A DNA stretch of 64,000 nucleotides from Zunongwangia profunda SM-A87 (lineage in GTDB: Bacteria > Bacteroidota > Bacteroidia > Flavobacteriales > Flavobacteriaceae): NCBI RefSeq assembly GCF_000023465.1, contig NC_014041.1, positions 2,672,001 to 2,736,000 of the forward strand, given 5' to 3'. The position numbers and the translations under genes were made by a program. The notes beneath the pieces were generated by a model. The model saw nothing but the letters and a program-made list of their open reading frames with translations. It was not told where the DNA came from and did not search any database. Position 1 is the first letter of the stretch. Each line of letters opens with the position of its first letter. This document shows, one piece after another, positions 1 to 64,000 of the stretch.

Positions 1-477
1 GGAGCCAATGATTATATAACAAAGCCTTTTAAGTTAGAAGTCTTAAGGTCTAGAATCGATAATTTAATCGAACAAAGAAAATCGTTCCAGGAAGCTTATC
101 GAAAGAAAATAGAGCTTCCTAAGGTAACGAATCAGGTTACGATCGAGACAGAGGATGAAAAATTGATGAGAAAAGTTTTTCAGACAATTAAAAGCAATTA
201 TCAGAATCCAGATTTTGGTGTAGAGCGCTTAGCGTTGGATCTTGGTGTTAGTCGATCTTTCTTATATAATAAAACTTTGAGTTTATTTGAAAAAACACCT
301 TCAGAGTTAATCACTGATATTCGATTAGAAAAAGGGAAAGAATTATTAGCAAAAAGTCAGTTAACGATATCAGAAATTGCATTTAAAACAGGCTTTAATA
401 ATCCTAAGTATTTCACTAAAAACTTCAAAAAGAAATACAATATTCTTCCTTCCGCTTATAAAAAGAAGCACTCCTAG
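1..477 (+). CDS. Hybrid two-component system regulator, C-terminal part (AraC-type HTH)
   Basis: The reading frame is open from the first base, so the gene begins outside the window; 158 residues are visible. It opens with GANDYITKPF, the end of a response-regulator receiver domain (the KPF turn after beta-5), then a linker with a charged helix, then about 100 residues of AraC-type DNA-binding domain with two helix-turn-helix units (LALDLGVSRSFLYNK and ISEIAFKTGFNNPKYFTKNF). This order is typical of Bacteroidota hybrid two-component systems, whose periplasmic part senses an oligosaccharide and whose HTH activates the neighbouring susC promoter. Position and direction immediately upstream of a SusC/D locus fit that role. 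The sensor and kinase parts cannot be seen, so the ligand is unknown. Confidence 0.9.
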   Translation, partial: GANDYITKPFKLEVLRSRIDNLIEQRKSFQEAYRKKIELPKVTNQVTIETEDEKLMRKVFQTIKSNYQNPDFGVERLALDLGVSRSFLYNKTLSLFEKTPSELITDIRLEKGKELLAKSQLTISEIAFKTGFNNPKYFTKNFKKKYNILPSAYKKKHS

Positions 478-788
478 TACCTAAAATTTGATAAAAAACT
501 AGCTAAGTTTTTTAATCATACCAAAAATTTGAGAATTTTCCGGATATCAAAATCGTTTTGATGTTAAAATTCTTTGAGACTAGTGTTGTTGGTGCCTCCC
601 AGATTAGACAAAAACATTTTATCCCTTTATAAAACGATTTGATACCCTTACTGAGAAGTGCAATTTGATAATTTCGTTTCTATTACTATAACGTTTGAAT
701 TATTTACTGTTCAATTTGAGGGGTGTTTAATTTTTAAATAAAAAAAATTCGAGGATTATATTTTCAAATCCTCATTAAATAAAGGTGT
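478..788 (+). promoter_or_regulatory. Intergenic control region between the regulator and susC
   Basis: This 311-base gap holds no gene. At 546-562 there is an inverted repeat, ATCAAAA-tcg-TTTTGAT, and a related half site (AAACGATTTGAT) follows around 631-643; such sites are reasonable candidates for the AraC-type regulator encoded just upstream. A near-consensus flavobacterial -7 element (TA-acg-TTTG, one base longer than TAnnTTTG) lies at 689-697, with a TTTG at 664-667 as a possible -33 element. Operator and promoter assignments are inferences from pattern alone. Confidence 0.4.
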
Positions 789-3700
789 ATGAAACAACAA
801 ACTATTTTAAAAATTAGGATTAAACCTTATTTATTAACCATGATCTTTTGCGTGTTTGGTATAAACGTTTGGGCACAGCAAAAAGAAATTAGCGGAACCG
901 TGACCTCTACAGATGATGGTTTACCTATTCCGGGAGTTAGCGTCATTGTCGAAGGAACCACCAGAGGGACAACAACAGATTTTGATGGTAACTATATGAT
1001 TGAAGCGGAGGCTACAGAAAATTTGTCTTTTAGCTATATCGGTTTCGAAACTAAAACTGTTGCTGTAGGCAACCAAAATGAGATCAATATTAGTCTAGAG
1101 GTTTCTACGGCAGAACTTGATGAAATTGTGGTTGTTGGATACGGTACTCAGCGTAAAAAAGTATCTACTGCAGCAACCTCGATGGTAGAATCAGATGATT
1201 TGATTCAAACAGCCAGTATCGATGCAACAAGTGCCTTACAAGGACAAACTTCTGGGGTAAATATTACCTCGACTTCAGGGCAACCAGGTGCAAATATGAC
1301 CGTGAACATTCGTGGGGTAGGGACTGCTGGCAATAACTCTCCGCTTTATGTTGTAGACGGCGTTGTAGTTGAAAATGGTATTGGATATTTAGACCCTTCC
1401 GTTATCGAACGAGTGGATATATTAAAAGATGCTTCTGCAGCCTCTATTTATGGTGCCAGGGCGGCAAATGGGGTTATATTATTGACTACCAAAAAAGGTA
1501 AAAAAGGGGTTACAAGTGTTTCTGTTAACAGCTATATAGGTTTCCAGGAGGTTGCCAGAACCTTAGACCTATTGAATAGTCGTGAATACGGAATCATAAT
1601 GAATGAAGCTCGGGTAAACTCGGGTTACGCACCTCTTTATTCTCAGCAGGAATTAGAAAATTTACCGAATACCGATTGGCAGGATGAACTTTTTAATAAC
1701 GGAGCCATTAAACAGAATTATTCGGCCTTAATATCTGGAGGCAGCGATAAAGTAAATTATTCAACCGGATTATCTTATTTTGGACAAGAAGGTATCATTG
1801 GTAGCCAAACAGATCAATCTCAATACGATCGTATAACATTTAACACCAATATCACTTATGATATTATCGAAGATCATTTAAAGATCGGTGAAAACTTTTC
1901 GTTTGCCAACGAGTACAATAAAGGTGTTTCTGATGCGGGTATCTATAGTAATAATATAAGAGGATTTTTAAATGCTCCGCCAAGTATGCCGGTATATAAT
2001 GAAGATGGGAGTTACGCAGGTTCAAGTATAAGCTCTGATATTACTAACCCTCTAGGTTCTTTATATTATGGGAATTTTAATGAAAGTAAAACCAATCGTG
2101 CCGTAGGAAATATCTTTGCCGAGGCTTCACATAGTGACTTCACCTTTAGAACAAGTTTTGGTGTAGATATTAATGATAATAATTATCGTGCTTTTAACCC
2201 GCTTTACGAACTTTCTAATGTAGATTATAACAGTACATCGCAGGTAACACAAAGTTCAAGCAGAACAGTATCCTGGATTTGGGAGAATACGCTTAATTAT
2301 AAAACTACGATTGCAGATGTACATAATATCGATTTTTTATTAGGTACGTCAGCAAGACAAAACGTATATGAAAATCAGTCTGCCACAGGTAGAGATTTAA
2401 TATTCAATGATTTTGAGCATGCTTATCTTTCTAACGCAACAGATCCTACACAAAACACGGTAAGTGGCAGTAGAGTAGATTATAGTATTCAATCTTATTT
2501 TACCAGGCTTCTTTACGATTACGACAGTAAATATTTATTTACCGCCACCTTAAGAAGAGATGGTTCATCAGAGTTCGGTAGCAATAATAAATATGCCTAT
2601 TTTCCTGCATTTTCAGTAGGTTGGAATATCGATAGAGAAAACTTCTTTCCAGAAGAATCCTTCATCAACTCCTTAAAATTAAGAGGTAGTTGGGGACAAA
2701 ATGGAAATGACCAGTTTAGTCAACAATTCGCATATATTTCTACCATCAGTTCTTACAACAAAAACTATCACTTTGGAACGGGAGATAATGAAATGCCTTT
2801 GGAAGTTGGATCCAGTCCAGACGATTTATCAAATCCGGATCTAAAATGGGAAACTTCAGAGCAATTTGATATTGGTTTTGATGCCAGAATTTTTTCGGAC
2901 ATAACACTTACGTTCGATTACTATAGAAAAGAAACTAAAGACTGGTTGGTACAAGCTTCGGTTCCTTTAATTGCTGGTGCAAATGCTCCTTTTATCAATG
3001 GGGGGGATATTCGTAACGAAGGGGTAGAATTTAATGCTGGTTATAGCATAGATTTTGGCGAAGATTGGAGATTTAATTTAAACGCTAATATATCTTATAA
3101 TAAGAATGAGGTATTGAGAATTGCCAATTCAGAAGGAATTATTCACGGAGAAAGTAATTTACTTTTCCAGGGATTAGACGAGATGAATAGAGTTGAAATT
3201 GGACATCCTATTGGATATTTCTACGGATTAAAAACAAATGGAATTTTCCAAAATCAGTCTGAAATTCAGCAATATTCGCAAAACGGGCAGCTTATTCAAC
3301 CTAATGCGCAGCCCGGGGATGTAAGATTTGTAGATCTTAATGGCGATGGTCAAATAAATCAGGATGATAAGACAGAGATTGGTAATCCAAATCCAAACTT
3401 AAATTTTGGGTTTAATATTCAACTTCAGTATAAAGCATTTGATTTCTCTGTTTACACTTATGGTATGGCAGGCTTCCAAAATGTTTACGGAGTAAGAGAT
3501 TATTCAAGACCATTTTACAATTATACGACAGAGATCGTTAACAGATGGACCGCTGAAGGTAGTTCTAATAGCTTACCCAGAGCAACATGGGGAACAACCT
3601 CGAACGGTAACTATACTCGTTTTTCAGATTTATACGTAGAAGATGCAGATTTCTTAAGAATTAAAACAGTTAATCTTGGGGTAGATCTAACAAAACTTAC

Positions 3701-3893
3701 CGACCAACTAGATGCATTTTCGAGATTTAGAATCTACGTGACCAGCAACAATCTGTACACTTTTACCAATTACAAGGGAATGGATCCAGAAATTGGTTTT
3801 GGTAACGTAAATCAATCCTGGGCTAGAGGAATCGATGTTGGATACTATCCACAGCCTAGAACATATATGGTTGGTCTAAATGTAAATTTCTAA
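789..3893 (+). CDS. SusC/RagA-type TonB-dependent outer-membrane transporter
   Basis: A 1034-residue protein with a signal peptide ending near residue 29 (NVWAQ), a carboxypeptidase-regulatory-like (CNA-B) domain at about 33-108 containing the family's GTTTDFDGNY motif, a plug domain from about 115 (ELDEIVVVGYG, then VDGVVVENG and ILKDASAASIYGARAANGVI), and a long beta-barrel ending in aromatic residue F. It imports oligosaccharides across the outer membrane using TonB energy, with the SusD partner as a lid. The susD start is 10 bases downstream. Length and motif order are normal for the family; the substrate cannot be read from the sequence. Confidence 0.96.
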   Translation: MKQQTILKIRIKPYLLTMIFCVFGINVWAQQKEISGTVTSTDDGLPIPGVSVIVEGTTRGTTTDFDGNYMIEAEATENLSFSYIGFETKTVAVGNQNEINISLEVSTAELDEIVVVGYGTQRKKVSTAATSMVESDDLIQTASIDATSALQGQTSGVNITSTSGQPGANMTVNIRGVGTAGNNSPLYVVDGVVVENGIGYLDPSVIERVDILKDASAASIYGARAANGVILLTTKKGKKGVTSVSVNSYIGFQEVARTLDLLNSREYGIIMNEARVNSGYAPLYSQQELENLPNTDWQDELFNNGAIKQNYSALISGGSDKVNYSTGLSYFGQEGIIGSQTDQSQYDRITFNTNITYDIIEDHLKIGENFSFANEYNKGVSDAGIYSNNIRGFLNAPPSMPVYNEDGSYAGSSISSDITNPLGSLYYGNFNESKTNRAVGNIFAEASHSDFTFRTSFGVDINDNNYRAFNPLYELSNVDYNSTSQVTQSSSRTVSWIWENTLNYKTTIADVHNIDFLLGTSARQNVYENQSATGRDLIFNDFEHAYLSNATDPTQNTVSGSRVDYSIQSYFTRLLYDYDSKYLFTATLRRDGSSEFGSNNKYAYFPAFSVGWNIDRENFFPEESFINSLKLRGSWGQNGNDQFSQQFAYISTISSYNKNYHFGTGDNEMPLEVGSSPDDLSNPDLKWETSEQFDIGFDARIFSDITLTFDYYRKETKDWLVQASVPLIAGANAPFINGGDIRNEGVEFNAGYSIDFGEDWRFNLNANISYNKNEVLRIANSEGIIHGESNLLFQGLDEMNRVEIGHPIGYFYGLKTNGIFQNQSEIQQYSQNGQLIQPNAQPGDVRFVDLNGDGQINQDDKTEIGNPNPNLNFGFNIQLQYKAFDFSVYTYGMAGFQNVYGVRDYSRPFYNYTTEIVNRWTAEGSSNSLPRATWGTTSNGNYTRFSDLYVEDADFLRIKTVNLGVDLTKLTDQLDAFSRFRIYVTSNNLYTFTNYKGMDPEIGFGNVNQSWARGIDVGYYPQPRTYMVGLNVNF

Positions 3894-3903
3894 AAAAAGA
3901 ATT

Positions 3904-5481
3904 ATGAAAAAATATATAAAAATACTTGGAATCGCTTCTTTGGGATTGGTGGCATCCTGTACAGATGATTTTATTGAAAATGATCCTTATACAGAAAGAA
4001 CAGAAGATAACTTCTATCAAACCCCGGAAGATGCTTTTGAAGGTTTGGTAGCTGCTTACGATATATTGCAAAGAGAAGGTTATGGCGGATTTTTAATTAC
4101 TTCTGAAATTGCCTCAGACAATTGCTTTGGTGGATTTGGAACTGCCGATAATCAGGTTTCTTTAGAATGGGACAGATTTCAATTTGGATCTGATCTTGAA
4201 ATGAACCGTCCTGTTTGGGAAATTTGTTATACCGGGATCTACAGAGCAAATATATTGTTAGAAAATCTTGAAGGTATCAATTGGCAGGGCAATGAAGATC
4301 TTAGAACGCAGTATGAAGCTGAAGCGAAATTTTTAAGAGCTCATTATCATTTTGAATTGGCTAGAATGTTTGGTGATATTGTTCCATTAGATCATACGTT
4401 GAGTCCTGAAGAGTTTGAAAGTCCCAGAGCGCCGGCAGAAGAGACCTATGCTTTAATAGCAGAAGACTTCAGATTTGCAGCAGAAAATTTGGGAGACGAA
4501 AATTATAGTTTAAATAATAGCCCAGATTATGGTAGAGTGACCAAGTGGGCAGCAGAAGCCTATTTAGCAAAAGCATTTCTGTTCTATACAGATTACTATG
4601 AGGCTTCAGATCTCGCCGGGGTTGTTTCAAAACAAGAAGCAACTGCTTATATCAATGATGTAGTAAATAATAGCGGACATCAGTTAATAGACGATTTTTC
4701 CAGACTTTGGCTTGCAGCTTCTATGGAGAATTATGTTGGTGAAGGTAATGCCGAGATGGTTTGGGCTATTCGATATAATAGTTCAGGAAACGGAAACTGG
4801 GATCTAAATGAAGGGAACCGTTTTCAGGTAAATATAGCAACTCGTGGAAGTAATCTGGGACCATACGCTTATGGATGGGGAGGAGCACCTGTTAACCCAG
4901 AGTTGTATAATGCTTATGCAGTAGGCGATACCCGTCGTGATGCTACAATCATTAATTACGCGGAAGAAGGATTAGAGTTTGACAATGATTCCAGAGGACA
5001 ACGCCAGCATACAGGATTGTCCTGGAAAAAATATGCTCCTATTACCAACGAAGCAGGTGAAGCAGTAGTTGCCGCAAATGGAGGGGATATCCAGATCGAT
5101 GGTTTTGAAGATTATGCAGTTATCCGTTTTTCTGAAGTCTTATTAATGGCGGCCGAATTGAATATGGATAGCGATCAGGGCTTTGCTCAGGAATGTCTGG
5201 ATCGTGTAAGAGCAAGAGCATTTCAGGATGATACACATTCCATTGCAGTCACCAAAGAAAATATCATGGAAGAAAGAAGGCTTGAGCTTGCTTTAGAGGG
5301 TAAACGTTATTTCGATCTTATTCGTTGGAGTCTGGAACGTGCAAAACAAGCCATTGATAACTCTGGGGACGGTTCACAGTTTGATGTGACTTTTAGAACT
5401 GAAACCAACGGGTGGTTTCCAATCCCCCAATCTCAGATATTATTGTCTAATGGTGCTATAGAACAAAATCCAGGTTGGTAA
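3904..5481 (+). CDS. SusD/RagB-type surface glycan-binding lipoprotein
   Basis: A 525-residue protein with a lipoprotein signal (Cys19 in LVASC, followed by TDDF, an acidic stretch like the Bacteroidota lipoprotein surface-export signal). The N-terminal part contains TPR-like helices with YRANILLENLEG and EAKFLRAHYHFEL, and the C-terminal RagB/SusD part ends with the typical EERRLELALEGKRYFDLIRW and WFPIPQSQILLSNGAIEQNPGW. It caps the SusC barrel and binds the glycan at the cell surface. It lies 10 bases after susC and is surely co-transcribed with it. Confidence 0.96.
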   Translation: MKKYIKILGIASLGLVASCTDDFIENDPYTERTEDNFYQTPEDAFEGLVAAYDILQREGYGGFLITSEIASDNCFGGFGTADNQVSLEWDRFQFGSDLEMNRPVWEICYTGIYRANILLENLEGINWQGNEDLRTQYEAEAKFLRAHYHFELARMFGDIVPLDHTLSPEEFESPRAPAEETYALIAEDFRFAAENLGDENYSLNNSPDYGRVTKWAAEAYLAKAFLFYTDYYEASDLAGVVSKQEATAYINDVVNNSGHQLIDDFSRLWLAASMENYVGEGNAEMVWAIRYNSSGNGNWDLNEGNRFQVNIATRGSNLGPYAYGWGGAPVNPELYNAYAVGDTRRDATIINYAEEGLEFDNDSRGQRQHTGLSWKKYAPITNEAGEAVVAANGGDIQIDGFEDYAVIRFSEVLLMAAELNMDSDQGFAQECLDRVRARAFQDDTHSIAVTKENIMEERRLELALEGKRYFDLIRWSLERAKQAIDNSGDGSQFDVTFRTETNGWFPIPQSQILLSNGAIEQNPGW

Positions 5482-5504
5482 TACAAACTTTAAACTTATA
5501 ACTG

Positions 5505-6347
5505 ATGAAACATATAAATTACATACTTGTAGCTTTGTTTGGCCTGTTGCTAACTTCTTGCCAGGATGAATATAGTTTCCCTGATGTAGAATTGCAGGGC
5601 GATCAATTAAACTTTATGGTAACCCAGGCTGATGGAAATGATAATGAGCTAATTCTGCAAAGCATGGAGCCAGATTATATTTCTTACTGGAGTTATACCG
5701 ATACCAATGGAAGTCAGATAGGGACATCAAATGAAGATAGCCTAAGGGTCACTTTACCTTTTGCGGGCAGTTACAATGTTTATTATACCGCCTATACCAA
5801 AGGAGGAGCAGTAGAGGCTGATCCTGTAAGTGTAGAGGTTTCTTCTAATGATGAAGAATATTTTAGTGACGAGGAGTGGGCTATGCTTACTAACGGAGTT
5901 AAAGGTAAGACCTGGGTTTTGGATATGATCAGTCCTGTAGGATGGGCCGGTTTAGATTATCCTTATAACGAAAGTGGTTCAGACTACTGGAACTGGTTCC
6001 CTGATTATGCAGGAAACGAGTGGGTAATGGACAATAAAGATTGGGGAGAAATTACATTTGATCTTGATGGAGGTTATAATGTTGAGGTAATCCAAACTGC
6101 TATAAACTCCAATAGTCAAACAACCTCTATTGGTTCTTTTAACTATAATATCGATAACCATACTATTCGATTTAATGGTGTAGATGTACTTTTTGGAGGT
6201 GATTATTATGGAGACGTAAGTAATTGGACATCTGTAAATGTTGTTGAGATTTCAGAAAACTCTTTAAGACTTGCAGTTGTTAGAGATCAATCCAGAACAG
6301 GAGAAGGAGTTGCCCAAATAGTTTTTCATTACAAACCTAAGGAATAA
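5505..6347 (+). CDS. Surface lipoprotein, probable third glycan-binding component of the PUL
   Basis: A 280-residue lipoprotein (Cys19 in LLTSC, followed by QDEYS). Residues about 30-110 resemble a PKD/Ig-like fold (FAGSYNVYYTAYTKGG), and the C-terminal half (KGKTWVLD, then Trp-rich NWFPDYAGNEWVMDN) is a beta-rich domain seen in SusE/SGBP-position proteins. It is 23 bases after susD, the usual place for a non-catalytic surface glycan-binding protein. No catalytic motif is visible. The name rests on position and architecture, not on a recognised family. Confidence 0.7.
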   Translation: MKHINYILVALFGLLLTSCQDEYSFPDVELQGDQLNFMVTQADGNDNELILQSMEPDYISYWSYTDTNGSQIGTSNEDSLRVTLPFAGSYNVYYTAYTKGGAVEADPVSVEVSSNDEEYFSDEEWAMLTNGVKGKTWVLDMISPVGWAGLDYPYNESGSDYWNWFPDYAGNEWVMDNKDWGEITFDLDGGYNVEVIQTAINSNSQTTSIGSFNYNIDNHTIRFNGVDVLFGGDYYGDVSNWTSVNVVEISENSLRLAVVRDQSRTGEGVAQIVFHYKPKE

Positions 6348-6355
6348 GAATACTA

Positions 6356-6385
6356 GCCGGTAGCCATTTGCTGCCGGCATTTTTA
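6356..6385 (+). terminator. Hairpin with T-tract between the binding lipoprotein and GH2 genes
   Basis: GCCGGTAGC (6356-6364) pairs with GCTGCCGGC (6370-6378) across a short loop, with one G-T wobble, and is followed by ATTTTTAT. It would terminate, fully or in part, between the transport/binding genes and the enzyme genes, giving more SusCD than enzyme. Confidence 0.7.
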
Positions 6386-6395
6386 TACATCACCC

Positions 6396-8897
6396 ATGAT
6401 TGCTTATAAACAGTACATTATTAATAAGTTATACCTAGGCACCCTCGCTATAGTTTCTTTTCTTCTTTTTGCCTGCCAGAAAAAAGAAGAAGATCCAGAA
6501 GTTTTTAATCGCAAACAATTATTTACAGAGGATTGGAAATTCTATAAAAACGATACGCTTAATAGCCTTACTGAAGTTTTAAATTCTGAGGATTGGCGGC
6601 CTATAGACGTGCCTCATGACTGGAGTATACATCAGGAATTTGATAAAAATAGCGCGGCAGGTATTGGCGGAGGAGCGCTTTCGGGTGGTGTAGGCTATTA
6701 TAAAAAATCATTTAATCTTCCTTTAGAAGATAGTACCAGATTGTATAAAATTCAATTCGATGGCGTGTATCAAAATAGTGAGGTTTGGATAAATGGCAGT
6801 TATTTAGGTAAACGTCCCAATGGTTATATAGGGTTTGAATATGATCTAACCCCTTATCTTCATTATGGTTCACAAGATAATACGATCGTAGTCAAAGCAG
6901 ATAATAGTGATCAGCCTAATTCCAGATGGTATTCAGGAAGCGGAATTTATCGAAATGTCTGGTTAAAAAAACTAAATAAAATTCATATTCCAAATTGGGG
7001 TACGTTTATTACAACACCTAGCATTTCTAAAGAAAAAGCGCTGGTAAATATTACTGCTAAAATTAAAAATGAGTTTTTAGAAGATAAAGAAATTGAAGTT
7101 CAGATAACTATTTTTCAGGATGATCAGGAAATAGTTAAGTCCGAAACTTCAGCTTTAAATATTACCACTAATTCAGAAATTGGTTTTAATAAAGAGCTTA
7201 CAATCTATAAGCCTAAGTTATGGTCAATAGATTCTCCTTGGTTGTATAAGGCCCAAATAGATATTATTCAGAATAAAAATCTTATAGATCGTTTCGAAAC
7301 AAGATTTGGTATTCGAGATTTTAAATTTGATTTCGAAAAAGGATTTAAACTGAATGGGGAATCCCTAAAGATTCGTGGGGTTTGCATGCATCATGATCTT
7401 GGTCCTTTAGGAGCAGCGATTAATACAAGGGCAATAGAAAGACAATTAGAGATATTGAAAGAAATGGGCGTAAACGGAATCCGTACAGCTCATAACCCTC
7501 CGGCACCAGAATTACTGGATTTATGTGATCAAATGGGATTCATCGTAATGGATGAAGCCTTTGATATTTGGACGACTGCTAAAACAAAACACGATTATAG
7601 CCAATATTGGGACAAATGGCATGAGCAGGATATAGCAGATCTGATTAAAAGAGATCGAAACCATCCTAGTGTCTTTCTATGGAGTATTGGAAACGAAATA
7701 CAGGAACAATGGAGTGAGAAAGGAGAAAAAATTGGTATAGAATTATCGAATATCGTCAAAAGTTTAGATAGCAAGCGGCCGGTAACCGCCGGGATGAATC
7801 CGCCAGTTCATGTTTCTGATAAAGAGGTAACTATTCAATTTGAAGAAACTGCAGACAAGCCAAATTCGCTGGCAGGATCTGGTGCTTTAGATGTTATAGG
7901 CTATAACTATGCGCATCAAACCTGGGAAAAACATCAACTCAACTTTCCAAATACACCATTTATTGCTACAGAAACTACTTCTGGATTACAAACCAGAGGT
8001 TATTATGAGTTTCCATCTGATACCACAAAGATCTGGCCGGTACGCTGGGATAAGCTTTTTACCGGTGGTAATCCAGATCACACAATTTCGGCATTCGATC
8101 AGGTTAGAGCCCCCTGGGGATCATTACACGAAACCAGTTGGAAGATCATTAAAAAGAACGACTTTTTATCTGGATTTTTTATCTGGACCGGCTTTGATTA
8201 TATCGGCGAACCAACACCTTATGAATGGCCTTCCCGTAGTTCATATTTTGGAATTGTAGATCTGGCAGGCTTTCCTAAAGACGTGTATTACATGTACAAA
8301 AGTGAATGGACAGATGATGATGTCCTTCATTTATTACCTCATTGGAATTGGGAACAAGGACAAACGGTTGATGTTTGGGCGTATTATAATAATGCAGATG
8401 AGGTTGAATTATTTCTTAATGGAGAGAGCAGGGGAACCAGATCTAAAAGAGACGATGAGCTTCATGTGATGTGGCGATTTCCTTTTGAATCAGGAACTTT
8501 AAAAGCAATTTCCAGAAAAAACGGCCAAATTGTAAAAGAGACTGAGATTAGAACAGCATCAAAACCTGCTAAATTAGAGTTATTTCCAGATCGAAAGAAA
8601 ATCAGGGCAGATGGATTAGACCTTTCATTCATTACCGTGACTATTACTGATGCAGAAGGAACAATAGCGCCCAGAGCAAACAACCAAATTGATTTCGAAA
8701 TCGAAGGACCCGGAGAAATTGTTGGCGTATCCAGCGGTGATCCTACCAATCATGAATCTTTCAAAGGAAAATCACATCGCGCACTTAATGGAAAATGTTT
8801 AGTGATTGTTCAATCAACACGGCAGGCTGGAGAAATTAAAATTTCTGCAAATTCAGCAGGATTAGAAAGTAATAGCGCAGTGTTAATATCCCATTAA
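6396..8897 (+). CDS. GH2 beta-galactosidase-type glycosidase, lipoprotein
   Basis: An 833-residue glycoside hydrolase family 2 enzyme. It has a lipoprotein signal with Cys27 (LLFAC, then QKKEED), a sugar-binding jelly roll (about 40-195), an Ig-like domain, a TIM barrel (about 305-610; FKLNGESLKIRGVCMHHDLG, NGIRTAHNPPAPE) and C-terminal beta domains including a DUF4982-like part. The acid/base is Glu434 in WSIGNE and the nucleophile Glu526 in IATETTSG. Members with this architecture are mostly beta-galactosidases, some of them xyloglucan side-chain enzymes; beta-glucuronidase or other exo-activity is possible. Its place next to GH31, GH97 and a GH3 relic supports trimming of beta-linked galactose from an oligosaccharide. 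Confidence 0.9.
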   Translation: MIAYKQYIINKLYLGTLAIVSFLLFACQKKEEDPEVFNRKQLFTEDWKFYKNDTLNSLTEVLNSEDWRPIDVPHDWSIHQEFDKNSAAGIGGGALSGGVGYYKKSFNLPLEDSTRLYKIQFDGVYQNSEVWINGSYLGKRPNGYIGFEYDLTPYLHYGSQDNTIVVKADNSDQPNSRWYSGSGIYRNVWLKKLNKIHIPNWGTFITTPSISKEKALVNITAKIKNEFLEDKEIEVQITIFQDDQEIVKSETSALNITTNSEIGFNKELTIYKPKLWSIDSPWLYKAQIDIIQNKNLIDRFETRFGIRDFKFDFEKGFKLNGESLKIRGVCMHHDLGPLGAAINTRAIERQLEILKEMGVNGIRTAHNPPAPELLDLCDQMGFIVMDEAFDIWTTAKTKHDYSQYWDKWHEQDIADLIKRDRNHPSVFLWSIGNEIQEQWSEKGEKIGIELSNIVKSLDSKRPVTAGMNPPVHVSDKEVTIQFEETADKPNSLAGSGALDVIGYNYAHQTWEKHQLNFPNTPFIATETTSGLQTRGYYEFPSDTTKIWPVRWDKLFTGGNPDHTISAFDQVRAPWGSLHETSWKIIKKNDFLSGFFIWTGFDYIGEPTPYEWPSRSSYFGIVDLAGFPKDVYYMYKSEWTDDDVLHLLPHWNWEQGQTVDVWAYYNNADEVELFLNGESRGTRSKRDDELHVMWRFPFESGTLKAISRKNGQIVKETEIRTASKPAKLELFPDRKKIRADGLDLSFITVTITDAEGTIAPRANNQIDFEIEGPGEIVGVSSGDPTNHESFKGKSHRALNGKCLVIVQSTRQAGEIKISANSAGLESNSAVLISH

Positions 8898-8913
8898 ATA
8901 ACAACCATAAATA

Positions 8914-9119
8914 TGAAAAAGAAAGCATTCATATTCACAGTACTCGATAGATGTTCCAAAGCAGGGGACTAAAAATTAGGTGAGAAATTAAAGATTTTAA
9001 GCAATGCTGAGCCAGAACCTAAAAAACAATATCAATTGATATTATGGGAAAGCATTAGATGAATATTCCTATTCGGAGGAAAGGTTTTTTCTTCTTTGAA
9101 TGCAGAAAACTATAAATAA
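8914..9119 (+). pseudogene. Possible short gene relic between GH2 and GH31
   Basis: The gap begins with a gene-like start (MKKKAFIFTVLD at 8914) that stops after 19 codons. Later fragments in shifted frames (GEKLKILSNAEPEPKKQYQL; FLFGGKVFSSLNAENYK) look like coding sequence with several frameshifts and stops. I do not recognise the parent family. It may instead be a long leader. Confidence 0.3.
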
Positions 9120-9121
9120 AG

Positions 9122-11533
9122 ATGAACAGCTATATGACAAAACTAAAAACACTACAGATTGTTTTCGCTATTTTGGGCATAAGTAGCTTTTGGACTATAA
9201 AGGCACAAATTCAAAATAGCCAAACTCTAAATGAACCTATCAATATTAGTAAAGATTTCGAGAATTATGAAAACACATTTTACTTTGCCGATGAACTTGT
9301 TTCTTTTAATCCTGAGACAGGTCAGGGCGCACTAAAATACAAGCGTTACGAATATCAAACCCGGCAAGCATTTAACAATATGTTAATGAAACCTGATCGT
9401 GTGCCTGCTAATGAATTTCCAGCTACGGAATATGCTGAATCTCCTGAGCTTCCTTTTCAAATTCAGTTTGTTTCGGATAGAACGGTACGCATAAAAATGA
9501 TATCGGGACCGCAATTCAATCAGCCAAAGGAATCATTAATGCTTGTTGAAGGAACTGCTCCCAATCATCCCGAATTATGGAATTATACGGCTATTGATGG
9601 AGGACATCAGTTCAGCAGTGATCATGGTAAGGTAGAGATCATCTCTAATCCATGGCACGTAAATATTTATGACGAAAATGGTAAGCTTCTTACAAGTACT
9701 TTACATTATTCCGATGTTCAGAACACCTATACTCCGGTACTTCCATTTTCTTATGTAAGGCGAAATAGTGATTATTCCCGAAGCTTTAGCCCAGTTTTTA
9801 GTTTACAACCTGGTGAAAAGATATTTGGTTGTGGAGAATCCTTTACGCAATTCAATAAAAGAGGTCAAAAAGTAGTCTTGTATACAGATGATGCCAATGG
9901 CGTTCAAAATGAAACGATGTATAAACCCATTCCTTTTTTTATGAGTAACCGTGGTTATGGTGTATTTATGCATACTTCTTCACCGATTACTGTAGATTTT
10001 GGAAAGTATTTTAATGCTGCAAACAAGATGATGCTTGGCGATGATGTTGCCGATCTATTTTTCTTTTTGGGAGACCCCAAAGATATTTTAGATGAATATA
10101 CCAATTTAACAGGGAAAGCGGCAATGCCACCGCTTTGGTCATTTGGATTTTGGATGAGTAGAATTACCTATTTTTCTGAAAAAGAAGGGCGTGAAATCGC
10201 TAAGAATTTACGGGATTATAAGATACCTAGTGATGTTATCCATTTTGATACCGGTTGGTTTGAAGTAGATTGGAGAAACAATTACGAATTTGCAAAAGAT
10301 CGTTTTGATGATCCCGTAGGAATGATGGCCGATATGAAAGAAGAAGGTTTTCATGTAAGCCTTTGGCAATTGCCTTATTTTACGCCTAAAAACACCCTTT
10401 TTAATGAGATCGTTGACAATGGCTATGCCGTAAAAGACCGCAAAGGAAATATTCCTTTTGAAGATGCCGTGCTAGATTTTTCCAATCCAGAAACGGTAGA
10501 ATGGTATCAGGGGAAACTTAAACACTTATTAGATCAGGGAGTAGGAGTTTTTAAAGTAGATTTTGGCGAAGCAGCACCTTATAACGGAATTTACCATTCT
10601 GGAAGAACAGGCTTCTACGAGCATAATTTATTCCCATTGCGTTATAATAAAGCTGTTGCTGAAATTACACAAAAAGAAAAGGGCTACACTTTAATTTGGG
10701 CAAGAAGCACCTGGGCGGGTAGCCAGCGTTATCCTTTGCATTGGGGCGGTGATGCAGCAACTACCAATACAGCAATGTCTGCTACATTACGCGGAGGATT
10801 ATCTTTAGGACTTAGTGGTTTTAGTTTTTGGAGCCATGATGTTGGAGGTTTTGTAACTAAATCTCCAGAAAATATTTATAGAAGATGGACTCCTTTTGGA
10901 ATGCTTTCCTCTCATGTTAGAAGCCATGGGGAACCACCAACAGAACCCTGGGAATATAGTAAGGAATTCTTAAAAGGCTTTAGAAAAGCCGATAATATGA
11001 GGTATGAATTGATGCCCTATATCTACGCACAAGCCAAAGAAAGTTCAGAAAAGGGATTACCAATGATGCGCGCCCTGTTCGTAGAATTCCCTGATGATAA
11101 AGGCTCCTGGCTAATCGATGATGAATATCTCTTTGGAGAAAATATGCTTGTAGTCCCGTTATTTGAAGAATCGAATGCACGAGAAGTTTACTTGCCGGAA
11201 GGAACGTGGATAGACTATCAAACGCATAAAGTATACGAAAAGGGTTGGCATACCATCGAAGCAGGTGAAATTCCTATTATCGCTTTAATTAAAAACGGTA
11301 GTGTGATACCGCATATTAAATTGGCCCAGTCTACTCGAGATATGGATTGGACACAACTGGAACTTCAGGTATTTGCAGACTCCAATGCGAAAACCGCCAG
11401 TGGAAAGATTTACCTTCCTGAAGGAGAAAAAATTGAGAATATATCAGTTAAAAAACACGGAAAAGATTTTCAGCTTGATGGCAATCCACTAAAGGGAAAA
11501 ACGAGTTTTAAAATTGAAACTGCGGGAAGATAA
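9122..11533 (+). CDS. GH31 alpha-glycosidase, alpha-xylosidase (YicI-like) type
   Basis: An 803-residue family 31 enzyme with a cleavable signal peptide (ends near TIKAQ, residue 29). An N-terminal beta-sandwich is followed by a TIM barrel: VIHFDTGWFEVDW, then SLWQLPYFTPKN, the nucleophile Asp480 in FKVDFGE, the acid/base Asp544 in HWGGDA, and GLSGFSFWSHDVGGF. The KVDFGE and HWGGD segments closely match the E. coli YicI alpha-xylosidase branch rather than maltase-type members, so alpha-xylosidase is the favoured activity; alpha-galactosidase or alpha-glucosidase remain possible. Periplasmic location fits cleavage of oligosaccharides brought in by SusCD. Translation could also start at Met5. 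Confidence 0.9.
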   Translation: MNSYMTKLKTLQIVFAILGISSFWTIKAQIQNSQTLNEPINISKDFENYENTFYFADELVSFNPETGQGALKYKRYEYQTRQAFNNMLMKPDRVPANEFPATEYAESPELPFQIQFVSDRTVRIKMISGPQFNQPKESLMLVEGTAPNHPELWNYTAIDGGHQFSSDHGKVEIISNPWHVNIYDENGKLLTSTLHYSDVQNTYTPVLPFSYVRRNSDYSRSFSPVFSLQPGEKIFGCGESFTQFNKRGQKVVLYTDDANGVQNETMYKPIPFFMSNRGYGVFMHTSSPITVDFGKYFNAANKMMLGDDVADLFFFLGDPKDILDEYTNLTGKAAMPPLWSFGFWMSRITYFSEKEGREIAKNLRDYKIPSDVIHFDTGWFEVDWRNNYEFAKDRFDDPVGMMADMKEEGFHVSLWQLPYFTPKNTLFNEIVDNGYAVKDRKGNIPFEDAVLDFSNPETVEWYQGKLKHLLDQGVGVFKVDFGEAAPYNGIYHSGRTGFYEHNLFPLRYNKAVAEITQKEKGYTLIWARSTWAGSQRYPLHWGGDAATTNTAMSATLRGGLSLGLSGFSFWSHDVGGFVTKSPENIYRRWTPFGMLSSHVRSHGEPPTEPWEYSKEFLKGFRKADNMRYELMPYIYAQAKESSEKGLPMMRALFVEFPDDKGSWLIDDEYLFGENMLVVPLFEESNAREVYLPEGTWIDYQTHKVYEKGWHTIEAGEIPIIALIKNGSVIPHIKLAQSTRDMDWTQLELQVFADSNAKTASGKIYLPEGEKIENISVKKHGKDFQLDGNPLKGKTSFKIETAGR

Positions 11534-11556
11534 AATTGAACTTCAAATTATGGAAT

Positions 11557-11584
11557 TTCGGAATCCTTTCTTTTGGATTCCGAA
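11557..11584 (+). repeat. Intergenic hairpin between GH31 and GH97
   Basis: TTCGGAATCC (11557-11566) and GGATTCCGAA (11575-11584) are perfect inverted arms around an 8-base loop. There is no T-tract, so it is more likely an mRNA-stabilising or processing structure than an intrinsic terminator. Confidence 0.6.
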
Positions 11585-11614
11585 TCGCTTCGAATTATAA
11601 ATAAACTTTAAATT

Positions 11615-13621
11615 ATGTATAAGAAAATACCCCTTTTAGTAGCTATGCAACTGCTAATTTTAAGCTGTGCTTCTGAAAAAGAATCTGAATCCTATACCTT
11701 AAGCTCCCCTGAAGGAAAAAATAGTATTCAATTTGATATGAACGGAGGTTCCCCACACTATTCCGTAAATCATGGAGCGATCAAAGTCATTTTACCATCG
11801 AGTATGGGTTTTGTTTTTAAAGATCAGGATAGTCTTCAAAACGGATTGGAAGTAATTAATGTTGAAGAATCATCTGAAGACACTACCTGGGAGCAGGTTT
11901 GGGGAGAAAAAAAAGAGATCAGGAATAACTATAATCAGCTTACAGTTCATTTAAAAGAAAAAGCCAATAAAGAACGAAAGTTGGATATCCAATTTAGAGC
12001 TTTCGATGATGGGATCGCTTTTAGGTATGTATTTCCCGAACAGGGGATTAAGGATAGTATTTTTATAATGGACGAGCTTACTACATTTAATCTGGCAGAG
12101 GATGGTAAAGCCTGGTGGATACCAGCGTATGATGAGCAACGTTATGAAAATCTTTTCACTGCTTCTCCCGTTAGTACTTTAGATACTGTTCATACTCCTT
12201 TAACTGTTGAAAGCAATAATGGTTTAGCGATAAGTTTTCACGAAGCTAATCTAGCAGACTTCGCAAGTACAACTTTAGCGCACACCCAGGGGACCAGTTT
12301 AAAAACAGATTTAGTGCCTTGGGCAGATGGTGTAAAAGTTCGAACCGTCGACAATTTTATTACACCCTGGCGAACATTACAAATAGCGGATCACCCTACA
12401 GAATTGATCACCTCCTATCTTATATTAAATCTTAATGAGCCAAATACGATCAAAGATACCAGCTGGATCAAGACATTTAAGTATTTAGGTATTTGGTGGG
12501 GAATGCATATCGGAAAATACACTTTTTGGGAAGGAGATAAACAAGGAGCAACCACAAAAAATGCTCGAAAATATATTGATTATACTAAGGAATTAGGGAT
12601 AGATTATTTATTGATCGAAGGTTGGAATAAGGGGTGGACACCCGCATGGTACGAAAATGCTATGCATCAATTCAGCTTTACGGAAGAAGCTGATAATTTT
12701 AGTCTAAAAGCGGTTACAGATTATGCTGCTGAAAATGATGTTGAAATCGTAGGATATCATGAAACTGGTTCTAATCTTCATAATTATTTGAAACAAATAG
12801 ATTCTGCTTTTGCACTTTATAAAGAGCGAGGAATCAATACAGTGAAAATTGGACAAGTAGGTGCCAAATTAAATATGAAAGAATGGCACCATGGCCAATT
12901 TGGTGTAAATTATTATAGGTATGTCGTAAAAAAAGCTGCAGAATATGGTTTGGAAATATATTTCCATGAACCCATCAAAGATACTGGTGAGCGTAGAACA
13001 TATCCTAATATGATGGCCAGAGAAGGAGCAAGAGGCCAGGAGTATAATGCCTGGAGCGAAGGAAATCCTCCAGCTTATACAGCAACTTTACCTTTTACCA
13101 GATTACTGGCAGGACCAATGGATTTCACACCAGCGGTATTTGATGTGGAGGTAAAAGAAGGGTATCCTGGTAGAAGAGTTCATAGTACCACGGCGAAACA
13201 ACTTGCTTTAATGGTAGTACTTTATTCTCCTTTACAAATGCTGGCAGATCTCCCTGAAAATTATATAGACAAACCAGCATTTCAATTTCTAAAAGATGTA
13301 CCGACGGATTGGGAAGATACCAAGGTACTAAATGGAGAAATAGGAAAATATATTACTACAGTAAGAAAGGATATCGATAGTAACGACTGGTATCTGGGTA
13401 CCATTACCAATGAGAAAGCGAGAGATCTGAATATTCAGTTAGACTTTTTAGATCGTGATGCAACATATGAAGCTCAAATTTATGCAGATGCTCCAGGAAC
13501 TGGTCATCAAAATAACCCCACAGCTGTTACTATTTATACAAAAGAAGTTACCGCCGCAGATTCCCTCAGTCTTTTATTAGGAGAAAGCGGAGGAGCTGCC
13601 GTGAGATTCAAAAAATTATAA
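11615..13621 (+). CDS. GH97 alpha-glucosidase-type enzyme (inverting subgroup), lipoprotein
   Basis: A 668-residue family 97 enzyme with a lipoprotein signal (Cys18 in LILSC). The N-terminal beta-super-sandwich (SSPEGKNSIQFDM) precedes a TIM barrel and a C-terminal beta-sheet domain. Four acidic residues, Glu383 (YHETGS), Glu452 (FHEPIK), Glu470 (AREGARG) and Glu476 (GQEY), keep the spacing of the SusB residues Glu439, Glu508, Glu526 and Glu532, which bind calcium and catalyse inverting hydrolysis. This sets it apart from the retaining alpha-galactosidase branch of GH97, which uses an Asp nucleophile. It should release alpha-linked glucose in the periplasm. It is the last intact gene of the PUL. 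Confidence 0.9.
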   Translation: MYKKIPLLVAMQLLILSCASEKESESYTLSSPEGKNSIQFDMNGGSPHYSVNHGAIKVILPSSMGFVFKDQDSLQNGLEVINVEESSEDTTWEQVWGEKKEIRNNYNQLTVHLKEKANKERKLDIQFRAFDDGIAFRYVFPEQGIKDSIFIMDELTTFNLAEDGKAWWIPAYDEQRYENLFTASPVSTLDTVHTPLTVESNNGLAISFHEANLADFASTTLAHTQGTSLKTDLVPWADGVKVRTVDNFITPWRTLQIADHPTELITSYLILNLNEPNTIKDTSWIKTFKYLGIWWGMHIGKYTFWEGDKQGATTKNARKYIDYTKELGIDYLLIEGWNKGWTPAWYENAMHQFSFTEEADNFSLKAVTDYAAENDVEIVGYHETGSNLHNYLKQIDSAFALYKERGINTVKIGQVGAKLNMKEWHHGQFGVNYYRYVVKKAAEYGLEIYFHEPIKDTGERRTYPNMMAREGARGQEYNAWSEGNPPAYTATLPFTRLLAGPMDFTPAVFDVEVKEGYPGRRVHSTTAKQLALMVVLYSPLQMLADLPENYIDKPAFQFLKDVPTDWEDTKVLNGEIGKYITTVRKDIDSNDWYLGTITNEKARDLNIQLDFLDRDATYEAQIYADAPGTGHQNNPTAVTIYTKEVTAADSLSLLLGESGGAAVRFKKL

Positions 13622-13630
13622 ATAAAGTTT

Positions 13631-14440
13631 ATGCAATGGATTAGTATTCAAATATTCTTCCTTGTTTCTGCTGTTCAGCTTAATCATGCGCAGCATACCA
13701 ATGGGTAATCATTTAAATCTAATGAATTATCTGAAAGAAAACGTATCGATAATTTATTGGAGATAATGACATTGGAAGAAAAGGTAAGAGCCTTGAGTAA
13801 TAATCCGGAAGTATCTTGTTTTGTCGCCAAGTGAACAGTTCATGTAGAAGGTCTCCATGAGCTTGCTCTTGGGATCCGGCAGAATAGGGAAGAAAGGACA
13901 AGCAGCTATTACCTATAACTATACTTCCGCAGGCTTATGGACTTGACTAAACCTGGAATATTAATTTATTAGAGCGAGTAGCAAAAGTAGAGAGGGTAAA
14001 GAAGCAAGGTTTGCAAAACAATATTTTAATCGTGGTGCTTTAGTCGTAAGAGCGCCAAATGCCGATCTTGCTAGGGATTCAAGATGGGGAAGCACTGAAG
14101 AAAGTTTTGGGGAAGATCCATTTCTAACAGGATCCTTAAATGTGCATTCGCAAAAGGTTTACAGTATGAAAAGAATGGATATTGGCAAACAGCTTCATTC
14201 ATGAAACATTTTTTGGTGAATTCTAATGAAGATGGAAGAACCTATGTGTCCACGTTTAACCGTTTTATTAGATAATCATAAGTCGGTTTATAAGCTCTTT
14301 TTAATAAGATCAAAAAATCAGAAAGACCGCTCCGTAGCAATAAAAGTCGATGTAAGATGGTCTCTAGTTAAAATGAATACAGGGGGACAGAGTCTATGGT
14401 CATTGGATTAATGTCTCACATGTTGAATTGAGTTTTTATT
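13631..14440 (+). pseudogene. GH3 beta-glucosidase pseudogene
   Basis: An intact start and signal peptide (MQWISIQIFF ... NHAQ) run into a stop at codon 26. Family 3 landmarks then follow in broken frames: RIDNLLEIMTLEEKVRAL (about 13748-13798), NRGALVVRAPNADLARDS with RWGSTEESFGEDPFLTGS (about 14029-14133), LQYEKNGYWQTASFMKHFLV and NSNEDGRTYVS (about 14160-14255), and a final NEYRG-like piece. There are many stops and frameshifts, internal segments are missing, and the catalytic C-terminal half is absent. It was the beta-glucosidase of the upstream PUL and cannot be functional. The 61-codon open stretch at 14226-14411 is part of this wreck, not a gene. Confidence 0.9.
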
Positions 14441-14454
14441 TTTTATTAAACAAA

Positions 14455-15420
14455 TTAAAAAATACTAAAACGATGTTTTACATTAGTTTTACTGAATGCT
14501 ATAGCTGCAGCTCCTAAACTGCCGGCAATATTTCCAAGTTGGGCTCCAACAATTTCTGTATGTTTTCCACAATCGGGCATCATATTTTTGAATGCTGTTT
14601 TTTTTATCATTTCTATATAAAACTGGCCTGCATCAGAAATTCCACCGCCAATTATAATTTTTTGAGGAGCAAAAGTATTAATGAAAGAAGCCACACCATG
14701 GCCTAAATATTCCGTATGTTCTTCAATGCATTGAATAGCAAAATCATTATTTTGTTTGAATTTTTTTACAACGTAAAAACCATCGATATTATCTTCTTTA
14801 TCTCCTGATAATTCCATATAACGTTTCACCAGTACCGAGGTAGAAGCATATGCTTCCAGGCAGCCTTTACCTCCACAGTTACAATCAATGCCATTATGTT
14901 CTACTACAATATGCCCTAATTCACCCCCTCTACTTTTATAACCATTATATATAGCGCCATTAATAATTATAGCTCCACCAATTCCGGTACCTATGGTTAG
15001 ACAAATAACATCACTACAACCTCTGGCAGCTCCATAATGTAATTCACCATATCCCATTAAGTTAGCATCATTATCCACACTTACAGGTAGCTTAAAACGT
15101 GTATAGAAATATCCAGCCAGATCGATATTCTCCCAGCCTTGAAGGTTATCTGCAGCACCTATCACTACGCCTTGAAAAACGATCCCAGGAGTACCAATTC
15201 CAATACCTACTACTTCTAATTTTTTTTCAAAAGCTTCAAAAAGGGTTGTTTGAATAATTTGCTCGATGGTATCTAAAATAATATTCTTTGATGCTTCTGT
15301 TCCAATTGGTAGCATATGAGTAAATCGAATGGCCCCTGTTTCGCAAACTAATGCTGATTTAACGAAAGTGCCCCCTAAATCGATTCCAACAGCATACTTA
15401 AAATTTTCTATAATACTCAT
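14455..15420 (-). CDS. ROK-family sugar kinase
   Basis: A 321-residue cytoplasmic protein with the phosphate-binding GIDLGGTFVKSALV motif at the N-terminus, the catalytic Asp in VDNDAN, the GTGIGGAIIINGAIYNG phosphate-2 region, and the ROK zinc site (GHIVVEHNGIDCNCGGKGCLEAYAS). ROK kinases phosphorylate glucose, N-acetylglucosamine, N-acetylmannosamine, allose or related sugars at the 6-hydroxyl using ATP. It is the last gene of a minus-strand operon, 4 bases after the dehydrogenase gene. In that setting it is the likely entry step that phosphorylates the sugar released by the upstream GH2. Exact sugar not determinable. Confidence 0.92.
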   Translation of the reverse strand: MSIIENFKYAVGIDLGGTFVKSALVCETGAIRFTHMLPIGTEASKNIILDTIEQIIQTTLFEAFEKKLEVVGIGIGTPGIVFQGVVIGAADNLQGWENIDLAGYFYTRFKLPVSVDNDANLMGYGELHYGAARGCSDVICLTIGTGIGGAIIINGAIYNGYKSRGGELGHIVVEHNGIDCNCGGKGCLEAYASTSVLVKRYMELSGDKEDNIDGFYVVKKFKQNNDFAIQCIEEHTEYLGHGVASFINTFAPQKIIIGGGISDAGQFYIEMIKKTAFKNMMPDCGKHTEIVGAQLGNIAGSLGAAAIAFSKTNVKHRFSIF

Positions 15421-15424
15421 TTGT

Positions 15425-16429
15425 TTATAAGTTTATTACCGTACTTTTTTTTGCTGATGCATAAGCAGCATCGATGACCTGAAGGCTAACCAAACCTTCT
15501 TTTAAACCTGGTGAAGGCTGTTTTCTTTGTTTTATACAATCTATAAAATAATCCATTTGACGATCGTATAGTACTTGATCACAATGTTCCGTTTTGGCGG
15601 AGAATTTCGGATGTATTTGTTTAGAGTCTGCTGCATTTTTGAACTTTAAGAATGTAGGAAATAAGTTAGCATAGCCTTTGGTTCCAAAAATTCCACAACT
15701 AGCCTCGGGTCCGTCCCGGTGCGGTTGCCACCAACCGCTCTCAATTAGACTGTCAGTGCCATTATCCCAGGTAATTAATACTATGCCGGTGTCATCAACG
15801 TCATAATCGCCAAAATTACTTGCTATTTTTGCAAAAACCTGTACGGGATTAGGATCACCTAGTATATATCTTATAGTGTCAATTGCATGAATGCCCATAT
15901 CAGCTAAAGCACCACCACCAGCAAGGTCTTTTTTCAGGAACCAGCCGGATGGCCCCCAATTTTCATGAATACCATAACCTTTGGTTTTAAATATTCTCCC
16001 CAATTTTTCTTCTTTTATAGTTTTCCGAAGAAAGTTAACTTCGTCGTCAAAGCGCCACATATGTCCCACCATTACCAATTGATTTGTTTTTTTTGCGGTT
16101 AAGGAAATCTTTTTTGCTTCTTCGGTATTTAAAGCCATGGGTTTTTCTATAAATACATCTTTATTGTTTTTTAGAAGATCAATGGCATATGAAGCATGAA
16201 GAAAATTAGGAGTGCTAATAATAACTCCATGAACGTTTACATCTGCAATAATAGGAGAAATAGAAGAATATGCCTTTTCTATATTGTATTTTTTAGCAAA
16301 CTTTCTGGCATTATTCAACTGCCTGGAAACAACGGCTACAATGTCTACCTCCGGTAATTTTTTTAGTCCGAGGATATGGTAATTGGCTATATATCCAGTA
16401 CCTATAAGAGCTATTTTTATTTTTTTCAT
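15425..16429 (-). CDS. Gfo/Idh/MocA-family sugar dehydrogenase
   Basis: A 334-residue NAD(P)-dependent oxidoreductase with an N-terminal Rossmann fold (LIGTGYIANYH at about 9-18) and the EKP motif (IEKPMAL, Lys96) that carries the catalytic lysine, followed by the GFO_IDH_MocA C-terminal beta-sheet domain with GGGALADMGIHAIDTIRYI, including the usual D-x-x-x-H active-site pair. The family oxidises or reduces sugar hydroxyls, often at C3 (for example the glucose-6-phosphate 3-dehydrogenase NtdC) or in inositols. It sits between an aminotransferase and a kinase gene, which suggests that it makes or consumes a keto-sugar used by the aminotransferase. Confidence 0.92.
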   Translation of the reverse strand: MKKIKIALIGTGYIANYHILGLKKLPEVDIVAVVSRQLNNARKFAKKYNIEKAYSSISPIIADVNVHGVIISTPNFLHASYAIDLLKNNKDVFIEKPMALNTEEAKKISLTAKKTNQLVMVGHMWRFDDEVNFLRKTIKEEKLGRIFKTKGYGIHENWGPSGWFLKKDLAGGGALADMGIHAIDTIRYILGDPNPVQVFAKIASNFGDYDVDDTGIVLITWDNGTDSLIESGWWQPHRDGPEASCGIFGTKGYANLFPTFLKFKNAADSKQIHPKFSAKTEHCDQVLYDRQMDYFIDCIKQRKQPSPGLKEGLVSLQVIDAAYASAKKSTVINL

Positions 16430-16466
16430 CTTCAGGTTATTGTTGAAATATTCTCAATCCTATTTC

Positions 16467-17804
16467 CTATAAATTCCCAAGAAAGTGATTATATAAATGG
16501 ATTTTTTCAGCTTTATTTTCACTATTTAATTCCTTAGAAGAGTAATATATTTTTTTTATTGCTTTGGCGATAGTGTCCATATCTTCTTTGGTTCCCATTA
16601 AAACTTTATGATGAATGCATACTGATTGATCTTTAAATATACGTTCACATATAGGTAATGAAAATCTTTTAGGGTCGATAGCTCTCCAATACGATTCGTT
16701 TAAATTATATCTTGCTGGCTTTGTGTGCGGAACGTATAAAGAACAATTATTTAGTGGCTCGTAGCTAGCGTCTACAGCAATTCCTAACTCAGCTTCTAAG
16801 GCTTTTCGAAATGTTTTGACTGGTAAGCCATTAAAATCATCCTTACTATACTTAAATGCGAAATTAAAGTATGCTTTTTTAGTTTCTCTTTTGTCGCGGG
16901 TAATAGGAGCTACTCCAGGTATTTCTTCAAGTAGTGCATTTAAATATTTTCCATTAGCATCTCTATTGGCATTTTGTATTGGTAGCCGTTTTAAGCCTTC
17001 AATTAATATAGCAGCCTGGAATTCAGTTATTCTAAGATTACCGGATTGAATGAAATTACCATCGTCATCTCCGTAATCTCCTGCACCTTTATCTACAGCA
17101 TCTAAGGTGCCAGTTACAGGTCTTCTTCCGCAGTTTCTTAGCGCATCTAATTTTTTGGCCAAGACAGCATTATTAGTCGTTACAGAACCACCTTCGCCAG
17201 ATGTTAAATGTTTTGATAATTGATAACTAAAACTTCCGATATCACCAATGCTACCTGCTTTTTTTCCATTCCATTCTCCTCCGTGCTTATGCGCACAATC
17301 TTCAATTACATATAGTTGATATTTTTTTGCAATAGCCATAATGGCATCCATATCTGCAAAAGCTCCGTAGAGATGAACAGGTATTATGGCTTTAGTCCTA
17401 GGTGTTATGGCCTCTTCAATTTTCTTTGGATTAATGCACCAGTTTTCTTCATTTACATCTACTAGTATTGGAGTGGCATTTACATCGATTACCGTTGCTG
17501 CGGTAGCTTGCCATGTCAAGCCTGGAATGATAACTTCGTCACCAAGACCAATACCTAAGGCTTCCAGCGAAATTTGCAAAGTGATCGTCCCATTAACGGT
17601 GCAAATAGCATGATTTACCCCTATAAATTCCGCAAAAAGTTTATTGAATTCCGTTTCTTTTGGCCCATTATACGACCAAATGCCACTATTTAGAACTTCA
17701 ATAAGGGCTATCTCTTCTTCTTTTCCCCACACAGGCCATTTGGGCCAAGGTTGCTTGGTGGTATTTCGGCAGGGAGTTCCTCCGTTAATTGCTAATTTCT
17801 TCAT
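16467..17804 (-). CDS. DegT/DnrJ/EryC1/StrS-family sugar aminotransferase
   Basis: A 445-residue PLP enzyme. The N-terminus (LAINGGTPCR ... WPKWPVW) and overall form match the branch that includes scyllo-inosose and AHBA-type aminotransferases. The PLP-binding lysine is Lys198 in SKHLTSGEGG, and Asp169 in IEDCAH contacts the pyridine nitrogen. The start codon overlaps the end of the upstream GH2 gene by 20 bases, indicating translational coupling. The enzyme moves an amino group between a keto-sugar (or keto-cyclitol) and glutamate or glutamine. In an otherwise catabolic operon it may deaminate an amino-sugar rather than build one. C-terminal residues after about 420 are poorly conserved-looking. 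Confidence 0.92.
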   Translation of the reverse strand: MKKLAINGGTPCRNTTKQPWPKWPVWGKEEEIALIEVLNSGIWSYNGPKETEFNKLFAEFIGVNHAICTVNGTITLQISLEALGIGLGDEVIIPGLTWQATAATVIDVNATPILVDVNEENWCINPKKIEEAITPRTKAIIPVHLYGAFADMDAIMAIAKKYQLYVIEDCAHKHGGEWNGKKAGSIGDIGSFSYQLSKHLTSGEGGSVTTNNAVLAKKLDALRNCGRRPVTGTLDAVDKGAGDYGDDDGNFIQSGNLRITEFQAAILIEGLKRLPIQNANRDANGKYLNALLEEIPGVAPITRDKRETKKAYFNFAFKYSKDDFNGLPVKTFRKALEAELGIAVDASYEPLNNCSLYVPHTKPARYNLNESYWRAIDPKRFSLPICERIFKDQSVCIHHKVLMGTKEDMDTIAKAIKKIYYSSKELNSENKAEKIHLYNHFLGNL

Positions 17805-20382
17805 AATTGACAGTGTTGAAATTCCAAGAATCGATTTTTAGTGCTACAGGTGCATTATGATTGAATTTTCCTTTTAGTATTCTGGATTCGCCTGGAAGTA
17901 GACTTATAAAATTATCTTCCCAATAAATTGGAAGAATAGGGGTTCCGTGCTTTTTATCTTGTAATTTAAGATTTATAAGAAAGGCAATTAATCGTTCAGG
18001 GTTTATTATCTTCACCATTATTTCTTGATAATTTTCAACTTCTATTATTTGATAATGTACCGTAAGATCTCCCTTTTCTAAACTATTGAGCAGGTAAAAA
18101 TCTGAATATATTTTGCTAGGGGTATGAAATGCAAACTCTCCTAAATTTGTCTCATAGTCTAATTCTTCTTCTTTAGTAGACAGCCAATAAAAATTTATAT
18201 CTATTTCTATATCGCGTTCGTCCATGATACGTAAATCCAAGAAATAGGTCGTAGAAATATTTTCCAGATATCCAAGATCATATATGGGAATGGAGGTATC
18301 TGCTGTAATTTCAAATTCAATTCTATGATCTAAATATTCTTTCGATGTAATATCATAAATACGGATTCTAGCCTTTAAATTTTTAATGGTATTCAAGTGA
18401 TCGTTTACTGCATAAATTTTATAATCTCCATAATTGTAAATAAGATGTAGTGGAGCACAGGCCTTTTGGGTGGCGTAGAATGCTGCTGTAGGCATAAGAT
18501 AATAATCATATAATTGCCAATACATTTTTGGCCATGCCGCATTTAACATCCATTGAATAATTCCGGTTGATTTTTCTTTATTGACTTGAAAAGCTTCAAA
18601 CATGGGGCGCATTAATTCGTAATTCATGACTTGCGCTTTTTGATTGAATTCATAAAGATTTAGAGGATTTCCATATCTTTCTTTGATTGCGGTTTTAAAA
18701 CGGTTAAGATTGGCAAACTCATAGCGTCCACAATGGTAATTCCATACTTTACTTATGGGCCAAAGCTGATCTTCCGGAATAAATTTCTTTAAGCTTTCTA
18801 ATTGTGGTATTTGAGCACCGGTTCCGGTTTCGGTATTAAATCCATAAGAACCACCAAAACGAGTATCAGTAAACCAATAAATGGGAGCCGTGTAATCATA
18901 AGGACCTAGCATTTTAACACCGGAAGAACCACTAATTTCGCTAATTATATCTTCTGAACCTATAACATGCTGATCGCTTCCCACTCCTCCGGTTGAATTT
19001 AGATAAGGACGGGTTGGATCGTATTTCTTAAAAGTGTCAATATATTTTTGCTCTAATTGATTGATAGGTACTTTGTCACTTGCGACTGTCCAAACAAATA
19101 TACTAGGATGGTTACGCAACCAAATAACCTGATCTTCCCAAGCTTGTGCTACTTGCTCAATGTCGTGTGGCTTATAAACACCACCAAAACGTTCGTTTAC
19201 AGGTACACCCATATGAATTTCATGTTCCCAGTGACAACTCCAACCAACCATCATTAAAATTCCAAGTTCATCGCATAGATCATATAACTTTTGATTTTTA
19301 CCCCAAATTCCCTCTAAACGAATAGTATTCAAATTCATTTGTTTCACATAGTTAAGCTGTGCTTCTATGGTAGAATCAGTATCCATTAGCAAAAGGTCAT
19401 CAGTCCAGCCAGCCCCTTTAATTAGAACTTTCTTACCATTAATCTTATAACCGCGGTGAATATCGTTTAGCCAAAAGTCTTCAATTTGTCGAACGCCAAA
19501 TTGAATATTGGTAGAATCGGTTATTTCTTTCTCAACTTCAAAATGAAGATTTAGCGTGTACAGATGTGGATTACCTAAATGAAATGGCCACCAAAGTTTT
19601 GGATTTCGTAATTTTAACTGGGGATAAATGGTAGGATCAAATTCAATAGTTATAGAAGAATTGACTGGTATCTTTACTTTTTTATTAAATTCTATATCTC
19701 CTATTTGTCCAACTAAGCTACCCGAAATAGTTTTGTTAGTGGTATTTTCTAACTGCGCGGAAACGGTAAGTTCTGCAGAGGTGAAATTATTTAAATCTAT
19801 AGAGGATTGTACAAAGGGACGATTAATTTTTATGCCTTTATATAAATGTAGTTTAACCGGCCTAAATATCCCCATGTTGCCATCTGGTGGAGCTGGGTTC
19901 CAATCCACAAAACCAGTACTAAAATCCCCTGGTTTTGGAGGTATAACTTCTATGGCTAACAGATTCTCACCGGTTTTTACAGCATCACTTATAGTTAATG
20001 ATGTTATGCGGAATGCACCATTTATCACTTTACTATCGGCAATCAAATTCCCATTTAACCAAACATTTGCTTTATAATTTATACCTTCAAATTCTAAGCA
20101 GGCATCTAAGGCAGATTTATCATCGGCAATAGTAAAGCAGGTTGTATACCACCATGGAGCTTTAAACTTTTCCGGAGGAATATTTTTTAAGTTTTCCCCA
20201 AAATAAGGATCTTTATAGATCTGATTGAGTACAAGAGTGCCTAGAACAGTAGAAGGAACTTGAGCGGGTATCCAATCGCTTGTAGTATTAGATTTTAACG
20301 AAAGCTCATAACCAGTTTGCGAAACTTTTTCAGATGATTGAATTTTCCAATTATCTTTTAATTCAATTTTTAGATGCTTCAT
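17785..20382 (-). CDS. GH2 glycosidase of the exo-beta-D-glucosaminidase type, cytoplasmic
   Basis: An 865-residue family 2 enzyme: jelly roll (about 35-185), Ig-like domain, TIM barrel (about 310-650) and C-terminal beta domains. The usual GH2 Asn-Glu acid/base motif is replaced by Ser435-Asp436 in VWTVASDKVP, as in the exo-beta-D-glucosaminidases (CsxA type, acid/base Asp469). The nucleophile is Glu518 in FNTETG, and WMLNAAWPKMYWQLYDYYL also matches that subfamily. There is no signal peptide: MKHLKIELKDNW begins 7 bases after the preceding gene, so the protein should be cytoplasmic, unlike secreted CsxA. It would cleave an imported amino-sugar glycoside. Substrate is an inference; beta-mannosidase is the main alternative. 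Confidence 0.9.
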   Translation of the reverse strand: MKHLKIELKDNWKIQSSEKVSQTGYELSLKSNTTSDWIPAQVPSTVLGTLVLNQIYKDPYFGENLKNIPPEKFKAPWWYTTCFTIADDKSALDACLEFEGINYKANVWLNGNLIADSKVINGAFRITSLTISDAVKTGENLLAIEVIPPKPGDFSTGFVDWNPAPPDGNMGIFRPVKLHLYKGIKINRPFVQSSIDLNNFTSAELTVSAQLENTTNKTISGSLVGQIGDIEFNKKVKIPVNSSITIEFDPTIYPQLKLRNPKLWWPFHLGNPHLYTLNLHFEVEKEITDSTNIQFGVRQIEDFWLNDIHRGYKINGKKVLIKGAGWTDDLLLMDTDSTIEAQLNYVKQMNLNTIRLEGIWGKNQKLYDLCDELGILMMVGWSCHWEHEIHMGVPVNERFGGVYKPHDIEQVAQAWEDQVIWLRNHPSIFVWTVASDKVPINQLEQKYIDTFKKYDPTRPYLNSTGGVGSDQHVIGSEDIISEISGSSGVKMLGPYDYTAPIYWFTDTRFGGSYGFNTETGTGAQIPQLESLKKFIPEDQLWPISKVWNYHCGRYEFANLNRFKTAIKERYGNPLNLYEFNQKAQVMNYELMRPMFEAFQVNKEKSTGIIQWMLNAAWPKMYWQLYDYYLMPTAAFYATQKACAPLHLIYNYGDYKIYAVNDHLNTIKNLKARIRIYDITSKEYLDHRIEFEITADTSIPIYDLGYLENISTTYFLDLRIMDERDIEIDINFYWLSTKEEELDYETNLGEFAFHTPSKIYSDFYLLNSLEKGDLTVHYQIIEVENYQEIMVKIINPERLIAFLINLKLQDKKHGTPILPIYWEDNFISLLPGESRILKGKFNHNAPVALKIDSWNFNTVNYEEISN

Positions 20383-20389
20383 CTGTTCG

Positions 20390-20632
20390 CTATTTGTTAT
20401 CGTTAGTTTTATTTAGCTTCAACTTATGTATGTTGATTTTAGCTTTCCACATCATACCACCACCAATAGTCATTAGAAGTAATCCTGCCACCATATCTGT
20501 CATGTGTTCTATAAAAGTTTCCGTAAAAATCATTGCGAAAAGTATGATGATCCCAAAACTTAGAATGAAAAAACCTAGCGCATTGTTAATTTGTGCTGCT
20601 TTGATTTTTGCATTCACTTCATTTTCTTTCAT
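20390..20632 (-). CDS. Small two-helix membrane protein
   Basis: An 80-residue protein with a charged N-terminus (MKENEVNAKIKAAQINNAL), two hydrophobic segments (about 20-39 and 44-62) and a Lys-rich tail. I do not recognise a named family. It lies 18 bases after another tiny membrane protein gene and 7 bases before the GH2 gene, inside an operon headed by a sodium/solute symporter. An accessory or assembly role for the symporter is possible but unproven. Normal codon use and tight spacing support it as a real gene. Confidence 0.75.
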   Translation of the reverse strand: MKENEVNAKIKAAQINNALGFFILSFGIIILFAMIFTETFIEHMTDMVAGLLLMTIGGGMMWKAKINIHKLKLNKTNDNK

Positions 20633-20650
20633 ATTTCCTTTATTTTCTAA

Positions 20651-20866
20651 TTAAAAGTGACTGTAGATCATGGACAAAATAAGTAGTACAGCAATCGACC
20701 ATATTTTTAAGTTATTCCACCAGTGACGATGTTCTTCAGGAACTCCCTGGTAGATATACTCATTAGGTAATAGTAGTACCAAAAATCCTATAACTGCATA
20801 TAAAGCAAGAAATATAATCTTAGCCGTTTCCTGAGATATGCCCGATAGCCAATCAAAATTGAACAT
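20651..20866 (-). CDS. Small two-helix membrane protein next to the symporter
   Basis: A 71-residue protein with two hydrophobic segments (IIFLALYAVIGFLVLLL and IWSIAVLLILSMIY) separated by a polar, Trp-containing loop (EEHRHWWNNLKIW). It starts one base after the symporter stop codon, so the two are almost certainly translated together. No family name is recognised. It may be a small subunit of the transporter. Confidence 0.75.
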   Translation of the reverse strand: MFNFDWLSGISQETAKIIFLALYAVIGFLVLLLPNEYIYQGVPEEHRHWWNNLKIWSIAVLLILSMIYSHF

Positions 20867-20867
20867 A

Positions 20868-22376
20868 TTATAGTGTTTTATTTTTCAACAAAATTTTAGA
20901 ACTAAACACTAGACCACGTAGCTCCTTCTCGGAATGTTTTTTGGTTGTCAAACTAACGATTACATTTATAATTGAAGCTAATAGAAACGACCACCATGAA
21001 ATGTAAAGAAAAGGATCTTCTATAGTGAAATAATTCTCCTTGAAAACATTCAAATAGACAGCGAATCCTATTCCGATTAATAAAGAAGATAGACCACCCC
21101 ATTGCGTTGTTCTGTTCCAGAATATACCCAAAAGAAGAATAGCAAATAAGGGCCCCTGAAAATAAGACATGAATGTTTGAATCGCCACATAGATGCCGGG
21201 AAAATCGCTACTAATTGGTGAAGTAGCTACACCTACAAACAATAAGACAAGCGTGGTAATTTGTCCCACTTTTAAATAATGCTTATCATCTGCTCCCTTT
21301 TTAATAAATGGTTCATAGATGTCTTTAGTAAATAATGTAGCTGTAGAATTTAATAAGGAATCTACACTGGACATTAATCCCGCAAAAAATGCAGCGAACA
21401 TAAGACCAATCAAACCTGGAGGAAGTATAGATTTTATCATCATTGGTAGTGCCTGGTCACCATCCGATAATTCTGGATGAACTACAACAGCCATTAATCC
21501 CGGAAATAAAACCAATATTGGAATAAACATTTTAAGTGCAGAGCCAAAAATCATACTCGCCTTTGCATGCCATTCATTTTTAGCAGTCAGGCAACGTTGT
21601 ACGATAGATTGGTTACCAATCATATATGCATTAGCCATAACAAATGTCAGTCCAAATAAAATCCCTGTCCACGGAAAAGGAGAGTTTGTGTCTTGCGGTT
21701 GGATGATATCAAAGTGGCTTTGATATTCTGGTCCCATAGCACCTATTTTTTCAACCATGCTGTCCCAGCCTCCAACTTTATAAAGACTTAAGAATACAAG
21801 AGCAAATCCCCCTATGAACATAATAATGAACTGTACAACATCAGTCATTATTACTGCCGTAATTCCGCCAAAATAAGTGTATAGACCAACCACTCCGGCA
21901 GTCGAAATAATAGAAATCCAGATTGGCCAACCCATAAGTACATTTAGTAGTACGGCACTTGCCCAAAATAAAACACCTAAATCTAAAGCAAAGAACAAAA
22001 TCCAGGTGATAGAGGCAATAGTCCGTACCGATTTATTGTATCGTCTACCTAGATATTCTGGTATTGTATACATCCCGCCACGCCAGAAATAAGGTATAAA
22101 AATAAAAGCAGCCAATAGCATAGCGGGTACAGATCCTACCCAATCAAAATTTCCAACAGAAATTCCGTATCGATAGGCCTGTCCAGACACTCCCACAAAA
22201 TCGAGAGCTCCAATATCTGAAACGACAATAGACATGCCAATAGCCCAAAAAGGAAGACTTTTACCTCCAAGAAAATAATCTTCTGAGCTATTAACGAATT
22301 TTTTAAAATAGAGTCCTAATAACAGCATTCCTACGATGTAGGCTATGACTATAAAATAGTCTATTCCTAAGAGCAT
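20868..22376 (-). CDS. Sodium/solute symporter (SSS/SGLT family)
   Basis: A 502-residue inner-membrane protein with 13-14 hydrophobic helices. The SSS signature regions are visible: SSEDYFLGGKSLPFWAIG near the N-terminus, YTIPEYLGRRYNKSVR, TYFGGITAVIMTDVVQF, and FAAFFAGLMSSVDSLLNS, with the conserved Ser-Ser-x-Asp of the sodium site. The family co-transports sugars, sugar acids or amino acids with sodium. It is the first gene of the operon that ends with the sugar kinase, and it probably imports the periplasmic product of the divergent SusC/D system. An inverted repeat lies about 50 bases upstream. Confidence 0.94.
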   Translation of the reverse strand: MLLGIDYFIVIAYIVGMLLLGLYFKKFVNSSEDYFLGGKSLPFWAIGMSIVVSDIGALDFVGVSGQAYRYGISVGNFDWVGSVPAMLLAAFIFIPYFWRGGMYTIPEYLGRRYNKSVRTIASITWILFFALDLGVLFWASAVLLNVLMGWPIWISIISTAGVVGLYTYFGGITAVIMTDVVQFIIMFIGGFALVFLSLYKVGGWDSMVEKIGAMGPEYQSHFDIIQPQDTNSPFPWTGILFGLTFVMANAYMIGNQSIVQRCLTAKNEWHAKASMIFGSALKMFIPILVLFPGLMAVVVHPELSDGDQALPMMIKSILPPGLIGLMFAAFFAGLMSSVDSLLNSTATLFTKDIYEPFIKKGADDKHYLKVGQITTLVLLFVGVATSPISSDFPGIYVAIQTFMSYFQGPLFAILLLGIFWNRTTQWGGLSSLLIGIGFAVYLNVFKENYFTIEDPFLYISWWSFLLASIINVIVSLTTKKHSEKELRGLVFSSKILLKNKTL

Positions 22377-22424
22377 ACTAATGATTATAAGATGAATTGC
22401 AAATTAAAATTAAATATCCCCTAA

Positions 22425-22467
22425 AGGGTTATCATATTTTGTTCGATTTACATGATATATCAACCCT
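22425..22467. promoter_or_regulatory. Imperfect long inverted repeat upstream of the symporter operon
   Basis: AGGGTTATCAT at 22425-22435 is mirrored by ATGATATATCAACCCT at 22452-22467 with a 5-base insertion. It lies 49 bases before the symporter start. It could be an operator or a leader hairpin. Confidence 0.4.
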
Positions 22468-23041
22468 ATGGTTAATTGACTGCTACTATGATGTTAATAT
22501 TTGATTACTGATAAGGCTATATCAAGATTAAATACTCCGGTTCCGGTGGTAATCGGGATGGCTCGATATGAAAAATGATTTTCTAATAAATGTTTTTGGG
22601 CTTATTCTTAGATGCTTTACTATAAAAGAAGATTTGTTGCATCCAAGCTTCATTAAAATTAATAATCAGCGCGAAAGCACTCCTTGATTTGAATTCACTG
22701 CTATCAGAAATTCCAATAGATTATAGGGTTTACCTACATCATTAATTATTGAAGAAAACATTATCTATAAGTCATCACAGCACCAATTTATACTTACTAC
22801 TATAATTAAAAATGTATTCGATTGTAGATTAAAACACCAGATAATTTCTTTATAAGTGTCTTGTTTTTTTATGAAGAACGCATGTATTTTCTTGTTAAAG
22901 TGCCCGTTTAAAGTCCTATCTGTGAAGCCTGTTCATGATATCTTAACTTTTAATTGCATTTAATTTAAAGCACGGCGAAAATGGGGCAAAAAAACATGTA
23001 TAATTAATAATATACCGTGTGTTTAAAAGATGCCAATAAAA

Positions 23042-23049
23042 TAGATTTG
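23042..23049 (+). promoter_or_regulatory. -7 promoter element for the second susC/susD pair
   Basis: TAGATTTG matches the flavobacterial -7 consensus TAnnTTTG exactly and lies 56 bases before the susC start. No clear TTG -33 element is seen at the expected distance, so activation by a regulator is likely. Confidence 0.45.
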
Positions 23050-23105
23050 TCAAGAGTTCACTTAAAACAATCTAATATTCAACCTTTTAAAAGCGTAAGT
23101 TAATT

Positions 23106-26100
23106 ATGAAAAAAAGAAAAATAAATGTGTTGTTACTTATTATTTTCAGCATGTTTGTTGCCAATATGGTAGCCCAACAAGAGGTTACCGGTACCGTTAA
23201 AAGTGATGACGGCCTTTTGTTACCTGGGGTATCTGTGGTATTAAAAGGAACAAAAAAAGGGGTATCTACCGATTTTGATGGAAACTATAGTATTCAAGTA
23301 CCAACTAGTAATGCTACCCTTGTTTTTTCCTATACGGGAATGATCACACAAGAAATGCTTGTGGGTGATAAAAAGGTCATTGATGTAATTTTAAAGACTT
23401 CTTCTGAACAATTAAATGAAGTAGTGGTAACCGCATTGGGTATTTCCAGAGAGAAAAAATCTCTTGGTTATTCAGTAGCCGAGTTCGATGGTGATGATCT
23501 AACGACGGTAACGCAAGAGAATGCTTTAAATGGCTTAAATGGAAGAGTGGCAGGAGTACAAATTAATTCAACAGGAGGTACAGGGTCTACGGTTAGTGTG
23601 ATCCTTCGTGGGGCTTCTTCCTTAACCACAGATAACCAACCCTTATATATTATTGATGGTGTTCCGCTTACTAGTGGACTTACTAATATTGGGAGCACAG
23701 GTAGTGGTGTTGCTGTAGACTATGGTGGTGGGATTAGTGATATTAACCCAGATGATATAGCAAATGTATCGGTATTGAAAGGTCCCAGTGCCGCAGCCCT
23801 TTATGGATCTAGAGGAGCTAATGGGGTTATTATGATCACCACAAAATCAGGTAAAAAAGCTAAAGGCCTAGGGATTTCATTTACCTCCAGTAATGTCTTC
23901 GAAACTCCATATAAATTTTTGGAAAAGAGTATGCGCTTTGCAAATGGTAGTAGACCCGATCCAAGTATTACTCAGATCGATGAAACCTCCTCAGGTTGGG
24001 TAGGCCCGGAATTGGATAAAGGTTTAAGTGCTATTCAGTGGCCCTATTCCGAAGAAGAAATTGAAAGTGGCATAGGAGTGGCTAAACCATTAATTTCTAG
24101 AGGATCAAATAATGCAAAGAATTTTTTTGAGACTGCATATACCTTAACAAATACTATTGCTGTAGAAAATAATTCTGATAGGATGAATTACCGTATGTCT
24201 TATACAAATATGAGAAACGAAGGTTTTATTCCCAATTCAGATTTAAAACGTAATAATTTTGGTATAAACAGTACTTTCGATATCAACGATCAGCTTAAGC
24301 TAACCGCAAGCCTGAAGTATTCCATTTCCGAGGCTGATAATAGACCATCAACTACAGATAGAAATGCGAATCCTTTGCAAGCCATTTACGATATTAATCC
24401 TCACATTGATATTCGAGATATGAGAGATTATTGGCTAGTAGAAGGTCAAACTCAGAATGCTCCGTATAATTTAGGGAATAGCCCATCTGATTTCGAATAC
24501 AACAATCCTTATTTCTTGGCTTATGAAATAAATAACGGTTTCAAAAGAAAAAGATTGATAGGGAATATTCAGGCAGATTATCGATTTACAGATAAGATTT
24601 CTTTGATGGCTCGATTTACATATAATGACTCTAACGAAGATCGAGAAACAAGAATATCAAGTGGTTTTAATAGAGAAATGAATGGAGCATACGGCATACA
24701 AAACCTTACAGGGGTAGAGAGTAATGCTGATTTCTTATTGTCCTACAGTGATAAATTAAGTAAAGATATTGATTTTACACTATCTGGTGGTGGTAATACA
24801 AGAAATGTGGATAATAGTTTTGTATCTACCCAAACAAAAAATGGAGGTTCTGGTTTAATTGTTCCCAACTTGTTTTTATTATCAAACATTGCTGCTGATA
24901 ATATCGATTATACAGAAAGAATATCAAAAGAACGGGTTAATAGTTTGTATGCTTTAGGGAATATAGGATATAAAGATATGATTTACATAGACGCAAGCGT
25001 TAGAAATGATTGGTCTAGTACACTACCTGAAAATGACAATAGTTTTTTATATCCATCTGTTTCTACGAGTATCCTAGCCAACAAAATTTTTAATATGGGA
25101 ACCAACGTGTCTTTATTTAAATTACGTGTAGGTTGGGCACAGGCAGGTAACGATACAAGTCCTTATAATTTATATGCGATACTCAGCAATAATGGGGATT
25201 GGGGAGCAGCATCTCAATTGGCAGTAAGTCAAGCTTTAAAAAATGACAAAATTAAGGCAGAGTTAAATACTTCTACAGAGTATGGGATTGATTTATCACT
25301 TTTTAGGAATCGTCTTACTATGGATTTTACTTATTATGAGTCGAATAATGAAAATCAAATATTTCAAAAATCATTACCAATTTCATCGGGCGCTACGAGT
25401 AAACTCTTTAACGCAGGAAACTTAAATAGTAAAGGTTATGAAGCTAGTTTAGGTGGAACGGTAATAGATGGAGAAAATCTTCGTTGGAATATGAATTTAA
25501 CCTTTACCACCAATAAAACAATTATAACAAAACTCGCAGAGGGTACCGATTATGTTAATTTCTGGAGTGAGGCCAAGGGAGGTGCCTATACATGGGTAGG
25601 GGAAGAAGTTGGCCAGATTGTAGATAGAAAATTGGTTAGAGTAGAAGATGAGAATTCTCCGTATTACGGATGGCCACTTTTGGATGATGAAGGTTGGGAA
25701 AATAGTGATCGAACATTATCTGATGAAAATGGCAATAGAGTAGCTCCTGTAATTGGTAATTATAATCCAGATTTTAAAATGGGACTACAAACCTCTATTC
25801 AATACAAAAATTGGAATCTATCTATGAACTTTGATTGGAGAAATGGAGGACAATTCGTTTCGCAGACTCATAGATATAGTGAATCAGATCTGCAGACCAC
25901 ACGATGGCTAAATAAGGTTCATAATTTAAGTAATGTAGGAGATATTCCTACCTATATTAAAAACAATGCCGATAAATTTTTATCTCCAAATGGCGAATTT
26001 TATCCACTCGTTGGAGGCCCAACTGCGGAAGATGGAGGTTTTCCTATCGATGGCCTAAATGATGGTGTATTTTTACCAGGAGTTATAGGGAAATATGATG

Positions 26101-26465
26101 AAAACGGAAATTTTATTGCAGAACAAGAAAATATCGGTGGTCCCGGAACTCAATATCATACTTACGGAGACAATTACCCTTGGGATTTTACAAGAGCCTC
26201 TACCTTTGATGCCGATTATGTAAAGCTTAGACAAATTTCCATTAGTTATAGTTTCCCTAGAGCAATAGCAGAAAAAGTGTCAATGCGTAATTTATCACTC
26301 TCCTTATTTAGCCGAAATATCATTTTATGGACTAAAGCGGGTATTAATATTGACCCTGAATCAGCGTTTCAATATTCTGGAGGAAACCTTTCTCAAGGGG
26401 TTGAAAGGTATAATATTCAACCCTGGGCAATTCCAGTTGGTTTTAAATTAAATGCAAGTTTTTAA
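23106..26465 (+). CDS. SusC/RagA-type TonB-dependent outer-membrane transporter (second PUL)
   Basis: A 1119-residue protein with signal peptide (ends near NMVAQ, residue 23), a carboxypeptidase-regulatory-like domain with GVSTDFDGNYSI, a plug beginning at about 100 (LNEVVVTALGISREKKSLGYS) with the IIDGVPL and VLKGPSAAALYGSRGANGVIMI motifs, and a long barrel ending in F. It is larger than the first SusC of the window and belongs to a different branch: the VTALGI motif and the SLGYS insert are common in SusC proteins paired with SusD_2-type partners. The susD gene follows after 15 bases. The divergent metabolic operon indicates an amino-sugar-containing glycan as the probable cargo. Confidence 0.96.
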   Translation: MKKRKINVLLLIIFSMFVANMVAQQEVTGTVKSDDGLLLPGVSVVLKGTKKGVSTDFDGNYSIQVPTSNATLVFSYTGMITQEMLVGDKKVIDVILKTSSEQLNEVVVTALGISREKKSLGYSVAEFDGDDLTTVTQENALNGLNGRVAGVQINSTGGTGSTVSVILRGASSLTTDNQPLYIIDGVPLTSGLTNIGSTGSGVAVDYGGGISDINPDDIANVSVLKGPSAAALYGSRGANGVIMITTKSGKKAKGLGISFTSSNVFETPYKFLEKSMRFANGSRPDPSITQIDETSSGWVGPELDKGLSAIQWPYSEEEIESGIGVAKPLISRGSNNAKNFFETAYTLTNTIAVENNSDRMNYRMSYTNMRNEGFIPNSDLKRNNFGINSTFDINDQLKLTASLKYSISEADNRPSTTDRNANPLQAIYDINPHIDIRDMRDYWLVEGQTQNAPYNLGNSPSDFEYNNPYFLAYEINNGFKRKRLIGNIQADYRFTDKISLMARFTYNDSNEDRETRISSGFNREMNGAYGIQNLTGVESNADFLLSYSDKLSKDIDFTLSGGGNTRNVDNSFVSTQTKNGGSGLIVPNLFLLSNIAADNIDYTERISKERVNSLYALGNIGYKDMIYIDASVRNDWSSTLPENDNSFLYPSVSTSILANKIFNMGTNVSLFKLRVGWAQAGNDTSPYNLYAILSNNGDWGAASQLAVSQALKNDKIKAELNTSTEYGIDLSLFRNRLTMDFTYYESNNENQIFQKSLPISSGATSKLFNAGNLNSKGYEASLGGTVIDGENLRWNMNLTFTTNKTIITKLAEGTDYVNFWSEAKGGAYTWVGEEVGQIVDRKLVRVEDENSPYYGWPLLDDEGWENSDRTLSDENGNRVAPVIGNYNPDFKMGLQTSIQYKNWNLSMNFDWRNGGQFVSQTHRYSESDLQTTRWLNKVHNLSNVGDIPTYIKNNADKFLSPNGEFYPLVGGPTAEDGGFPIDGLNDGVFLPGVIGKYDENGNFIAEQENIGGPGTQYHTYGDNYPWDFTRASTFDADYVKLRQISISYSFPRAIAEKVSMRNLSLSLFSRNIILWTKAGINIDPESAFQYSGGNLSQGVERYNIQPWAIPVGFKLNASF

Positions 26466-26480
26466 ATAAAAAATAAGAAT

Positions 26481-28169
26481 ATGAAATTAATTAAAAATAC
26501 AGTTATTCTATTTCTTATAGTTCCTTTATTTATAATGGTGTCCTGTGACGATGAACTTATGGAAATTAATGAAAACCCGAACGGGATCGAGGCTAGTGTA
26601 GTAGATCCGAATTTATTAATAAGCACGGTAATGACTGGCCTTGCTACCACTACCACCGAAAGAGGGTATGCCGGTGATACAGGAGCTGGAGCTCAATATA
26701 TACAAAAAGACTCCTGGTCTGATAATCGCTACGATTGGAAAACAGGTAGCATTTGGTCTTCTAATTACAATTTGTTGCGAACTAATAAGGTAGCTCATGA
26801 AAGAGCTGTAGCACTTGGATTGCAATTTCATGAAGGGGTTACCTTAATATTAAAATCGATGTTGTTTGGGAATTTAACCGATTTTTATGGGGATATTCCT
26901 TACTCTAAAGCATTAAATGGCAGAGATTTAGAGGGAGAAAGACCAGAATATGATAAACAAGAAATGGTTTATAAGGCTATAATTTCAGATTTAGAAAAAG
27001 CCTCGGAACTTTTGGAAGGAAATAATTTTGATGAAGTTGTGGAAAGTCAAGATTTGTTTTATAATGGAGATGCCTCCAAATGGCAAAAATTAGCAAACTC
27101 TTTAGCATTACGGTACTATATGCGCTTATCAGAAAAATTACCTGTTTTTGCTAGAGAAGGAGTGACTAAAATGCTATCTAAGCCTTTAATAGATAATATT
27201 GAGGATGAACTTGTGTTGGATTATATTGGAGGTATTGACAGTCAATCCTGGCCAAATAGCGGTCAGTTTGGTTCAGCATCAGACTTCCACAGAGTGAAAC
27301 CCTGTACTACCTTAACAGATAAATTAAAAGAATTAGAAGATCCTCGAATTTCTATTTGGTTTGAACCTGTTTTGATTCCAACTAAAGTAGTACCGGCAGC
27401 TGAGGTTCCTGGTGAAGCAGATATTGTAGAATCTGATGGTGTTCGTTATATTAATGAAGAAACTTTAGAAGCGAATAACTATGCAATATATGCTCCTGAT
27501 ACTTATAGTGAAGACTTAAAAGCCGGGAAAACGCTTATTGATACCAGTAGTGTGTATGTGGGTTTACCAGTAGCGGTAAGTGGCGTTGATCCCTATCAAT
27601 ATAACTTGAATTCAGAAGGCTCAAGAGGAGGGACCAATGCATATGTCTCTACAATGAACCAAGTTTTCAATCAAAAAGAAGACGGCGGGAATTTTTTAAA
27701 AGCCCGGTTGTTTTCTTATGCTGAATTATCATTCTTAAAAGCAGAAGCAGCTTTGAGAGGTTGGGGATCTGGCGCTGAAGAGCATTACTTAGAAGGTATA
27801 AAAGCTTCTTTAGAAGCCTGGGGTCTTGTAGATTCTTATGATCGCTATATCAATCATCCTAAAGTTAAGTTTGATGGTACATTAGTACAAATAATGGAAC
27901 AAAAATGGATTGCAAATATGTTTAATGGAGACGAAGCCTATATAGATTGGAGAAGGACAGGTCTTCCTAATTTGAATCCTGGACCATTTGCAAGAGAAGA
28001 AGTGATGCCATTAAGATTCACTTATCCGGATGACGAAATTAATAATAACAGCGTAAATAATGCGGTTGGGGCTGCTTCATTAGAGTCCACTCCTTATAGT
28101 ACTACAGATCCAAATGATAGCCCATATGCGCGACCGTGGATTGTACAGGGAGTATCGAATCCATGGTGA
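26481..28169 (+). CDS. SusD-like surface lipoprotein (SusD/RagB superfamily, SusD_2 type)
   Basis: A 562-residue lipoprotein with Cys22 in IMVSC followed by DDEL, an acidic surface-export-like signal. The start of the mature part (ELMEINENPNGIEA) and the blocks LTDFYGDIPYSKAL, WQKLANSLALRYYMRLS, and FLKAEAALRGWGSGAEEHYLEGI are typical of the SusD-like family 2 architecture. It pairs with the preceding SusC and should bind the incoming glycan at the surface. A strong hairpin terminator follows, so the pair forms its own transcript. Confidence 0.94.
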   Translation: MKLIKNTVILFLIVPLFIMVSCDDELMEINENPNGIEASVVDPNLLISTVMTGLATTTTERGYAGDTGAGAQYIQKDSWSDNRYDWKTGSIWSSNYNLLRTNKVAHERAVALGLQFHEGVTLILKSMLFGNLTDFYGDIPYSKALNGRDLEGERPEYDKQEMVYKAIISDLEKASELLEGNNFDEVVESQDLFYNGDASKWQKLANSLALRYYMRLSEKLPVFAREGVTKMLSKPLIDNIEDELVLDYIGGIDSQSWPNSGQFGSASDFHRVKPCTTLTDKLKELEDPRISIWFEPVLIPTKVVPAAEVPGEADIVESDGVRYINEETLEANNYAIYAPDTYSEDLKAGKTLIDTSSVYVGLPVAVSGVDPYQYNLNSEGSRGGTNAYVSTMNQVFNQKEDGGNFLKARLFSYAELSFLKAEAALRGWGSGAEEHYLEGIKASLEAWGLVDSYDRYINHPKVKFDGTLVQIMEQKWIANMFNGDEAYIDWRRTGLPNLNPGPFAREEVMPLRFTYPDDEINNNSVNNAVGAASLESTPYSTTDPNDSPYARPWIVQGVSNPW

Positions 28170-28217
28170 TATGTAAGTTTAATTGTGTGAATTTGTTTGA
28201 ATAGTTTGTTTGATTTA

Positions 28218-28249
28218 AATTGCCTGGGTTTTCTCAGGCAATTTTTTTA
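28218..28249 (+). terminator. Rho-independent terminator after susC/susD
   Basis: AATTGCCTG (28218-28226) and CAGGCAATT (28235-28243) form a stem around an 8-base loop, followed by seven T residues. It lies 49 bases after the susD stop. Confidence 0.9.
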
Positions 28250-29038
28250 TAGTTCGTTTAGATGCTGTTGATCAGAGAATTTAAAAACGTACAGAAAATA
28301 GATTTTCAAAAGCCGTATAACTTTTATAGTTATTACGAATCCCTAGTCTGACTATGCTAAAGGGAATATGATAATTAGATTTTTGGAACCAAGTATATTA
28401 ATTTCCTGGCCAATTTATAACACAGCAGAGCTATCTTTTATTAAAAAAATGGGAAAGAAGGAAATGGAATTGTTTTAAATGATTTGAATTGAAATAAATT
28501 ATTACTTTGTTTTTAAGTACGCCCAAATTTCGTCTTTACAAGAAGTCTACAAAAGATGGTGTACTTAAAATTACTTTTTATCCTGGGGTGAGTATAAGAT
28601 TCGAATAGGTGAAATAGCACTATTAATGGTGTTTTGAAATATTAAAAAGATGAGCTATTTGCAAGCTTCTTTAATGATGAAATGCTATTCCTGATACCTA
28701 TTTCTTTTTATCTTTTTTGTGAAAAACACTAGCTTAAATATTTAATTGAAATTTTATGCTTCATCGTTCGTTTACAGCCGCTGTTTTAAGAAGTCTTTTT
28801 GATTGAGGAATTTCTTTAATTTTATTATCTATTATCGATCGGGTAAGACTTAAAATTGACCTGATTTTTATGATCTAAAAAATACTCATGGTGTTAAAAA
28901 TTGAATTTGAGTCGCGGAATCAAAATTATATTGATAAGAGAAACTATTTTTAGCTTATGATCTGAAATACCCAATTATTAGATGTGGACAGCGATAAAAA
29001 ACTTAAAAGAATCTACTGCTATAGCCGAGAGAGCTTTC
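28250..29038. other. 789-base stretch without a recognisable gene
   Basis: The stretch is A+T-rich, has frequent stops in all frames, and shows no RNA gene or clear inverted repeat. Short peptide-like pieces around 28500-28600 are too short to assign. It may be decayed sequence left after rearrangement. Confidence 0.5.
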
Positions 29039-31268
29039 TTATTGAGGTTCGCTTATTACCCCTATATATCTACCCATCCAGTAGGGAAGAAGCCATATAT
29101 CTCCTGCGGAATATTCTTCCGCGCCGTCACTTCCTATTTTATCTAACTTAAACATATTGCCATTATGACGTTGTATACGTCTTTCATCTGGGGGAAGAAC
29201 TTCTTTAATGGTCTGTTCTCTAAAATTAGGTGAAATAAATTCAATATCTTTTCTATGACTGTTTTTGATGTCCCATGTAATTAGATCTAAAGGGTGTTGT
29301 TGTAGATACCATATGGCTTCATCTAAATCAAATGTAGAGGTACCGGTTATGGCCGTCATAATATTCCAGGCTCCATCTTTTTCGGGACGTTCCGCTTCCC
29401 AATGGTCTATAATCGATTTTTTATATTTTTCTTTAAGCGTATCATTTAAAGCATAATTATATAATCCCCAATAGCCTAGAAAGTACATTTCGTCATCAGA
29501 ATGGTTCCATGATTCAGAAAGCATTTTACTCCAATCATCGGCATCGCTGGGTGCTGTTGCGATTTCATTCATCGGTCTCATTAGATTCTCTAAATACCCA
29601 TGCTTGGTCATAAGATACAAAGGTCTTTCTTTTATATTTTTCTTTTCCTGTAAAATGATATGCTGTTTGCAACATGGCAATAATATTAGAAGAGTTGATC
29701 TTTCTATCTCCAACCATTTTTGGTCTCTCATTTACATAATCTGGATTCCATTTCCCCCATGTTGTTGGTTTTCCATCAAAATCAACCATATACAAATCGT
29801 TGCTAACAATATGGCTCATTAAGGTATCCATAAGGATTATGGCGCGATCCTTTAAATCATTCTCCATTAATTCAGCCATAACACCATAGGTAAACATATG
29901 CCCTATGACTTCATCACTACTTGTGGTAGCTTTCCAATCCCATTTCGGGTCGGTTGAGTGCTGCCATCTTTCTGGATCACTTAGTTTTTCAATATAGCCA
30001 CTACGCTCGAAAGATCGAGAGGGAAAGCCTTGGACAGGATTTATATTAAATAATCGCTCCATTGCTTCCATAGATTCTCTGCAGTTTTGTAGCGCTTCTT
30101 CCGATTGAGTTACTGCATATCTAAAAACCTGACCGGCAAGATACATAGATGTCCATAAACCATCGTTGTCGGAATCTGATAGGCGACCAGAGTCAATATT
30201 GCCATTGTCCATGTCTACTAAGCTTGCATTTAAGCCCAAACGGATATGACGATCTCGAACTTGTTTTTCATAATATTGAGCTTTATCATAAAGAGTCATG
30301 TTTTTAAATACTATTTTACCTAAACCAGCATCTGTAACAATCAAAACAGATCCATCTTTTCCTTGGGAAATATGTTTTATATTGTTACTGGGTAACCAGC
30401 GTTTTCCATAATAGTAATCAAATTTACCATCACTGCGTAGTTTAAAAGCACCTTGAGGGGATCCAAACCATAGGCACTCATTAATTATGTTAATAGCGGT
30501 AATATTATTTACAGGTAATTGGTTGCGTATGTTTCCTTCTCTTTTTCCTGTTGTTGTATTTATTTTAAAATATCCATTTGATGTCCCAAGAATTAATTTG
30601 CCTTTGAAAAGTGTGAAGGCTGTTAATTCTTCCTCTTGTGGTATAGTATTGAATTTATTTTTAGCAGGGTCAAAACTAGAAATGCTTTGCGTTCCTAAAA
30701 TCCAAAATATTTTATTTTGAGAATCATATAATAGCGCTAATACTTTGTCATTTATTTCTATTGTCCATGGTGATTTATCGTTGGAAATAAACTCTAATGT
30801 CTTACCATCGCTTATTAAAAAATCAAAATTCTCCCCGCCGGCTAAATATTTAGCATTTGGAAGCCCATGTGACAAATAAAGGTTACCTGCCCAAGCATTA
30901 CTTAGTACTGCTTTATCATCTAAATACACAAATTGATCCTTGTACAGCGTAAAGCCATTAATATTTTTATCGGCTAAGGTTCTGTAGGTTTTATCTTCAA
31001 CGAGTGCTCCTGGATATAAAAATTGTCCATCATTCGTACGTAAAATTCCCTTATCAGACAAAATTTGTATAACACCATTCCTATCCATATAGGCTTTGGA
31101 AATTTGTTCATCATTGGTAAGATTATATTTTATACTATAATCTTGTTGATAGGGAATATCTTTATAAATGGGTATGTTAGAAACCTGATCTTCTTTTTTA
31201 TTAGAATCTTTGCACGAGGCTAAAATTATCGAAATGACTAAAAGATAGTATAGTGTAATTTTTGCCAT
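29039..31268 (-). pseudogene. Lipoprotein with beta-propeller and alpha/alpha-toroid-like domains, frameshifted
   Basis: The gene starts at 31268 with a lipoprotein signal (Cys19 in IILASC). Residues about 30-330 form repeats like the two-component-regulator propeller (LWFGSPQGAFKLRSDGKFDYY). Residues from about 360 on look like a helical toroid (DSDNDGLWTSMYLAGQVFRYAV; SSDEVIGHMFTYGVMAEL). The frame breaks near 29630-29641, in two A-runs on the coding strand: HFTGKEKYK must continue in the next frame as ERPLYLMTKHGYLENL to reach the natural end at 29039 (PYWMGRYIGVISEPQ). Removing one A restores about 742 residues. Family function is unknown to me; the position suggests periplasmic or surface handling of the second PUL's glycan. 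A sequencing error in the homopolymer is possible. Confidence 0.75.
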
Positions 31269-31559
31269 AACAATGATGAGGTTAGATTATTAACTAAAGA
31301 TGAAATTCATTTTAAAACAAATTAATCAATTCATGAAGTGATGCGCCACTTATATATTATACAGTTTGCATGGAATCTTGACATATTTGCATATTTTTAG
31401 AATTCGATATGAATTGATGTTTGAATAATTGAAGCAAAATGCTTAAGTATTAATCTTTGCTCATAGAAATATAGGATATAGATAGGTTAAGGATTGCCTA
31501 TGAAATAGAAATGTGGGTGCTTATTGGAAAATGAAAACGTATGGTCCCTAAATATAAAA

Positions 31560-32408
31560 CTATCTGAAGTTTTTTCTGTATTCTGTAGGAGTTACGCCCA
31601 TGCTTACCTTAAAATAATGATTAAAGTTAGCCAAATTATTATAGCCACTTTCATAACATATTTCGGTGATTTGTTTATCGGTCTCTGCCAGAAGTTTTGC
31701 GGCCATTCCTACCCGTACGTTTTTCACATATTCCATAAAGGTAATGCCAGTTTTCTTTTTAAAAAATCTACAAAAAGAACTTGGTGCCATATTTATTACT
31801 GAAGAAGCTTCTTCAAGATTAATACCTTCTTGAATATTTAAAAAAACGTATTCATATATTTTATTAATTTTTTCGATGTTATTGGAGAATATAGAAGATT
31901 GGTTCAAAGGATTGGATAACTTCTTTTTGTCTTCAATTTTTAGAAGGAGATTAAAAATTTGAAGCAGGCTAATATAATATTCCAGACCTTCACTTTTAGA
32001 AAGTCTTAATAGAATATTGAGTATTTCCCTATCATTTTCAACTTTAAATTGAATACCACGACTTGCCTGATTTATTAGAAGAAGAATATTTTGTAATTCT
32101 GGCATTTTAAAATACTCATTAAGTAATATTTCTTCAGAAAAATGAGTTACTATACAACGGGGCTTTTCGTTTTTATCTGCATCCAGCAATTCCCAACAAT
32201 GCGGTAGTTCGGCACCCATTAGGACAAGATCTCCTTTTTCAAAATTTGAAATATTATCGCCCACAATTCTTCTGCCAGTGCCAGAGACAATATAATTGAG
32301 TTCTATATTTTTATGAGAATGGATAATTGTATCATCAGTAAGATCTAGTTCTCTTGTAATAAAAGAGTGATTATTTGGGATATATATTTTGTGAAAAATA
32401 AATTCCAT
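31560..32408 (-). CDS. AraC-family transcriptional regulator with cupin-like sensor domain
   Basis: A 282-residue protein. The N-terminal 120 residues form a cupin-like ligand domain (HSHKNIELNYIVSGTGRRIV, then GDLVLMGAELPHCWEL). The C-terminal 100 residues hold two HTH units (LEEASSVINMAPSSFCRFFKKKTG and ITEICYESGYNNLANFNHYFK) and end in GVTPTEYRKNFR. Such one-component regulators activate sugar catabolism genes on binding a soluble sugar. It lies next to the frameshifted lipoprotein gene, on the same strand, and is the only local regulator for the second PUL and its metabolic operon, which makes it the prime candidate for controlling them. Confidence 0.92.
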   Translation of the reverse strand: MEFIFHKIYIPNNHSFITRELDLTDDTIIHSHKNIELNYIVSGTGRRIVGDNISNFEKGDLVLMGAELPHCWELLDADKNEKPRCIVTHFSEEILLNEYFKMPELQNILLLINQASRGIQFKVENDREILNILLRLSKSEGLEYYISLLQIFNLLLKIEDKKKLSNPLNQSSIFSNNIEKINKIYEYVFLNIQEGINLEEASSVINMAPSSFCRFFKKKTGITFMEYVKNVRVGMAAKLLAETDKQITEICYESGYNNLANFNHYFKVSMGVTPTEYRKNFR

Positions 32409-32857
32409 ATGTTATAATATTAACTCTCGGTTCAATATTACATATAAAATTTGTCCATGATGGTTAAGATTCTATGAGATATTTGTAAAATAATTGTACT
32501 ATTCTTATTTGGTTTTATTTTCTTTTGTTAAGAATATTTTAAGGATTCCTGGGAACTAATTCATTCATCGATCTTAGAGGAATGTCATAGTAAAAATACT
32601 AGGATTACTGGTAAATGAGAATGTAAATGAGAAGCCTCAAATTTTTAAACCAATGATTTTTTCTTCATTTTTTATAGGCTTCGAGAGAGAATATTTAAAA
32701 TTTTATTGGTCAAGCTTAGGAAACATACAATTACAGTAATTAAAAATGATGTAATAGTAATGTAACAGTGAAACACGTTTTTATTTAATAAGGTAATATT
32801 AAGGCATCATTGATTTCATCGAAAAATTATAAGTATCAAATTTCAAAAAATAAAAAA
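32409..32857. promoter_or_regulatory. Divergent intergenic region between the AraC regulator and phosphatase genes
   Basis: About 450 A+T-rich bases with no gene. It must contain the promoters of both divergent genes, but no exact TAnnTTTG element with a good partner was found. An in-frame TTG at 32810 would extend the phosphatase by 16 polar residues ahead of its signal peptide, which is unlikely. Confidence 0.4.
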
Positions 32858-34249
32858 ATGAAAAGAAGTCTAAAGGTTTTATTCATCATTCTTTTAGTTA
32901 GTTATAGATTGCAAGCGCAGCATGAACATACTGATAGTTCACCTCACCATCATTCGCATTATTTGGAGCATTTAGAAACCCCTGCTCACAAATTAATATT
33001 TCCTTCGAGTACTCCCGATCGTATAATATCTAATCTAACCGATGATCAAGCACATACTTTTGCCGTAAACTGGCGTACAGATCAGTATGTTTCAAATGGA
33101 GTTGTAGAGGTAGCGTTAGCAACTGAAGGGCCGGAATTTTTATTAGGTGATATACGCAGAATTAAAGCGAATTCTCAGAAAATTGAAAATCAAAATAGAA
33201 ATGAAGCTTTGGTAAAGGCTACCTATCACTCTGCGTTAGTTAACAATTTACAGCCCAATACCACTTATGTATACCGAGTAGGAAATGGCGATAAAAATGA
33301 TGATTACTGGAGTGAGTGGTTCCAAATTAAAACGGCTAAAACAGATAAGAGCGAACCTTTTAGTTTTATTTATTTTGGAGATGCTCAAAATCACATCAAA
33401 TCCTTGTGGTCGCGAGTGATAAGAAGCTCGTACCGTAAATTTCCAGAAATTGATTTCATGCTTCATGCTGGCGATTTGGTTAATGACAGAGACTCTAATT
33501 TGGAATGGGGAGAATGGTTTTATGCTGGTAGTTTTATTCATGCTACTGTACCTAGCGTGATGACTCCCGGTAACCATGAATATAGGGATGGGGTTTTAAC
33601 TTCGCTATGGAGACCACAGTTTACACTTCCTGAAAATGGACCTACAGAGGATTTGCAAGAAACCTGTTTTTCTATTGATTATCAGGATATGAAGTTGATT
33701 TCCATAGATAGTGAAGCTTTTGATGAAAGTATAGAATCAAGAAATGCTCAAATAGAATGGTTGGAATCTGTATTAAAAGCAAATACAAAAAAGTGGACCA
33801 CTATTTTTACTCATTACCCTGTCTATTCTACTGCAGAAGGGCGTGATAACTGGGAATTACGAGAAGCAATAAAACCGCTAATTGATAAGTACGGGGTAGA
33901 TTTAGTGCTACAAGGACACGATCACACCTATGCCAGAGGGTTTCCTGAAAATAAAGGTCAAGGATTAACCGTCGTTAAAGATATTGGGACTGTATATGCA
34001 GTATCGGTAAGTGGCCCAAAAATGTATGAATCAAAAGATCAGGAATGGATGGTTAGAAGAGGGGAGTATATACAACTTTTTCAGATCATTACGGTTTCTG
34101 AAAATTCTATCAGTTATGGGGCTTACACTCCTATAGGTACACTTTATGATTCCTTTAAAATTATAAAAAAGAATGGAAAAAAGAAATTGATAAATATGAT
34201 GCCAGATACTCCTACACGATTAAAAGAAGATTTCGTGAAACCCGAATAA
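32858..34249 (+). CDS. Purple acid phosphatase-like metallophosphoesterase, secreted
   Basis: A 463-residue protein starting at MKRSLKVLF, chosen because it gives a clean signal peptide ending near RLQAQ. A His-rich stretch (HEHTDSSPHHHSHY) opens the mature protein. An N-terminal fibronectin-like domain (about 45-160; NNLQPNTTYVYRVG) precedes the metallophosphoesterase domain with all motifs: FGDAQN, HAGDLVND, PGNHEY, FTHYPV and GHDHTYAR. It should hydrolyse phosphomonoesters in the periplasm or at the surface. It is followed by a glycerophosphodiesterase gene, suggesting stepwise release of phosphate from a diester. Confidence 0.9.
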   Translation: MKRSLKVLFIILLVSYRLQAQHEHTDSSPHHHSHYLEHLETPAHKLIFPSSTPDRIISNLTDDQAHTFAVNWRTDQYVSNGVVEVALATEGPEFLLGDIRRIKANSQKIENQNRNEALVKATYHSALVNNLQPNTTYVYRVGNGDKNDDYWSEWFQIKTAKTDKSEPFSFIYFGDAQNHIKSLWSRVIRSSYRKFPEIDFMLHAGDLVNDRDSNLEWGEWFYAGSFIHATVPSVMTPGNHEYRDGVLTSLWRPQFTLPENGPTEDLQETCFSIDYQDMKLISIDSEAFDESIESRNAQIEWLESVLKANTKKWTTIFTHYPVYSTAEGRDNWELREAIKPLIDKYGVDLVLQGHDHTYARGFPENKGQGLTVVKDIGTVYAVSVSGPKMYESKDQEWMVRRGEYIQLFQIITVSENSISYGAYTPIGTLYDSFKIIKKNGKKKLINMMPDTPTRLKEDFVKPE

Positions 34250-34363
34250 TATTCTTAGACCGATGAGCATATAATTAGAGTCTAATTTTAAATCTTGAGA
34301 TATTTTTCAAGATCATACATTTATTTTAAAGTTATTTCTTAGTAATCAATAGTAACATAAACG

Positions 34364-35224
34364 ATGAAGATTTTTAAATTTTTGGGTATTGGAATGCTTT
34401 CTTTATTGATGTCTTGTGCAGCATCAAAAATTGCTGGTGATCTAGAAGACACTCTGAAAGTTTTCAATAATTCTAATTCTAAAATGATTTTGGTTGCGGC
34501 CCATAGGGGAGCGCATTTAGACAATTTTGAGAATTCATTGGCCTCCACTAAAAATGCAATAGAAATTGGAGTAGATATTATTGAAGTTGATTTACGAACA
34601 ACGAAAGATGGTCACTTAGTTTTAATGCATGATTCCAAAATAGATCGTACCACTACGGGCAAAGGCAGAGTAGAGGATATGACCTTAGCAGAGATTCGTA
34701 AATATCGACTAAAATCACCTTCCGGAAAAATAAGTGAGGAGCCCGTACCTACTTTCGAGGAGTTTTTAAAGATTACCAAAGGAAAGATTATGGTCGACGT
34801 AGATATGAAAACCGATAACGTGGAAGGTATTCTTACGACCGTAGAAGAAAATGTCCCTGACAGAGAAGTGTTTTATTTTGATAACGATTATGATCAATTA
34901 GATAGTATTAAAGCTTTAAAGAAATCAGCCCAATTAATGCCGCGTGCCTACTCATATCAGATGGCTGATTCAGCTATTGCGAGGTTTAAGCCTATTGTAG
35001 TTCATATTGATGACGATTTTTATACAAAAGAAGTGGTAGAATTAATCAATAAAAATAAAGCGAAAGTTTGGATCAATACACTGGGAACATATGACGAACA
35101 AATGGGGAAAGGACATATGGAAATTGTTTATGAGGAAATCCTTAAAAAAGGAGCCAATATCATACAAACCGATGAGCCTGAAATTTTATTAAAATTTTTA
35201 AGGTCAAAGAATTTACATCCCTAA
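34364..35224 (+). CDS. Glycerophosphodiester phosphodiesterase, lipoprotein
   Basis: A 286-residue GDPD-family TIM-barrel protein with lipoprotein Cys18 (LLMSC). The catalytic motifs are intact: AAHRGAHLDNFENS (two His), IIEVDLRTTKDGHLVLMHD (metal Glu and Asp, catalytic His), MVDVDMK (metal), and the closing NIIQTDEPEILLKFL. It cleaves glycerophosphodiesters into glycerol-3-phosphate and an alcohol. It lies 114 bases after the phosphatase gene on the same strand and probably works with it in the periplasm. Confidence 0.92.
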   Translation: MKIFKFLGIGMLSLLMSCAASKIAGDLEDTLKVFNNSNSKMILVAAHRGAHLDNFENSLASTKNAIEIGVDIIEVDLRTTKDGHLVLMHDSKIDRTTTGKGRVEDMTLAEIRKYRLKSPSGKISEEPVPTFEEFLKITKGKIMVDVDMKTDNVEGILTTVEENVPDREVFYFDNDYDQLDSIKALKKSAQLMPRAYSYQMADSAIARFKPIVVHIDDDFYTKEVVELINKNKAKVWINTLGTYDEQMGKGHMEIVYEEILKKGANIIQTDEPEILLKFLRSKNLHP

Positions 35225-35489
35225 AAATAGGCTGGAATGATTAATTATTTAAAATTCAGTTAAACATTTTTTTAATTTTTATCTGTTTTTGATTCTTATG
35301 TAATAATTAAAGCTATGGTCATTTCAATAGTTGTTTTTAAAAAGCCTTGGGTCCAAGCAACGCTTTTTTTATTCTAACTTTTCTAATGAGATTGAATTAC
35401 TTTTTGTTCTTTAAAAGGGAAGAGTACCTGGTTTTTAGTCTTTACTTTCAGGTTATGGATAAATAAGATTTTTTTGATTATTTTCTCTG

Positions 35490-36040
35490 GGTCTGATGTG
35501 GGAAGGATCTAACAGCAAACCTTTATTGATACTTACTGCAAGGTAGCTTACGCTAAACTTTATGACCGAAAAAATGCATTGGTATCGGCCGATATGCTTA
35601 ATGATCCCGTACTGCTATTTTATAAAGAGCAAGAACCATTCTTATTGAGGATATTCACCGATAGGGGTAATAAATTTTCGGTCAAAGAGAACATTATGAA
35701 TTTTCCGCTATTGCCTTTAGAAAAAATATCTATTCCACTATCAAGAAAATACAAGCAGAGCTTGCCCCATGGTTGCACTATTACAATCACAAAAGGCCCC
35801 ACTGCGGGAAACACTGTTTTGGTAAGACTCCATGCAGACCTTGATCGTTAGGAAACATTTAGCAGATGAAAAAATGCTGGATTTACAATTTGAAAATATC
35901 TTAGCTTTAATAAAGGCAAGTTCACAAGAAACAGGTGTTGGAGTAAATTAGCCTGTCCGATTTAATTATTCAGGGAACCAAATGCCCTAAAAAAACTTAA
36001 CTGTCAGACCTAATCGAAACTATTACACATTAATTAAAAG
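35490..36040 (+). mobile_element. IS481-type transposase remnant
   Basis: A decayed DDE transposase is readable across frames: VGRI, a stop, then QQTFIDTYCKVAYAKLYDRK and NALVSADMLNDPVLLFYKEQ, ending in LRIFTDRGNKF (second catalytic Asp region). After an internal deletion and frameshift come YSTIKKIQAELAPWLHYYNH, KRPHCGKHCFGKTP and IVRKHLADEKMLDLQFENI. The N-terminal third, the middle with the catalytic Glu, and the terminal repeats are missing. It is inactive. The 90-codon open frame at 35579-35851 belongs to it. Confidence 0.85.
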
Positions 36041-36082
36041 TGGAATTTTGGAATCTGCTTAATTTTCTAAATTTATTTAAAT

Positions 36083-36913
36083 TTACTTTTTGCGATTTAA
36101 AAAATCAATCAGTTCTTGAGGATGATTGGTTTGTATTCCATCTACGCCCCAATCAATGATTTTTTGCCATTCGTTGGTGTTAGCAGCTGCATCATCAACA
36201 AAGACCTTTACCTCTTGCGAATATGCAGTAGTTAAAAAAGTAGGCGTTAGAACTCCCATATCACTGGCAACAAATTTGGGTTTAATCCTATTTAATACTT
36301 TTTTTAATCGTCTTTCATTTCCTGGATCCGGCATAACCAAACATTCTGGACAGTATCTGTTTAATTCCTGTATTGCTTCACGCTCTTTAGGGTAAATGTA
36401 CCATACAATATCTTTTTCCATTTTAAAAGCCTTGATAGTTTGAACCAGTCCTTTGATATCAGCTTCTTTTAAATCAAGGTAAATTCCTATTTTGCCTTTA
36501 CAAAGCTTTAAGATTTCCTCTAAAGTTGGAATAAAATAATCGTTGGTGTCATTTTCTTTTTTAGCTAATGGCATTTCCCTTAGTTCTGAAAATAAAAAAG
36601 AGTTGACCTTCCCTTTCTTTCCTTTAAAATAAGCATCTATATCTTCATTATGGATGCTTACAAATTTACCATCCTTTGTTTTCCTTAAATCTATTTCCAC
36701 AAAATCACACCCTATCTCTATAGCTTTTTGATAGGCGGCAATGGTGTTTTCGGGAACATCTTGATGTGCTCCACGATGAGCTATTACATAGGTGCCTCCG
36801 TTTTTAGGTGGCCGAAGAGCTTCTACACTACCTTGAGCAAAAGAAAAAAAATAAAAAGCGTTAAAAAAAAATGCAAAGAGCGTAATTAGCATCCCAGATT
36901 TACTATTTATCAT
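36083..36913 (-). CDS. Glycerophosphodiester phosphodiesterase, secreted
   Basis: A 276-residue GDPD-family protein with a signal peptide (ends near FSFAQ, residue 27). The motifs are intact: IAHRGAHQDVPENTIAA, FVEIDLRKTKDGKFVSIHNE, IGIYLDLKE and GVDGIQTNHPQELIDFL. It is a paralogue of the lipoprotein GDPD at 34364-35224 but lies on the opposite strand and is soluble rather than lipid-anchored. It sits between relics of two different insertion sequences, which suggests that it arrived or was moved by rearrangement. Confidence 0.92.
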   Translation of the reverse strand: MINSKSGMLITLFAFFFNAFYFFSFAQGSVEALRPPKNGGTYVIAHRGAHQDVPENTIAAYQKAIEIGCDFVEIDLRKTKDGKFVSIHNEDIDAYFKGKKGKVNSFLFSELREMPLAKKENDTNDYFIPTLEEILKLCKGKIGIYLDLKEADIKGLVQTIKAFKMEKDIVWYIYPKEREAIQELNRYCPECLVMPDPGNERRLKKVLNRIKPKFVASDMGVLTPTFLTTAYSQEVKVFVDDAAANTNEWQKIIDWGVDGIQTNHPQELIDFLNRKK

Positions 36914-36963
36914 GATATAAGTTGTAATTAATGTGCAATTAAAAATGTTAGGTTCTTGTTTCT

Positions 36964-37218
36964 TTAGGACGATACAATATTCGATAATAACTGATCAGTT
37001 ATAAGCTTTACCACTACTTCACGCTGATAATCATCAAAAATATCTGCCGTGCCAGAGTGTTTTAAAATCCCTTCTCGACCCTTGGTATGTAGTCTTTCTA
37101 GTTCTTCTTTATCACTGCTAACACCGATGGTTTTGATATGCTTGAATTTTCCCAAGCGCTTCTCAACTATCACCACGCTAGTAGTCCCAGATCGATTTTT
37201 CTTTTTACGAAAAAGCAT
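36964..37218 (-). mobile_element. IS1634-like transposase, N-terminal fragment
   Basis: An 84-residue piece starting MLFRKKKNRSGTTSVVIVEK, with FKHIKTIGVSSDKEELERL and a tail ending LLSNIVSS. This is the N-terminal region of IS1634-type transposases (FxRxKKNxSG...VxVV...TIGxSS). The full enzyme is several times longer; the DDE part is absent, so the fragment is inactive. A TTG-initiated extension to 37233 is not needed. Confidence 0.7.
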
Positions 37219-37608
37219 AAGTAAAAATAACAATTTTCACCGCTGCGTCACCCTTTTTTTTGAACTAAAAAATCTAACTGAATGAATTTGTATTAATTAC
37301 AAAATGAATACGAAAAAAGTGTCAAAGTCAGGAAAAAACACATAGAACTTCCAAATTATTTTATAAGCTTTAGCAACTAAATTAAAATTTTAACAAATAA
37401 GAATAGACCTCAATTGTATTATAGTTGTATTGCTATTAGAGAAAAGGTTATAATTAAAGTTCTCATAGATATCATCCTTAGATTATATACTTTTCTTATT
37501 GATGGTCATTAGTAAAAATTTTAAAATCGGTCAAAGTGATTCGGTCACTATCATCATTGCTATGATTGAAGTACTAATTATCCTGAGATTTGATCTAACT
37601 CCATAACC
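37219..37608. other. 390-base gap without a recognisable gene
   Basis: A+T-rich sequence with stops in all frames. It should contain the promoter of the following phosphatase-like gene, but no clear TAnnTTTG element was seen. It may include the lost flank of the neighbouring insertion sequence. Confidence 0.4.
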
Positions 37609-39432
37609 ATGAATGTATACAGAGTTGTTTTTGTTTTTCTTTTTATAAGTTGTTTTTTAAATGCGCAGGAAGCATATTTTAAAGCTGGAATTGAGAATGT
37701 TGATGGTAATGTACCATGGACAGCCAAAGCTTTTAATAATGCTACTGGTAATTTTAAATTTGCTATTATTTCGGATCGAACCTTCGGTCATCGCCCCGGG
37801 GTTTTCGGAAAGGGCTCTATAGTGAATCCTTTAAAAATGCGTTACTTCTATTTGCCCGGAAACCATGATGTGACCAATCCGGTAATGACTAAAGAATGGG
37901 AAAAACGATACGGCCATACGTATTATCATTTTTTATATAAGGATGTTCTATTCCTTGTTTTAAATTCTATGGATACCTTTTCTGAAATTGGAGATGAGCA
38001 GTATTCTTATTTTAAGAATGTGCTGGAACAATATTCGCATGTTCGCTGGACATTTGTAATGATGCATCATCCTCTTTGGAATTATAGGAATAGCGGCTTT
38101 GAGAGAATTGAAAGTCTTTTGAATGATCGCTACACGGTTGTAGCCGGGCATCGTCATCGATATTCTCAAGAAACCCGAAAAGGAAATAATTATATTGTTT
38201 TAGGAACCACGGGAGGAAGTGGGCGTTTAAGAGGTCCTAGAATGGGGGAATTTGATCATATAACCTGGGTAACTATGAAAGATGATGAGCCAAGTTTCAC
38301 CAATTTAACCTTAGAAGGGGTTTTAAAGCCCGATATCGCAACTAAAGATGATTATAAGAATATAAAAGCACTTTCAAATGCTGCTGCATTCAAAAGTATT
38401 TCATTTAGAAATAAAGATCAATCTCGAGGAGAATTGGTTTTTCCGATTTATAATTCTGGTTCTGATACATTATATTTTAACGGACAGTTATTTGATCATT
38501 CCGAACTAACTTATGGAAAAAATGCATGGAATCTAACGATACCACCTCAATCCAATAGAAGTATCCAAATTCCATGGGATTATAGAGAATCTGCCCCAAA
38601 TGATAGTGATAATAAAGTATCTATAGCCCCAATTAAATTATTTTATAAAATTGGCTATAAACCTATGACTGACCTTGAACTTCCTTTGGCTTTAGAAGGA
38701 GTTAAAGATTTTGAAATTTTTTCTCCTTCCAATCTCATTTCTTTCTCAGAACGTGCTGTCTTCCTTGATAATATGAAGTTTGAAATGAAAGGCGCTCTGG
38801 CTAATGCGAAGTTGCATTATACTTTAGATGGTACAGAGCCTAATATGGATTCAAAAGTCTATAAGGATTCTATTTTTTTAGATCACACCACTACGGTTAA
38901 GGCAAAATTAATACTCGCGGATGGTATGGAAACGGAAGTCGTTCAGAAAACATTTAAGAAAACTGCTCTTTTGAAGAGTCTTAATATAAAAGGATTATCA
39001 AAAGGATGGGTTCATTATGATTTTTATGAAGGAGCATTTAATAAGGTTGGTGATATGAATGGTCTGGAAGCCATTAGATCAGGTAAGGTTAGAAATTTTA
39101 ATGTCACAGAAATTCGTGATCCTGTAAAAAATAAATTTGGTGTTATCTATATGGGATTTATTAATGTTCCTAAAAGTGGAATGTATTGTTTTAGAAGTAC
39201 GTCCAATGACGGTTCGATTCTTTCAATAGATACTATTCAGGTGGTTGATAATGATGGTATTCATGGAAAGGTGACCAAAAAAGGTTTTGTAGCTTTAGAA
39301 AAGGGACTACATAGTTTTACTTTAAAGTTTATAGGTAAGAGATTTGAAGAGGTGTTATCATGGGATTTCAAATTATTGAATGATGATCATGAATTTCAGG
39401 AAGTAAAATCCGATATAATTTATAGTTATTAA
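37609..39432 (+). CDS. Phosphatase-like secreted protein with internal deletion; chitobiase-C and PA14-like domains
   Basis: A 607-residue protein with a signal peptide (ends near FLNAQ, residue 20). The calcineurin-like domain keeps SDRTFGHRPGVF (residues 55-66), PGNHD (83-87), MMHHP (151-155) and GHRHRY (180-185). However, the roughly 50 residues normally between the first motif and GNHD, which carry the GD(L/x)xxD metal ligand, are missing: GVFGKGSIVNPLKMRYFYLPG runs straight on. Later parts are an Ig-like region, a chitobiase C-terminal-like domain (about 400-455; LHYTLDGTEPNMDSKVYKD) and a PA14-like domain (about 475-590). The frame stays open, so the protein may still bind ligand, but phosphatase activity is doubtful. 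Confidence 0.8.
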   Translation: MNVYRVVFVFLFISCFLNAQEAYFKAGIENVDGNVPWTAKAFNNATGNFKFAIISDRTFGHRPGVFGKGSIVNPLKMRYFYLPGNHDVTNPVMTKEWEKRYGHTYYHFLYKDVLFLVLNSMDTFSEIGDEQYSYFKNVLEQYSHVRWTFVMMHHPLWNYRNSGFERIESLLNDRYTVVAGHRHRYSQETRKGNNYIVLGTTGGSGRLRGPRMGEFDHITWVTMKDDEPSFTNLTLEGVLKPDIATKDDYKNIKALSNAAAFKSISFRNKDQSRGELVFPIYNSGSDTLYFNGQLFDHSELTYGKNAWNLTIPPQSNRSIQIPWDYRESAPNDSDNKVSIAPIKLFYKIGYKPMTDLELPLALEGVKDFEIFSPSNLISFSERAVFLDNMKFEMKGALANAKLHYTLDGTEPNMDSKVYKDSIFLDHTTTVKAKLILADGMETEVVQKTFKKTALLKSLNIKGLSKGWVHYDFYEGAFNKVGDMNGLEAIRSGKVRNFNVTEIRDPVKNKFGVIYMGFINVPKSGMYCFRSTSNDGSILSIDTIQVVDNDGIHGKVTKKGFVALEKGLHSFTLKFIGKRFEEVLSWDFKLLNDDHEFQEVKSDIIYSY

Positions 39433-39553
39433 TTTATTTGAAAAAGGTGAAATTCTGTACCCATTAAAAAACAAAAGGCTTTCGATTTCTCGAAAGCCTT
39501 GTTATTATTATATCGAGACCGAGATTTGAACTCGGAACCTCCGGGTTATGAAT
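39429..39553 (-). repeat. Displaced partial copy of the tRNA-Met 3' region (att-like repeat)
   Basis: Bases 39511-39553 match 48116-48158, the anticodon-loop-to-3'-end part of the tRNA-Met gene, at 41 of 43 positions. Bases 39429-39460 match 48021-48052 at 31 of 32. Between them lies a hairpin in the same relative place as the tRNA terminator. Same orientation as the intact tRNA. This is the arrangement left by site-specific integration at a tRNA 3' end. No integrase gene is visible. Confidence 0.8.
39475..39500 (-). terminator. Hairpin terminator in the partial tRNA copy
   Basis: AAGGCTTTCG (39475-39484) and CGAAAGCCTT (39491-39500) form a perfect 10-bp stem. On the minus strand it is followed by TTTGTTTTTT. 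It corresponds in position to the tRNA terminator at 48080-48104 and also serves the gene ending at 39432. Confidence 0.75.
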
Positions 39554-39718
39554 TCCTATCATCAAAAGAAAAAATAAAAATTACTATATTTATAAAAATT
39601 TAATCCTGACGAAAGTAAATTTTCAAAACGGTTCACAATTGCAAGGTTGCATTGGATAAAGTCAATGAATAAAGGGGTTTTAAGATAGGGTCCAAACTAT
39701 ATAGCTCACAATACCAAC

Positions 39719-39752
39719 AAAGCCTTCAAAGTCATTGATTTTGAAGGCTTTT
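39719..39752. terminator. Hairpin after the efflux/cyclase operon
   Basis: AAAGCCTTCAAA and the complementary TTTGAAGGCTTT flank an 8-10 base loop just beyond the last minus-strand gene (stop at 39780). The T-tract is short on either side, so strength is uncertain. Confidence 0.55.
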
Positions 39753-39779
39753 GATTTGATCTAATTAGATAAAAATTTC

Positions 39780-40166
39780 TCAGTTTTTTCTTATCAAACG
39801 GTGCCCCAAATACATACTGGGAAAAATCCCAAGAATTGAAACAATCCAAAATAGCGTAGGATTCTTTGTGCTATACCATAACCAAATAATAATTAGGGTG
39901 ATAAAAGCACTTCCCCAAATTATATTTTGGATTTTCTTACTGATAAAAGCGATGACCAACCCGCCTAAAAAACAACTAAAAAGGTTGGCACTTAATTTTA
40001 AAAGAAGTAAATACCACTCGTGAATGCTTAAACTTATCTTTCCAAATAATTCAGTGGATTCTGGATATATCTGACTTTCCAGCAATGCGAAGGCAATGGA
40101 GAGAAAAACAATTGTAAAAACTCCACAGGCTATGGCCAAACCATTTTTCCATTTTATATGTTTCAT
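39780..40166 (-). CDS. Small four-helix inner-membrane protein
   Basis: A 128-residue protein with four hydrophobic segments (about 8-28, 48-76, 80-97 and 104-122). The family is not recognised. It starts 2 bases after the cyclase gene ends and is the last gene of the operon. Low G+C content like the cyclase and unlike the efflux genes further upstream. Confidence 0.75.
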   Translation of the reverse strand: MKHIKWKNGLAIACGVFTIVFLSIAFALLESQIYPESTELFGKISLSIHEWYLLLLKLSANLFSCFLGGLVIAFISKKIQNIIWGSAFITLIIIWLWYSTKNPTLFWIVSILGIFPSMYLGHRLIRKN

Positions 40167-40168
40167 TA

Positions 40169-41230
40169 TTAGTTACGATTTACACTATAAATATTTATTT
40201 TTTCATCTTTTCCGCTAATAGCTATATTATTGAAGCACTTGAATATGTATACTTTTTCTTCCTTAATATTCTGATAGAAATTTTCTGAAATCAAAAGATC
40301 AGTATGGTAATTTTTGCAAAGTGACTGTATTCTAGCCGCGGTATTTAGAACATCACCGTGATATACGATTTCCATTTTTAGTTCCCCCACGGTCGACATT
40401 ACGATCCTGCCTTCATTAATAGATGCTCTAAAAAAAGGTACAGTATGGTAGGTTTGCGAATAGTAATCTTTCTTTTGTTGTAATCTTTTCTGAAAAGAAA
40501 AAAATAAATCTAAACATTGATTCCTATTCGTATGCTTATTGATTTTCCAGGTGATCACAGCTTCATCACCTACATACTGGTATATGCTGGCATTGTTTTT
40601 AAGTAGTAATGGCGTAAGTTCTCTAAAGCAGTCCTGTAGTAAGGAACTATAAGCAATATGGCCTATTCTTTCCGCTATTGTAGTGGAAGAAGCTAAATCT
40701 AAAAACATAAAGATTCTGTTTTCTTCCCGTGGTCTATGGTATTTCCCCCTTATAAGGTTAAAGAAGTAATCTGGCCCTAAATTTTTTCGCATTAATAAGA
40801 AAAAATCAGTTAGAAAATTGATAATTACAGCGTATAGGAATAAACTTCTTAAAATGCTATTTTGGTTGGAATAGCTTAAATGAAAATCATTAAGTCCGTT
40901 ATACAATAAGCTGATAAGAATATCAGCGGTTTTAAAACACACTAAAAAAGATACGCTCCTCGCAATGATGTTTTTGGTAAAAGAAGGGGTCTGGATAATT
41001 CTAGGATAAACATATAAATGTATAATGCTTAAAAGCGATCCCAACAAGAGGCCGTATGCCAAGGCAACACTATAAATATTCTTATTAAAAAATAGTTGTT
41101 TATCATACCATTGGATTAAAAAGGCATCATTAACATCCCCAAATTTTAAATAAGCAAAAAGAAGAAGGGCCAGCATCCAACTACATATAATGATAGCTAT
41201 TTCCGTTGCTTTATAGTTGTTGATATACAT
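40169..41230 (-). CDS. Membrane-bound class III adenylate/guanylate cyclase
   Basis: A 353-residue protein. The first 150 residues contain about four membrane helices. The C-terminal catalytic domain has the metal-binding Asp178 in FMFLDLASST and Asp222 in YVGDEAV, and the catalytic GDVLNTAARIQ motif (Asn296, Arg300). Class III cyclases make cAMP or cGMP from ATP or GTP and usually act as dimers. It lies 59 bases after the RND pump gene on the same strand, so it may be co-expressed with the efflux system. Substrate choice cannot be settled by eye. The target of the nucleotide signal in this organism is unknown. Confidence 0.88.
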   Translation of the reverse strand: MYINNYKATEIAIIICSWMLALLLFAYLKFGDVNDAFLIQWYDKQLFFNKNIYSVALAYGLLLGSLLSIIHLYVYPRIIQTPSFTKNIIARSVSFLVCFKTADILISLLYNGLNDFHLSYSNQNSILRSLFLYAVIINFLTDFFLLMRKNLGPDYFFNLIRGKYHRPREENRIFMFLDLASSTTIAERIGHIAYSSLLQDCFRELTPLLLKNNASIYQYVGDEAVITWKINKHTNRNQCLDLFFSFQKRLQQKKDYYSQTYHTVPFFRASINEGRIVMSTVGELKMEIVYHGDVLNTAARIQSLCKNYHTDLLISENFYQNIKEEKVYIFKCFNNIAISGKDEKINIYSVNRN

Positions 41231-41289
41231 CGTTGTACCAGATTATCCTATTCGTTTCGTTTTTTTCTTTAAGCCGTGTGGGCATCCCC

Positions 41290-44200
41290 TTAATTTTTTG
41301 AGGTGACCAAATTATTGATGGCCTCCGCATTGTGGTTTTTTCCTTTGAATTTTAGAGCCAGCTTATCGAAAGCGGAATAAACTACCGGTACCACAATCAA
41401 AGTGAGTAGCAGTGAACTGATAAGTCCGGCAATGATTACCCAGGCCAGTCCGTTGTTCAATTCAGCACCGGCACCACTGGCCAGTGCAATAGGAATCATA
41501 CCAATGACCATTGCTATGGTGGTCATTAGAATAGGGCGTAACCGGGCGTGATTGGCATTTACAAGGGCCGTAAAAGTATCCAACCCTTCGGCTTTCTGAT
41601 GATTGGTGAAATCGACCAGAAGAATCGCATTTTTCGCCACCAAGCCAATACCCATAATAATTCCCAAAATGGTAAATATGTTCAGGGCATTATTGGTAAG
41701 CGCCAAGGCCCAAAGAGCGCCAATAAAGGAAAGCGGAATGGAAAATAGCACTACCAATGGGTAGAGATAACTGTCATATAACACCACCAGAATAAGATAG
41801 ACCAGAATAATAGCGGCTAATAATGCGATGAGTAAAGTTCTGAAGCTATCCGACTGGTTTTCCATATCGCCACCCCAGATATAACTTACGCCATTTTCTC
41901 GTGGAATCTTGGCAAAAGCTTCTTCCCAATTGGCGGCAATATCGCCGGAAGGTCTTCCTGCCGCTTGTGCAGAAATAGTCACTGCGGCACTTTTGTCCCG
42001 ACGTTCCAGAAAACTAGGCCCAGTACCTTCCGTAATAGTCGAAAATTGTGATAATTTCACCCTTTTGCCTTCAGCATTCACAAAAGAAATATCGCGCACG
42101 TCCTGAATAGACAACCGATGCCCTGCATTGTATTTAATATTAATGTCATACTCATAAGCCCCAGCCCGAAATTTTCCATCGGTATTGCCGTTAAAAGCGG
42201 TTTGCATAGCCATTCCCACATCCTGTAATCCAATCCCTAAAGCCGCCATTTTATCCCGGTCTATGGAAACCTGTACTTCAGGATTCCCTTTTTCTGCACT
42301 GCTTTTTATTTGGGTAGCTCCCGGAACTTTTGCCAAAGAATCCAGCGCTTTTTTAGAAAATTCCAAGGCATCTGTATAATTGGGAGCAGTAATGGTCAGG
42401 GATATCGGGGCGTCATCAGCGCCTCCTACAATACTTACCGTAGCGGTTTTAATTTTCACCCCCACCAGGGCTTGTTGTAATTCCCGTTTCACCTGGGCGG
42501 CAAATACGGTGGTTTTATCTTTCCGCTTGGCTTTATCGACTAAGGCTACCGTAATTTCAGATTTAAAAGGAGTTTCCTGAGTGCCCACAGTTCCGTCACT
42601 ACTTTGCCCCACAGTAGTGACTAAGCGGTTAACTTCAGGATGTTGACTCAGTATTTTTTCCGCTTTTTGAGTAGCCAGATTCGTGTTTTCCAAAGAGGCA
42701 TCTTTGTTGAGTTCCAATTGTACCACAAACTGTCCGCGATCTACCGGAGGAAGGAATTCCCCACCAATAAATCCCATTACCAAAAGCGAACACGAACCTA
42801 TAAATAATACCATCACAATGAGGGTGGTTTTTCCTTTGTGAACCAACGACCATTTTAATAAACCACTTACAAAATGGGTGAATTTATCCAGTCCTTTTTC
42901 AAAGCTTAAAATGATTCTTTCAAAGAAATTTTTACCCGTGATTTTTCCTAGTTTCCCAAACCGGGAAGAAAGCCAGGGAACAATGGTAAAGGAAGAAAGT
43001 AAGGAAAATAAGGTTGCCAGGATAACGGTAACACAAAACTGGGAAATTAAATCGGAAACCAACCCGGTACTCATTGCGATAGGAAGAAATACCACCACAA
43101 TTACCAGGGTAATTGCAGAAACGGTAAATCCGATTTCTATCATCCCGTCATAAGCGGCCTGAACCCGGTTTTTCCCCATTTCCATATGGCGGTAGATATT
43201 TTCCAATACTACAATGGCATCATCTACCAGAATACCCACCACCAACGAAAGTCCTAATAAACTCATCAGGTTTAGGGTATATCCCAAGAGGTACATCCCG
43301 ATAAACGTGGCGATAAGAGATGCGGGAATGGAAACCATTACAATAAAAGCGTTACGTATGGTATGCAGGAAAAACAGCATTACCACGGCGACCAATACCA
43401 CTGCTAATATTAAATCGTGCATTACAGCATCGGATGCCTGTAAGGTAAATTCACTGCTGTCATCTACAACAGGCAATTTCACCTGATTGCCGGCATATTG
43501 CGCTTCCATTTCTTGTAAACTGCGGTAAATGGCTTCACTCACTTCTACAGCATTGGCATCCGACTGTTTCATTACTTGCATTATAATAGCATCTTTGCCA
43601 TTTACCCGGGCAATTTTAGTGACTTCTTGTTGGGTGTCCCTTACTTCAGCGATATCACGTACCCGTACCTGGATACCATCGGTGGAACTCACCACCAAAT
43701 TGCGTAGCTCCTCCACATTTTCATACTTACCTGATAAACGGATCAGCACCCGATTGTGCCGGGTCTTTAAATTTCCGGTAGGATAATCAATATTGGAGCT
43801 CAAAATAATGCTGACCACCTGCGGCAATGTTAAATTGAAGCCTTTTACTTTTTCAGGATCAATATTTACCTGTATTTCCCTTTCGGAACCTCCAATGACA
43901 GTGACCTGGCCTACGCCTTTGGTGCTGGAAAGTACCGGTTTTATTTTTTTATCCAGTAAATCGTAGAATGCGGTTTCTTCCATATTGGCAGTGGCACCAA
44001 TGGTGATAATGGGTAGATCACTAAGCGAAAATTTGCTGAGTGATGGGGGGTCTACATCGTCTGGTAAGTCTTTTTCAATCGCATTTATTTTACGCTGCGC
44101 ATCATTTAAGGATTCATTCTCATCGGCATCCGAAGTCAGGGTTAAACTTACGGTTGAAAGTCCTTCGAAAGATTTCGATTCTATTTTTTTGACATTTTCT

Positions 44201-44421
44201 ACCGAAGAGATGGCATCTTCGATTTTCTTCGTTACTGAATTTTCCACTTCACTGGAAGAAGCTCCGGGATATGGAGTGGAAATAGTAATTAAATTAAGGC
44301 TGAATTTGGGTAACAATTCATAGCCCAACCTACTGTAGCTATAAAGTCCGCCTAAAATAAGAATGGTAAAAAGAACCACTACAATTGTAGGACGTTTGAT
44401 AGGTATTGCTGCTAGTTTCAT
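41290..44421 (-). CDS. RND (HAE1-type) multidrug efflux transporter
   Basis: A 1043-residue inner-membrane pump with the AcrB/MexB plan: TM1 at about 12-29, a large periplasmic loop, the TM2-6 block with VGILVDDAIVVLENIYRHME (proton-relay Asp pair), a second periplasmic loop, and a closing block with GLVAKNAILLVDFTNHQKAEG. It exports drugs, solvents, bile-like compounds or dyes using the proton gradient together with the adaptor and outer-membrane channel encoded just upstream (8 and 7 base gaps). The gene is visibly richer in G+C than its neighbours in the window. Confidence 0.95.
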   Translation of the reverse strand: MKLAAIPIKRPTIVVVLFTILILGGLYSYSRLGYELLPKFSLNLITISTPYPGASSSEVENSVTKKIEDAISSVENVKKIESKSFEGLSTVSLTLTSDADENESLNDAQRKINAIEKDLPDDVDPPSLSKFSLSDLPIITIGATANMEETAFYDLLDKKIKPVLSSTKGVGQVTVIGGSEREIQVNIDPEKVKGFNLTLPQVVSIILSSNIDYPTGNLKTRHNRVLIRLSGKYENVEELRNLVVSSTDGIQVRVRDIAEVRDTQQEVTKIARVNGKDAIIMQVMKQSDANAVEVSEAIYRSLQEMEAQYAGNQVKLPVVDDSSEFTLQASDAVMHDLILAVVLVAVVMLFFLHTIRNAFIVMVSIPASLIATFIGMYLLGYTLNLMSLLGLSLVVGILVDDAIVVLENIYRHMEMGKNRVQAAYDGMIEIGFTVSAITLVIVVVFLPIAMSTGLVSDLISQFCVTVILATLFSLLSSFTIVPWLSSRFGKLGKITGKNFFERIILSFEKGLDKFTHFVSGLLKWSLVHKGKTTLIVMVLFIGSCSLLVMGFIGGEFLPPVDRGQFVVQLELNKDASLENTNLATQKAEKILSQHPEVNRLVTTVGQSSDGTVGTQETPFKSEITVALVDKAKRKDKTTVFAAQVKRELQQALVGVKIKTATVSIVGGADDAPISLTITAPNYTDALEFSKKALDSLAKVPGATQIKSSAEKGNPEVQVSIDRDKMAALGIGLQDVGMAMQTAFNGNTDGKFRAGAYEYDINIKYNAGHRLSIQDVRDISFVNAEGKRVKLSQFSTITEGTGPSFLERRDKSAAVTISAQAAGRPSGDIAANWEEAFAKIPRENGVSYIWGGDMENQSDSFRTLLIALLAAIILVYLILVVLYDSYLYPLVVLFSIPLSFIGALWALALTNNALNIFTILGIIMGIGLVAKNAILLVDFTNHQKAEGLDTFTALVNANHARLRPILMTTIAMVIGMIPIALASGAGAELNNGLAWVIIAGLISSLLLTLIVVPVVYSAFDKLALKFKGKNHNAEAINNLVTSKN

Positions 44422-44429
44422 ATCTTTTT

Positions 44430-45494
44430 TTATTGAATAATTTGTATAGCAGATTGATTTTCTAAATTGATCTGTCCGCTGGTCACAACCACGTCTCCAA
44501 CTTGTAAGCCATCAAGAATTTCTACCTGATTATTAAGGTTTCTACCTGTTCGTACTTTTTGCAGGTGGACTTGGTTGTTTTTTACCACAAAAACATCACT
44601 TTCTCCCAAACCTTCGGTAAAGGCATTGCGAGAAATAACTCTTATCGGGTGTATTTCTTCGGAAGAAAAATTGAAAATGGACGTAGCGTACATCCCGGCT
44701 TTTATAGGATGGACTTGGCTGTTTTGTAAGGTGATTTCCACCGGAAAATTAAGGGAACCATCTGCTTTTGCGGCCACAAAAGATACGCTGCCGGTAAATG
44801 TGGTATCGGGATAAACGTTTAATTGAATCTGCGCTTCCTGACCTGCACGAATATTAGAAACCTGTAGTTCTGGGACGCTTACCCGAAGTTTTAAAGTCGT
44901 GATATCTACAATTTCAAAAAGGGATGTACCCGTATTTACAACAGCTCCCGTTTCTACGAATTTTTTATTGATCACACCATTTATCGAAGCTTTAATGCGG
45001 GTATCCTCAATATCCAAATTGGCATTTTCCAAACTTGATTTTGCGTTATCCAACTGCAATTTCATTTGTTCTAATTGCTCCTGGGTTACCCCGCCTGTTT
45101 TGTATGCCCGTTGATAACGTTCATAATTCTCTAAGGCATTTTCGTAATTGGCATTGGCATTCTGATAGAATACATTGGCCTGATCTTTTTTGAGATAGGC
45201 CAGGGTTTGGCCTTTCCGTACCTGATCGCCCTCTTTGACCATAATTTTTAAAATGGTGCCTGAAGTTTCTGGGGTGACGATGAGTTCCTGTTCCGGTTTA
45301 AAGGTTCCGTTACTACTATAGCTGAGTTGTGGGGTAATACGTTTTACCGTATCTACCTTAACGCTAATAGCGTCGTTCTTTTGAGTAATCAAAGCGGTTT
45401 CCTGCTGATTTTGCTTTTTATTGGAAAGAAGGAGGTAAATAGCCCCACCAAGGACAATGGTGCCAATGAGTATAGTGTATATTATTTTTTTCAT
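44430..45494 (-). CDS. RND periplasmic adaptor (membrane fusion protein)
   Basis: A 354-residue protein anchored by an N-terminal helix (IIYTILIGTIVLGGAIYLLL), with no lipoprotein Cys. A lipoyl-like domain (GTILKIMVKEGDQVRKGQTLAYL ... DTRIKASINGVINKKFVETGA) is interrupted by an alpha-hairpin (about 110-160), then beta-barrel and membrane-proximal domains (LEILDG-like end: VEILDGLQVGDVVVTSGQINL). It bridges the RND pump and the TolC-like channel. It lies between their genes with very short gaps, so the three are translated from one transcript. Confidence 0.95.
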   Translation of the reverse strand: MKKIIYTILIGTIVLGGAIYLLLSNKKQNQQETALITQKNDAISVKVDTVKRITPQLSYSSNGTFKPEQELIVTPETSGTILKIMVKEGDQVRKGQTLAYLKKDQANVFYQNANANYENALENYERYQRAYKTGGVTQEQLEQMKLQLDNAKSSLENANLDIEDTRIKASINGVINKKFVETGAVVNTGTSLFEIVDITTLKLRVSVPELQVSNIRAGQEAQIQLNVYPDTTFTGSVSFVAAKADGSLNFPVEITLQNSQVHPIKAGMYATSIFNFSSEEIHPIRVISRNAFTEGLGESDVFVVKNNQVHLQKVRTGRNLNNQVEILDGLQVGDVVVTSGQINLENQSAIQIIQ

Positions 45495-45501
45495 TTTTTG
45501 C

Positions 45502-46851
45502 TTATTTTAAGAGGGTTTGTAATTCGCCTTTTGATTTTAAATAGTCGAGTAGTGCCAGACGATAATCGAGTATCGCCTTGTTATAATTATTTTGCGCTTC
45601 GATCAGGGAAGTTTCGGCATCCAGTACATCAGTTAGTGGAGCGAGTCCGTTGGTGTAGTTGTTCTGAATATCTTCCACGACTTCTTTGGCCAGTACTACA
45701 TTTTGCTGCTGATTTTCAATCGTAATTTCACTAGTTCTGATTTGATTTTTCGCGTTTTCGAAATCTGCCCGAAGCGATAGTTTTTTATCTTCTATGTCCA
45801 GTTGAAGGGTTTCTACATCTAATTGTGCCTGTCTTATTTTAGCGCGTGTTTTCAATCCTGAAAAAATAGGGATGTGCAGGTTAAGGGTGATACTGGAATA
45901 ATCCGTCCAGTACACCTGCTGGGTTTCATCCTTTCCAATGGGGAAGGTATCGCCTAACCCCTGATAATGATACTGAGCGCTAAGACTAAGGGTAGGATAA
46001 TTGGCTGCCTTGCTTTCCTGTAACGCATAGTTGCGTAACTCTTTCTCTTTCGTTAGCGATTGATAAGCGTTGAGTGAACTGAAGTCAAAAGCTTCTTTTT
46101 CATTTTGAGGTAAGCGGGGAGAGGACTCTTCCGTTACAGTAATCATCATCTCCATAGGTAAACCGGTTAAAAACTTGAGGGTGTTTTTACTGATTTGAAT
46201 GGAATTCTGAAGTTCTTGTTGCTGCGCCTGAAGGTTAGCCACTTTTACCTGAATACGCTTGACATCTATTCCTTTAGCCAGTCCGTTTTCAAATTGACTT
46301 ATAATGATTTGCTGAATCTTTACGGTATTTTGATAGGTAGTATCTACCGTAGTCAGATTGGCTTGTAAAATAAGGGTGTGGTAATATTGTGAAGCTACTT
46401 TTTCGATTACATTTTCCTTGGTAAGTTGCTGATTGATTTGGTAGAACTCCCGGCTAGATTTTGCCGCTTTCAATCCGATAAACACCGATTGATCAAATAG
46501 TTTCTGTGTTAAATTAATTCCCCCATCGGCATTCCATTTTTGACCTAAAGGAGCCATTACTACGGTGCCGGGTTCTCCAAGAATTTCACCGGGTAAGGCG
46601 GTTTCCTGAAGAATAGGATTATTAATCAGGTTGCCATCCAATGTGACGGTAGGCAATATTTCCGCCCTTTTTTCCTGAATATGATATTCGCTTTTGGAGA
46701 TATCCAACGCTGCCTTTTTAGCATCCGCTTTATGTTCAAGTGCATAATTCAATGCCTCTTTTAAAGATAGCTCCTTGGATTTCTGCGCATTCGCTTGTAG
46801 AAAAGTAAGGAGTACTCCGAAAAGGAGTAAAAGTTTTCTGTATTTTATCAT
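45502..46851 (-). CDS. TolC-like outer-membrane efflux channel
   Basis: A 449-residue protein with a signal peptide (ends near LQANAQ, residue 22) and two OEP repeats with long coiled-coil helices (SLKEALNYALEHKADAKKA; YTNGLAPLTDVLDAETSLIE followed by AQNNYNKAILDYRLALLDYL). It is the exit duct of the tripartite pump encoded by the next two genes. Two copies of a TetR-type operator precede its start. G+C-rich like the pump genes. Confidence 0.94.
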   Translation of the reverse strand: MIKYRKLLLLFGVLLTFLQANAQKSKELSLKEALNYALEHKADAKKAALDISKSEYHIQEKRAEILPTVTLDGNLINNPILQETALPGEILGEPGTVVMAPLGQKWNADGGINLTQKLFDQSVFIGLKAAKSSREFYQINQQLTKENVIEKVASQYYHTLILQANLTTVDTTYQNTVKIQQIIISQFENGLAKGIDVKRIQVKVANLQAQQQELQNSIQISKNTLKFLTGLPMEMMITVTEESSPRLPQNEKEAFDFSSLNAYQSLTKEKELRNYALQESKAANYPTLSLSAQYHYQGLGDTFPIGKDETQQVYWTDYSSITLNLHIPIFSGLKTRAKIRQAQLDVETLQLDIEDKKLSLRADFENAKNQIRTSEITIENQQQNVVLAKEVVEDIQNNYTNGLAPLTDVLDAETSLIEAQNNYNKAILDYRLALLDYLKSKGELQTLLK

Positions 46852-46866
46852 TTTATTTATATTTAA

Positions 46867-46884
46867 TCCGACTGTTCGGTATGT
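46867..46884 (-). promoter_or_regulatory. TetR operator copy 1, before the efflux genes
   Basis: TCCGACTGTTCGGTATGT, an imperfect palindrome (CCGA...TCGG), shares 14 of 18 positions with copy 2 at 46937-46954. It lies 15 bases before the TolC-like gene. Confidence 0.75.
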
Positions 46885-46936
46885 TTACAACTAAAAAAAA
46901 GTCATTCTTATAAAAAGTCATTATTTCATTGATTGA

Positions 46937-46954
46937 ACCGACCATTCGGTATGT
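46937..46954 (-). promoter_or_regulatory. TetR operator copy 2, before the efflux genes
   Basis: ACCGACCATTCGGTATGT has a perfect palindromic core, ACCGA-ccat-TCGGT, followed by the conserved ATGT. It lies between the tetR stop and the TolC-like start. Confidence 0.8.
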
Positions 46955-46970
46955 ATTAGTATAAAATTTT

Positions 46971-47576
46971 TTAAGCTTTTACACTTTCGTAAAGACTGTC
47001 CCAGATTTCCTTTACCTCCTTAAAAAGTTTTTCAGAACTACTTATCATTATCATATGCATTGCAATTCCATCACTACTATATACAAATTGCTTTGCCAAA
47101 TTTTGAGGTGAAAACGTAGTTTTGATTTCTCCGTTAGTCAGTGCATTGGTGATGACTTTTTCCCAGGCCTTCAATTCTTCCTGAATCCTCTTGGTCTGTT
47201 GTTCTTTAACTTCCGGTAATAGGCGAAGGGCATCAAATAGAATGTAATACATATTATTGGGGAAATCTCCCTCGAAAGTTTCCCTATACCAACTTTGCAA
47301 TATATTATCCCGCTCTTGAAGAATTTCCAGATTAGCCTGATAAAATGATTGTAAAGAATTGGAGGGTAAATTATTGTAATTGAGATGAAGCATTTGACTG
47401 AAATAAACGTCTATCACTTCTTTAAAGACCTCTTCTTTACTACTGAAATAATGATAAAAAGCTCCTTTTGAAAACCCTGAACTTTTTACAATTTCTTTCA
47501 TCGTCACTTCTTTAAATCCTTTTTGTAAAAAAAGAAGTAATGAGGTTTTTAATATTTGTCCTTTAGAGTCCTTCAT
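46971..47576 (-). CDS. TetR/AcrR-family repressor of the efflux operon
   Basis: A 201-residue regulator. The N-terminal HTH (LFLQKGFKEVTMKEIVKSSG, then FSKGAFYHYFSSKEEVF) is typical of the family, and the C-terminal two-thirds is a helical ligand-binding and dimer domain. It heads the operon that encodes the tripartite pump. One operator-like palindrome overlaps its own transcription start region and two lie before the TolC-like gene, which shows autoregulation plus direct repression of the pump. Inducer unknown; probably a pump substrate. Unlike the pump genes it has the low G+C content of the host. Confidence 0.93.
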   Translation of the reverse strand: MKDSKGQILKTSLLLFLQKGFKEVTMKEIVKSSGFSKGAFYHYFSSKEEVFKEVIDVYFSQMLHLNYNNLPSNSLQSFYQANLEILQERDNILQSWYRETFEGDFPNNMYYILFDALRLLPEVKEQQTKRIQEELKAWEKVITNALTNGEIKTTFSPQNLAKQFVYSSDGIAMHMIMISSSEKLFKEVKEIWDSLYESVKA

Positions 47577-47579
47577 AAA

Positions 47580-47597
47580 ACCGAACGTTTGGTATGC
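47580..47597 (-). promoter_or_regulatory. TetR operator copy 3, at the repressor's own promoter
   Basis: ACCGAACGTTTGGTATGC, a near-palindrome matching the two copies before the TolC-like gene, lies 3 bases before the tetR start and directly abuts the -7 element, so bound repressor would block initiation. Confidence 0.8.
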
Positions 47598-47625
47598 AAA
47601 TGTAGGAATATTTTTTTAATATCAA
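47597..47625 (-). promoter_or_regulatory. Promoter of the TetR/efflux operon
   Basis: On the minus strand TTG (47623-47625), an 18-base spacer and TACATTTG (47597-47604) match the flavobacterial TTG/TAnnTTTG consensus exactly. The TetR operator follows at once. Confidence 0.75.
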
Positions 47626-48020
47626 CCAAAAGAAGTCATTTTAATATTTTATAGAGGTAGTTCTGTTGACCTATAAAGTATAAAAGCATAAGAAAACGTG
47701 TTCTATAATGGTAAATTCATTTTAGCTTTAATGATAATTTGAGGACTTAAAAGGATTTTTAAGAAAGATTCGAATCCTGTCGCACTATGTTCTCTATTTA
47801 TGCGGTTAATGTGATTAAACCCATAAAAGAAAAGTAAAACTTTAAAATTTGGTAGAAATTTAGAAATCTGCCACTTAGTAATGGAATAATTAAAAAAGAT
47901 ATTAGGTACTAAACTTAGAATATGACGTAAGAGTTATTATTTTCTCGATTAAATTTTAGGAAAAAAACTTAAAATTTCATCTCAATTGCTAATAAATAAG
48001 ATTATTCTAAACTACTCTTT
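47626..48020. other. Gene-free A+T-rich stretch upstream of the efflux operon
   Basis: About 395 bases with stops in all frames and no RNA gene. If the tRNA-flanked segment is an integrated element, this is its right-hand margin, where an integrase gene would be expected but is not found. Confidence 0.5.
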
Positions 48021-48158
48021 TTAATTTATTTGAAAAAGCTGAAATTCTGTACTTATTCTGTACTAGGTGTAAAAAGAAAAAGCTTCACATTTCTGTGAAG
48101 CCTTGATTTTCTTAGTAGCGAGACCGAGATTTGAACTCGGGACCTCCGGGTTATGAAT
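48021..48158 (-). repeat. Right-hand copy of the tRNA-Met att-like repeat
   Basis: This is the partner of 39429-39553: a 32-base block at 48021-48052, the tRNA terminator, and the 3' portion of the intact tRNA-Met gene up to 48158. The ends are nearly identical between copies, while the middle (63 versus 50 bases) has diverged but keeps a hairpin in each. Confidence 0.8.
48080..48104 (-). terminator. Terminator of the tRNA-Met gene
   Basis: On the minus strand AAGGCTTCACA pairs with TGTGAAGCTT around a short AGAAA-containing loop and is followed by a T-rich tract, 12 bases after the tRNA 3' end. Confidence 0.8.
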
Positions 48159-48189
48159 CCGACGCTCTAACCAACTGAGCTATCTCGCC
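48116..48189 (-). tRNA. tRNA-Met (anticodon CAT)
   Basis: A 74-base cloverleaf: acceptor GGCGAGA pairing with TCTCGCT, D-arm GCTC-AGTTGGTTA-GAGC, anticodon loop TTCATAA (anticodon CAT), T-arm CCGAG-TTCAAAT-CTCGG, discriminator A; CCA is not encoded. The first pair is G-T, which argues for an elongator-type acceptor but leaves a lysidine-modified tRNA-Ile2 as a formal alternative. The anticodon stem has an A-C mismatch at the loop-closing pair. The 3' part of this gene is repeated at 39511-39553. Confidence 0.93.
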
Positions 48190-48361
48190 GTATAGTGCAG
48201 TATTACTGCTATCACAAAACATTTACACTGTGTTGCAAATGCGGGTGCAAATATAACAACAATTTAAAATGCCGCAAATAATTTTTTCAAAAATATTTAA
48301 AATCTTTTCTTTTAATGTTACCAATTAATATATATATTGCTCGAAACTAATAAATCGAAAA

Positions 48362-48751
48362 ATGGAAGATAAGATAAAGTACGAAATGGAATTTCCAATT
48401 CACGCTTCTCCTTCATTACTATATCAATACATATCAACACCCTCTGGATTAAGCGAGTGGTATGCTGATAATGTGAATTCACGCGGAGAATTATTTACTT
48501 TTATCTGGGAAGGTAGCGAAGAGCAGGCTAAGCTTGTGAGCAAAAAAAGTGATGAGCGTGTAAAGTTTAGATGGGCTGAAGAAGAAGGCACGCCATATTA
48601 TTTTGAAATTCGTATTCAGGTAGACGATATCACTAAAGATGTTTCTATAATGATTACCGATTTCGCTGAGGATGAAGATGAGGTAGAAGAAGGTAAAATG
48701 CTTTGGGAAAATATGATTTCAGATCTAAAACAGGTATTAGGATCGGTTTAA
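48362..48751 (+). CDS. START-like domain protein (SRPBCC superfamily)
   Basis: A 129-residue cytoplasmic protein. MEFPIHASPSLLYQYISTPSGLSEWYADNV is the typical start of an AHSA1/START-like fold, with FIWEGSEEQAKLV and a C-terminal helix (MLWENMISDLKQVLGSV). It is a small hydrophobic-ligand-binding fold common in Flavobacteriia; ligand and role are unknown. It is the first conserved chromosomal gene to the right of the tRNA. Confidence 0.85.
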   Translation: MEDKIKYEMEFPIHASPSLLYQYISTPSGLSEWYADNVNSRGELFTFIWEGSEEQAKLVSKKSDERVKFRWAEEEGTPYYFEIRIQVDDITKDVSIMITDFAEDEDEVEEGKMLWENMISDLKQVLGSV

Positions 48752-48769
48752 TATTCGATATTTAAAACT

Positions 48770-48777
48770 TACCTTTG
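48770..48777 (+). promoter_or_regulatory. -7 promoter element of the class IV aminotransferase gene
   Basis: TACCTTTG matches TAnnTTTG. It lies 26 bases before the ATG and only 18 bases after the stop of the preceding gene. Transcription would begin within the hairpin that follows. Confidence 0.55.
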
Positions 48778-48803
48778 CCCCGCTTATTAATCGGGGCTTT
48801 TTT
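48777..48803 (+). terminator. Terminator whose T-tract abuts the next start codon
   Basis: GCCCCG (48777-48782) and CGGGGC (48792-48797) form a stem around a 9-base loop, followed by six T residues and then immediately the ATG at 48804. It ends the START-like gene's transcript. A transcript from the element at 48770-48777 would lack the 5' arm. Confidence 0.8.
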
Positions 48804-49649
48804 ATGATCAATTTTAACGGAGAATTACTACAAGAAAACGAAGCGAGTTTATCGATTACAAACCGTGGTTATGCCTATGGGGATTCAGTATTTGAAACCA
48901 TACGGGTGATCAACGGAAAAGTAATGTTTTGGGAAGATCATTATTTTAGATTGATGGCTTCTATGCGTATTATGCGAATGGAAATTCCCAATGAGTTTTC
49001 TCCAGAATTTTTAGAAGAACAAATTATTAATCTTATTAAAGAAAATAACCTTCAGGACAAACCTGTACGGGTTAAATTTTCTGTATTCAGAAAAGAGGGT
49101 GGTTTATATACTCCTGAGGTAAGAGATATCGAATATTTTATTCTTACCTCAGAAATTGAGCATTCTTTTTATACGCTTAATGAAGATTTTTATGAAGTTG
49201 AACTTTTTAAAGATCATTATATCAACGCTGGTTTGCTTTCAACAATAAAAACCAATAATAAAGCTGTAAATGTGCTTGGCGGTATTTTTGCCAGAGAGAA
49301 TAATTATAACAACTGTTTACTGGTTAATGAAAAAAAATCTGTTGTAGAAGCACTAAATGGTAACCTGTTTTTGGTAAAAGGGGATCGTATTAAAACGCCA
49401 CCACTTACCGATGGTGCTTTAAACGGCATTACACGAAAGCAGTTGGTAAATATGATCAAAAAGTTGCAGGAATATAATTTTGAAGAAGTATCGATTTCAC
49501 CATTCGAATTACAAAAAGCAGATGAGCTATTTATCACAAATGTAATCGTAGGGATACAGCCGATATCCAAATATCGTAAAAAAGAGTATACTAATACCGT
49601 GGCAAAAGATTTGTTAGCCAAACTAAATGCAAAGGCAAGATTGGGTTAG
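48804..49649 (+). CDS. Class IV aminotransferase (branched-chain aminotransferase / aminodeoxychorismate lyase family)
   Basis: A 281-residue fold-type IV PLP enzyme. The family marks are visible: RGYAYGDSVFETIRVING near the N-terminus, the PLP lysine within STIKTNNKAVNVLGG, the EALNGNLFLVKGDRIKTPPL segment, and GALNGITRKQLV. The form is closer to the pabC/D-amino-acid-transaminase side of the family than to long IlvE enzymes. Aminodeoxychorismate lyase (folate synthesis) is a plausible role; substrate not provable by eye. Its mRNA leader is very short. Confidence 0.85.
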   Translation: MINFNGELLQENEASLSITNRGYAYGDSVFETIRVINGKVMFWEDHYFRLMASMRIMRMEIPNEFSPEFLEEQIINLIKENNLQDKPVRVKFSVFRKEGGLYTPEVRDIEYFILTSEIEHSFYTLNEDFYEVELFKDHYINAGLLSTIKTNNKAVNVLGGIFARENNYNNCLLVNEKKSVVEALNGNLFLVKGDRIKTPPLTDGALNGITRKQLVNMIKKLQEYNFEEVSISPFELQKADELFITNVIVGIQPISKYRKKEYTNTVAKDLLAKLNAKARLG

Positions 49650-49692
49650 AGTAGTGGTTAGGCCAGGTAGAATAAGAATCTTATCTAATTAT

Positions 49693-50259
49693 TTAATTAT
49701 AACTAGGATTCTCTGGAGCATTAGACCATAAAACATATTCGCCACCTAGCTGCATCATCTGATCTTTCCAGAATGAATCATAAGGGCGTTCAATAATGCT
49801 TTTTTGATCTTCGTTAGTGACTACGATCCAGGAATTTGAATCTAATTCATTATTCAATTGTTCCGCATCCCAGCCAGAATATCCCAGAAAAAATCTTATT
49901 TGATTTTCATCGATCATATTTTGGGAAATAAGAGTGGTTACAGCATCAAAATTTCCTCCCCAGTAGATGCCATCTGCAATTTCTACACTATCGGGAATCA
50001 AATCTGGGACTCGATGAATAAAATAAAGATTATCCTGCTCTACGGGACCTCCATTATAAATCTGGAAATCTACATTTAAGCCTGGAATTAAATCTTTTAG
50101 GGTGAAATCCAACACCTTATTAAGAATAAATCCAACAGACCCACGCTCAGAATGCTCGGCCAAAAGCACTACAGATCTATTAAAGGATATGTCCCCAATA
50201 ATGGAAGGTTCTGCGATTAAAAGGTGGCCTTTAGAGGGTTTAAGTGCAATCATAGGCAT
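49693..50259 (-). CDS. YqgE/AlgH family protein
   Basis: A 188-residue cytoplasmic protein of the UPF0301 family: KGHLLIAEPSIIGDISFNRSVVLLAEH, then GSVGFILNK, YNGGPVEQDNLYFIH and FFLGYSGWDAEQL. The molecular function is not established; AlgH was linked to alginate regulation in Pseudomonas. The start may be Met1 or Met3. It is convergent with the aminotransferase gene. Confidence 0.92.
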   Translation of the reverse strand: MPMIALKPSKGHLLIAEPSIIGDISFNRSVVLLAEHSERGSVGFILNKVLDFTLKDLIPGLNVDFQIYNGGPVEQDNLYFIHRVPDLIPDSVEIADGIYWGGNFDAVTTLISQNMIDENQIRFFLGYSGWDAEQLNNELDSNSWIVVTNEDQKSIIERPYDSFWKDQMMQLGGEYVLWSNAPENPSYN

Positions 50260-50321
50260 ACTTTTTAACTAATCTAACTAATTATTCCTAACCTTACAAT
50301 AAATATTAAAAAAATATGTAT

Positions 50322-50350
50322 AAAAAAAGCTTTCCTAAGAGGAAAGCTTT
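50322..50350 (-). terminator. Rho-independent terminator of the HU gene
   Basis: AAAGCTTTCC (50326-50335) and GGAAAGCTTT (50341-50350) form a perfect 10-bp stem with a 5-base loop; on the minus strand seven T residues follow. Confidence 0.9.
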
Positions 50351-50378
50351 AATACTTTAACTAAAATAGTGATAATTA

Positions 50379-50651
50379 TTAGTTTACAGCTTTTTGTAAA
50401 TCTGCACCAGCTTTAAATTTCACTACATTTTTAGCAGCGATTTTAATAGTTTTTCCTGTTTGTGGGTTTCTACCTTCACGTGCTGCTCTTTTAGACACAG
50501 ACCAAGATCCAAATCCTACAAGAGAAACTCTGTCTCCTTTTTTAAGAGATGTTTCGATTCCTCCTAAAAATGATTCTAATGCTTTTTTAGCTGCAGCTTT
50601 TGAAATACCTGCATCTTCAGCCATTGCGTCGATTAAATCTGTTTTGTTCAT
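50379..50651 (-). CDS. HU-family DNA-binding protein
   Basis: A 90-residue nucleoid protein with the HU/IHF fold: [49 protein letters not shown] (the beta-arm with the Pro that intercalates in DNA) and [22 protein letters not shown]. It bends and compacts DNA as a dimer. A textbook promoter precedes it and a strong terminator follows, so it is a single-gene transcript, as expected for an abundant protein. Confidence 0.97.
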
Positions 50652-50701
50652 AATTTGAATTTAAATAATTGTTGGTTAAACATTCTGTTTAATTGCTCTT
50701 A

Positions 50702-50731
50702 CAAATTTATATGGATTTATCGCCTATGCAA
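50702..50731 (-). promoter_or_regulatory. Promoter of the HU gene
   Basis: On the minus strand TTG (50729-50731), a 19-base spacer and TAAATTTG (50702-50709) match the flavobacterial consensus exactly, 50 bases before the HU start. Confidence 0.8.
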
Positions 50732-50835
50732 GTAATGGCAAGGGAAAACGGAAACTTTGTTGATAACTTTGGCAAAATGTTAATAATTGTAGGCCAAATT
50801 TATTGATTTTTTATGATTTCAGTATTCGTAAGGGC

Positions 50836-51780
50836 TCAGAGCATGTAAGCCTCATTTTCTACCGTTAAGCCGTTTAGCAAATCTTTTACATTCATTTTAC
50901 GTTTACCTGGTAGTTGAATTTCATTAATCAAGATATAACCATCTTTGGTAGCTACTTTAATTTGGTGCTTCTCAACACTTAGCTTTCCCACTTTTTCTTT
51001 ATGATCTTTTAATGCGATTTCACAATCAAAAATCTTTACATTCAATTTTTCATCATTCTGAAAATAGCACCAGGCAGCAGGGTAGGGATTTAAGCCTCGT
51101 ATTAGGTTATAAATAGTGATAGTATCTTTACTCCAGTCGATCTTGGTGTTTTCGCGGGTTAATTTTGGGGCCGGTTTTGGATCTTCTTCTTTATTTTGAG
51201 GAATGGTTCTTACTTCGCCAATTTCTATGAGTTTAAGGGTATCTACAATTAATTCTCCACCAAGTTTCATTAAGCGATCGTGAACAGATCCTACATTTTC
51301 TGTAGCCTCGATTTCAATTTCTTTGGACTGGATGATATTGCCAGTATCTATCTTGTCATCGATGAAAAAAGTAGTGACTCCTGTCGTCTTCTCACCATTG
51401 ATCACCGCCCAGTTTATAGGCGCCGCTCCACGGTATTCCGGTAAAATTGAAGCATGTAAATTAAATGTTCCGTATGCTGGAAACTTCCAAACTTTTGTAG
51501 GTAACATTCTAAATGCAACCACCACCTGAAGGTTGGGCTTTAATGATTTAAGCTGAGTTTCAAAATCATCAGACTTTAAATTAGTTGGCTGTAAAACAGG
51601 CAGGTCTTTTGTTAATGCGAATTTTTTTACCGCGCTTTGGTTTAACTTTCTTCCACGACCGGCTGGTTTATCAGGAGCCGTAACTACACCCACAACATTG
51701 TAGCCGGCTTCAATAATTTTGGCAAGACCCTCTACGGCAAAGTCTGGCGTTCCCATAAATAGTATGCGTAAGTCTTTCAT
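50836..51780 (-). CDS. fmt: Methionyl-tRNA formyltransferase
   Basis: A 314-residue enzyme that formylates initiator Met-tRNA using 10-formyl-tetrahydrofolate. Rossmann domain: RILFMGTPDFAVEGLAKI, VVTAPDKPAGRGRKLNQSAVK, FNLHASILPEYRGAAPINWA (catalytic Asn and His) and GVTTFFIDDKIDTGNI (catalytic Asp). The C-terminal OB-fold begins near 205. It starts one base after the recQ-like gene stops, forming an operon with it. Its presence near a tRNA-Met gene is coincidental as far as can be seen. Confidence 0.97.
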   Translation of the reverse strand: MKDLRILFMGTPDFAVEGLAKIIEAGYNVVGVVTAPDKPAGRGRKLNQSAVKKFALTKDLPVLQPTNLKSDDFETQLKSLKPNLQVVVAFRMLPTKVWKFPAYGTFNLHASILPEYRGAAPINWAVINGEKTTGVTTFFIDDKIDTGNIIQSKEIEIEATENVGSVHDRLMKLGGELIVDTLKLIEIGEVRTIPQNKEEDPKPAPKLTRENTKIDWSKDTITIYNLIRGLNPYPAAWCYFQNDEKLNVKIFDCEIALKDHKEKVGKLSVEKHQIKVATKDGYILINEIQLPGKRKMNVKDLLNGLTVENEAYML

Positions 51781-51781
51781 T

Positions 51782-53683
51782 TTAATTTATTTTATAGCTG
51801 TTTGTAGGTGTTCGTTTTATTTTGTTTTTTTCTAGTAAAAGTCGTAAAACTTCCAGTATATGTTCTTCCGAAAAAGGTAGTTGGGTGACCAGGTCTCTTG
51901 AAGATTTTTCAGTATTTCTTAACATCTTTATAATTTCAAAATAGATGATATTCATCAATTCCCGGGTTAGTTTTCCGGTTTTTTTTCTTGTGCAAACCGA
52001 GCAAAGTCCGCAGTCTTCAATTTCCTGTTCTCCAAAATACGTTAAAAGCTGTTTGCTGCGGCAACTTTCCTTATTGGCGATATAGTCCAGAACCTGTGCT
52101 ATTTTTTCTTTTTTGTGCTGAAGGTATTGCTCGATAAACCTGAGATGCGGGATTAGAGTACGTTCATCTTCCCGGGGTACTAAAAAAGTAACAGAGGCAT
52201 CATGTTGCGCATATTCAAACTCAATAATCTCATCTTTTTCCAGTTTCTGGAGCAGATGTAAAGCTTCGGTTTCAGAAATATTTGATTTTTCAGCTAAAGA
52301 AGCCAGGTTTATAGCTGTGAGATTTTCAAAGACACCACCATAGGTTCTTAAAATGGTTTTGGTAAATTCAGAAACCTCAGGTTGATTGGTTAGATAGCTA
52401 TTTAATGTACCCGGAAAAACTTCAAACTTCACTACAGTACGTTTCTGAAATTCTTCACTTAATTTAAGGATGGCACAACGTTCTAAAATTTGTAAAGCAG
52501 CATAAGTTTTATGAATATTAAAATGGTATTGTTTGCAAAACAGGTTAAAGTTGAAATTAAAAACTTCCTGTTCACCTTCTCCATAAGCAATTCTAAAATA
52601 GGCGAGCACTTTTTTATACACCTCTTTAATTTCCGGAATGGAAGGCAGCCTTGCTAAAAATTGATTCTCTAAAACCGGAATATCGCTTTTATTGGTGATT
52701 ACTGTTGCTTCAGCATACTTATCATCACGACCGGCACGGCCCGCTTCCTGAAAATAACTCTCTAAATTTTCTGGCAAGTTAAGATGGATTACATGCCTAA
52801 CATCTGGTTTATCGATCCCCATCCCAAAAGCGGTAGTGGCGACCATAATTCTAAATTTATTTTGAAGCCAGTCCTCCAGTTTTTTCTTTTTGGCAACCTG
52901 TTTCATTCCGCCATGAAAGGCCTCGGCTTTGTAGCCTTGTGATTGCAGATAACCGGCAATTTCAGTGGTAGCATTTCTACTTCTTACATAAATAATAGCT
53001 GTTTCTTCTGCAGATTTTAAAAGTTTAGCTACTTCATAAAATTTATCTTCAGCATAAACTACGTTATAGGCGATATTAGGTCTGTAAAAAGATTTTTTAT
53101 GTAGCTTAAGATCTGGTAATTGTAATTGCTCTTTGATGTCTTCAATAACTTGGGGAGTTGCGGTTGCAGTTAAAGCAATTAAAGGTACTTCTGGTTTTAG
53201 TTCATTAAAGATATTGATATTGCGATAGGCAGGTCTAAAATCATGTCCCCATTGCGAAATGCAATGAGCTTCATCTACAGCAATCAAATTTACATTCATT
53301 AATCTGATGCGTTCCTGTACCAGCTCCATTTGAAGTCTTTCGGGCGATAGGTATAGAAATTTATAATCTCCATAAATGCAATTATCTAATTTTTTATCCA
53401 GATCGTTAAAAGAAATACCACCGGTAAGACTCATGGCCTTTATCCCTTTTGCCTGCAAATTGCTTACCTGGTCTTCCATTAAGGCGATAAGCGGAGAAAC
53501 CACAATACAAATACCGCTTCGCAGTAAAGCCGGAACCTGAAAACATATAGATTTACCGCCGCCAGTAGGAAGCAAAGCCAATACATTTTCACCCTCTAAA
53601 ACCGAGGCGATGATGGGCCATTGTAAAGGTCTAAACGCTTTGTGTCCCCAGTATTTATTTAGTATTTGTACAGCTTCCAGCAA
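51782..53683 (-). CDS. RecQ-family ATP-dependent DNA helicase
   Basis: A 633-residue superfamily 2 helicase: Walker A LPTGGGKSICFQVP, DEAH box VDEAHCISQWGHDFRP, motif III ALTATATPQVIEDI, motif V/VI VATTAFGMGIDKPDVRHVIH and YFQEAGRAGRD. The usual RQC zinc cysteines are found near the C-terminus (NKESCRSKQLL and EDCGLCSVC) after a winged-helix-like part, and no HRDC domain is evident. This form is common as a second RecQ in Flavobacteriia. It starts with TTG, chosen because the preceding gene stops 2 bases upstream and MLEAVQILNKYWGH is the natural N-terminus. Confidence 0.93.
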   Translation of the reverse strand: MLEAVQILNKYWGHKAFRPLQWPIIASVLEGENVLALLPTGGGKSICFQVPALLRSGICIVVSPLIALMEDQVSNLQAKGIKAMSLTGGISFNDLDKKLDNCIYGDYKFLYLSPERLQMELVQERIRLMNVNLIAVDEAHCISQWGHDFRPAYRNINIFNELKPEVPLIALTATATPQVIEDIKEQLQLPDLKLHKKSFYRPNIAYNVVYAEDKFYEVAKLLKSAEETAIIYVRSRNATTEIAGYLQSQGYKAEAFHGGMKQVAKKKKLEDWLQNKFRIMVATTAFGMGIDKPDVRHVIHLNLPENLESYFQEAGRAGRDDKYAEATVITNKSDIPVLENQFLARLPSIPEIKEVYKKVLAYFRIAYGEGEQEVFNFNFNLFCKQYHFNIHKTYAALQILERCAILKLSEEFQKRTVVKFEVFPGTLNSYLTNQPEVSEFTKTILRTYGGVFENLTAINLASLAEKSNISETEALHLLQKLEKDEIIEFEYAQHDASVTFLVPREDERTLIPHLRFIEQYLQHKKEKIAQVLDYIANKESCRSKQLLTYFGEQEIEDCGLCSVCTRKKTGKLTRELMNIIYFEIIKMLRNTEKSSRDLVTQLPFSEEHILEVLRLLLEKNKIKRTPTNSYKIN

Positions 53684-53685
53684 TA

Positions 53686-54228
53686 TTATACCTCACTAGT
53701 GTTGTTTAAAATAAAATCGGTTCTTTCTTCGACAGTTCCGGTAGGCACAATTATAGGTTTGTAGCCGTAAGCTATATAAGTTTTAGAGAGGTAGTCTGAT
53801 ATTTTTTCGGCTTCAGCAAAACTCTCGTAGCGTTCGTTATCACTCTTATATATTTCTTCCCAGGGTGGTAATAAAAAAACCTGTTCGTATATTCGGTTTT
53901 TACAGGTAGAAATAAACGGCTCATCGTATTTCGTATTAAAATAATCCATATAGGCAATCACGTCATGTACGCCACGATCGATAAAGATCATAGTACCCTC
54001 AGATTCTTCAGCTTCGATAAATTGAGCATCCCTGCCTTCTAAAAGTTTTTTACTAAATAGTAGCGGTTGTTCTAAAAATAGCTGATCGATTCCTTCTTTT
54101 TGCGCTTCAAGGGTTACCTGTCTTGAAATTTCGTGTAGGCAGGTATAGCCACGTTTTTCCAGTTCGAAAATTATCGAAGATTTTCCTGTTCCCGGTCCAC
54201 CGGTAATTACAATTTTTTGTGCTTTCAC
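53686..54228 (-). CDS. P-loop ATPase (NadR kinase-like / AAA_28 family)
   Basis: A 180-residue protein with the P-loop ITGGPGTGKSSI at residues 8-19, FIDRGVHDVIAYMDYF (a Walker B-like Asp-Arg pair) and ISDYLSKTYIAYGYKPIIVP. The fold matches AAA_28/NadR ribosylnicotinamide-kinase-like ATPases. The substrate is unknown. It starts with GTG and leads a minus-strand operon with recQ-like and fmt genes, divergent from the DUF493 gene. Confidence 0.85.
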   Translation of the reverse strand: MKAQKIVITGGPGTGKSSIIFELEKRGYTCLHEISRQVTLEAQKEGIDQLFLEQPLLFSKKLLEGRDAQFIEAEESEGTMIFIDRGVHDVIAYMDYFNTKYDEPFISTCKNRIYEQVFLLPPWEEIYKSDNERYESFAEAEKISDYLSKTYIAYGYKPIIVPTGTVEERTDFILNNTSEV

Positions 54229-54278
54229 CCTGCAAATTTCGACATTTGATTTTGATTATAAAAATGGTATAAACCTTG

Positions 54279-54286
54279 TATCTTTG
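54279..54286 (+). promoter_or_regulatory. -7 promoter element of the DUF493 gene
   Basis: TATCTTTG matches TAnnTTTG, 29 bases before the start codon; a TTTG at 54251-54254 is a possible -33 element, at a slightly long spacing of 24 bases. Confidence 0.6.
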
Positions 54287-54315
54287 TAATCTTTAAATTA
54301 GAAGAAGAATATAAT

Positions 54316-54609
54316 ATGAGTCTATCGAATAATCCGGATGAATTTTACGCAAAACTGAAATCACAGCTTCAGGATACTGCCATGTGGCCTTCAGAATATT
54401 TATATAAGTTTATAGTGCCATCTGAAGAAGATAAAATAAAAGGTGTAGAAGATATTTTTGATAATATGGGAGCGGTGATTACCACCAAAAAGTCTAAAAA
54501 AGGAACTTACACCAGCGTTTCTGTAAATGTAAGGATGAAAAATCCAGATGCAGTGATTGCAAAATATAAAGAAGTAGGAGAAAAGATAGAGGGAGTAATT
54601 TCGCTATAA
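54316..54609 (+). CDS. DUF493 (YbeD-like) family protein
   Basis: A 97-residue protein with the YbeD-like alpha/beta fold: MWPSEYLYKFIVPSEEDKIKGVEDIF, KKGTYTSVSVNVRMKNPDAVIAKYKEVGE and a short tail GVISL. It may be a small regulatory ferredoxin-like fold protein; no function is established. It stands alone with its own promoter. Confidence 0.9.
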   Translation: MSLSNNPDEFYAKLKSQLQDTAMWPSEYLYKFIVPSEEDKIKGVEDIFDNMGAVITTKKSKKGTYTSVSVNVRMKNPDAVIAKYKEVGEKIEGVISL

Positions 54610-54857
54610 ATTTTATTTTGAGTTTTTTATTTGATAATTCCTAAATGCCTTATTGCGTCAATATCCCTATGGATAGTTAGTGGTTAACTGATGATCTTTT
54701 GAGTATATACCTGGGAATTAAAACATCAGTGCATAACTAATTTTTTAATTATTGATTAAAAACCGACGATCTTTTACCCAACTTGGTTAATATTTCTTAT
54801 TTTGCAGGCAGAATAAACTTCTGCAATTTAATATTACCGAATTTAAATCTAATTTTT

Positions 54858-55493
54858 TTGACAAACGCATTAGAATATAACTCTGAAAGGAGTACGTTGA
54901 TAATTCCTGAATATGGTAGACATCTGCAAAAAATGGTAGAGCATGCCGTAAGTATTAAGGATGATGAAGAGCGAAACCGTGTAGCCAAATCTATAATTGC
55001 GGTTATGGGAAACATGAATCCGCATTTACGTGATGTACCGGATTTTCAGCATAAACTGTGGGATCAATTATTTATAATCAGTGATTTTAAACTGGACGTA
55101 GATTCACCTTTCCCAAAGCCAAGCCGAGAAATACTAGAAGAACATCCTGATCCTTTGGATTACCCTCAAAACTTTCCAAAATATCGTTTCTACGGGAATA
55201 ATATTAAACGAATGATCGATGAGGCTAAGAAATATGATGAAGGTGAGTTTAAAGATGCTTTAGTATTAGCCATTGCGAATCACATGAAAAAATCTTTCTT
55301 AAACTGGAACCGTGACACCGTAGATGATAACGTTATTTTTGAGCATTTAAAAGAATTAAGTGAAGGTGATCTAAATCTTAAAAACTCTGATGAGGACTTA
55401 AGCGATTCATCTAATCTTATGCGCGGGAAGAAAAAATACACAAAACCCAATAGTCCAAAAAGAACAGGTCGAAAAAGCCGTAAACGCTACTAA
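54858..55493 (+). CDS. DUF4290 domain protein
   Basis: A Bacteroidota-specific conserved protein of unknown function: LEYNSERSTLIIPEYGRHLQKMVEH, VMGNMNPHLRDVPDFQHKLWDQLF, DSPFPKPSREILEEHP and MKKSFLNWNRDTV, with a basic Lys/Arg-rich tail (KKYTKPNSPKRTGRKSRKRY). There is no ATG in frame before the conserved region; I chose TTG at 54858, which gives MTNALEYNSERS like other family members. The longer frame from a TTG at 54783 has a hydrophobic, unconserved N-terminus and overlaps a TTG/TATTTTG promoter-like sequence. The murA gene follows after 15 bases. Confidence 0.88.
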   Translation: MTNALEYNSERSTLIIPEYGRHLQKMVEHAVSIKDDEERNRVAKSIIAVMGNMNPHLRDVPDFQHKLWDQLFIISDFKLDVDSPFPKPSREILEEHPDPLDYPQNFPKYRFYGNNIKRMIDEAKKYDEGEFKDALVLAIANHMKKSFLNWNRDTVDDNVIFEHLKELSEGDLNLKNSDEDLSDSSNLMRGKKKYTKPNSPKRTGRKSRKRY

Positions 55494-55508
55494 AATTTAA
55501 CCAATTTC

Positions 55509-56822
55509 ATGGGAACTTTTCAGATTGAAGGAGGGCATCAGCTTCAGGGGAAAATTCAGCCTCAGGGAGCCAAAAACGAAGCCCTGCAAATTCTTTGTGC
55601 CGTATTATTAACTTCTGAAGAAGTAAGAATTAATAATATTCCAGACATTATAGATGTAAATAAGCTTATTGGTTTATTAGAGAATCTGGGTGTTAAAATC
55701 CAGAAATTAGGAAAAGGAAGTTATATATTTAAAAGTGACGCCCTAAATTTAGATTATCTGCAAAGTGAGCAGTTTAAAAAAGATGGTAGTGGTCTACGTG
55801 GATCTATAATGATTGTGGGACCGTTATTATCTAGATTTGGTAAAGGATACATTCCAAAGCCTGGTGGAGATAAAATTGGCCGTCGTCGTTTGGATACGCA
55901 TTTTGAAGGTTTCATTAATCTTGGCGCTAGTTTTAGATATAATAAGGAGGAACGTTTTTATGGAGTAGAAGCGCCTAACGGATTAAAGGGAAAATACATG
56001 CTTTTAGAAGAAGCATCGGTTACCGGAACAGCCAATATCGTTATGGCTGCCGTTATGGCAGAAGGAACAACTACCATCTACAATGCTGCCTGTGAGCCTT
56101 ATCTACAGCAACTTTGTAAGATGCTTAACTCGATGGGAGCAAAGATAGGCGGTGTAGGATCTAACTTACTGGTGATCGAAGGCGTTACAGAACTAGGGGG
56201 GTGCGAGCATACAATTTTACCGGATATGATTGAAATAGGATCCTGGATAGGCCTTGCTGCGATGACCAAGAGTGAAATTACCATAACTAATGTGCGTTGG
56301 GAAATGCTTGGGTTAATTCCTACTACTTTTAAAAAGCTGGGCATTACTATAGAGCGTAGGGGGGACGATATATTTATACCGGCTCATAATGATGGTTACG
56401 AAGTGCAAAGTTTTATAGACGGTTCTATAATGAATATTAGCGATGCACCGTGGCCGGGTTTTACGCCAGATTTACTAAGCATTATTTTAGTAGTGGCAAC
56501 GCAGGCCAGGGGTAGTGTGCTAATTCATCAAAAGATGTTTGAAAGTCGATTGTTCTTTGTAGATAAACTTATTGATATGGGAGCAAAGATTATACTTTGT
56601 GACCCGCACAGGGCCACGGTAATCGGTCATGATTTCCATTCGTCTTTAAAGGCTACTACAATGACTTCTCCAGATATTAGAGCTGGGATTTCTCTATTAA
56701 TTGCAGCACTTTCTGCAAAAGGAACATCTACGATTCACAATATAGAGCAGATCGATAGAGGTTATGAAGATATTGAGGCACGTTTAAAAAGTATAGGGGC
56801 CAAGATCGAAAGAATTGCTTAA
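55509..56822 (+). CDS. murA: UDP-N-acetylglucosamine 1-carboxyvinyltransferase, Asp-type active site
   Basis: A 437-residue enzyme for the first committed step of peptidoglycan synthesis, transferring enolpyruvate from PEP to UDP-GlcNAc. The N-terminal GGHQLQGKIQPQGAKNEALQ contains the catalytic Lys22 and Asn23. In the active-site loop (GYIPKPGGDKIGRRRLDTH) the usual Cys (Cys115 of E. coli, LPGGCAIG) is Asp121. MurA with Asp here, as known in mycobacteria and chlamydiae, is active but insensitive to fosfomycin. The C-terminal DIRAGISLLIAALSAKGTSTIHN and IEQIDRGYEDIEARL are normal. Confidence 0.96.
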   Translation: MGTFQIEGGHQLQGKIQPQGAKNEALQILCAVLLTSEEVRINNIPDIIDVNKLIGLLENLGVKIQKLGKGSYIFKSDALNLDYLQSEQFKKDGSGLRGSIMIVGPLLSRFGKGYIPKPGGDKIGRRRLDTHFEGFINLGASFRYNKEERFYGVEAPNGLKGKYMLLEEASVTGTANIVMAAVMAEGTTTIYNAACEPYLQQLCKMLNSMGAKIGGVGSNLLVIEGVTELGGCEHTILPDMIEIGSWIGLAAMTKSEITITNVRWEMLGLIPTTFKKLGITIERRGDDIFIPAHNDGYEVQSFIDGSIMNISDAPWPGFTPDLLSIILVVATQARGSVLIHQKMFESRLFFVDKLIDMGAKIILCDPHRATVIGHDFHSSLKATTMTSPDIRAGISLLIAALSAKGTSTIHNIEQIDRGYEDIEARLKSIGAKIERIA

Positions 56823-56852
56823 AGCGGGAATCCTTATAGATTATCATAAAAT

Positions 56853-56886
56853 AAAAACCTCGAGAATATATTCTCGAGGTTTTTTC
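56853..56886. terminator. Terminator after murA
   Basis: AAAAACCTCGAGAAT pairs with ATTCTCGAGGTTTTT around a tiny loop; flanking A- and T-tracts allow termination in both directions. Confidence 0.9.
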
Positions 56887-57288
56887 TTAAAAATAGGCTG
56901 CCCATGAAAAAGAAGAAGGATAGGTATGAGATTCTTTGTGAGCAAATGATATTGAATCCCAATCTGATGTTTTTTACATCTTTTTTCTTAGAATAGGGGC
57001 AGCCATTTTTGTCCAATAATCGAGATTAAATGTTCTAATATATCCAGAGCTATCGGGATGCCTTGGTTAAAAAATAATTTTTTTATACATCCTATCGGTA
57101 TTCCTAGGATTTACTGAATGCATTTTAAGTAAATGAGTTATTTACCCTGGCCTTGATTATTATTGGCATTATAACAAATTGAATGAATTTTATTAAAAAT
57201 TTGTTTCGTAACGCAACAAAATAGAAGGTTGGGTACGAAAGATTTTGTAAGGATTTCATTCAAATTCAGGTTCGGGATTCTTCCAGTG
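56887..57288. other. 402-base gap without a recognisable gene
   Basis: Stops occur in all frames; no RNA gene, repeat or strong hairpin is seen. Short open stretches here have no gene-like start or composition. Confidence 0.5.
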
Positions 57289-58005
57289 TTATTCCTGCGG
57301 AAAACAATAGGTGGCACAATGCCAGATAAATTCATAATCTTCACCATTATAAGTACCGGGGACATTTTCATTTTTAGTAGTTTCTACGGTATATTTTGTG
57401 TTCCAGGGAAGTTTAAATGAAATTTTACCTTCATCATCAGTGTTTAAGGTTTTAGACCAAAGATCTGAAACATATATTTTTACTTCCTGTTCGCTAATCG
57501 GTTCTCCCTCATAATATATCTGCAATGTTTTTTCTTCATTTTCAGAAGGAATTTCCTTAATGCTTAAACCCTTCATCGTAATTGTTGAAGCTGTAGGTGC
57601 ATCGGCCACGTTTATTTTCGCAAAAGACTGGTAATGGGTTTTAAAAATCCCAAAGTCATATTCGCTATAATCGATCACATCAATATTATCATTTTTCAGC
57701 TGAATGGTAAAAGTACCTTCTTCAGTAGGGGTGAAATACCCTAAATAGTGGTCTTCTTTTTTATCCAAATTCAGTTTCGTAGATGTGCCATCAGGATTGA
57801 TAACCCAAACTTCAAAACTGGAAACACTTTTAAAAGCATCGCCATCGGTTTTTTCGATAACACCATAGGTGTATTCTCCATAATGAACTTTTACTTCTTG
57901 TTTTTTGTTCAGTTCACCATTAGGCCTTGTTTCTATCCATAAATAATGTGCAAAGGATGTGCTGTAGCAAAGCAAGAATAGGATAATTAGGCTTAGTTTT
58001 TTCAT
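57289..58005 (-). CDS. DUF4198-type periplasmic protein, probable metal-uptake accessory
   Basis: A 238-residue secreted protein. The signal peptide ends ...TSFA, so the mature protein would begin with His (HYLWIETRPNGEL), as in DUF4198/NikK-type metal-binding proteins. Two beta-sandwich-like halves follow (VKVHYGEYTYG; EEKTLQIYYEGEPISEQEVKIY, then DDEGKISFKLPW). The C-terminus has IWHCATYCFPQE, with further possible ligands. It lies 135 bases downstream of a TonB-dependent receptor gene on the same strand, so a joint role in metal or metallophore uptake is likely. Which metal is unknown. Confidence 0.8.
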   Translation of the reverse strand: MKKLSLIILFLLCYSTSFAHYLWIETRPNGELNKKQEVKVHYGEYTYGVIEKTDGDAFKSVSSFEVWVINPDGTSTKLNLDKKEDHYLGYFTPTEEGTFTIQLKNDNIDVIDYSEYDFGIFKTHYQSFAKINVADAPTASTITMKGLSIKEIPSENEEKTLQIYYEGEPISEQEVKIYVSDLWSKTLNTDDEGKISFKLPWNTKYTVETTKNENVPGTYNGEDYEFIWHCATYCFPQE

Positions 58006-58098
58006 ATAAATAAATTTAGTTAAACTGTTTATTCTCAGCTTTTCTTTAAATGCTGAAAAAAAATCACTTGTTAGAGTTTTAGATGTTATGATTATATC

Positions 58099-58123
58099 CT
58101 CCCTATAATAATGCTATAGGGAG
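58099..58123 (-). repeat. Hairpin between the receptor and DUF4198 genes
   Basis: CTCCCTATA (58099-58107) and TATAGGGAG (58115-58123) form a perfect 9-bp stem with a 7-base loop. It lacks a good T-tract and may set the relative expression of the two genes. Confidence 0.6.
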
Positions 58124-58140
58124 TTGGAGTAATTTGAAGC

Positions 58141-60462
58141 TTAAAATTTATAATTAAGGCTTAATCTAAAGTTTCTTCCGGGTTCACTTTGCCAGTATAC
58201 GTAAGTACCATAATCTGCACCAGAGTATAGATATTCGTTAAGAAGGTTATTAAGGTTAAGAGCTACACGAAAGTTATCGTTCTCCCAGCTTAGGGCTCCA
58301 TCCATTCTAAAATAATCTGGTAAATCTGTTTGGCCATCGGCACCCCAAACCCAGGATGAACGGTCTACCTGATACTGGTAGCCCAGTGAAATCCCGAATC
58401 CTTTTAAATTTTGGTTCTGGAATGTATAATCTAACCATCCGTTGGTGATATGTTTTGAAAAACCAGCAATAGGGTTTCCATCGGCGTCTTCTACATTAGT
58501 ATACGCGTAATTTAGAATTAAGTTTAAACCTTTGGTAATTTCTCCACGGGTATCAAATTCAAAACCACGGGAAGTAATATCGGTATCTACCTGTAAAGAG
58601 TAGTTGGCATCTTCAGGGTCGGCTACCAGGAATTTATCTTTATGAATATCGAAGTAGGTGGCGGTAGCATTCCATTTTCCGTTCAGGAATTCAAACTTTA
58701 AACCTCCTTCAATGTCCTCAGCGGTTACCGGATCAAAAGCGTCGCCAAATCTGTTCGTTCCCTGTTCTGGTAAAAAAGACTGGTCGTACATTCCGTAGAT
58801 GACTAAATTATCCAAAATCGAATAAGATACCGCTACACGTGGTGTAAATACTTTATCGTCTGATGTTACGCCGTAAGCACTACTTTTAAACTCTGTATAT
58901 CTACCGGCAAGAGTAAGACGCAGTGCATCATCAAAAAACCCCAATTGATCCTGAAGGTAATAGGAAAGATAGTTAGAAGTTATAATTCCGCTTGCCCGTT
59001 GTTGTAAATTTTTACTCCTGTCAAATTCAGGTAATAGGGCTGCTGGCTGTGGATTATAAATATTAAAAGGATTATCTTGAGTATCTATGCTAAGGCTTTG
59101 CGACCAATCCGCTATGTAATTTTTATTTCCGTAATCTAATCCTCCTAAAATTTTATGTGAGATATCACCAGTTAGCTCTTTACCATTAATAAAAACTTGT
59201 CCTAGCTTTTGTTCTTCTTTGGCGTCCCAAATACTAATATTACGTAATAAATCACCGTTTTCCTGAACTCCGAATGCGCTATTGATCCATAAACTGGAAC
59301 CTTCATGCTGATAATTAAGATAACTAAGTTGTGCGGTTAAATTCCAATTCTGATTAAGTTGATGTTTAAAATTTATAAATCCATAGTGTTCTTTCATCAC
59401 CGAAGGACCAAGCCTTGGATCTGATAATGTAAAATCACGGTCTACATCAGCGTATTCATTAGGAGCAAAAACATAAGCAGATCCTATAAGTTTTGTTTTG
59501 TAATATTGATAGGTATACTGTGCTGTTACCGAGGTTTTATCATTAAAATTATATTTGATACTCGGCGCAAGGGTATAGCGATTTTCTGGCTCGAAATCTC
59601 TATGAGCTTCCTTGGTAGATGCCGCACCTACAAATCGATATTGCAGTTTTTTATTTTCAGATAAGTTCCCTTCGATGTCTGCTGTAGCTCTTAAAGTATT
59701 GTAACTACCGGTAAGTATGCTAATCTCTCCACCGGTTTTACCTGTTGGTTTTTTGGTCACTACATTATAAAGTCCACCGGGTTCTCCACTGGATAACATA
59801 AAGGCAGATGGGCCTTTTACTACTTCTATACGGTCAACCAAAGCAAGATCCTCGGCCATCGGACCCCAGGTAGATAATACATTCATTCCATTTCTAAAGG
59901 GAGGGATTCTAAAGCCGCGCATATTAATTCTAGCAAAATTTCCCCAATGCTCTATCATTTGTGCACCACTAACATTTCTGGTGACATTTTCCATGATAGA
60001 GATCGCCGCCTGGTCTTTTAGGACATCGTTGGTAATAATCTGGATATTTTGAGGAATATTGATGATTTCTTCATCTAGTCTAAGGGAAGAAGAAACCTTG
60101 CGAGTCGTGTAAGCCTCTTTTTCTCCAGAGATCCAAACATCCGAGAGGGAGGTAATCTCTTTTTGAATGATGACCTCTATAGTTTTATTCGATTGAATAT
60201 TAACTGTTAGCTCTTTTCTTATAAAGCCGATTTCGGAAATCACAAGAGTATATTCTCCTTTTGGTATGTTTGCGATGCTAAAGAAACCATTCTGATTGGT
60301 GTATGCTCCATAATTGGAATCTTTTAAGTATATATGGGCATTGCTAACCAGGTTTTGTTGCTCATCAAAAACAAATCCACTAAGTTCTGCAGACTGATTT
60401 TGGGCAGAAGCCCCATAAAATCTACTTAAGATTAGAAATAATAAAAGTAAATTTTTCTTCAT
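58141..60462 (-). CDS. TonB-dependent siderophore/metallophore receptor
   Basis: A 773-residue outer-membrane protein starting at MKKNLLLLFLILSRFYGASA, chosen over an upstream in-frame Met because it gives a standard signal peptide. A carboxypeptidase-regulatory-like domain (SGFVFDEQQNLVSNAHIYLKD) precedes the plug (EIINIPQNIQIITNDVLKDQ, RINMRGFRIPPFRNG, RIEVVKGPSAFMLSSGEPGGLYNVV), which is of the FhuA/ferric-siderophore type. The barrel ends with LNLNNLLNEYLYSGADYGTY, GRNFRLSLNYKF. It is paired with the downstream DUF4198 gene. The ligand cannot be read from the sequence. Confidence 0.93.
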   Translation of the reverse strand: MKKNLLLLFLILSRFYGASAQNQSAELSGFVFDEQQNLVSNAHIYLKDSNYGAYTNQNGFFSIANIPKGEYTLVISEIGFIRKELTVNIQSNKTIEVIIQKEITSLSDVWISGEKEAYTTRKVSSSLRLDEEIINIPQNIQIITNDVLKDQAAISIMENVTRNVSGAQMIEHWGNFARINMRGFRIPPFRNGMNVLSTWGPMAEDLALVDRIEVVKGPSAFMLSSGEPGGLYNVVTKKPTGKTGGEISILTGSYNTLRATADIEGNLSENKKLQYRFVGAASTKEAHRDFEPENRYTLAPSIKYNFNDKTSVTAQYTYQYYKTKLIGSAYVFAPNEYADVDRDFTLSDPRLGPSVMKEHYGFINFKHQLNQNWNLTAQLSYLNYQHEGSSLWINSAFGVQENGDLLRNISIWDAKEEQKLGQVFINGKELTGDISHKILGGLDYGNKNYIADWSQSLSIDTQDNPFNIYNPQPAALLPEFDRSKNLQQRASGIITSNYLSYYLQDQLGFFDDALRLTLAGRYTEFKSSAYGVTSDDKVFTPRVAVSYSILDNLVIYGMYDQSFLPEQGTNRFGDAFDPVTAEDIEGGLKFEFLNGKWNATATYFDIHKDKFLVADPEDANYSLQVDTDITSRGFEFDTRGEITKGLNLILNYAYTNVEDADGNPIAGFSKHITNGWLDYTFQNQNLKGFGISLGYQYQVDRSSWVWGADGQTDLPDYFRMDGALSWENDNFRVALNLNNLLNEYLYSGADYGTYVYWQSEPGRNFRLSLNYKF

Positions 60463-60498
60463 TTTGTTTTTATTTAGATTTATTATAAACAATAAAAG

Positions 60499-60525
60499 CA
60501 AATGTATTAAAGTGATGTAAAACAA
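60499..60525 (-). promoter_or_regulatory. Promoter of the siderophore-type receptor gene
   Basis: On the minus strand TTG (60523-60525), a 16-base spacer and TACATTTG (60499-60506) match the flavobacterial consensus, with the spacer slightly short. No clear Fur-type palindrome was recognised beside it. Confidence 0.6.
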
Positions 60526-60706
60526 TTATAAAAAATTTAATATAATTTTTAATCAATCCAGATAAAATTTAAATATTTGGTTGGGAGTAGATGTTAAGTA
60601 TTTGTTTTTTAGATATTTATTAATTATTTGGACCGTCTATTTATGTGACTGAATTTCATAAGATTAATGGTTACTCGGAAAGATTAACCATTTGTTCAAA
60701 AGAAAA

Positions 60707-60766
60707 AGTCCTAAAAAAAAAAAAGCGATCATTTTAATGATCGCTTTTTTTTTTTAGGACTTCAAT
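60707..60766 (-). terminator. Very long near-perfect inverted repeat, terminator
   Basis: AGTCCT, twelve A and GCGATCATT are mirrored by AATGATCGC, eleven T and AGGACT around a 2-base centre. The inner GCGATCATT stem plus T-tract is a strong intrinsic terminator for the minus-strand gene at 60809-62266; the A/T-tracts allow both directions, and the outer AGTCCT pair extends the repeat. Confidence 0.85.
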
Positions 60767-60808
60767 AAGAAGCTATTTTATTAGAAATGTGATTTTAAAT
60801 TACAAAAA

Positions 60809-62266
60809 TCAGACTTTTTGAGCTCGCTCTTTATTTTCTTTATAATGAAACAAGTTTTGTTCTTTGATCATTTGTGTGGTTTTTTCAGGAAGCATTTCTT
60901 CCCATCCTTCTTTTCCGTCTGAGATCATTTGTAAGACTTCCCTTGAATATATATCCAGAATATCAGGATTATAATTTTCAATGTCTTCTACGCGACCATT
61001 ATATTTAAAGAATTTGTATAATTCCTTCATACGTGGATGTACCTTTAAGTTTTCACTTGTGGTAATTTCGCCGGTTTCAGGATCCTTAAGTGGATAAAGG
61101 TAAACCTTAAGATCTTTAAAAAACAATTTACCAAAAGCTTCTAAAATACCACCGCTTAGGTGTCTATAATACTTTTCGTCAAAAACATCTACGAGGTTAT
61201 TTACACCCATGGCGAGCCCCATTCTCATTTTAGAATACTTACTAAAATATTCCACTACCTTATAATATTCCTGGAAGTTTGAGATCATTACCGTTTGCCC
61301 TAGTGAGCATAGTAATTCTGCCCGATCCATAAAATCACGCTCATCTATTTCACCTTCAGCTCTAAGGTTAGACAGGGTAATTTCAAAAATCACTTCGGTA
61401 TTTTCTTCAGAAACCCGGTTTTCGTTAAAGAACAATTCACGAGATTTCTGGAACATATCCATGTTCACCTTCGTAACCGGTCTAAAACTACCACGAAGTG
61501 CAAGGATATTCTTTTTATATAGAATTTTTGCAGGAAGTACATTATTTCCGTCCGGACTAAACATTACCGCATCGGTCATGCCGTTTTTAACGAGTTGTAA
61601 ACTCATAAGACGGTTATCTACCTTTTTAAATCTTGGGCCAGAAAAATTGATGGTATCGATCTCTAACTGATCTTTATCGATATGATCATATAAATAGCGC
61701 AGTAATTTTTTAGGATTGTCATATTTATAGTATGCCCCATAAATGAGGTTAACTCCTAAAATTCCTAACGTATTTTGTTGGTGCCGGGCATCATTTTCTT
61801 TAAATCGAATATGAAGGCTAATTTCGTTATAGTCTTCATCTGGGCTTACCTGGTAACGAATTCCAACCCAGCCGTGTCCCTTATACTTTTTAGCGAAGTC
61901 TATGGTGGCCACGGTATTGGCGTAACTAAAGAAAAGTTTATTGGGGTGCTTTTCTCTTGAAATCCTTTCTTCAATCAATTTAATTTCATGAGAAAGCATT
62001 TTTTTAAGTCGGGCTTCAGTAACGTATCTTCTGTCATCTTCCACACCGTAGATAGCATCACTAAAATCTTTATCGTAAGCACTCATCGCCTTGGCAATGG
62101 TACCCGAAGCACCACCAGCTCTAAAAAAGTTTCTTACAGTTTCCTGTCCTGCGCCAATTTCAGAAAAGGTACCATAAATATTCTCATTTAGATTGATACG
62201 AAGAGCTTTACTCTTTATAGAAGGAACATTCTCAAATTCCTTGTCGCCCATTATGGTGATTGGCAT
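60809..62266 (-). CDS. Conserved cytoplasmic protein of unknown function
   Basis: A 485-residue soluble protein with no signal peptide or membrane helix. Notable parts are SKALRINLNENIYGTFSEIG, FFRAGGASGTIAKAMSAYDKDFSD, RHQQNTLGILGVNLIYGAYY, MTDAVMFSPDGNNVLPAKILYKKNILALRG and FQEYYKVVEYFSKYSKMRMG. It has normal codon use, a clean ATG and its own terminator, and the RAGGASGTIAK segment resembles a phosphate-binding turn. I do not recognise an established family function. It is not an outer-membrane protein: it has no signal, plug or barrel. Confidence 0.85.
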   Translation of the reverse strand: MPITIMGDKEFENVPSIKSKALRINLNENIYGTFSEIGAGQETVRNFFRAGGASGTIAKAMSAYDKDFSDAIYGVEDDRRYVTEARLKKMLSHEIKLIEERISREKHPNKLFFSYANTVATIDFAKKYKGHGWVGIRYQVSPDEDYNEISLHIRFKENDARHQQNTLGILGVNLIYGAYYKYDNPKKLLRYLYDHIDKDQLEIDTINFSGPRFKKVDNRLMSLQLVKNGMTDAVMFSPDGNNVLPAKILYKKNILALRGSFRPVTKVNMDMFQKSRELFFNENRVSEENTEVIFEITLSNLRAEGEIDERDFMDRAELLCSLGQTVMISNFQEYYKVVEYFSKYSKMRMGLAMGVNNLVDVFDEKYYRHLSGGILEAFGKLFFKDLKVYLYPLKDPETGEITTSENLKVHPRMKELYKFFKYNGRVEDIENYNPDILDIYSREVLQMISDGKEGWEEMLPEKTTQMIKEQNLFHYKENKERAQKV

Positions 62267-62344
62267 ATTTTTCCTTTTAGATGAATTTTCCTTTTTTACG
62301 CTTCCAAAGGTACTAAAACACTAAGGTAAACAAAAAATAATACC

Positions 62345-62352
62345 TAACTTTG
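62345..62352 (+). promoter_or_regulatory. -7 promoter element of the MBL hydrolase gene
   Basis: TAACTTTG matches TAnnTTTG. It lies only 17 bases before the TTG start at 62370, so the leader would be very short and the transcript nearly leaderless. Confidence 0.55.
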
Positions 62353-62369
62353 TCACAAATATAACATTC

Positions 62370-63140
62370 TTGAAAGTTACATTTTTAGGTACAGGAACAT
62401 CACAGGGAATCCCCATTATTGGTAGTACTCATCCCGTTTGCTTAAGTAAAAACCCTAAAGATAAACGTCTAAGGGTTTCAGTAATGGTAGAGTGGGAGGG
62501 ACTAAACATTTTAATAGATTGCGGTCCCGATTTTAGAATGCAAATGTTAGCCAATAATTTTGCCAGATTAGATGCTATACTTTTTACGCACGAGCATAAT
62601 GATCATGTAGCTGGTTTAGACGATATTAGACCCTTTTTCTTTAGACAGGGCAATATCCCGATTTACGCACATGAAAGGGTTTTAAATGCGCTCAAAAAAC
62701 GTTTTGATTATATTTTTGTTACTGAAAATAAATATCCCGGTGCCCCAGGTGTCAACGAACATATCGTTACTGATAATGATTTTGAGATCCAAGGTAAACA
62801 CATCACCCCGGTAAGCTACCTGCATAACCAGTTACAGGTATATGGATATCGAATGGGTGGTTTTGCCTATTTAACCGATATAAAGTCTATTTCTGAAACT
62901 GAAGCTGAAAAACTTAAAAATTTGGAAGTGGTGGTGGTCAGCGCTTTAAGAGTAGAACCACATCATTCTCATTTTAATCTGGCGGAAGCATTGGAATTTA
63001 TCGAGAAAATTAAGCCAAATAAAACATATTTGACTCATATTAGTCATTTATTGGGATTTCATGATGAGGTAGAACAATCACTACCTGAAAACGTACATCT
63101 TGCCTACGACAATTTGAAAATCAGTATTGATGAAAAATAA
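62370..63140 (+). CDS. MBL-fold metallohydrolase (PhnP-like phosphodiesterase)
   Basis: A 256-residue metallo-beta-lactamase-fold enzyme: VTFLGTGTSQGIPIIGSTHPVC, LIDCGPDFRMQML, the metal motif FTHEHNDHVAGLDDIRPF (HxHxDH), and THISHLLGFHDEVE. PhnP-like members cleave cyclic phosphodiesters such as ribosyl-1,2-cyclic phosphate. The start is TTG, chosen because KVTFLGTGTSQGIP is the family's conserved N-terminus and no ATG is available. The next gene overlaps its end by 11 bases. Confidence 0.92.
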   Translation: MKVTFLGTGTSQGIPIIGSTHPVCLSKNPKDKRLRVSVMVEWEGLNILIDCGPDFRMQMLANNFARLDAILFTHEHNDHVAGLDDIRPFFFRQGNIPIYAHERVLNALKKRFDYIFVTENKYPGAPGVNEHIVTDNDFEIQGKHITPVSYLHNQLQVYGYRMGGFAYLTDIKSISETEAEKLKNLEVVVVSALRVEPHHSHFNLAEALEFIEKIKPNKTYLTHISHLLGFHDEVEQSLPENVHLAYDNLKISIDEK

Positions 63141-63630
63141 GATCCTACTATACTTATTCATATTCGCTGCATTGTTCGCGATTTTTATTTATGTAAATGA
63201 TAAGAAAATCCTGGATGATCAAACAAACAGAATCATTAGCTTACAAAAGCGATTAGATGAATTAGAGACGGAAGACGACCATATAAATATAGTAGCATCT
63301 GATGGGTTTTACGATTTTAGTTTGAAAAGAAATGAGCCCGCTATGACCTATTTTGAAAATAGTGGTTTTGACGCTGCCGAAATTGAACGAAAAGTGCAGG
63401 ATGTTTTAATCGATATGAATAGAAGTAGTGAGGATAATAAAATGGTACCGTTTGAAGGAATGAATGGTCCAATGCGCATTAATAAAGTAAAGCTACTGAA
63501 TCATAAATGGCTAATCGCCAATTTCACGGATGGAGAACACTGGGGAGAAATTTTATTGAATTATTATATTACTAATGATGGTAATGTTGAATTTGAACCT
63601 CTAAATGCTTTCCTTTATCCTACGGAATAA
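63130..63630 (+). CDS. Membrane-anchored hypothetical protein with coiled coil
   Basis: A 166-residue protein starting at the ATG at 63130, which overlaps the upstream gene by 11 bases (translational coupling); a TTG one codon earlier is not needed. An N-terminal helix (ILLYLFIFAALFAIFIYV) is followed by a short coiled coil (DDQTNRIISLQKRLDELETED) and a globular part with NHKWLIANFTDGEHWGEILLNYYI. It probably faces the periplasm. The family is not recognised; hydrolase-gene coupling suggests a shared function. Confidence 0.8.
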   Translation: MKNKILLYLFIFAALFAIFIYVNDKKILDDQTNRIISLQKRLDELETEDDHINIVASDGFYDFSLKRNEPAMTYFENSGFDAAEIERKVQDVLIDMNRSSEDNKMVPFEGMNGPMRINKVKLLNHKWLIANFTDGEHWGEILLNYYITNDGNVEFEPLNAFLYPTE

Positions 63631-63658
63631 AAGCTACAGCGAAGTATGAAAGAAATAG

Positions 63659-63905
63659 TTATTTATTGATTTCCATAATCTGTACTAACTGTTTGTTGTC
63701 GTCATTCCATATATTCAATTTCATAATAAAAATTACTTTTGATTTTAGTAGCTTCATCTTTATTCTTGAAATCCAAATTATAAGTATCGTAAACTAATTT
63801 TTTCCTTAAACAAATCTTTCCCTGGTTCGTTTTTAAAGAAAGAAAGACATCAATCATAAAAAGATTATCATCAGTTATTTTAGTTTCTATATTATTTTCA
63901 ATCTA
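63659..63905 (-). pseudogene. Possible frameshifted small gene at the window's end
   Basis: On the minus strand IENNIETKITDDNLFMIDVF and LSLKTNQGKICLRKKLVYDT read into KSNFYYEIEYME and a stop at 63702. A one-base shift near there would continue as KLNIWNDDNKQLVQIMEINK, stopping at 63659. Upstream a stop precedes the frame. This looks like a decayed gene end, of unrecognised family. Confidence 0.35.
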
Positions 63906-64000
63906 ATTTTGCTCAGAATGAGTAGTTTGTGATACAGATATATTCTATTTTGGAAACCGATCAGGATAGAATTAATTAAACTTCAGCAGCGGGAAAAACA

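Follow-up and report, generated by a model that had tools for sequence, protein, structure and literature searches.

In the excerpted account of the Rif system, RifL, RifK and RifM convert UDP-glucose into kanosamine, which RifN then phosphorylates (PMC8788734). In extracts of two further sources, glycosidases of subfamily GH2_16 are described as using Ser-Asp as acid/base motif in place of Asn-Glu (PMC12243196), and CsxA as binding the C2 amine through a glutamate that replaces the usual histidine (PMC6566704). We compared these systems with an operon from Zunongwangia profunda SM-A87, contained in a 64,000-nucleotide stretch of contig NC_014041.1 (hereafter the window). The open-licence literature yielded no report of a DegT aminotransferase combined with a glucosaminidase and a Gfo/Idh/MocA oxidoreductase, and none of a scyllo-inosose aminotransferase associated with polysaccharide utilization.

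The operon consists of seven genes, all called on the minus strand with intergenic gaps of at most 37 bp, and the GH2 and DegT reading frames overlap by 20 bp. ORF calls and Pfam bore out the gene positions and families given by a first-pass annotation made from the DNA alone, and the reading of the operon as a module for amino-sugar glycoside catabolism is likewise supported, although not in the phosphorylated-kanosamine form in which it had been put forward. On balance, we lean towards the interpretation that these genes serve the catabolism of a β-linked amino-sugar glycoside, which would be imported and hydrolysed, the free amino sugar then being transaminated and reduced to a hexose. None of the seven proteins matched an NCBIfam equivalog above cut-off, the sole row above its cut-off being a symporter superfamily model.

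The conservation of this arrangement was assessed in 68 loci, made up of 63 named GTDB loci retrieved with the DegT query, four genomes of the window's family and the window itself. Among these loci, many of which lie on incomplete contigs, DegT was called in 67, GH2 in 60, Gfo/Idh/MocA in 53, the SSS symporter in 30 and the ROK kinase in 24. When the count was restricted to loci that carry DegT and extend 8 kb or more to either side of it (n=37, termed well-flanked), GH2 was present in 36, the oxidoreductase in 31 and a transporter in 31, and all four core functions occurred together in 28, supporting the co-occurrence of gene types that had been suggested as a check of the original reading. 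With a GH2-type query, matches were obtained in 43 of 44 module loci (those of the 67 non-window loci that reach 15 kb) and in none of 40 random 20-kb stretches drawn from two module-bearing genomes, a comparison that favours the module side because neighbour queries came from module loci or the window. Pairwise distances of DegT correlated with those of GH2, Gfo, SSS and ROK at 0.79, 0.91, 0.86 and 0.85 respectively, and those of the remaining family pairs at 0.73 to 0.85, values to which shared species history contributes. These correlations, the control comparison and the well-flanked counts together rule out a chance neighbourhood. Most loci belong to Bacteroidota; a few others come from records labelled Planctomycetota, Phycisphaerae or Calditrichaeota. 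The spread is patchy: DegT was found in five of 149 genomes of the window's family, the window's own included, and in at least one of 395 genomes of a phylum sample (the window's own), a lower bound because four candidates were scored in each row listed. Several loci speak against a catabolic module: Gfo is missing from six of the 37 well-flanked loci, L071 (Phycisphaerae) carries DegT without GH2, Gfo or SSS, and in two planctomycete loci, L070 and L072, DegT is encoded on one strand and GH2 and SSS on the other.

The first gene of the operon (20868–22376, minus strand; Pfam SSF, 7.9e-79) encodes an SGLT-type sodium/sugar symporter of the SSS family, the predicted importer of the amino-sugar glycoside, whose nearest solved structures are vSGLT (249 bits) and SGLT1. 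In the family sets behind the residue counts for GH2, DegT and Gfo given below, only homologues exceeding 40% identity and covering more than 85% of the query were retained. The pocket residues D59, D78, G81, N249, K282 and Q400 are unvarying in all 30 symporters; relative to the galactose contacts of vSGLT, in one pairwise alignment, three of six are kept and three are uniformly changed. Two invariant aspartates in the pocket would suit a cationic sugar, and this pattern was absent from all six other SSS proteins in the DNA examined. The two small genes that follow, TM71 (71 aa; 20651–20866) and TM80 (80 aa; 20390–20632), both ORF calls on the minus strand and judged membrane proteins by eye, gave in Pfam no match and a sub-threshold match respectively. 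Homologues were called in 22 (TM71) and 25 (TM80) of the 68 loci, the window's own TM80 being uncounted as a longer overlapping frame was kept, and by their position both are probable accessories of the symporter. Using a simple hydrophobicity rule for export, GH2 scored as cytosolic-type in all 28 SSS loci that encode it at full length, and the window's GH2 likewise lacks an exported-type N-terminus, whereas 15 of 17 loci with an MFS transporter have an exported-type GH2; DegT was exported-type in none of 66. Against the catabolic interpretation, nine loci with a full-length GH2 have neither SSS nor MFS (three exported-type, six cytosolic-type), and the rule also classed two of the 52 Gfo proteins as exported-type.

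The GH2 gene (17785–20382, minus strand) encodes an exo-β-glucosaminidase-type enzyme with a Pfam Ig_GlcNase domain, which matched CsxA best at 460 bits, the next match being a β-mannosidase at 116 bits. In the homologue alignment E357, S435, D436 and E518 are unvarying in 53 of 53 sequences, so that both the Ser-Asp acid/base pair of GH2_16 (S435-D436) and the glutamate that contacts the C2 amine in CsxA (E357) are present throughout. This signature points to an amino-hexose as the predicted glycon, and the glycosidase agrees best with a C2-amino glycon, i.e. glucosamine or 2,3-diamino-glucose. The first-pass annotation had argued for a non-C2 amino sugar from the lack of a nagB-type deaminase. 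That lack holds for the operon but not for the genome, as NagB is over its cut-off in all ten module genomes, the window's included; the argument is thus weakened, because GH2 keeps the C2-amine residue in every homologue and NagB is encoded elsewhere. The constancy of the CsxA-type residues and the ubiquity of NagB would also suit simple glucosamine release, in which GH2 would supply glucosamine to a kinase and NagB, and DegT and Gfo would have an amino-bearing aglycon as their substrate. We consider this unlikely: GH2 occurs together with DegT in 36 of the 37 well-flanked loci, and loci with an exported GH2 would have to import both products. Nevertheless, the pairing of a C2-amine glycosidase with a transaminase in genomes that all encode NagB is not explained by the preferred catabolic reading alone, and DegT could act on the aglycon instead.

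The DegT/DnrJ/EryC1 PLP aminotransferase (16467–17804, minus strand; Pfam and tree), predicted to remove the amine, scored 318, 282 and 282 bits against three 2-deoxy-scyllo-inosose aminotransferase chains, the best being 5w70, which we take to be RbmB. By comparison, the score was 169 bits for a PDB entry that bears the name AHBA synthase and only 123 for NtdA, so the kinship with NtdA proposed in the first-pass annotation is not supported. A tree of 19 of the 66 module DegTs and ten of 12 paralogues, without L117 and L126 (a near copy), joined the module clade to two inosose aminotransferases with support of 100/98, the tree being unrooted and the references and paralogues on long branches; the module proteins are sister to these two references and not nested among them. 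K198, W98 and Q195 are unvarying in 66 of 66 sequences. The structure matches and the tree rule out a nucleotide-sugar aminotransferase, and in the comparisons run DegT did not group with surface-polysaccharide enzymes, a placement that would have counted against the original reading. The DegT profile matched 2,183 of 8,000 scored candidates at E≤1e-100. Some database entries name the module DegT an antibiotic-type inosose aminotransferase, and many genomes may therefore carry a misleading annotation.

That the nearest solved relatives of DegT bear names of biosynthetic-type enzymes, together with a HAD gene somewhere in nine of 37 loci (two clusters counted anywhere in the locus, not merely beside Gfo), would favour a role for DegT and Gfo in the synthesis of an amino sugar or aminocyclitol destined for a surface glycan or an antibiotic. 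The surroundings make this very improbable. Both a sugar importer and an amine-type glycosidase are constantly linked to these genes, no nucleotide-sugar or glycosyltransferase gene was found among the neighbour representatives scanned, and GH92, GH3 and SusD homologues occur in seven, 11 and 21 of 44 module loci, SusD being found in one of 40 random stretches. Divergent from the window's operon, on the plus strand, lie a SusC-type outer-membrane protein (23106–26465; ORF call, SusC by resemblance) and its SusD-like lipoprotein partner (26481–28169; Pfam SusD-like_2). The SusC-like neighbours form one cluster across 21 loci, the window included, and this protein probably belongs to the same uptake system, although the frequency of SusC homologues (20 of 44 module loci against ten of 40 random stretches) is weak on its own. 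Phosphodiesterase and phosphatase genes also recur as neighbours, with GmhA/HldE-like ones in some loci. The GDPD neighbour cluster was mixed with a second family through one fusion protein, and separate queries were used for the neighbour counts; searches of the open-licence literature for GDPD in a PUL context gave only matches unrelated by title.

In the Gfo/Idh/MocA oxidoreductase (15425–16429, minus strand; Pfam), a predicted keto-sugar reductase, K96, D177 and H181 are unvarying in 52 of 52 sequences. An Asp at the cofactor-selecting position selects NAD; this position is other than Asp in 47 of the 52, which is compatible with NADPH and with reduction. Its best NCBIfam match is IolG, at 160 bits for the window and 174 bits for L024 against a cut-off of 355. 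This match, although below cut-off, and the sister relationship of DegT to inosose aminotransferases would agree with an aminocyclitol route, in which DegT converts scyllo-inosamine into scyllo-inosose and Gfo is an inositol dehydrogenase. We regard that route as quite unlikely, as the GH2 signature indicates an amino-hexose glycon and the inositol-catabolic genes IolD and IolE are sparse: IolD is over its cut-off in four of ten module genomes and in none of the other six, the window's among them, and IolE in none of the ten, the four genomes with IolD having sub-cut-off IolE matches of 208 to 216 bits near IolD. The lack of IolD in the window's genome speaks against an inosose product, and with neither IolD nor IolE over cut-off there, inositol is ruled out as its end product. 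The inosamine alternative raised in the first-pass annotation is weakened by the six genomes without IolD.

The ROK sugar kinase (14455–15420, minus strand; Pfam ROK, 3.9e-66) has ROK_glcA_fam as its best NCBIfam model (229.6 bits; cut-off 260) and is an optional member of the module, being present in 14 of 37 well-flanked loci; seven of ten module genomes have no ROK with >32% identity to that of the window among the 20 of 35 ROK matches compared. The kinase is thereby ruled out as an obligate step. These counts bear directly on the route first proposed, in which ROK phosphorylates free kanosamine before deamination and NtdA/NtdC-type enzymes convert kanosamine 6-phosphate into glucose 6-phosphate. 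Its attraction is that a DegT protein, an oxidoreductase and a kinase form a known gene set, as the excerpt on the Rif genes describes (PMC8788734), and that the C3 ketone of a pyranose would resemble scyllo-inosose. However, the scarcity of ROK, the low score of DegT against NtdA and the C2-amine signature retained by GH2 make it decidedly doubtful. Among the matches listed in searches of the open-licence literature there was no kanosamine catabolic pathway, an absence that is not proof, and the term 3-amino-3-deoxy was absent among the matches listed there.

Returning to the catabolic module, the symporter would import the glycoside and, judging by its family and residues, the cytosolic GH2_16-type enzyme would free the amino sugar. 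The clade of DegT suggests that this free, unphosphorylated sugar would be transaminated to a keto-sugar, which Gfo/Idh/MocA would reduce to an ordinary hexose for phosphorylation by a hexokinase, i.e. ROK where present or another encoded elsewhere. In the second architecture the glycosidase would be exported, with an MFS transporter importing the freed sugar to a cytosolic DegT. The amine may be removed at C2, C3 or both. More tentatively, the module may represent a non-phosphorylative pathway that converts the free amino-hexose of an environmental glycoside into plain hexose by means of an inosose-type transaminase and a reductase. In the boldest version the substrate may be 2,3-diamino-glucose from bacterial lipid A, which would call for a C2-amine glycosidase as well as for removal of the C3 amine, and would fit the phosphodiesterase, phosphatase and GmhA/HldE-like neighbours. 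If the catabolic reading is right, amino-sugar use would bypass the usual route through a kinase and the deaminase NagB, and bacteria with the module would feed on an unrecognized environmental β-amino-glycoside that the open-licence literature searched does not link to such genes.

Compared with known systems, the Rif set is alike in gene roles, comprising an aminotransferase (RifK), an oxidoreductase (RifL), a phosphatase (RifM) and a kanosamine kinase (RifN), but it is biosynthetic and UDP-sugar-based, and the excerpted account names no sugar importer or glycosidase (PMC8788734). NtdABC/KabABC share the Gfo and DegT families with the module, as well as a HAD gene in some module loci. NtdB is a HAD protein, whereas the ORF list and Pfam revealed no HAD phosphatase in the window's operon, and the distant relationship of NtdA to DegT and the opposite predicted direction also set these systems apart. 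The module symporter retains Asn260, Lys294 and Gln428 of vSGLT, but Gln69 and Glu88 are replaced by Asp and Ser91 by Gly in all 30 module symporters. CsxA is similar over nearly the full length of GH2 and shares the Ser-Asp acid/base motif, the C2-amine Glu and the nucleophile Glu, the module enzyme differing in being cytosolic-type in SSS loci and linked to a transaminase and a reductase. Finally, BtrR (2c7t/5w71) and 5w70 form the sister clade of the module DegT, which conserves their PLP Lys, Trp and Gln, but in a catabolic setting with an importer and a glycosidase rather than in an antibiotic cluster.

The seven genes recognized in the first-pass annotation (SGLT-type symporter (SSS), two small membrane proteins, GH2 glycosidase, DegT PLP aminotransferase, Gfo/Idh/MocA oxidoreductase (Gfo) and ROK kinase; window 14455–22376, minus strand) were confirmed in both position and family, and are closely packed, with a 20 bp overlap between GH2 and DegT and no gap in the operon above 37 bp. 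A SusC/SusD pair starts approximately 730 bp upstream on the opposite strand. Comparison of 68 loci (63 named loci from a DegT protein search, four further genomes of the window's family and the window itself) shows that this operon is conserved. Most loci from the search belong to Bacteroidota; the names Planctomycetota, Phycisphaerae, Calditrichaeota or Chlorobiota appear on a few records. Because many contigs end early, frequencies were taken from the 37 loci other than the window in which DegT is flanked by at least 8 kb on each side. GH2 was found in 36, Gfo in 31, SusD in 18 and a transporter in 31 (SSS in 20 and the alternative transporter MFS in 11), and GH2, Gfo and a transporter occurred jointly in 28. 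Among the well-flanked loci only L071 (Phycisphaerae) is without GH2, and it has neither Gfo nor SSS; two planctomycete loci, L070 and L072, carry DegT on one strand and GH2 and SSS on the opposite one. The DegT distance matrix gave correlations of 0.79 to 0.91 with the matrices of the other four families, GH2, Gfo, SSS and ROK. The distribution is patchy, with this DegT present in five of 149 genomes of the window's family, its own genome counted.

The first-pass annotation had proposed a reversed kanosamine route, in which an amino-sugar glycoside is imported and split and the sugar is then phosphorylated by ROK, deaminated by DegT and reduced; the general idea stands, but its phosphorylated kanosamine form does not. 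In a single-sequence search of solved proteins, DegT scored 318, 282 and 282 bits with three 2-deoxy-scyllo-inosose aminotransferase chains, at most 176 bits with any other solved protein and 123 bits with the kanosamine-pathway aminotransferase NtdA, and a profile search gave 372 to 385 for the 2-deoxy-scyllo-inosose aminotransferase chains and at most 231 for the next match. An unrooted tree, which drew long-branch warnings, was built from 19 module DegTs, 10 of their paralogues in module-bearing genomes, two further DegT proteins encoded in the window genome and two reference chains; it placed the module members in one clade (support 100/99) joining the reference chains at 100/98. Judged by sequence, DegT is thus kin to the 2-deoxy-scyllo-inosose aminotransferases, and since these use unphosphorylated cyclitol ketones, phosphorylation ahead of transamination would not be expected. 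The kinase is moreover optional: ROK was found in 14 of the 37 well-flanked loci (in 13 together with GH2, Gfo and a transporter) and HAD, counted anywhere in the locus, in nine, with no locus shared between the two. The window ROK most resembles ROK glucokinases, at a score below the cut-off of that model. Among 20 proteins compared out of 35 ROK matches in 10 module genomes, identity above 33% to the window protein was confined to itself, that of genome G129 (66%) and one in the genome of locus L047 (44%), with none in L031, L023 or the other module genomes. A role for ROK as a product kinase fits these data better than an obligate first step. Separately, eight DegT paralogues (at loci L119, L120, L121 and L123–L127) carry, by eye, a twin-arginine-like export signal, which is unexpected for PLP aminotransferase-like proteins; most adjoin proteins resembling ceramidase_alk members, Pfam-confirmed beside only L120 and L118, the DegT of L118 having no such signal.

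The closest solved relative of GH2 is by far the exo-β-D-glucosaminidase CsxA (460 bits, compared with 116 for β-mannosidase). Because the equivalents of CsxA E394, S468, D469 and E541, the last of which we take to be the nucleophile, are invariant in 53/53 GH2 proteins, the enzyme is predicted to accept a glycon bearing a free C2 amine. Excerpts of published work give Ser-Asp replacing Asn-Glu, and Glu replacing the usual His, as marks of subfamily GH2_16 (PMC12243196), and describe Glu394 of CsxA as the C2-amine binder and Asp469 as the acid/base (PMC6566704). The non-C2 amino sugar suggested in the first-pass annotation conflicts with this prediction; the conflict would disappear if the sugar carried amines at both C2 and C3, or if the nearby Glu served a C3 amine.

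The best match of Gfo was the inositol catabolism protein IolG, far under the cut-off, and its active-site Lys, Asp and His are invariant in 52/52 proteins. The Asp usually responsible for NAD selection is missing in 47/52, which would permit NADPH use and reduction. NagB exceeded the cut-off in 10/10 module genomes, IolD in 4/10, not including that of the window, and IolE in 0/10, so an inosose is a less likely product than a hexose or hexosamine. Four IolE-like proteins sit near the four IolD genes, and NagB of the window genome lies approximately 2.4 Mb from the operon, adjoining a second ROK.

The neighbours of 44 module loci of at least 15 kb, window excluded, were compared with 40 random 20-kb stretches from two module genomes; GDPD was found in 15/44 against 0/40, purple acid phosphatase in 5/44 against 0/40, BNR in 9/44 against 0/40, GH92 in 7/44 against 0/40, GH3 in 11/44 against 0/40, SusC in 20/44 against 10/40, SusD in 21/44 against 1/40 and MFS in 14/44 against 1/40, significance being optimistic in these and the following counts, as related loci do not count as independent and every query was drawn from a module locus or the window. 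GSU2086 and PfkB-HAD genes (6/44 each), GmhA-like genes (3/44), ceramidase-like genes (2/44) and an unnamed propeller-containing family (3/44) were likewise found in 0/40 random stretches. In several related operons a GDPD gene also separates DegT from Gfo. The window's own genes of this kind are downstream of SusD, outside the 20-kb frame: a purple acid phosphatase (32810–34249, plus), GDPD proteins (34364–35224, plus; 36083–36913, minus) and another metallophosphatase (37609–39432, plus). Such neighbours suggest a source material with phosphodiesters, e.g. a lipid or envelope glycan. GSU2086-family, HldE-like PfkB/HAD, ROK and GmhA-like genes adjoin the module in subsets that vary among L034 (13706–18298), L040, L068 and L080, and hint at heptose or other sugar-phosphate metabolism.

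At window 29039–31268 (minus) a gene of a nameless family, with partial propeller similarity to sensor kinases, is apparently split into two overlapping frames. Its relatives adjoin GH2/DegT in other loci, and those of L078 and P0142 form fusions with GDPD; in the scanned intact relatives without this fusion no Pfam family exceeded the cut-off, except in the divergent one of L045, and 2,979 of 7,999 scored candidates belong to the family at E ≤ 1e-30. On the far side of the operon, a separate glycan-use cluster with SusD, GH2, GH31 and GH97 (789–13621, plus) includes a 1034-residue frame (789–3893, plus) that is SusC-like by size and place. The broken reading-frame pieces at 13622–14454 (plus) may be GH3-like by eye; tblastn with a single GH3 relative gave no match there.

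The N-terminus of GH2 varies with the type of transporter. By a simple hydrophobicity rule rather than a trained predictor, an exported-type GH2 N-terminus is absent from all 28 SSS loci, the window among them, that have a full-length GH2, whereas 15 of 17 MFS loci have one, the exceptions being L040, where SSS is also present, and L058; nine further loci with neither transporter have three exported-type and six cytosolic-type GH2 proteins. The same rule gave exported-type N-termini in 0/66 DegT and 2/52 Gfo proteins. Transport and hydrolysis thus appear to be swapped in order between two architectures with the aminotransferase staying inside, as expected if DegT uses a hydrolysis product. In the SSS architecture, the symporter would bring in the glycoside for hydrolysis by GH2, DegT would transaminate the freed amino sugar in the cytosol and reduction would complete the conversion. 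We infer all of these reaction steps and their direction, and put the chance slightly above even that the module works by import and hydrolysis followed by transamination of a free amino sugar and a final reduction; the amine removed may be at C2, C3 or both. No description of a pathway of this form was found in the open-licence literature searched.

The module symporter is SGLT-like, and an excerpt of PMC13099297 names six residues said to hold galactose in vSGLT (Gln69, Glu88, Ser91, Asn260, Lys294 and Gln428). The two-Asp pattern of the module symporters at the first two of these positions is absent from six other SSS proteins in the DNA fetched for the loci, and two pocket carboxylates would fit a positively charged sugar. 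Like vSGLT, the module symporters retain Asn260, Lys294 and Gln428, but unlike it they have Asp, Asp and Gly for Gln69, Glu88 and Ser91, with all six positions invariant in 30/30 proteins.
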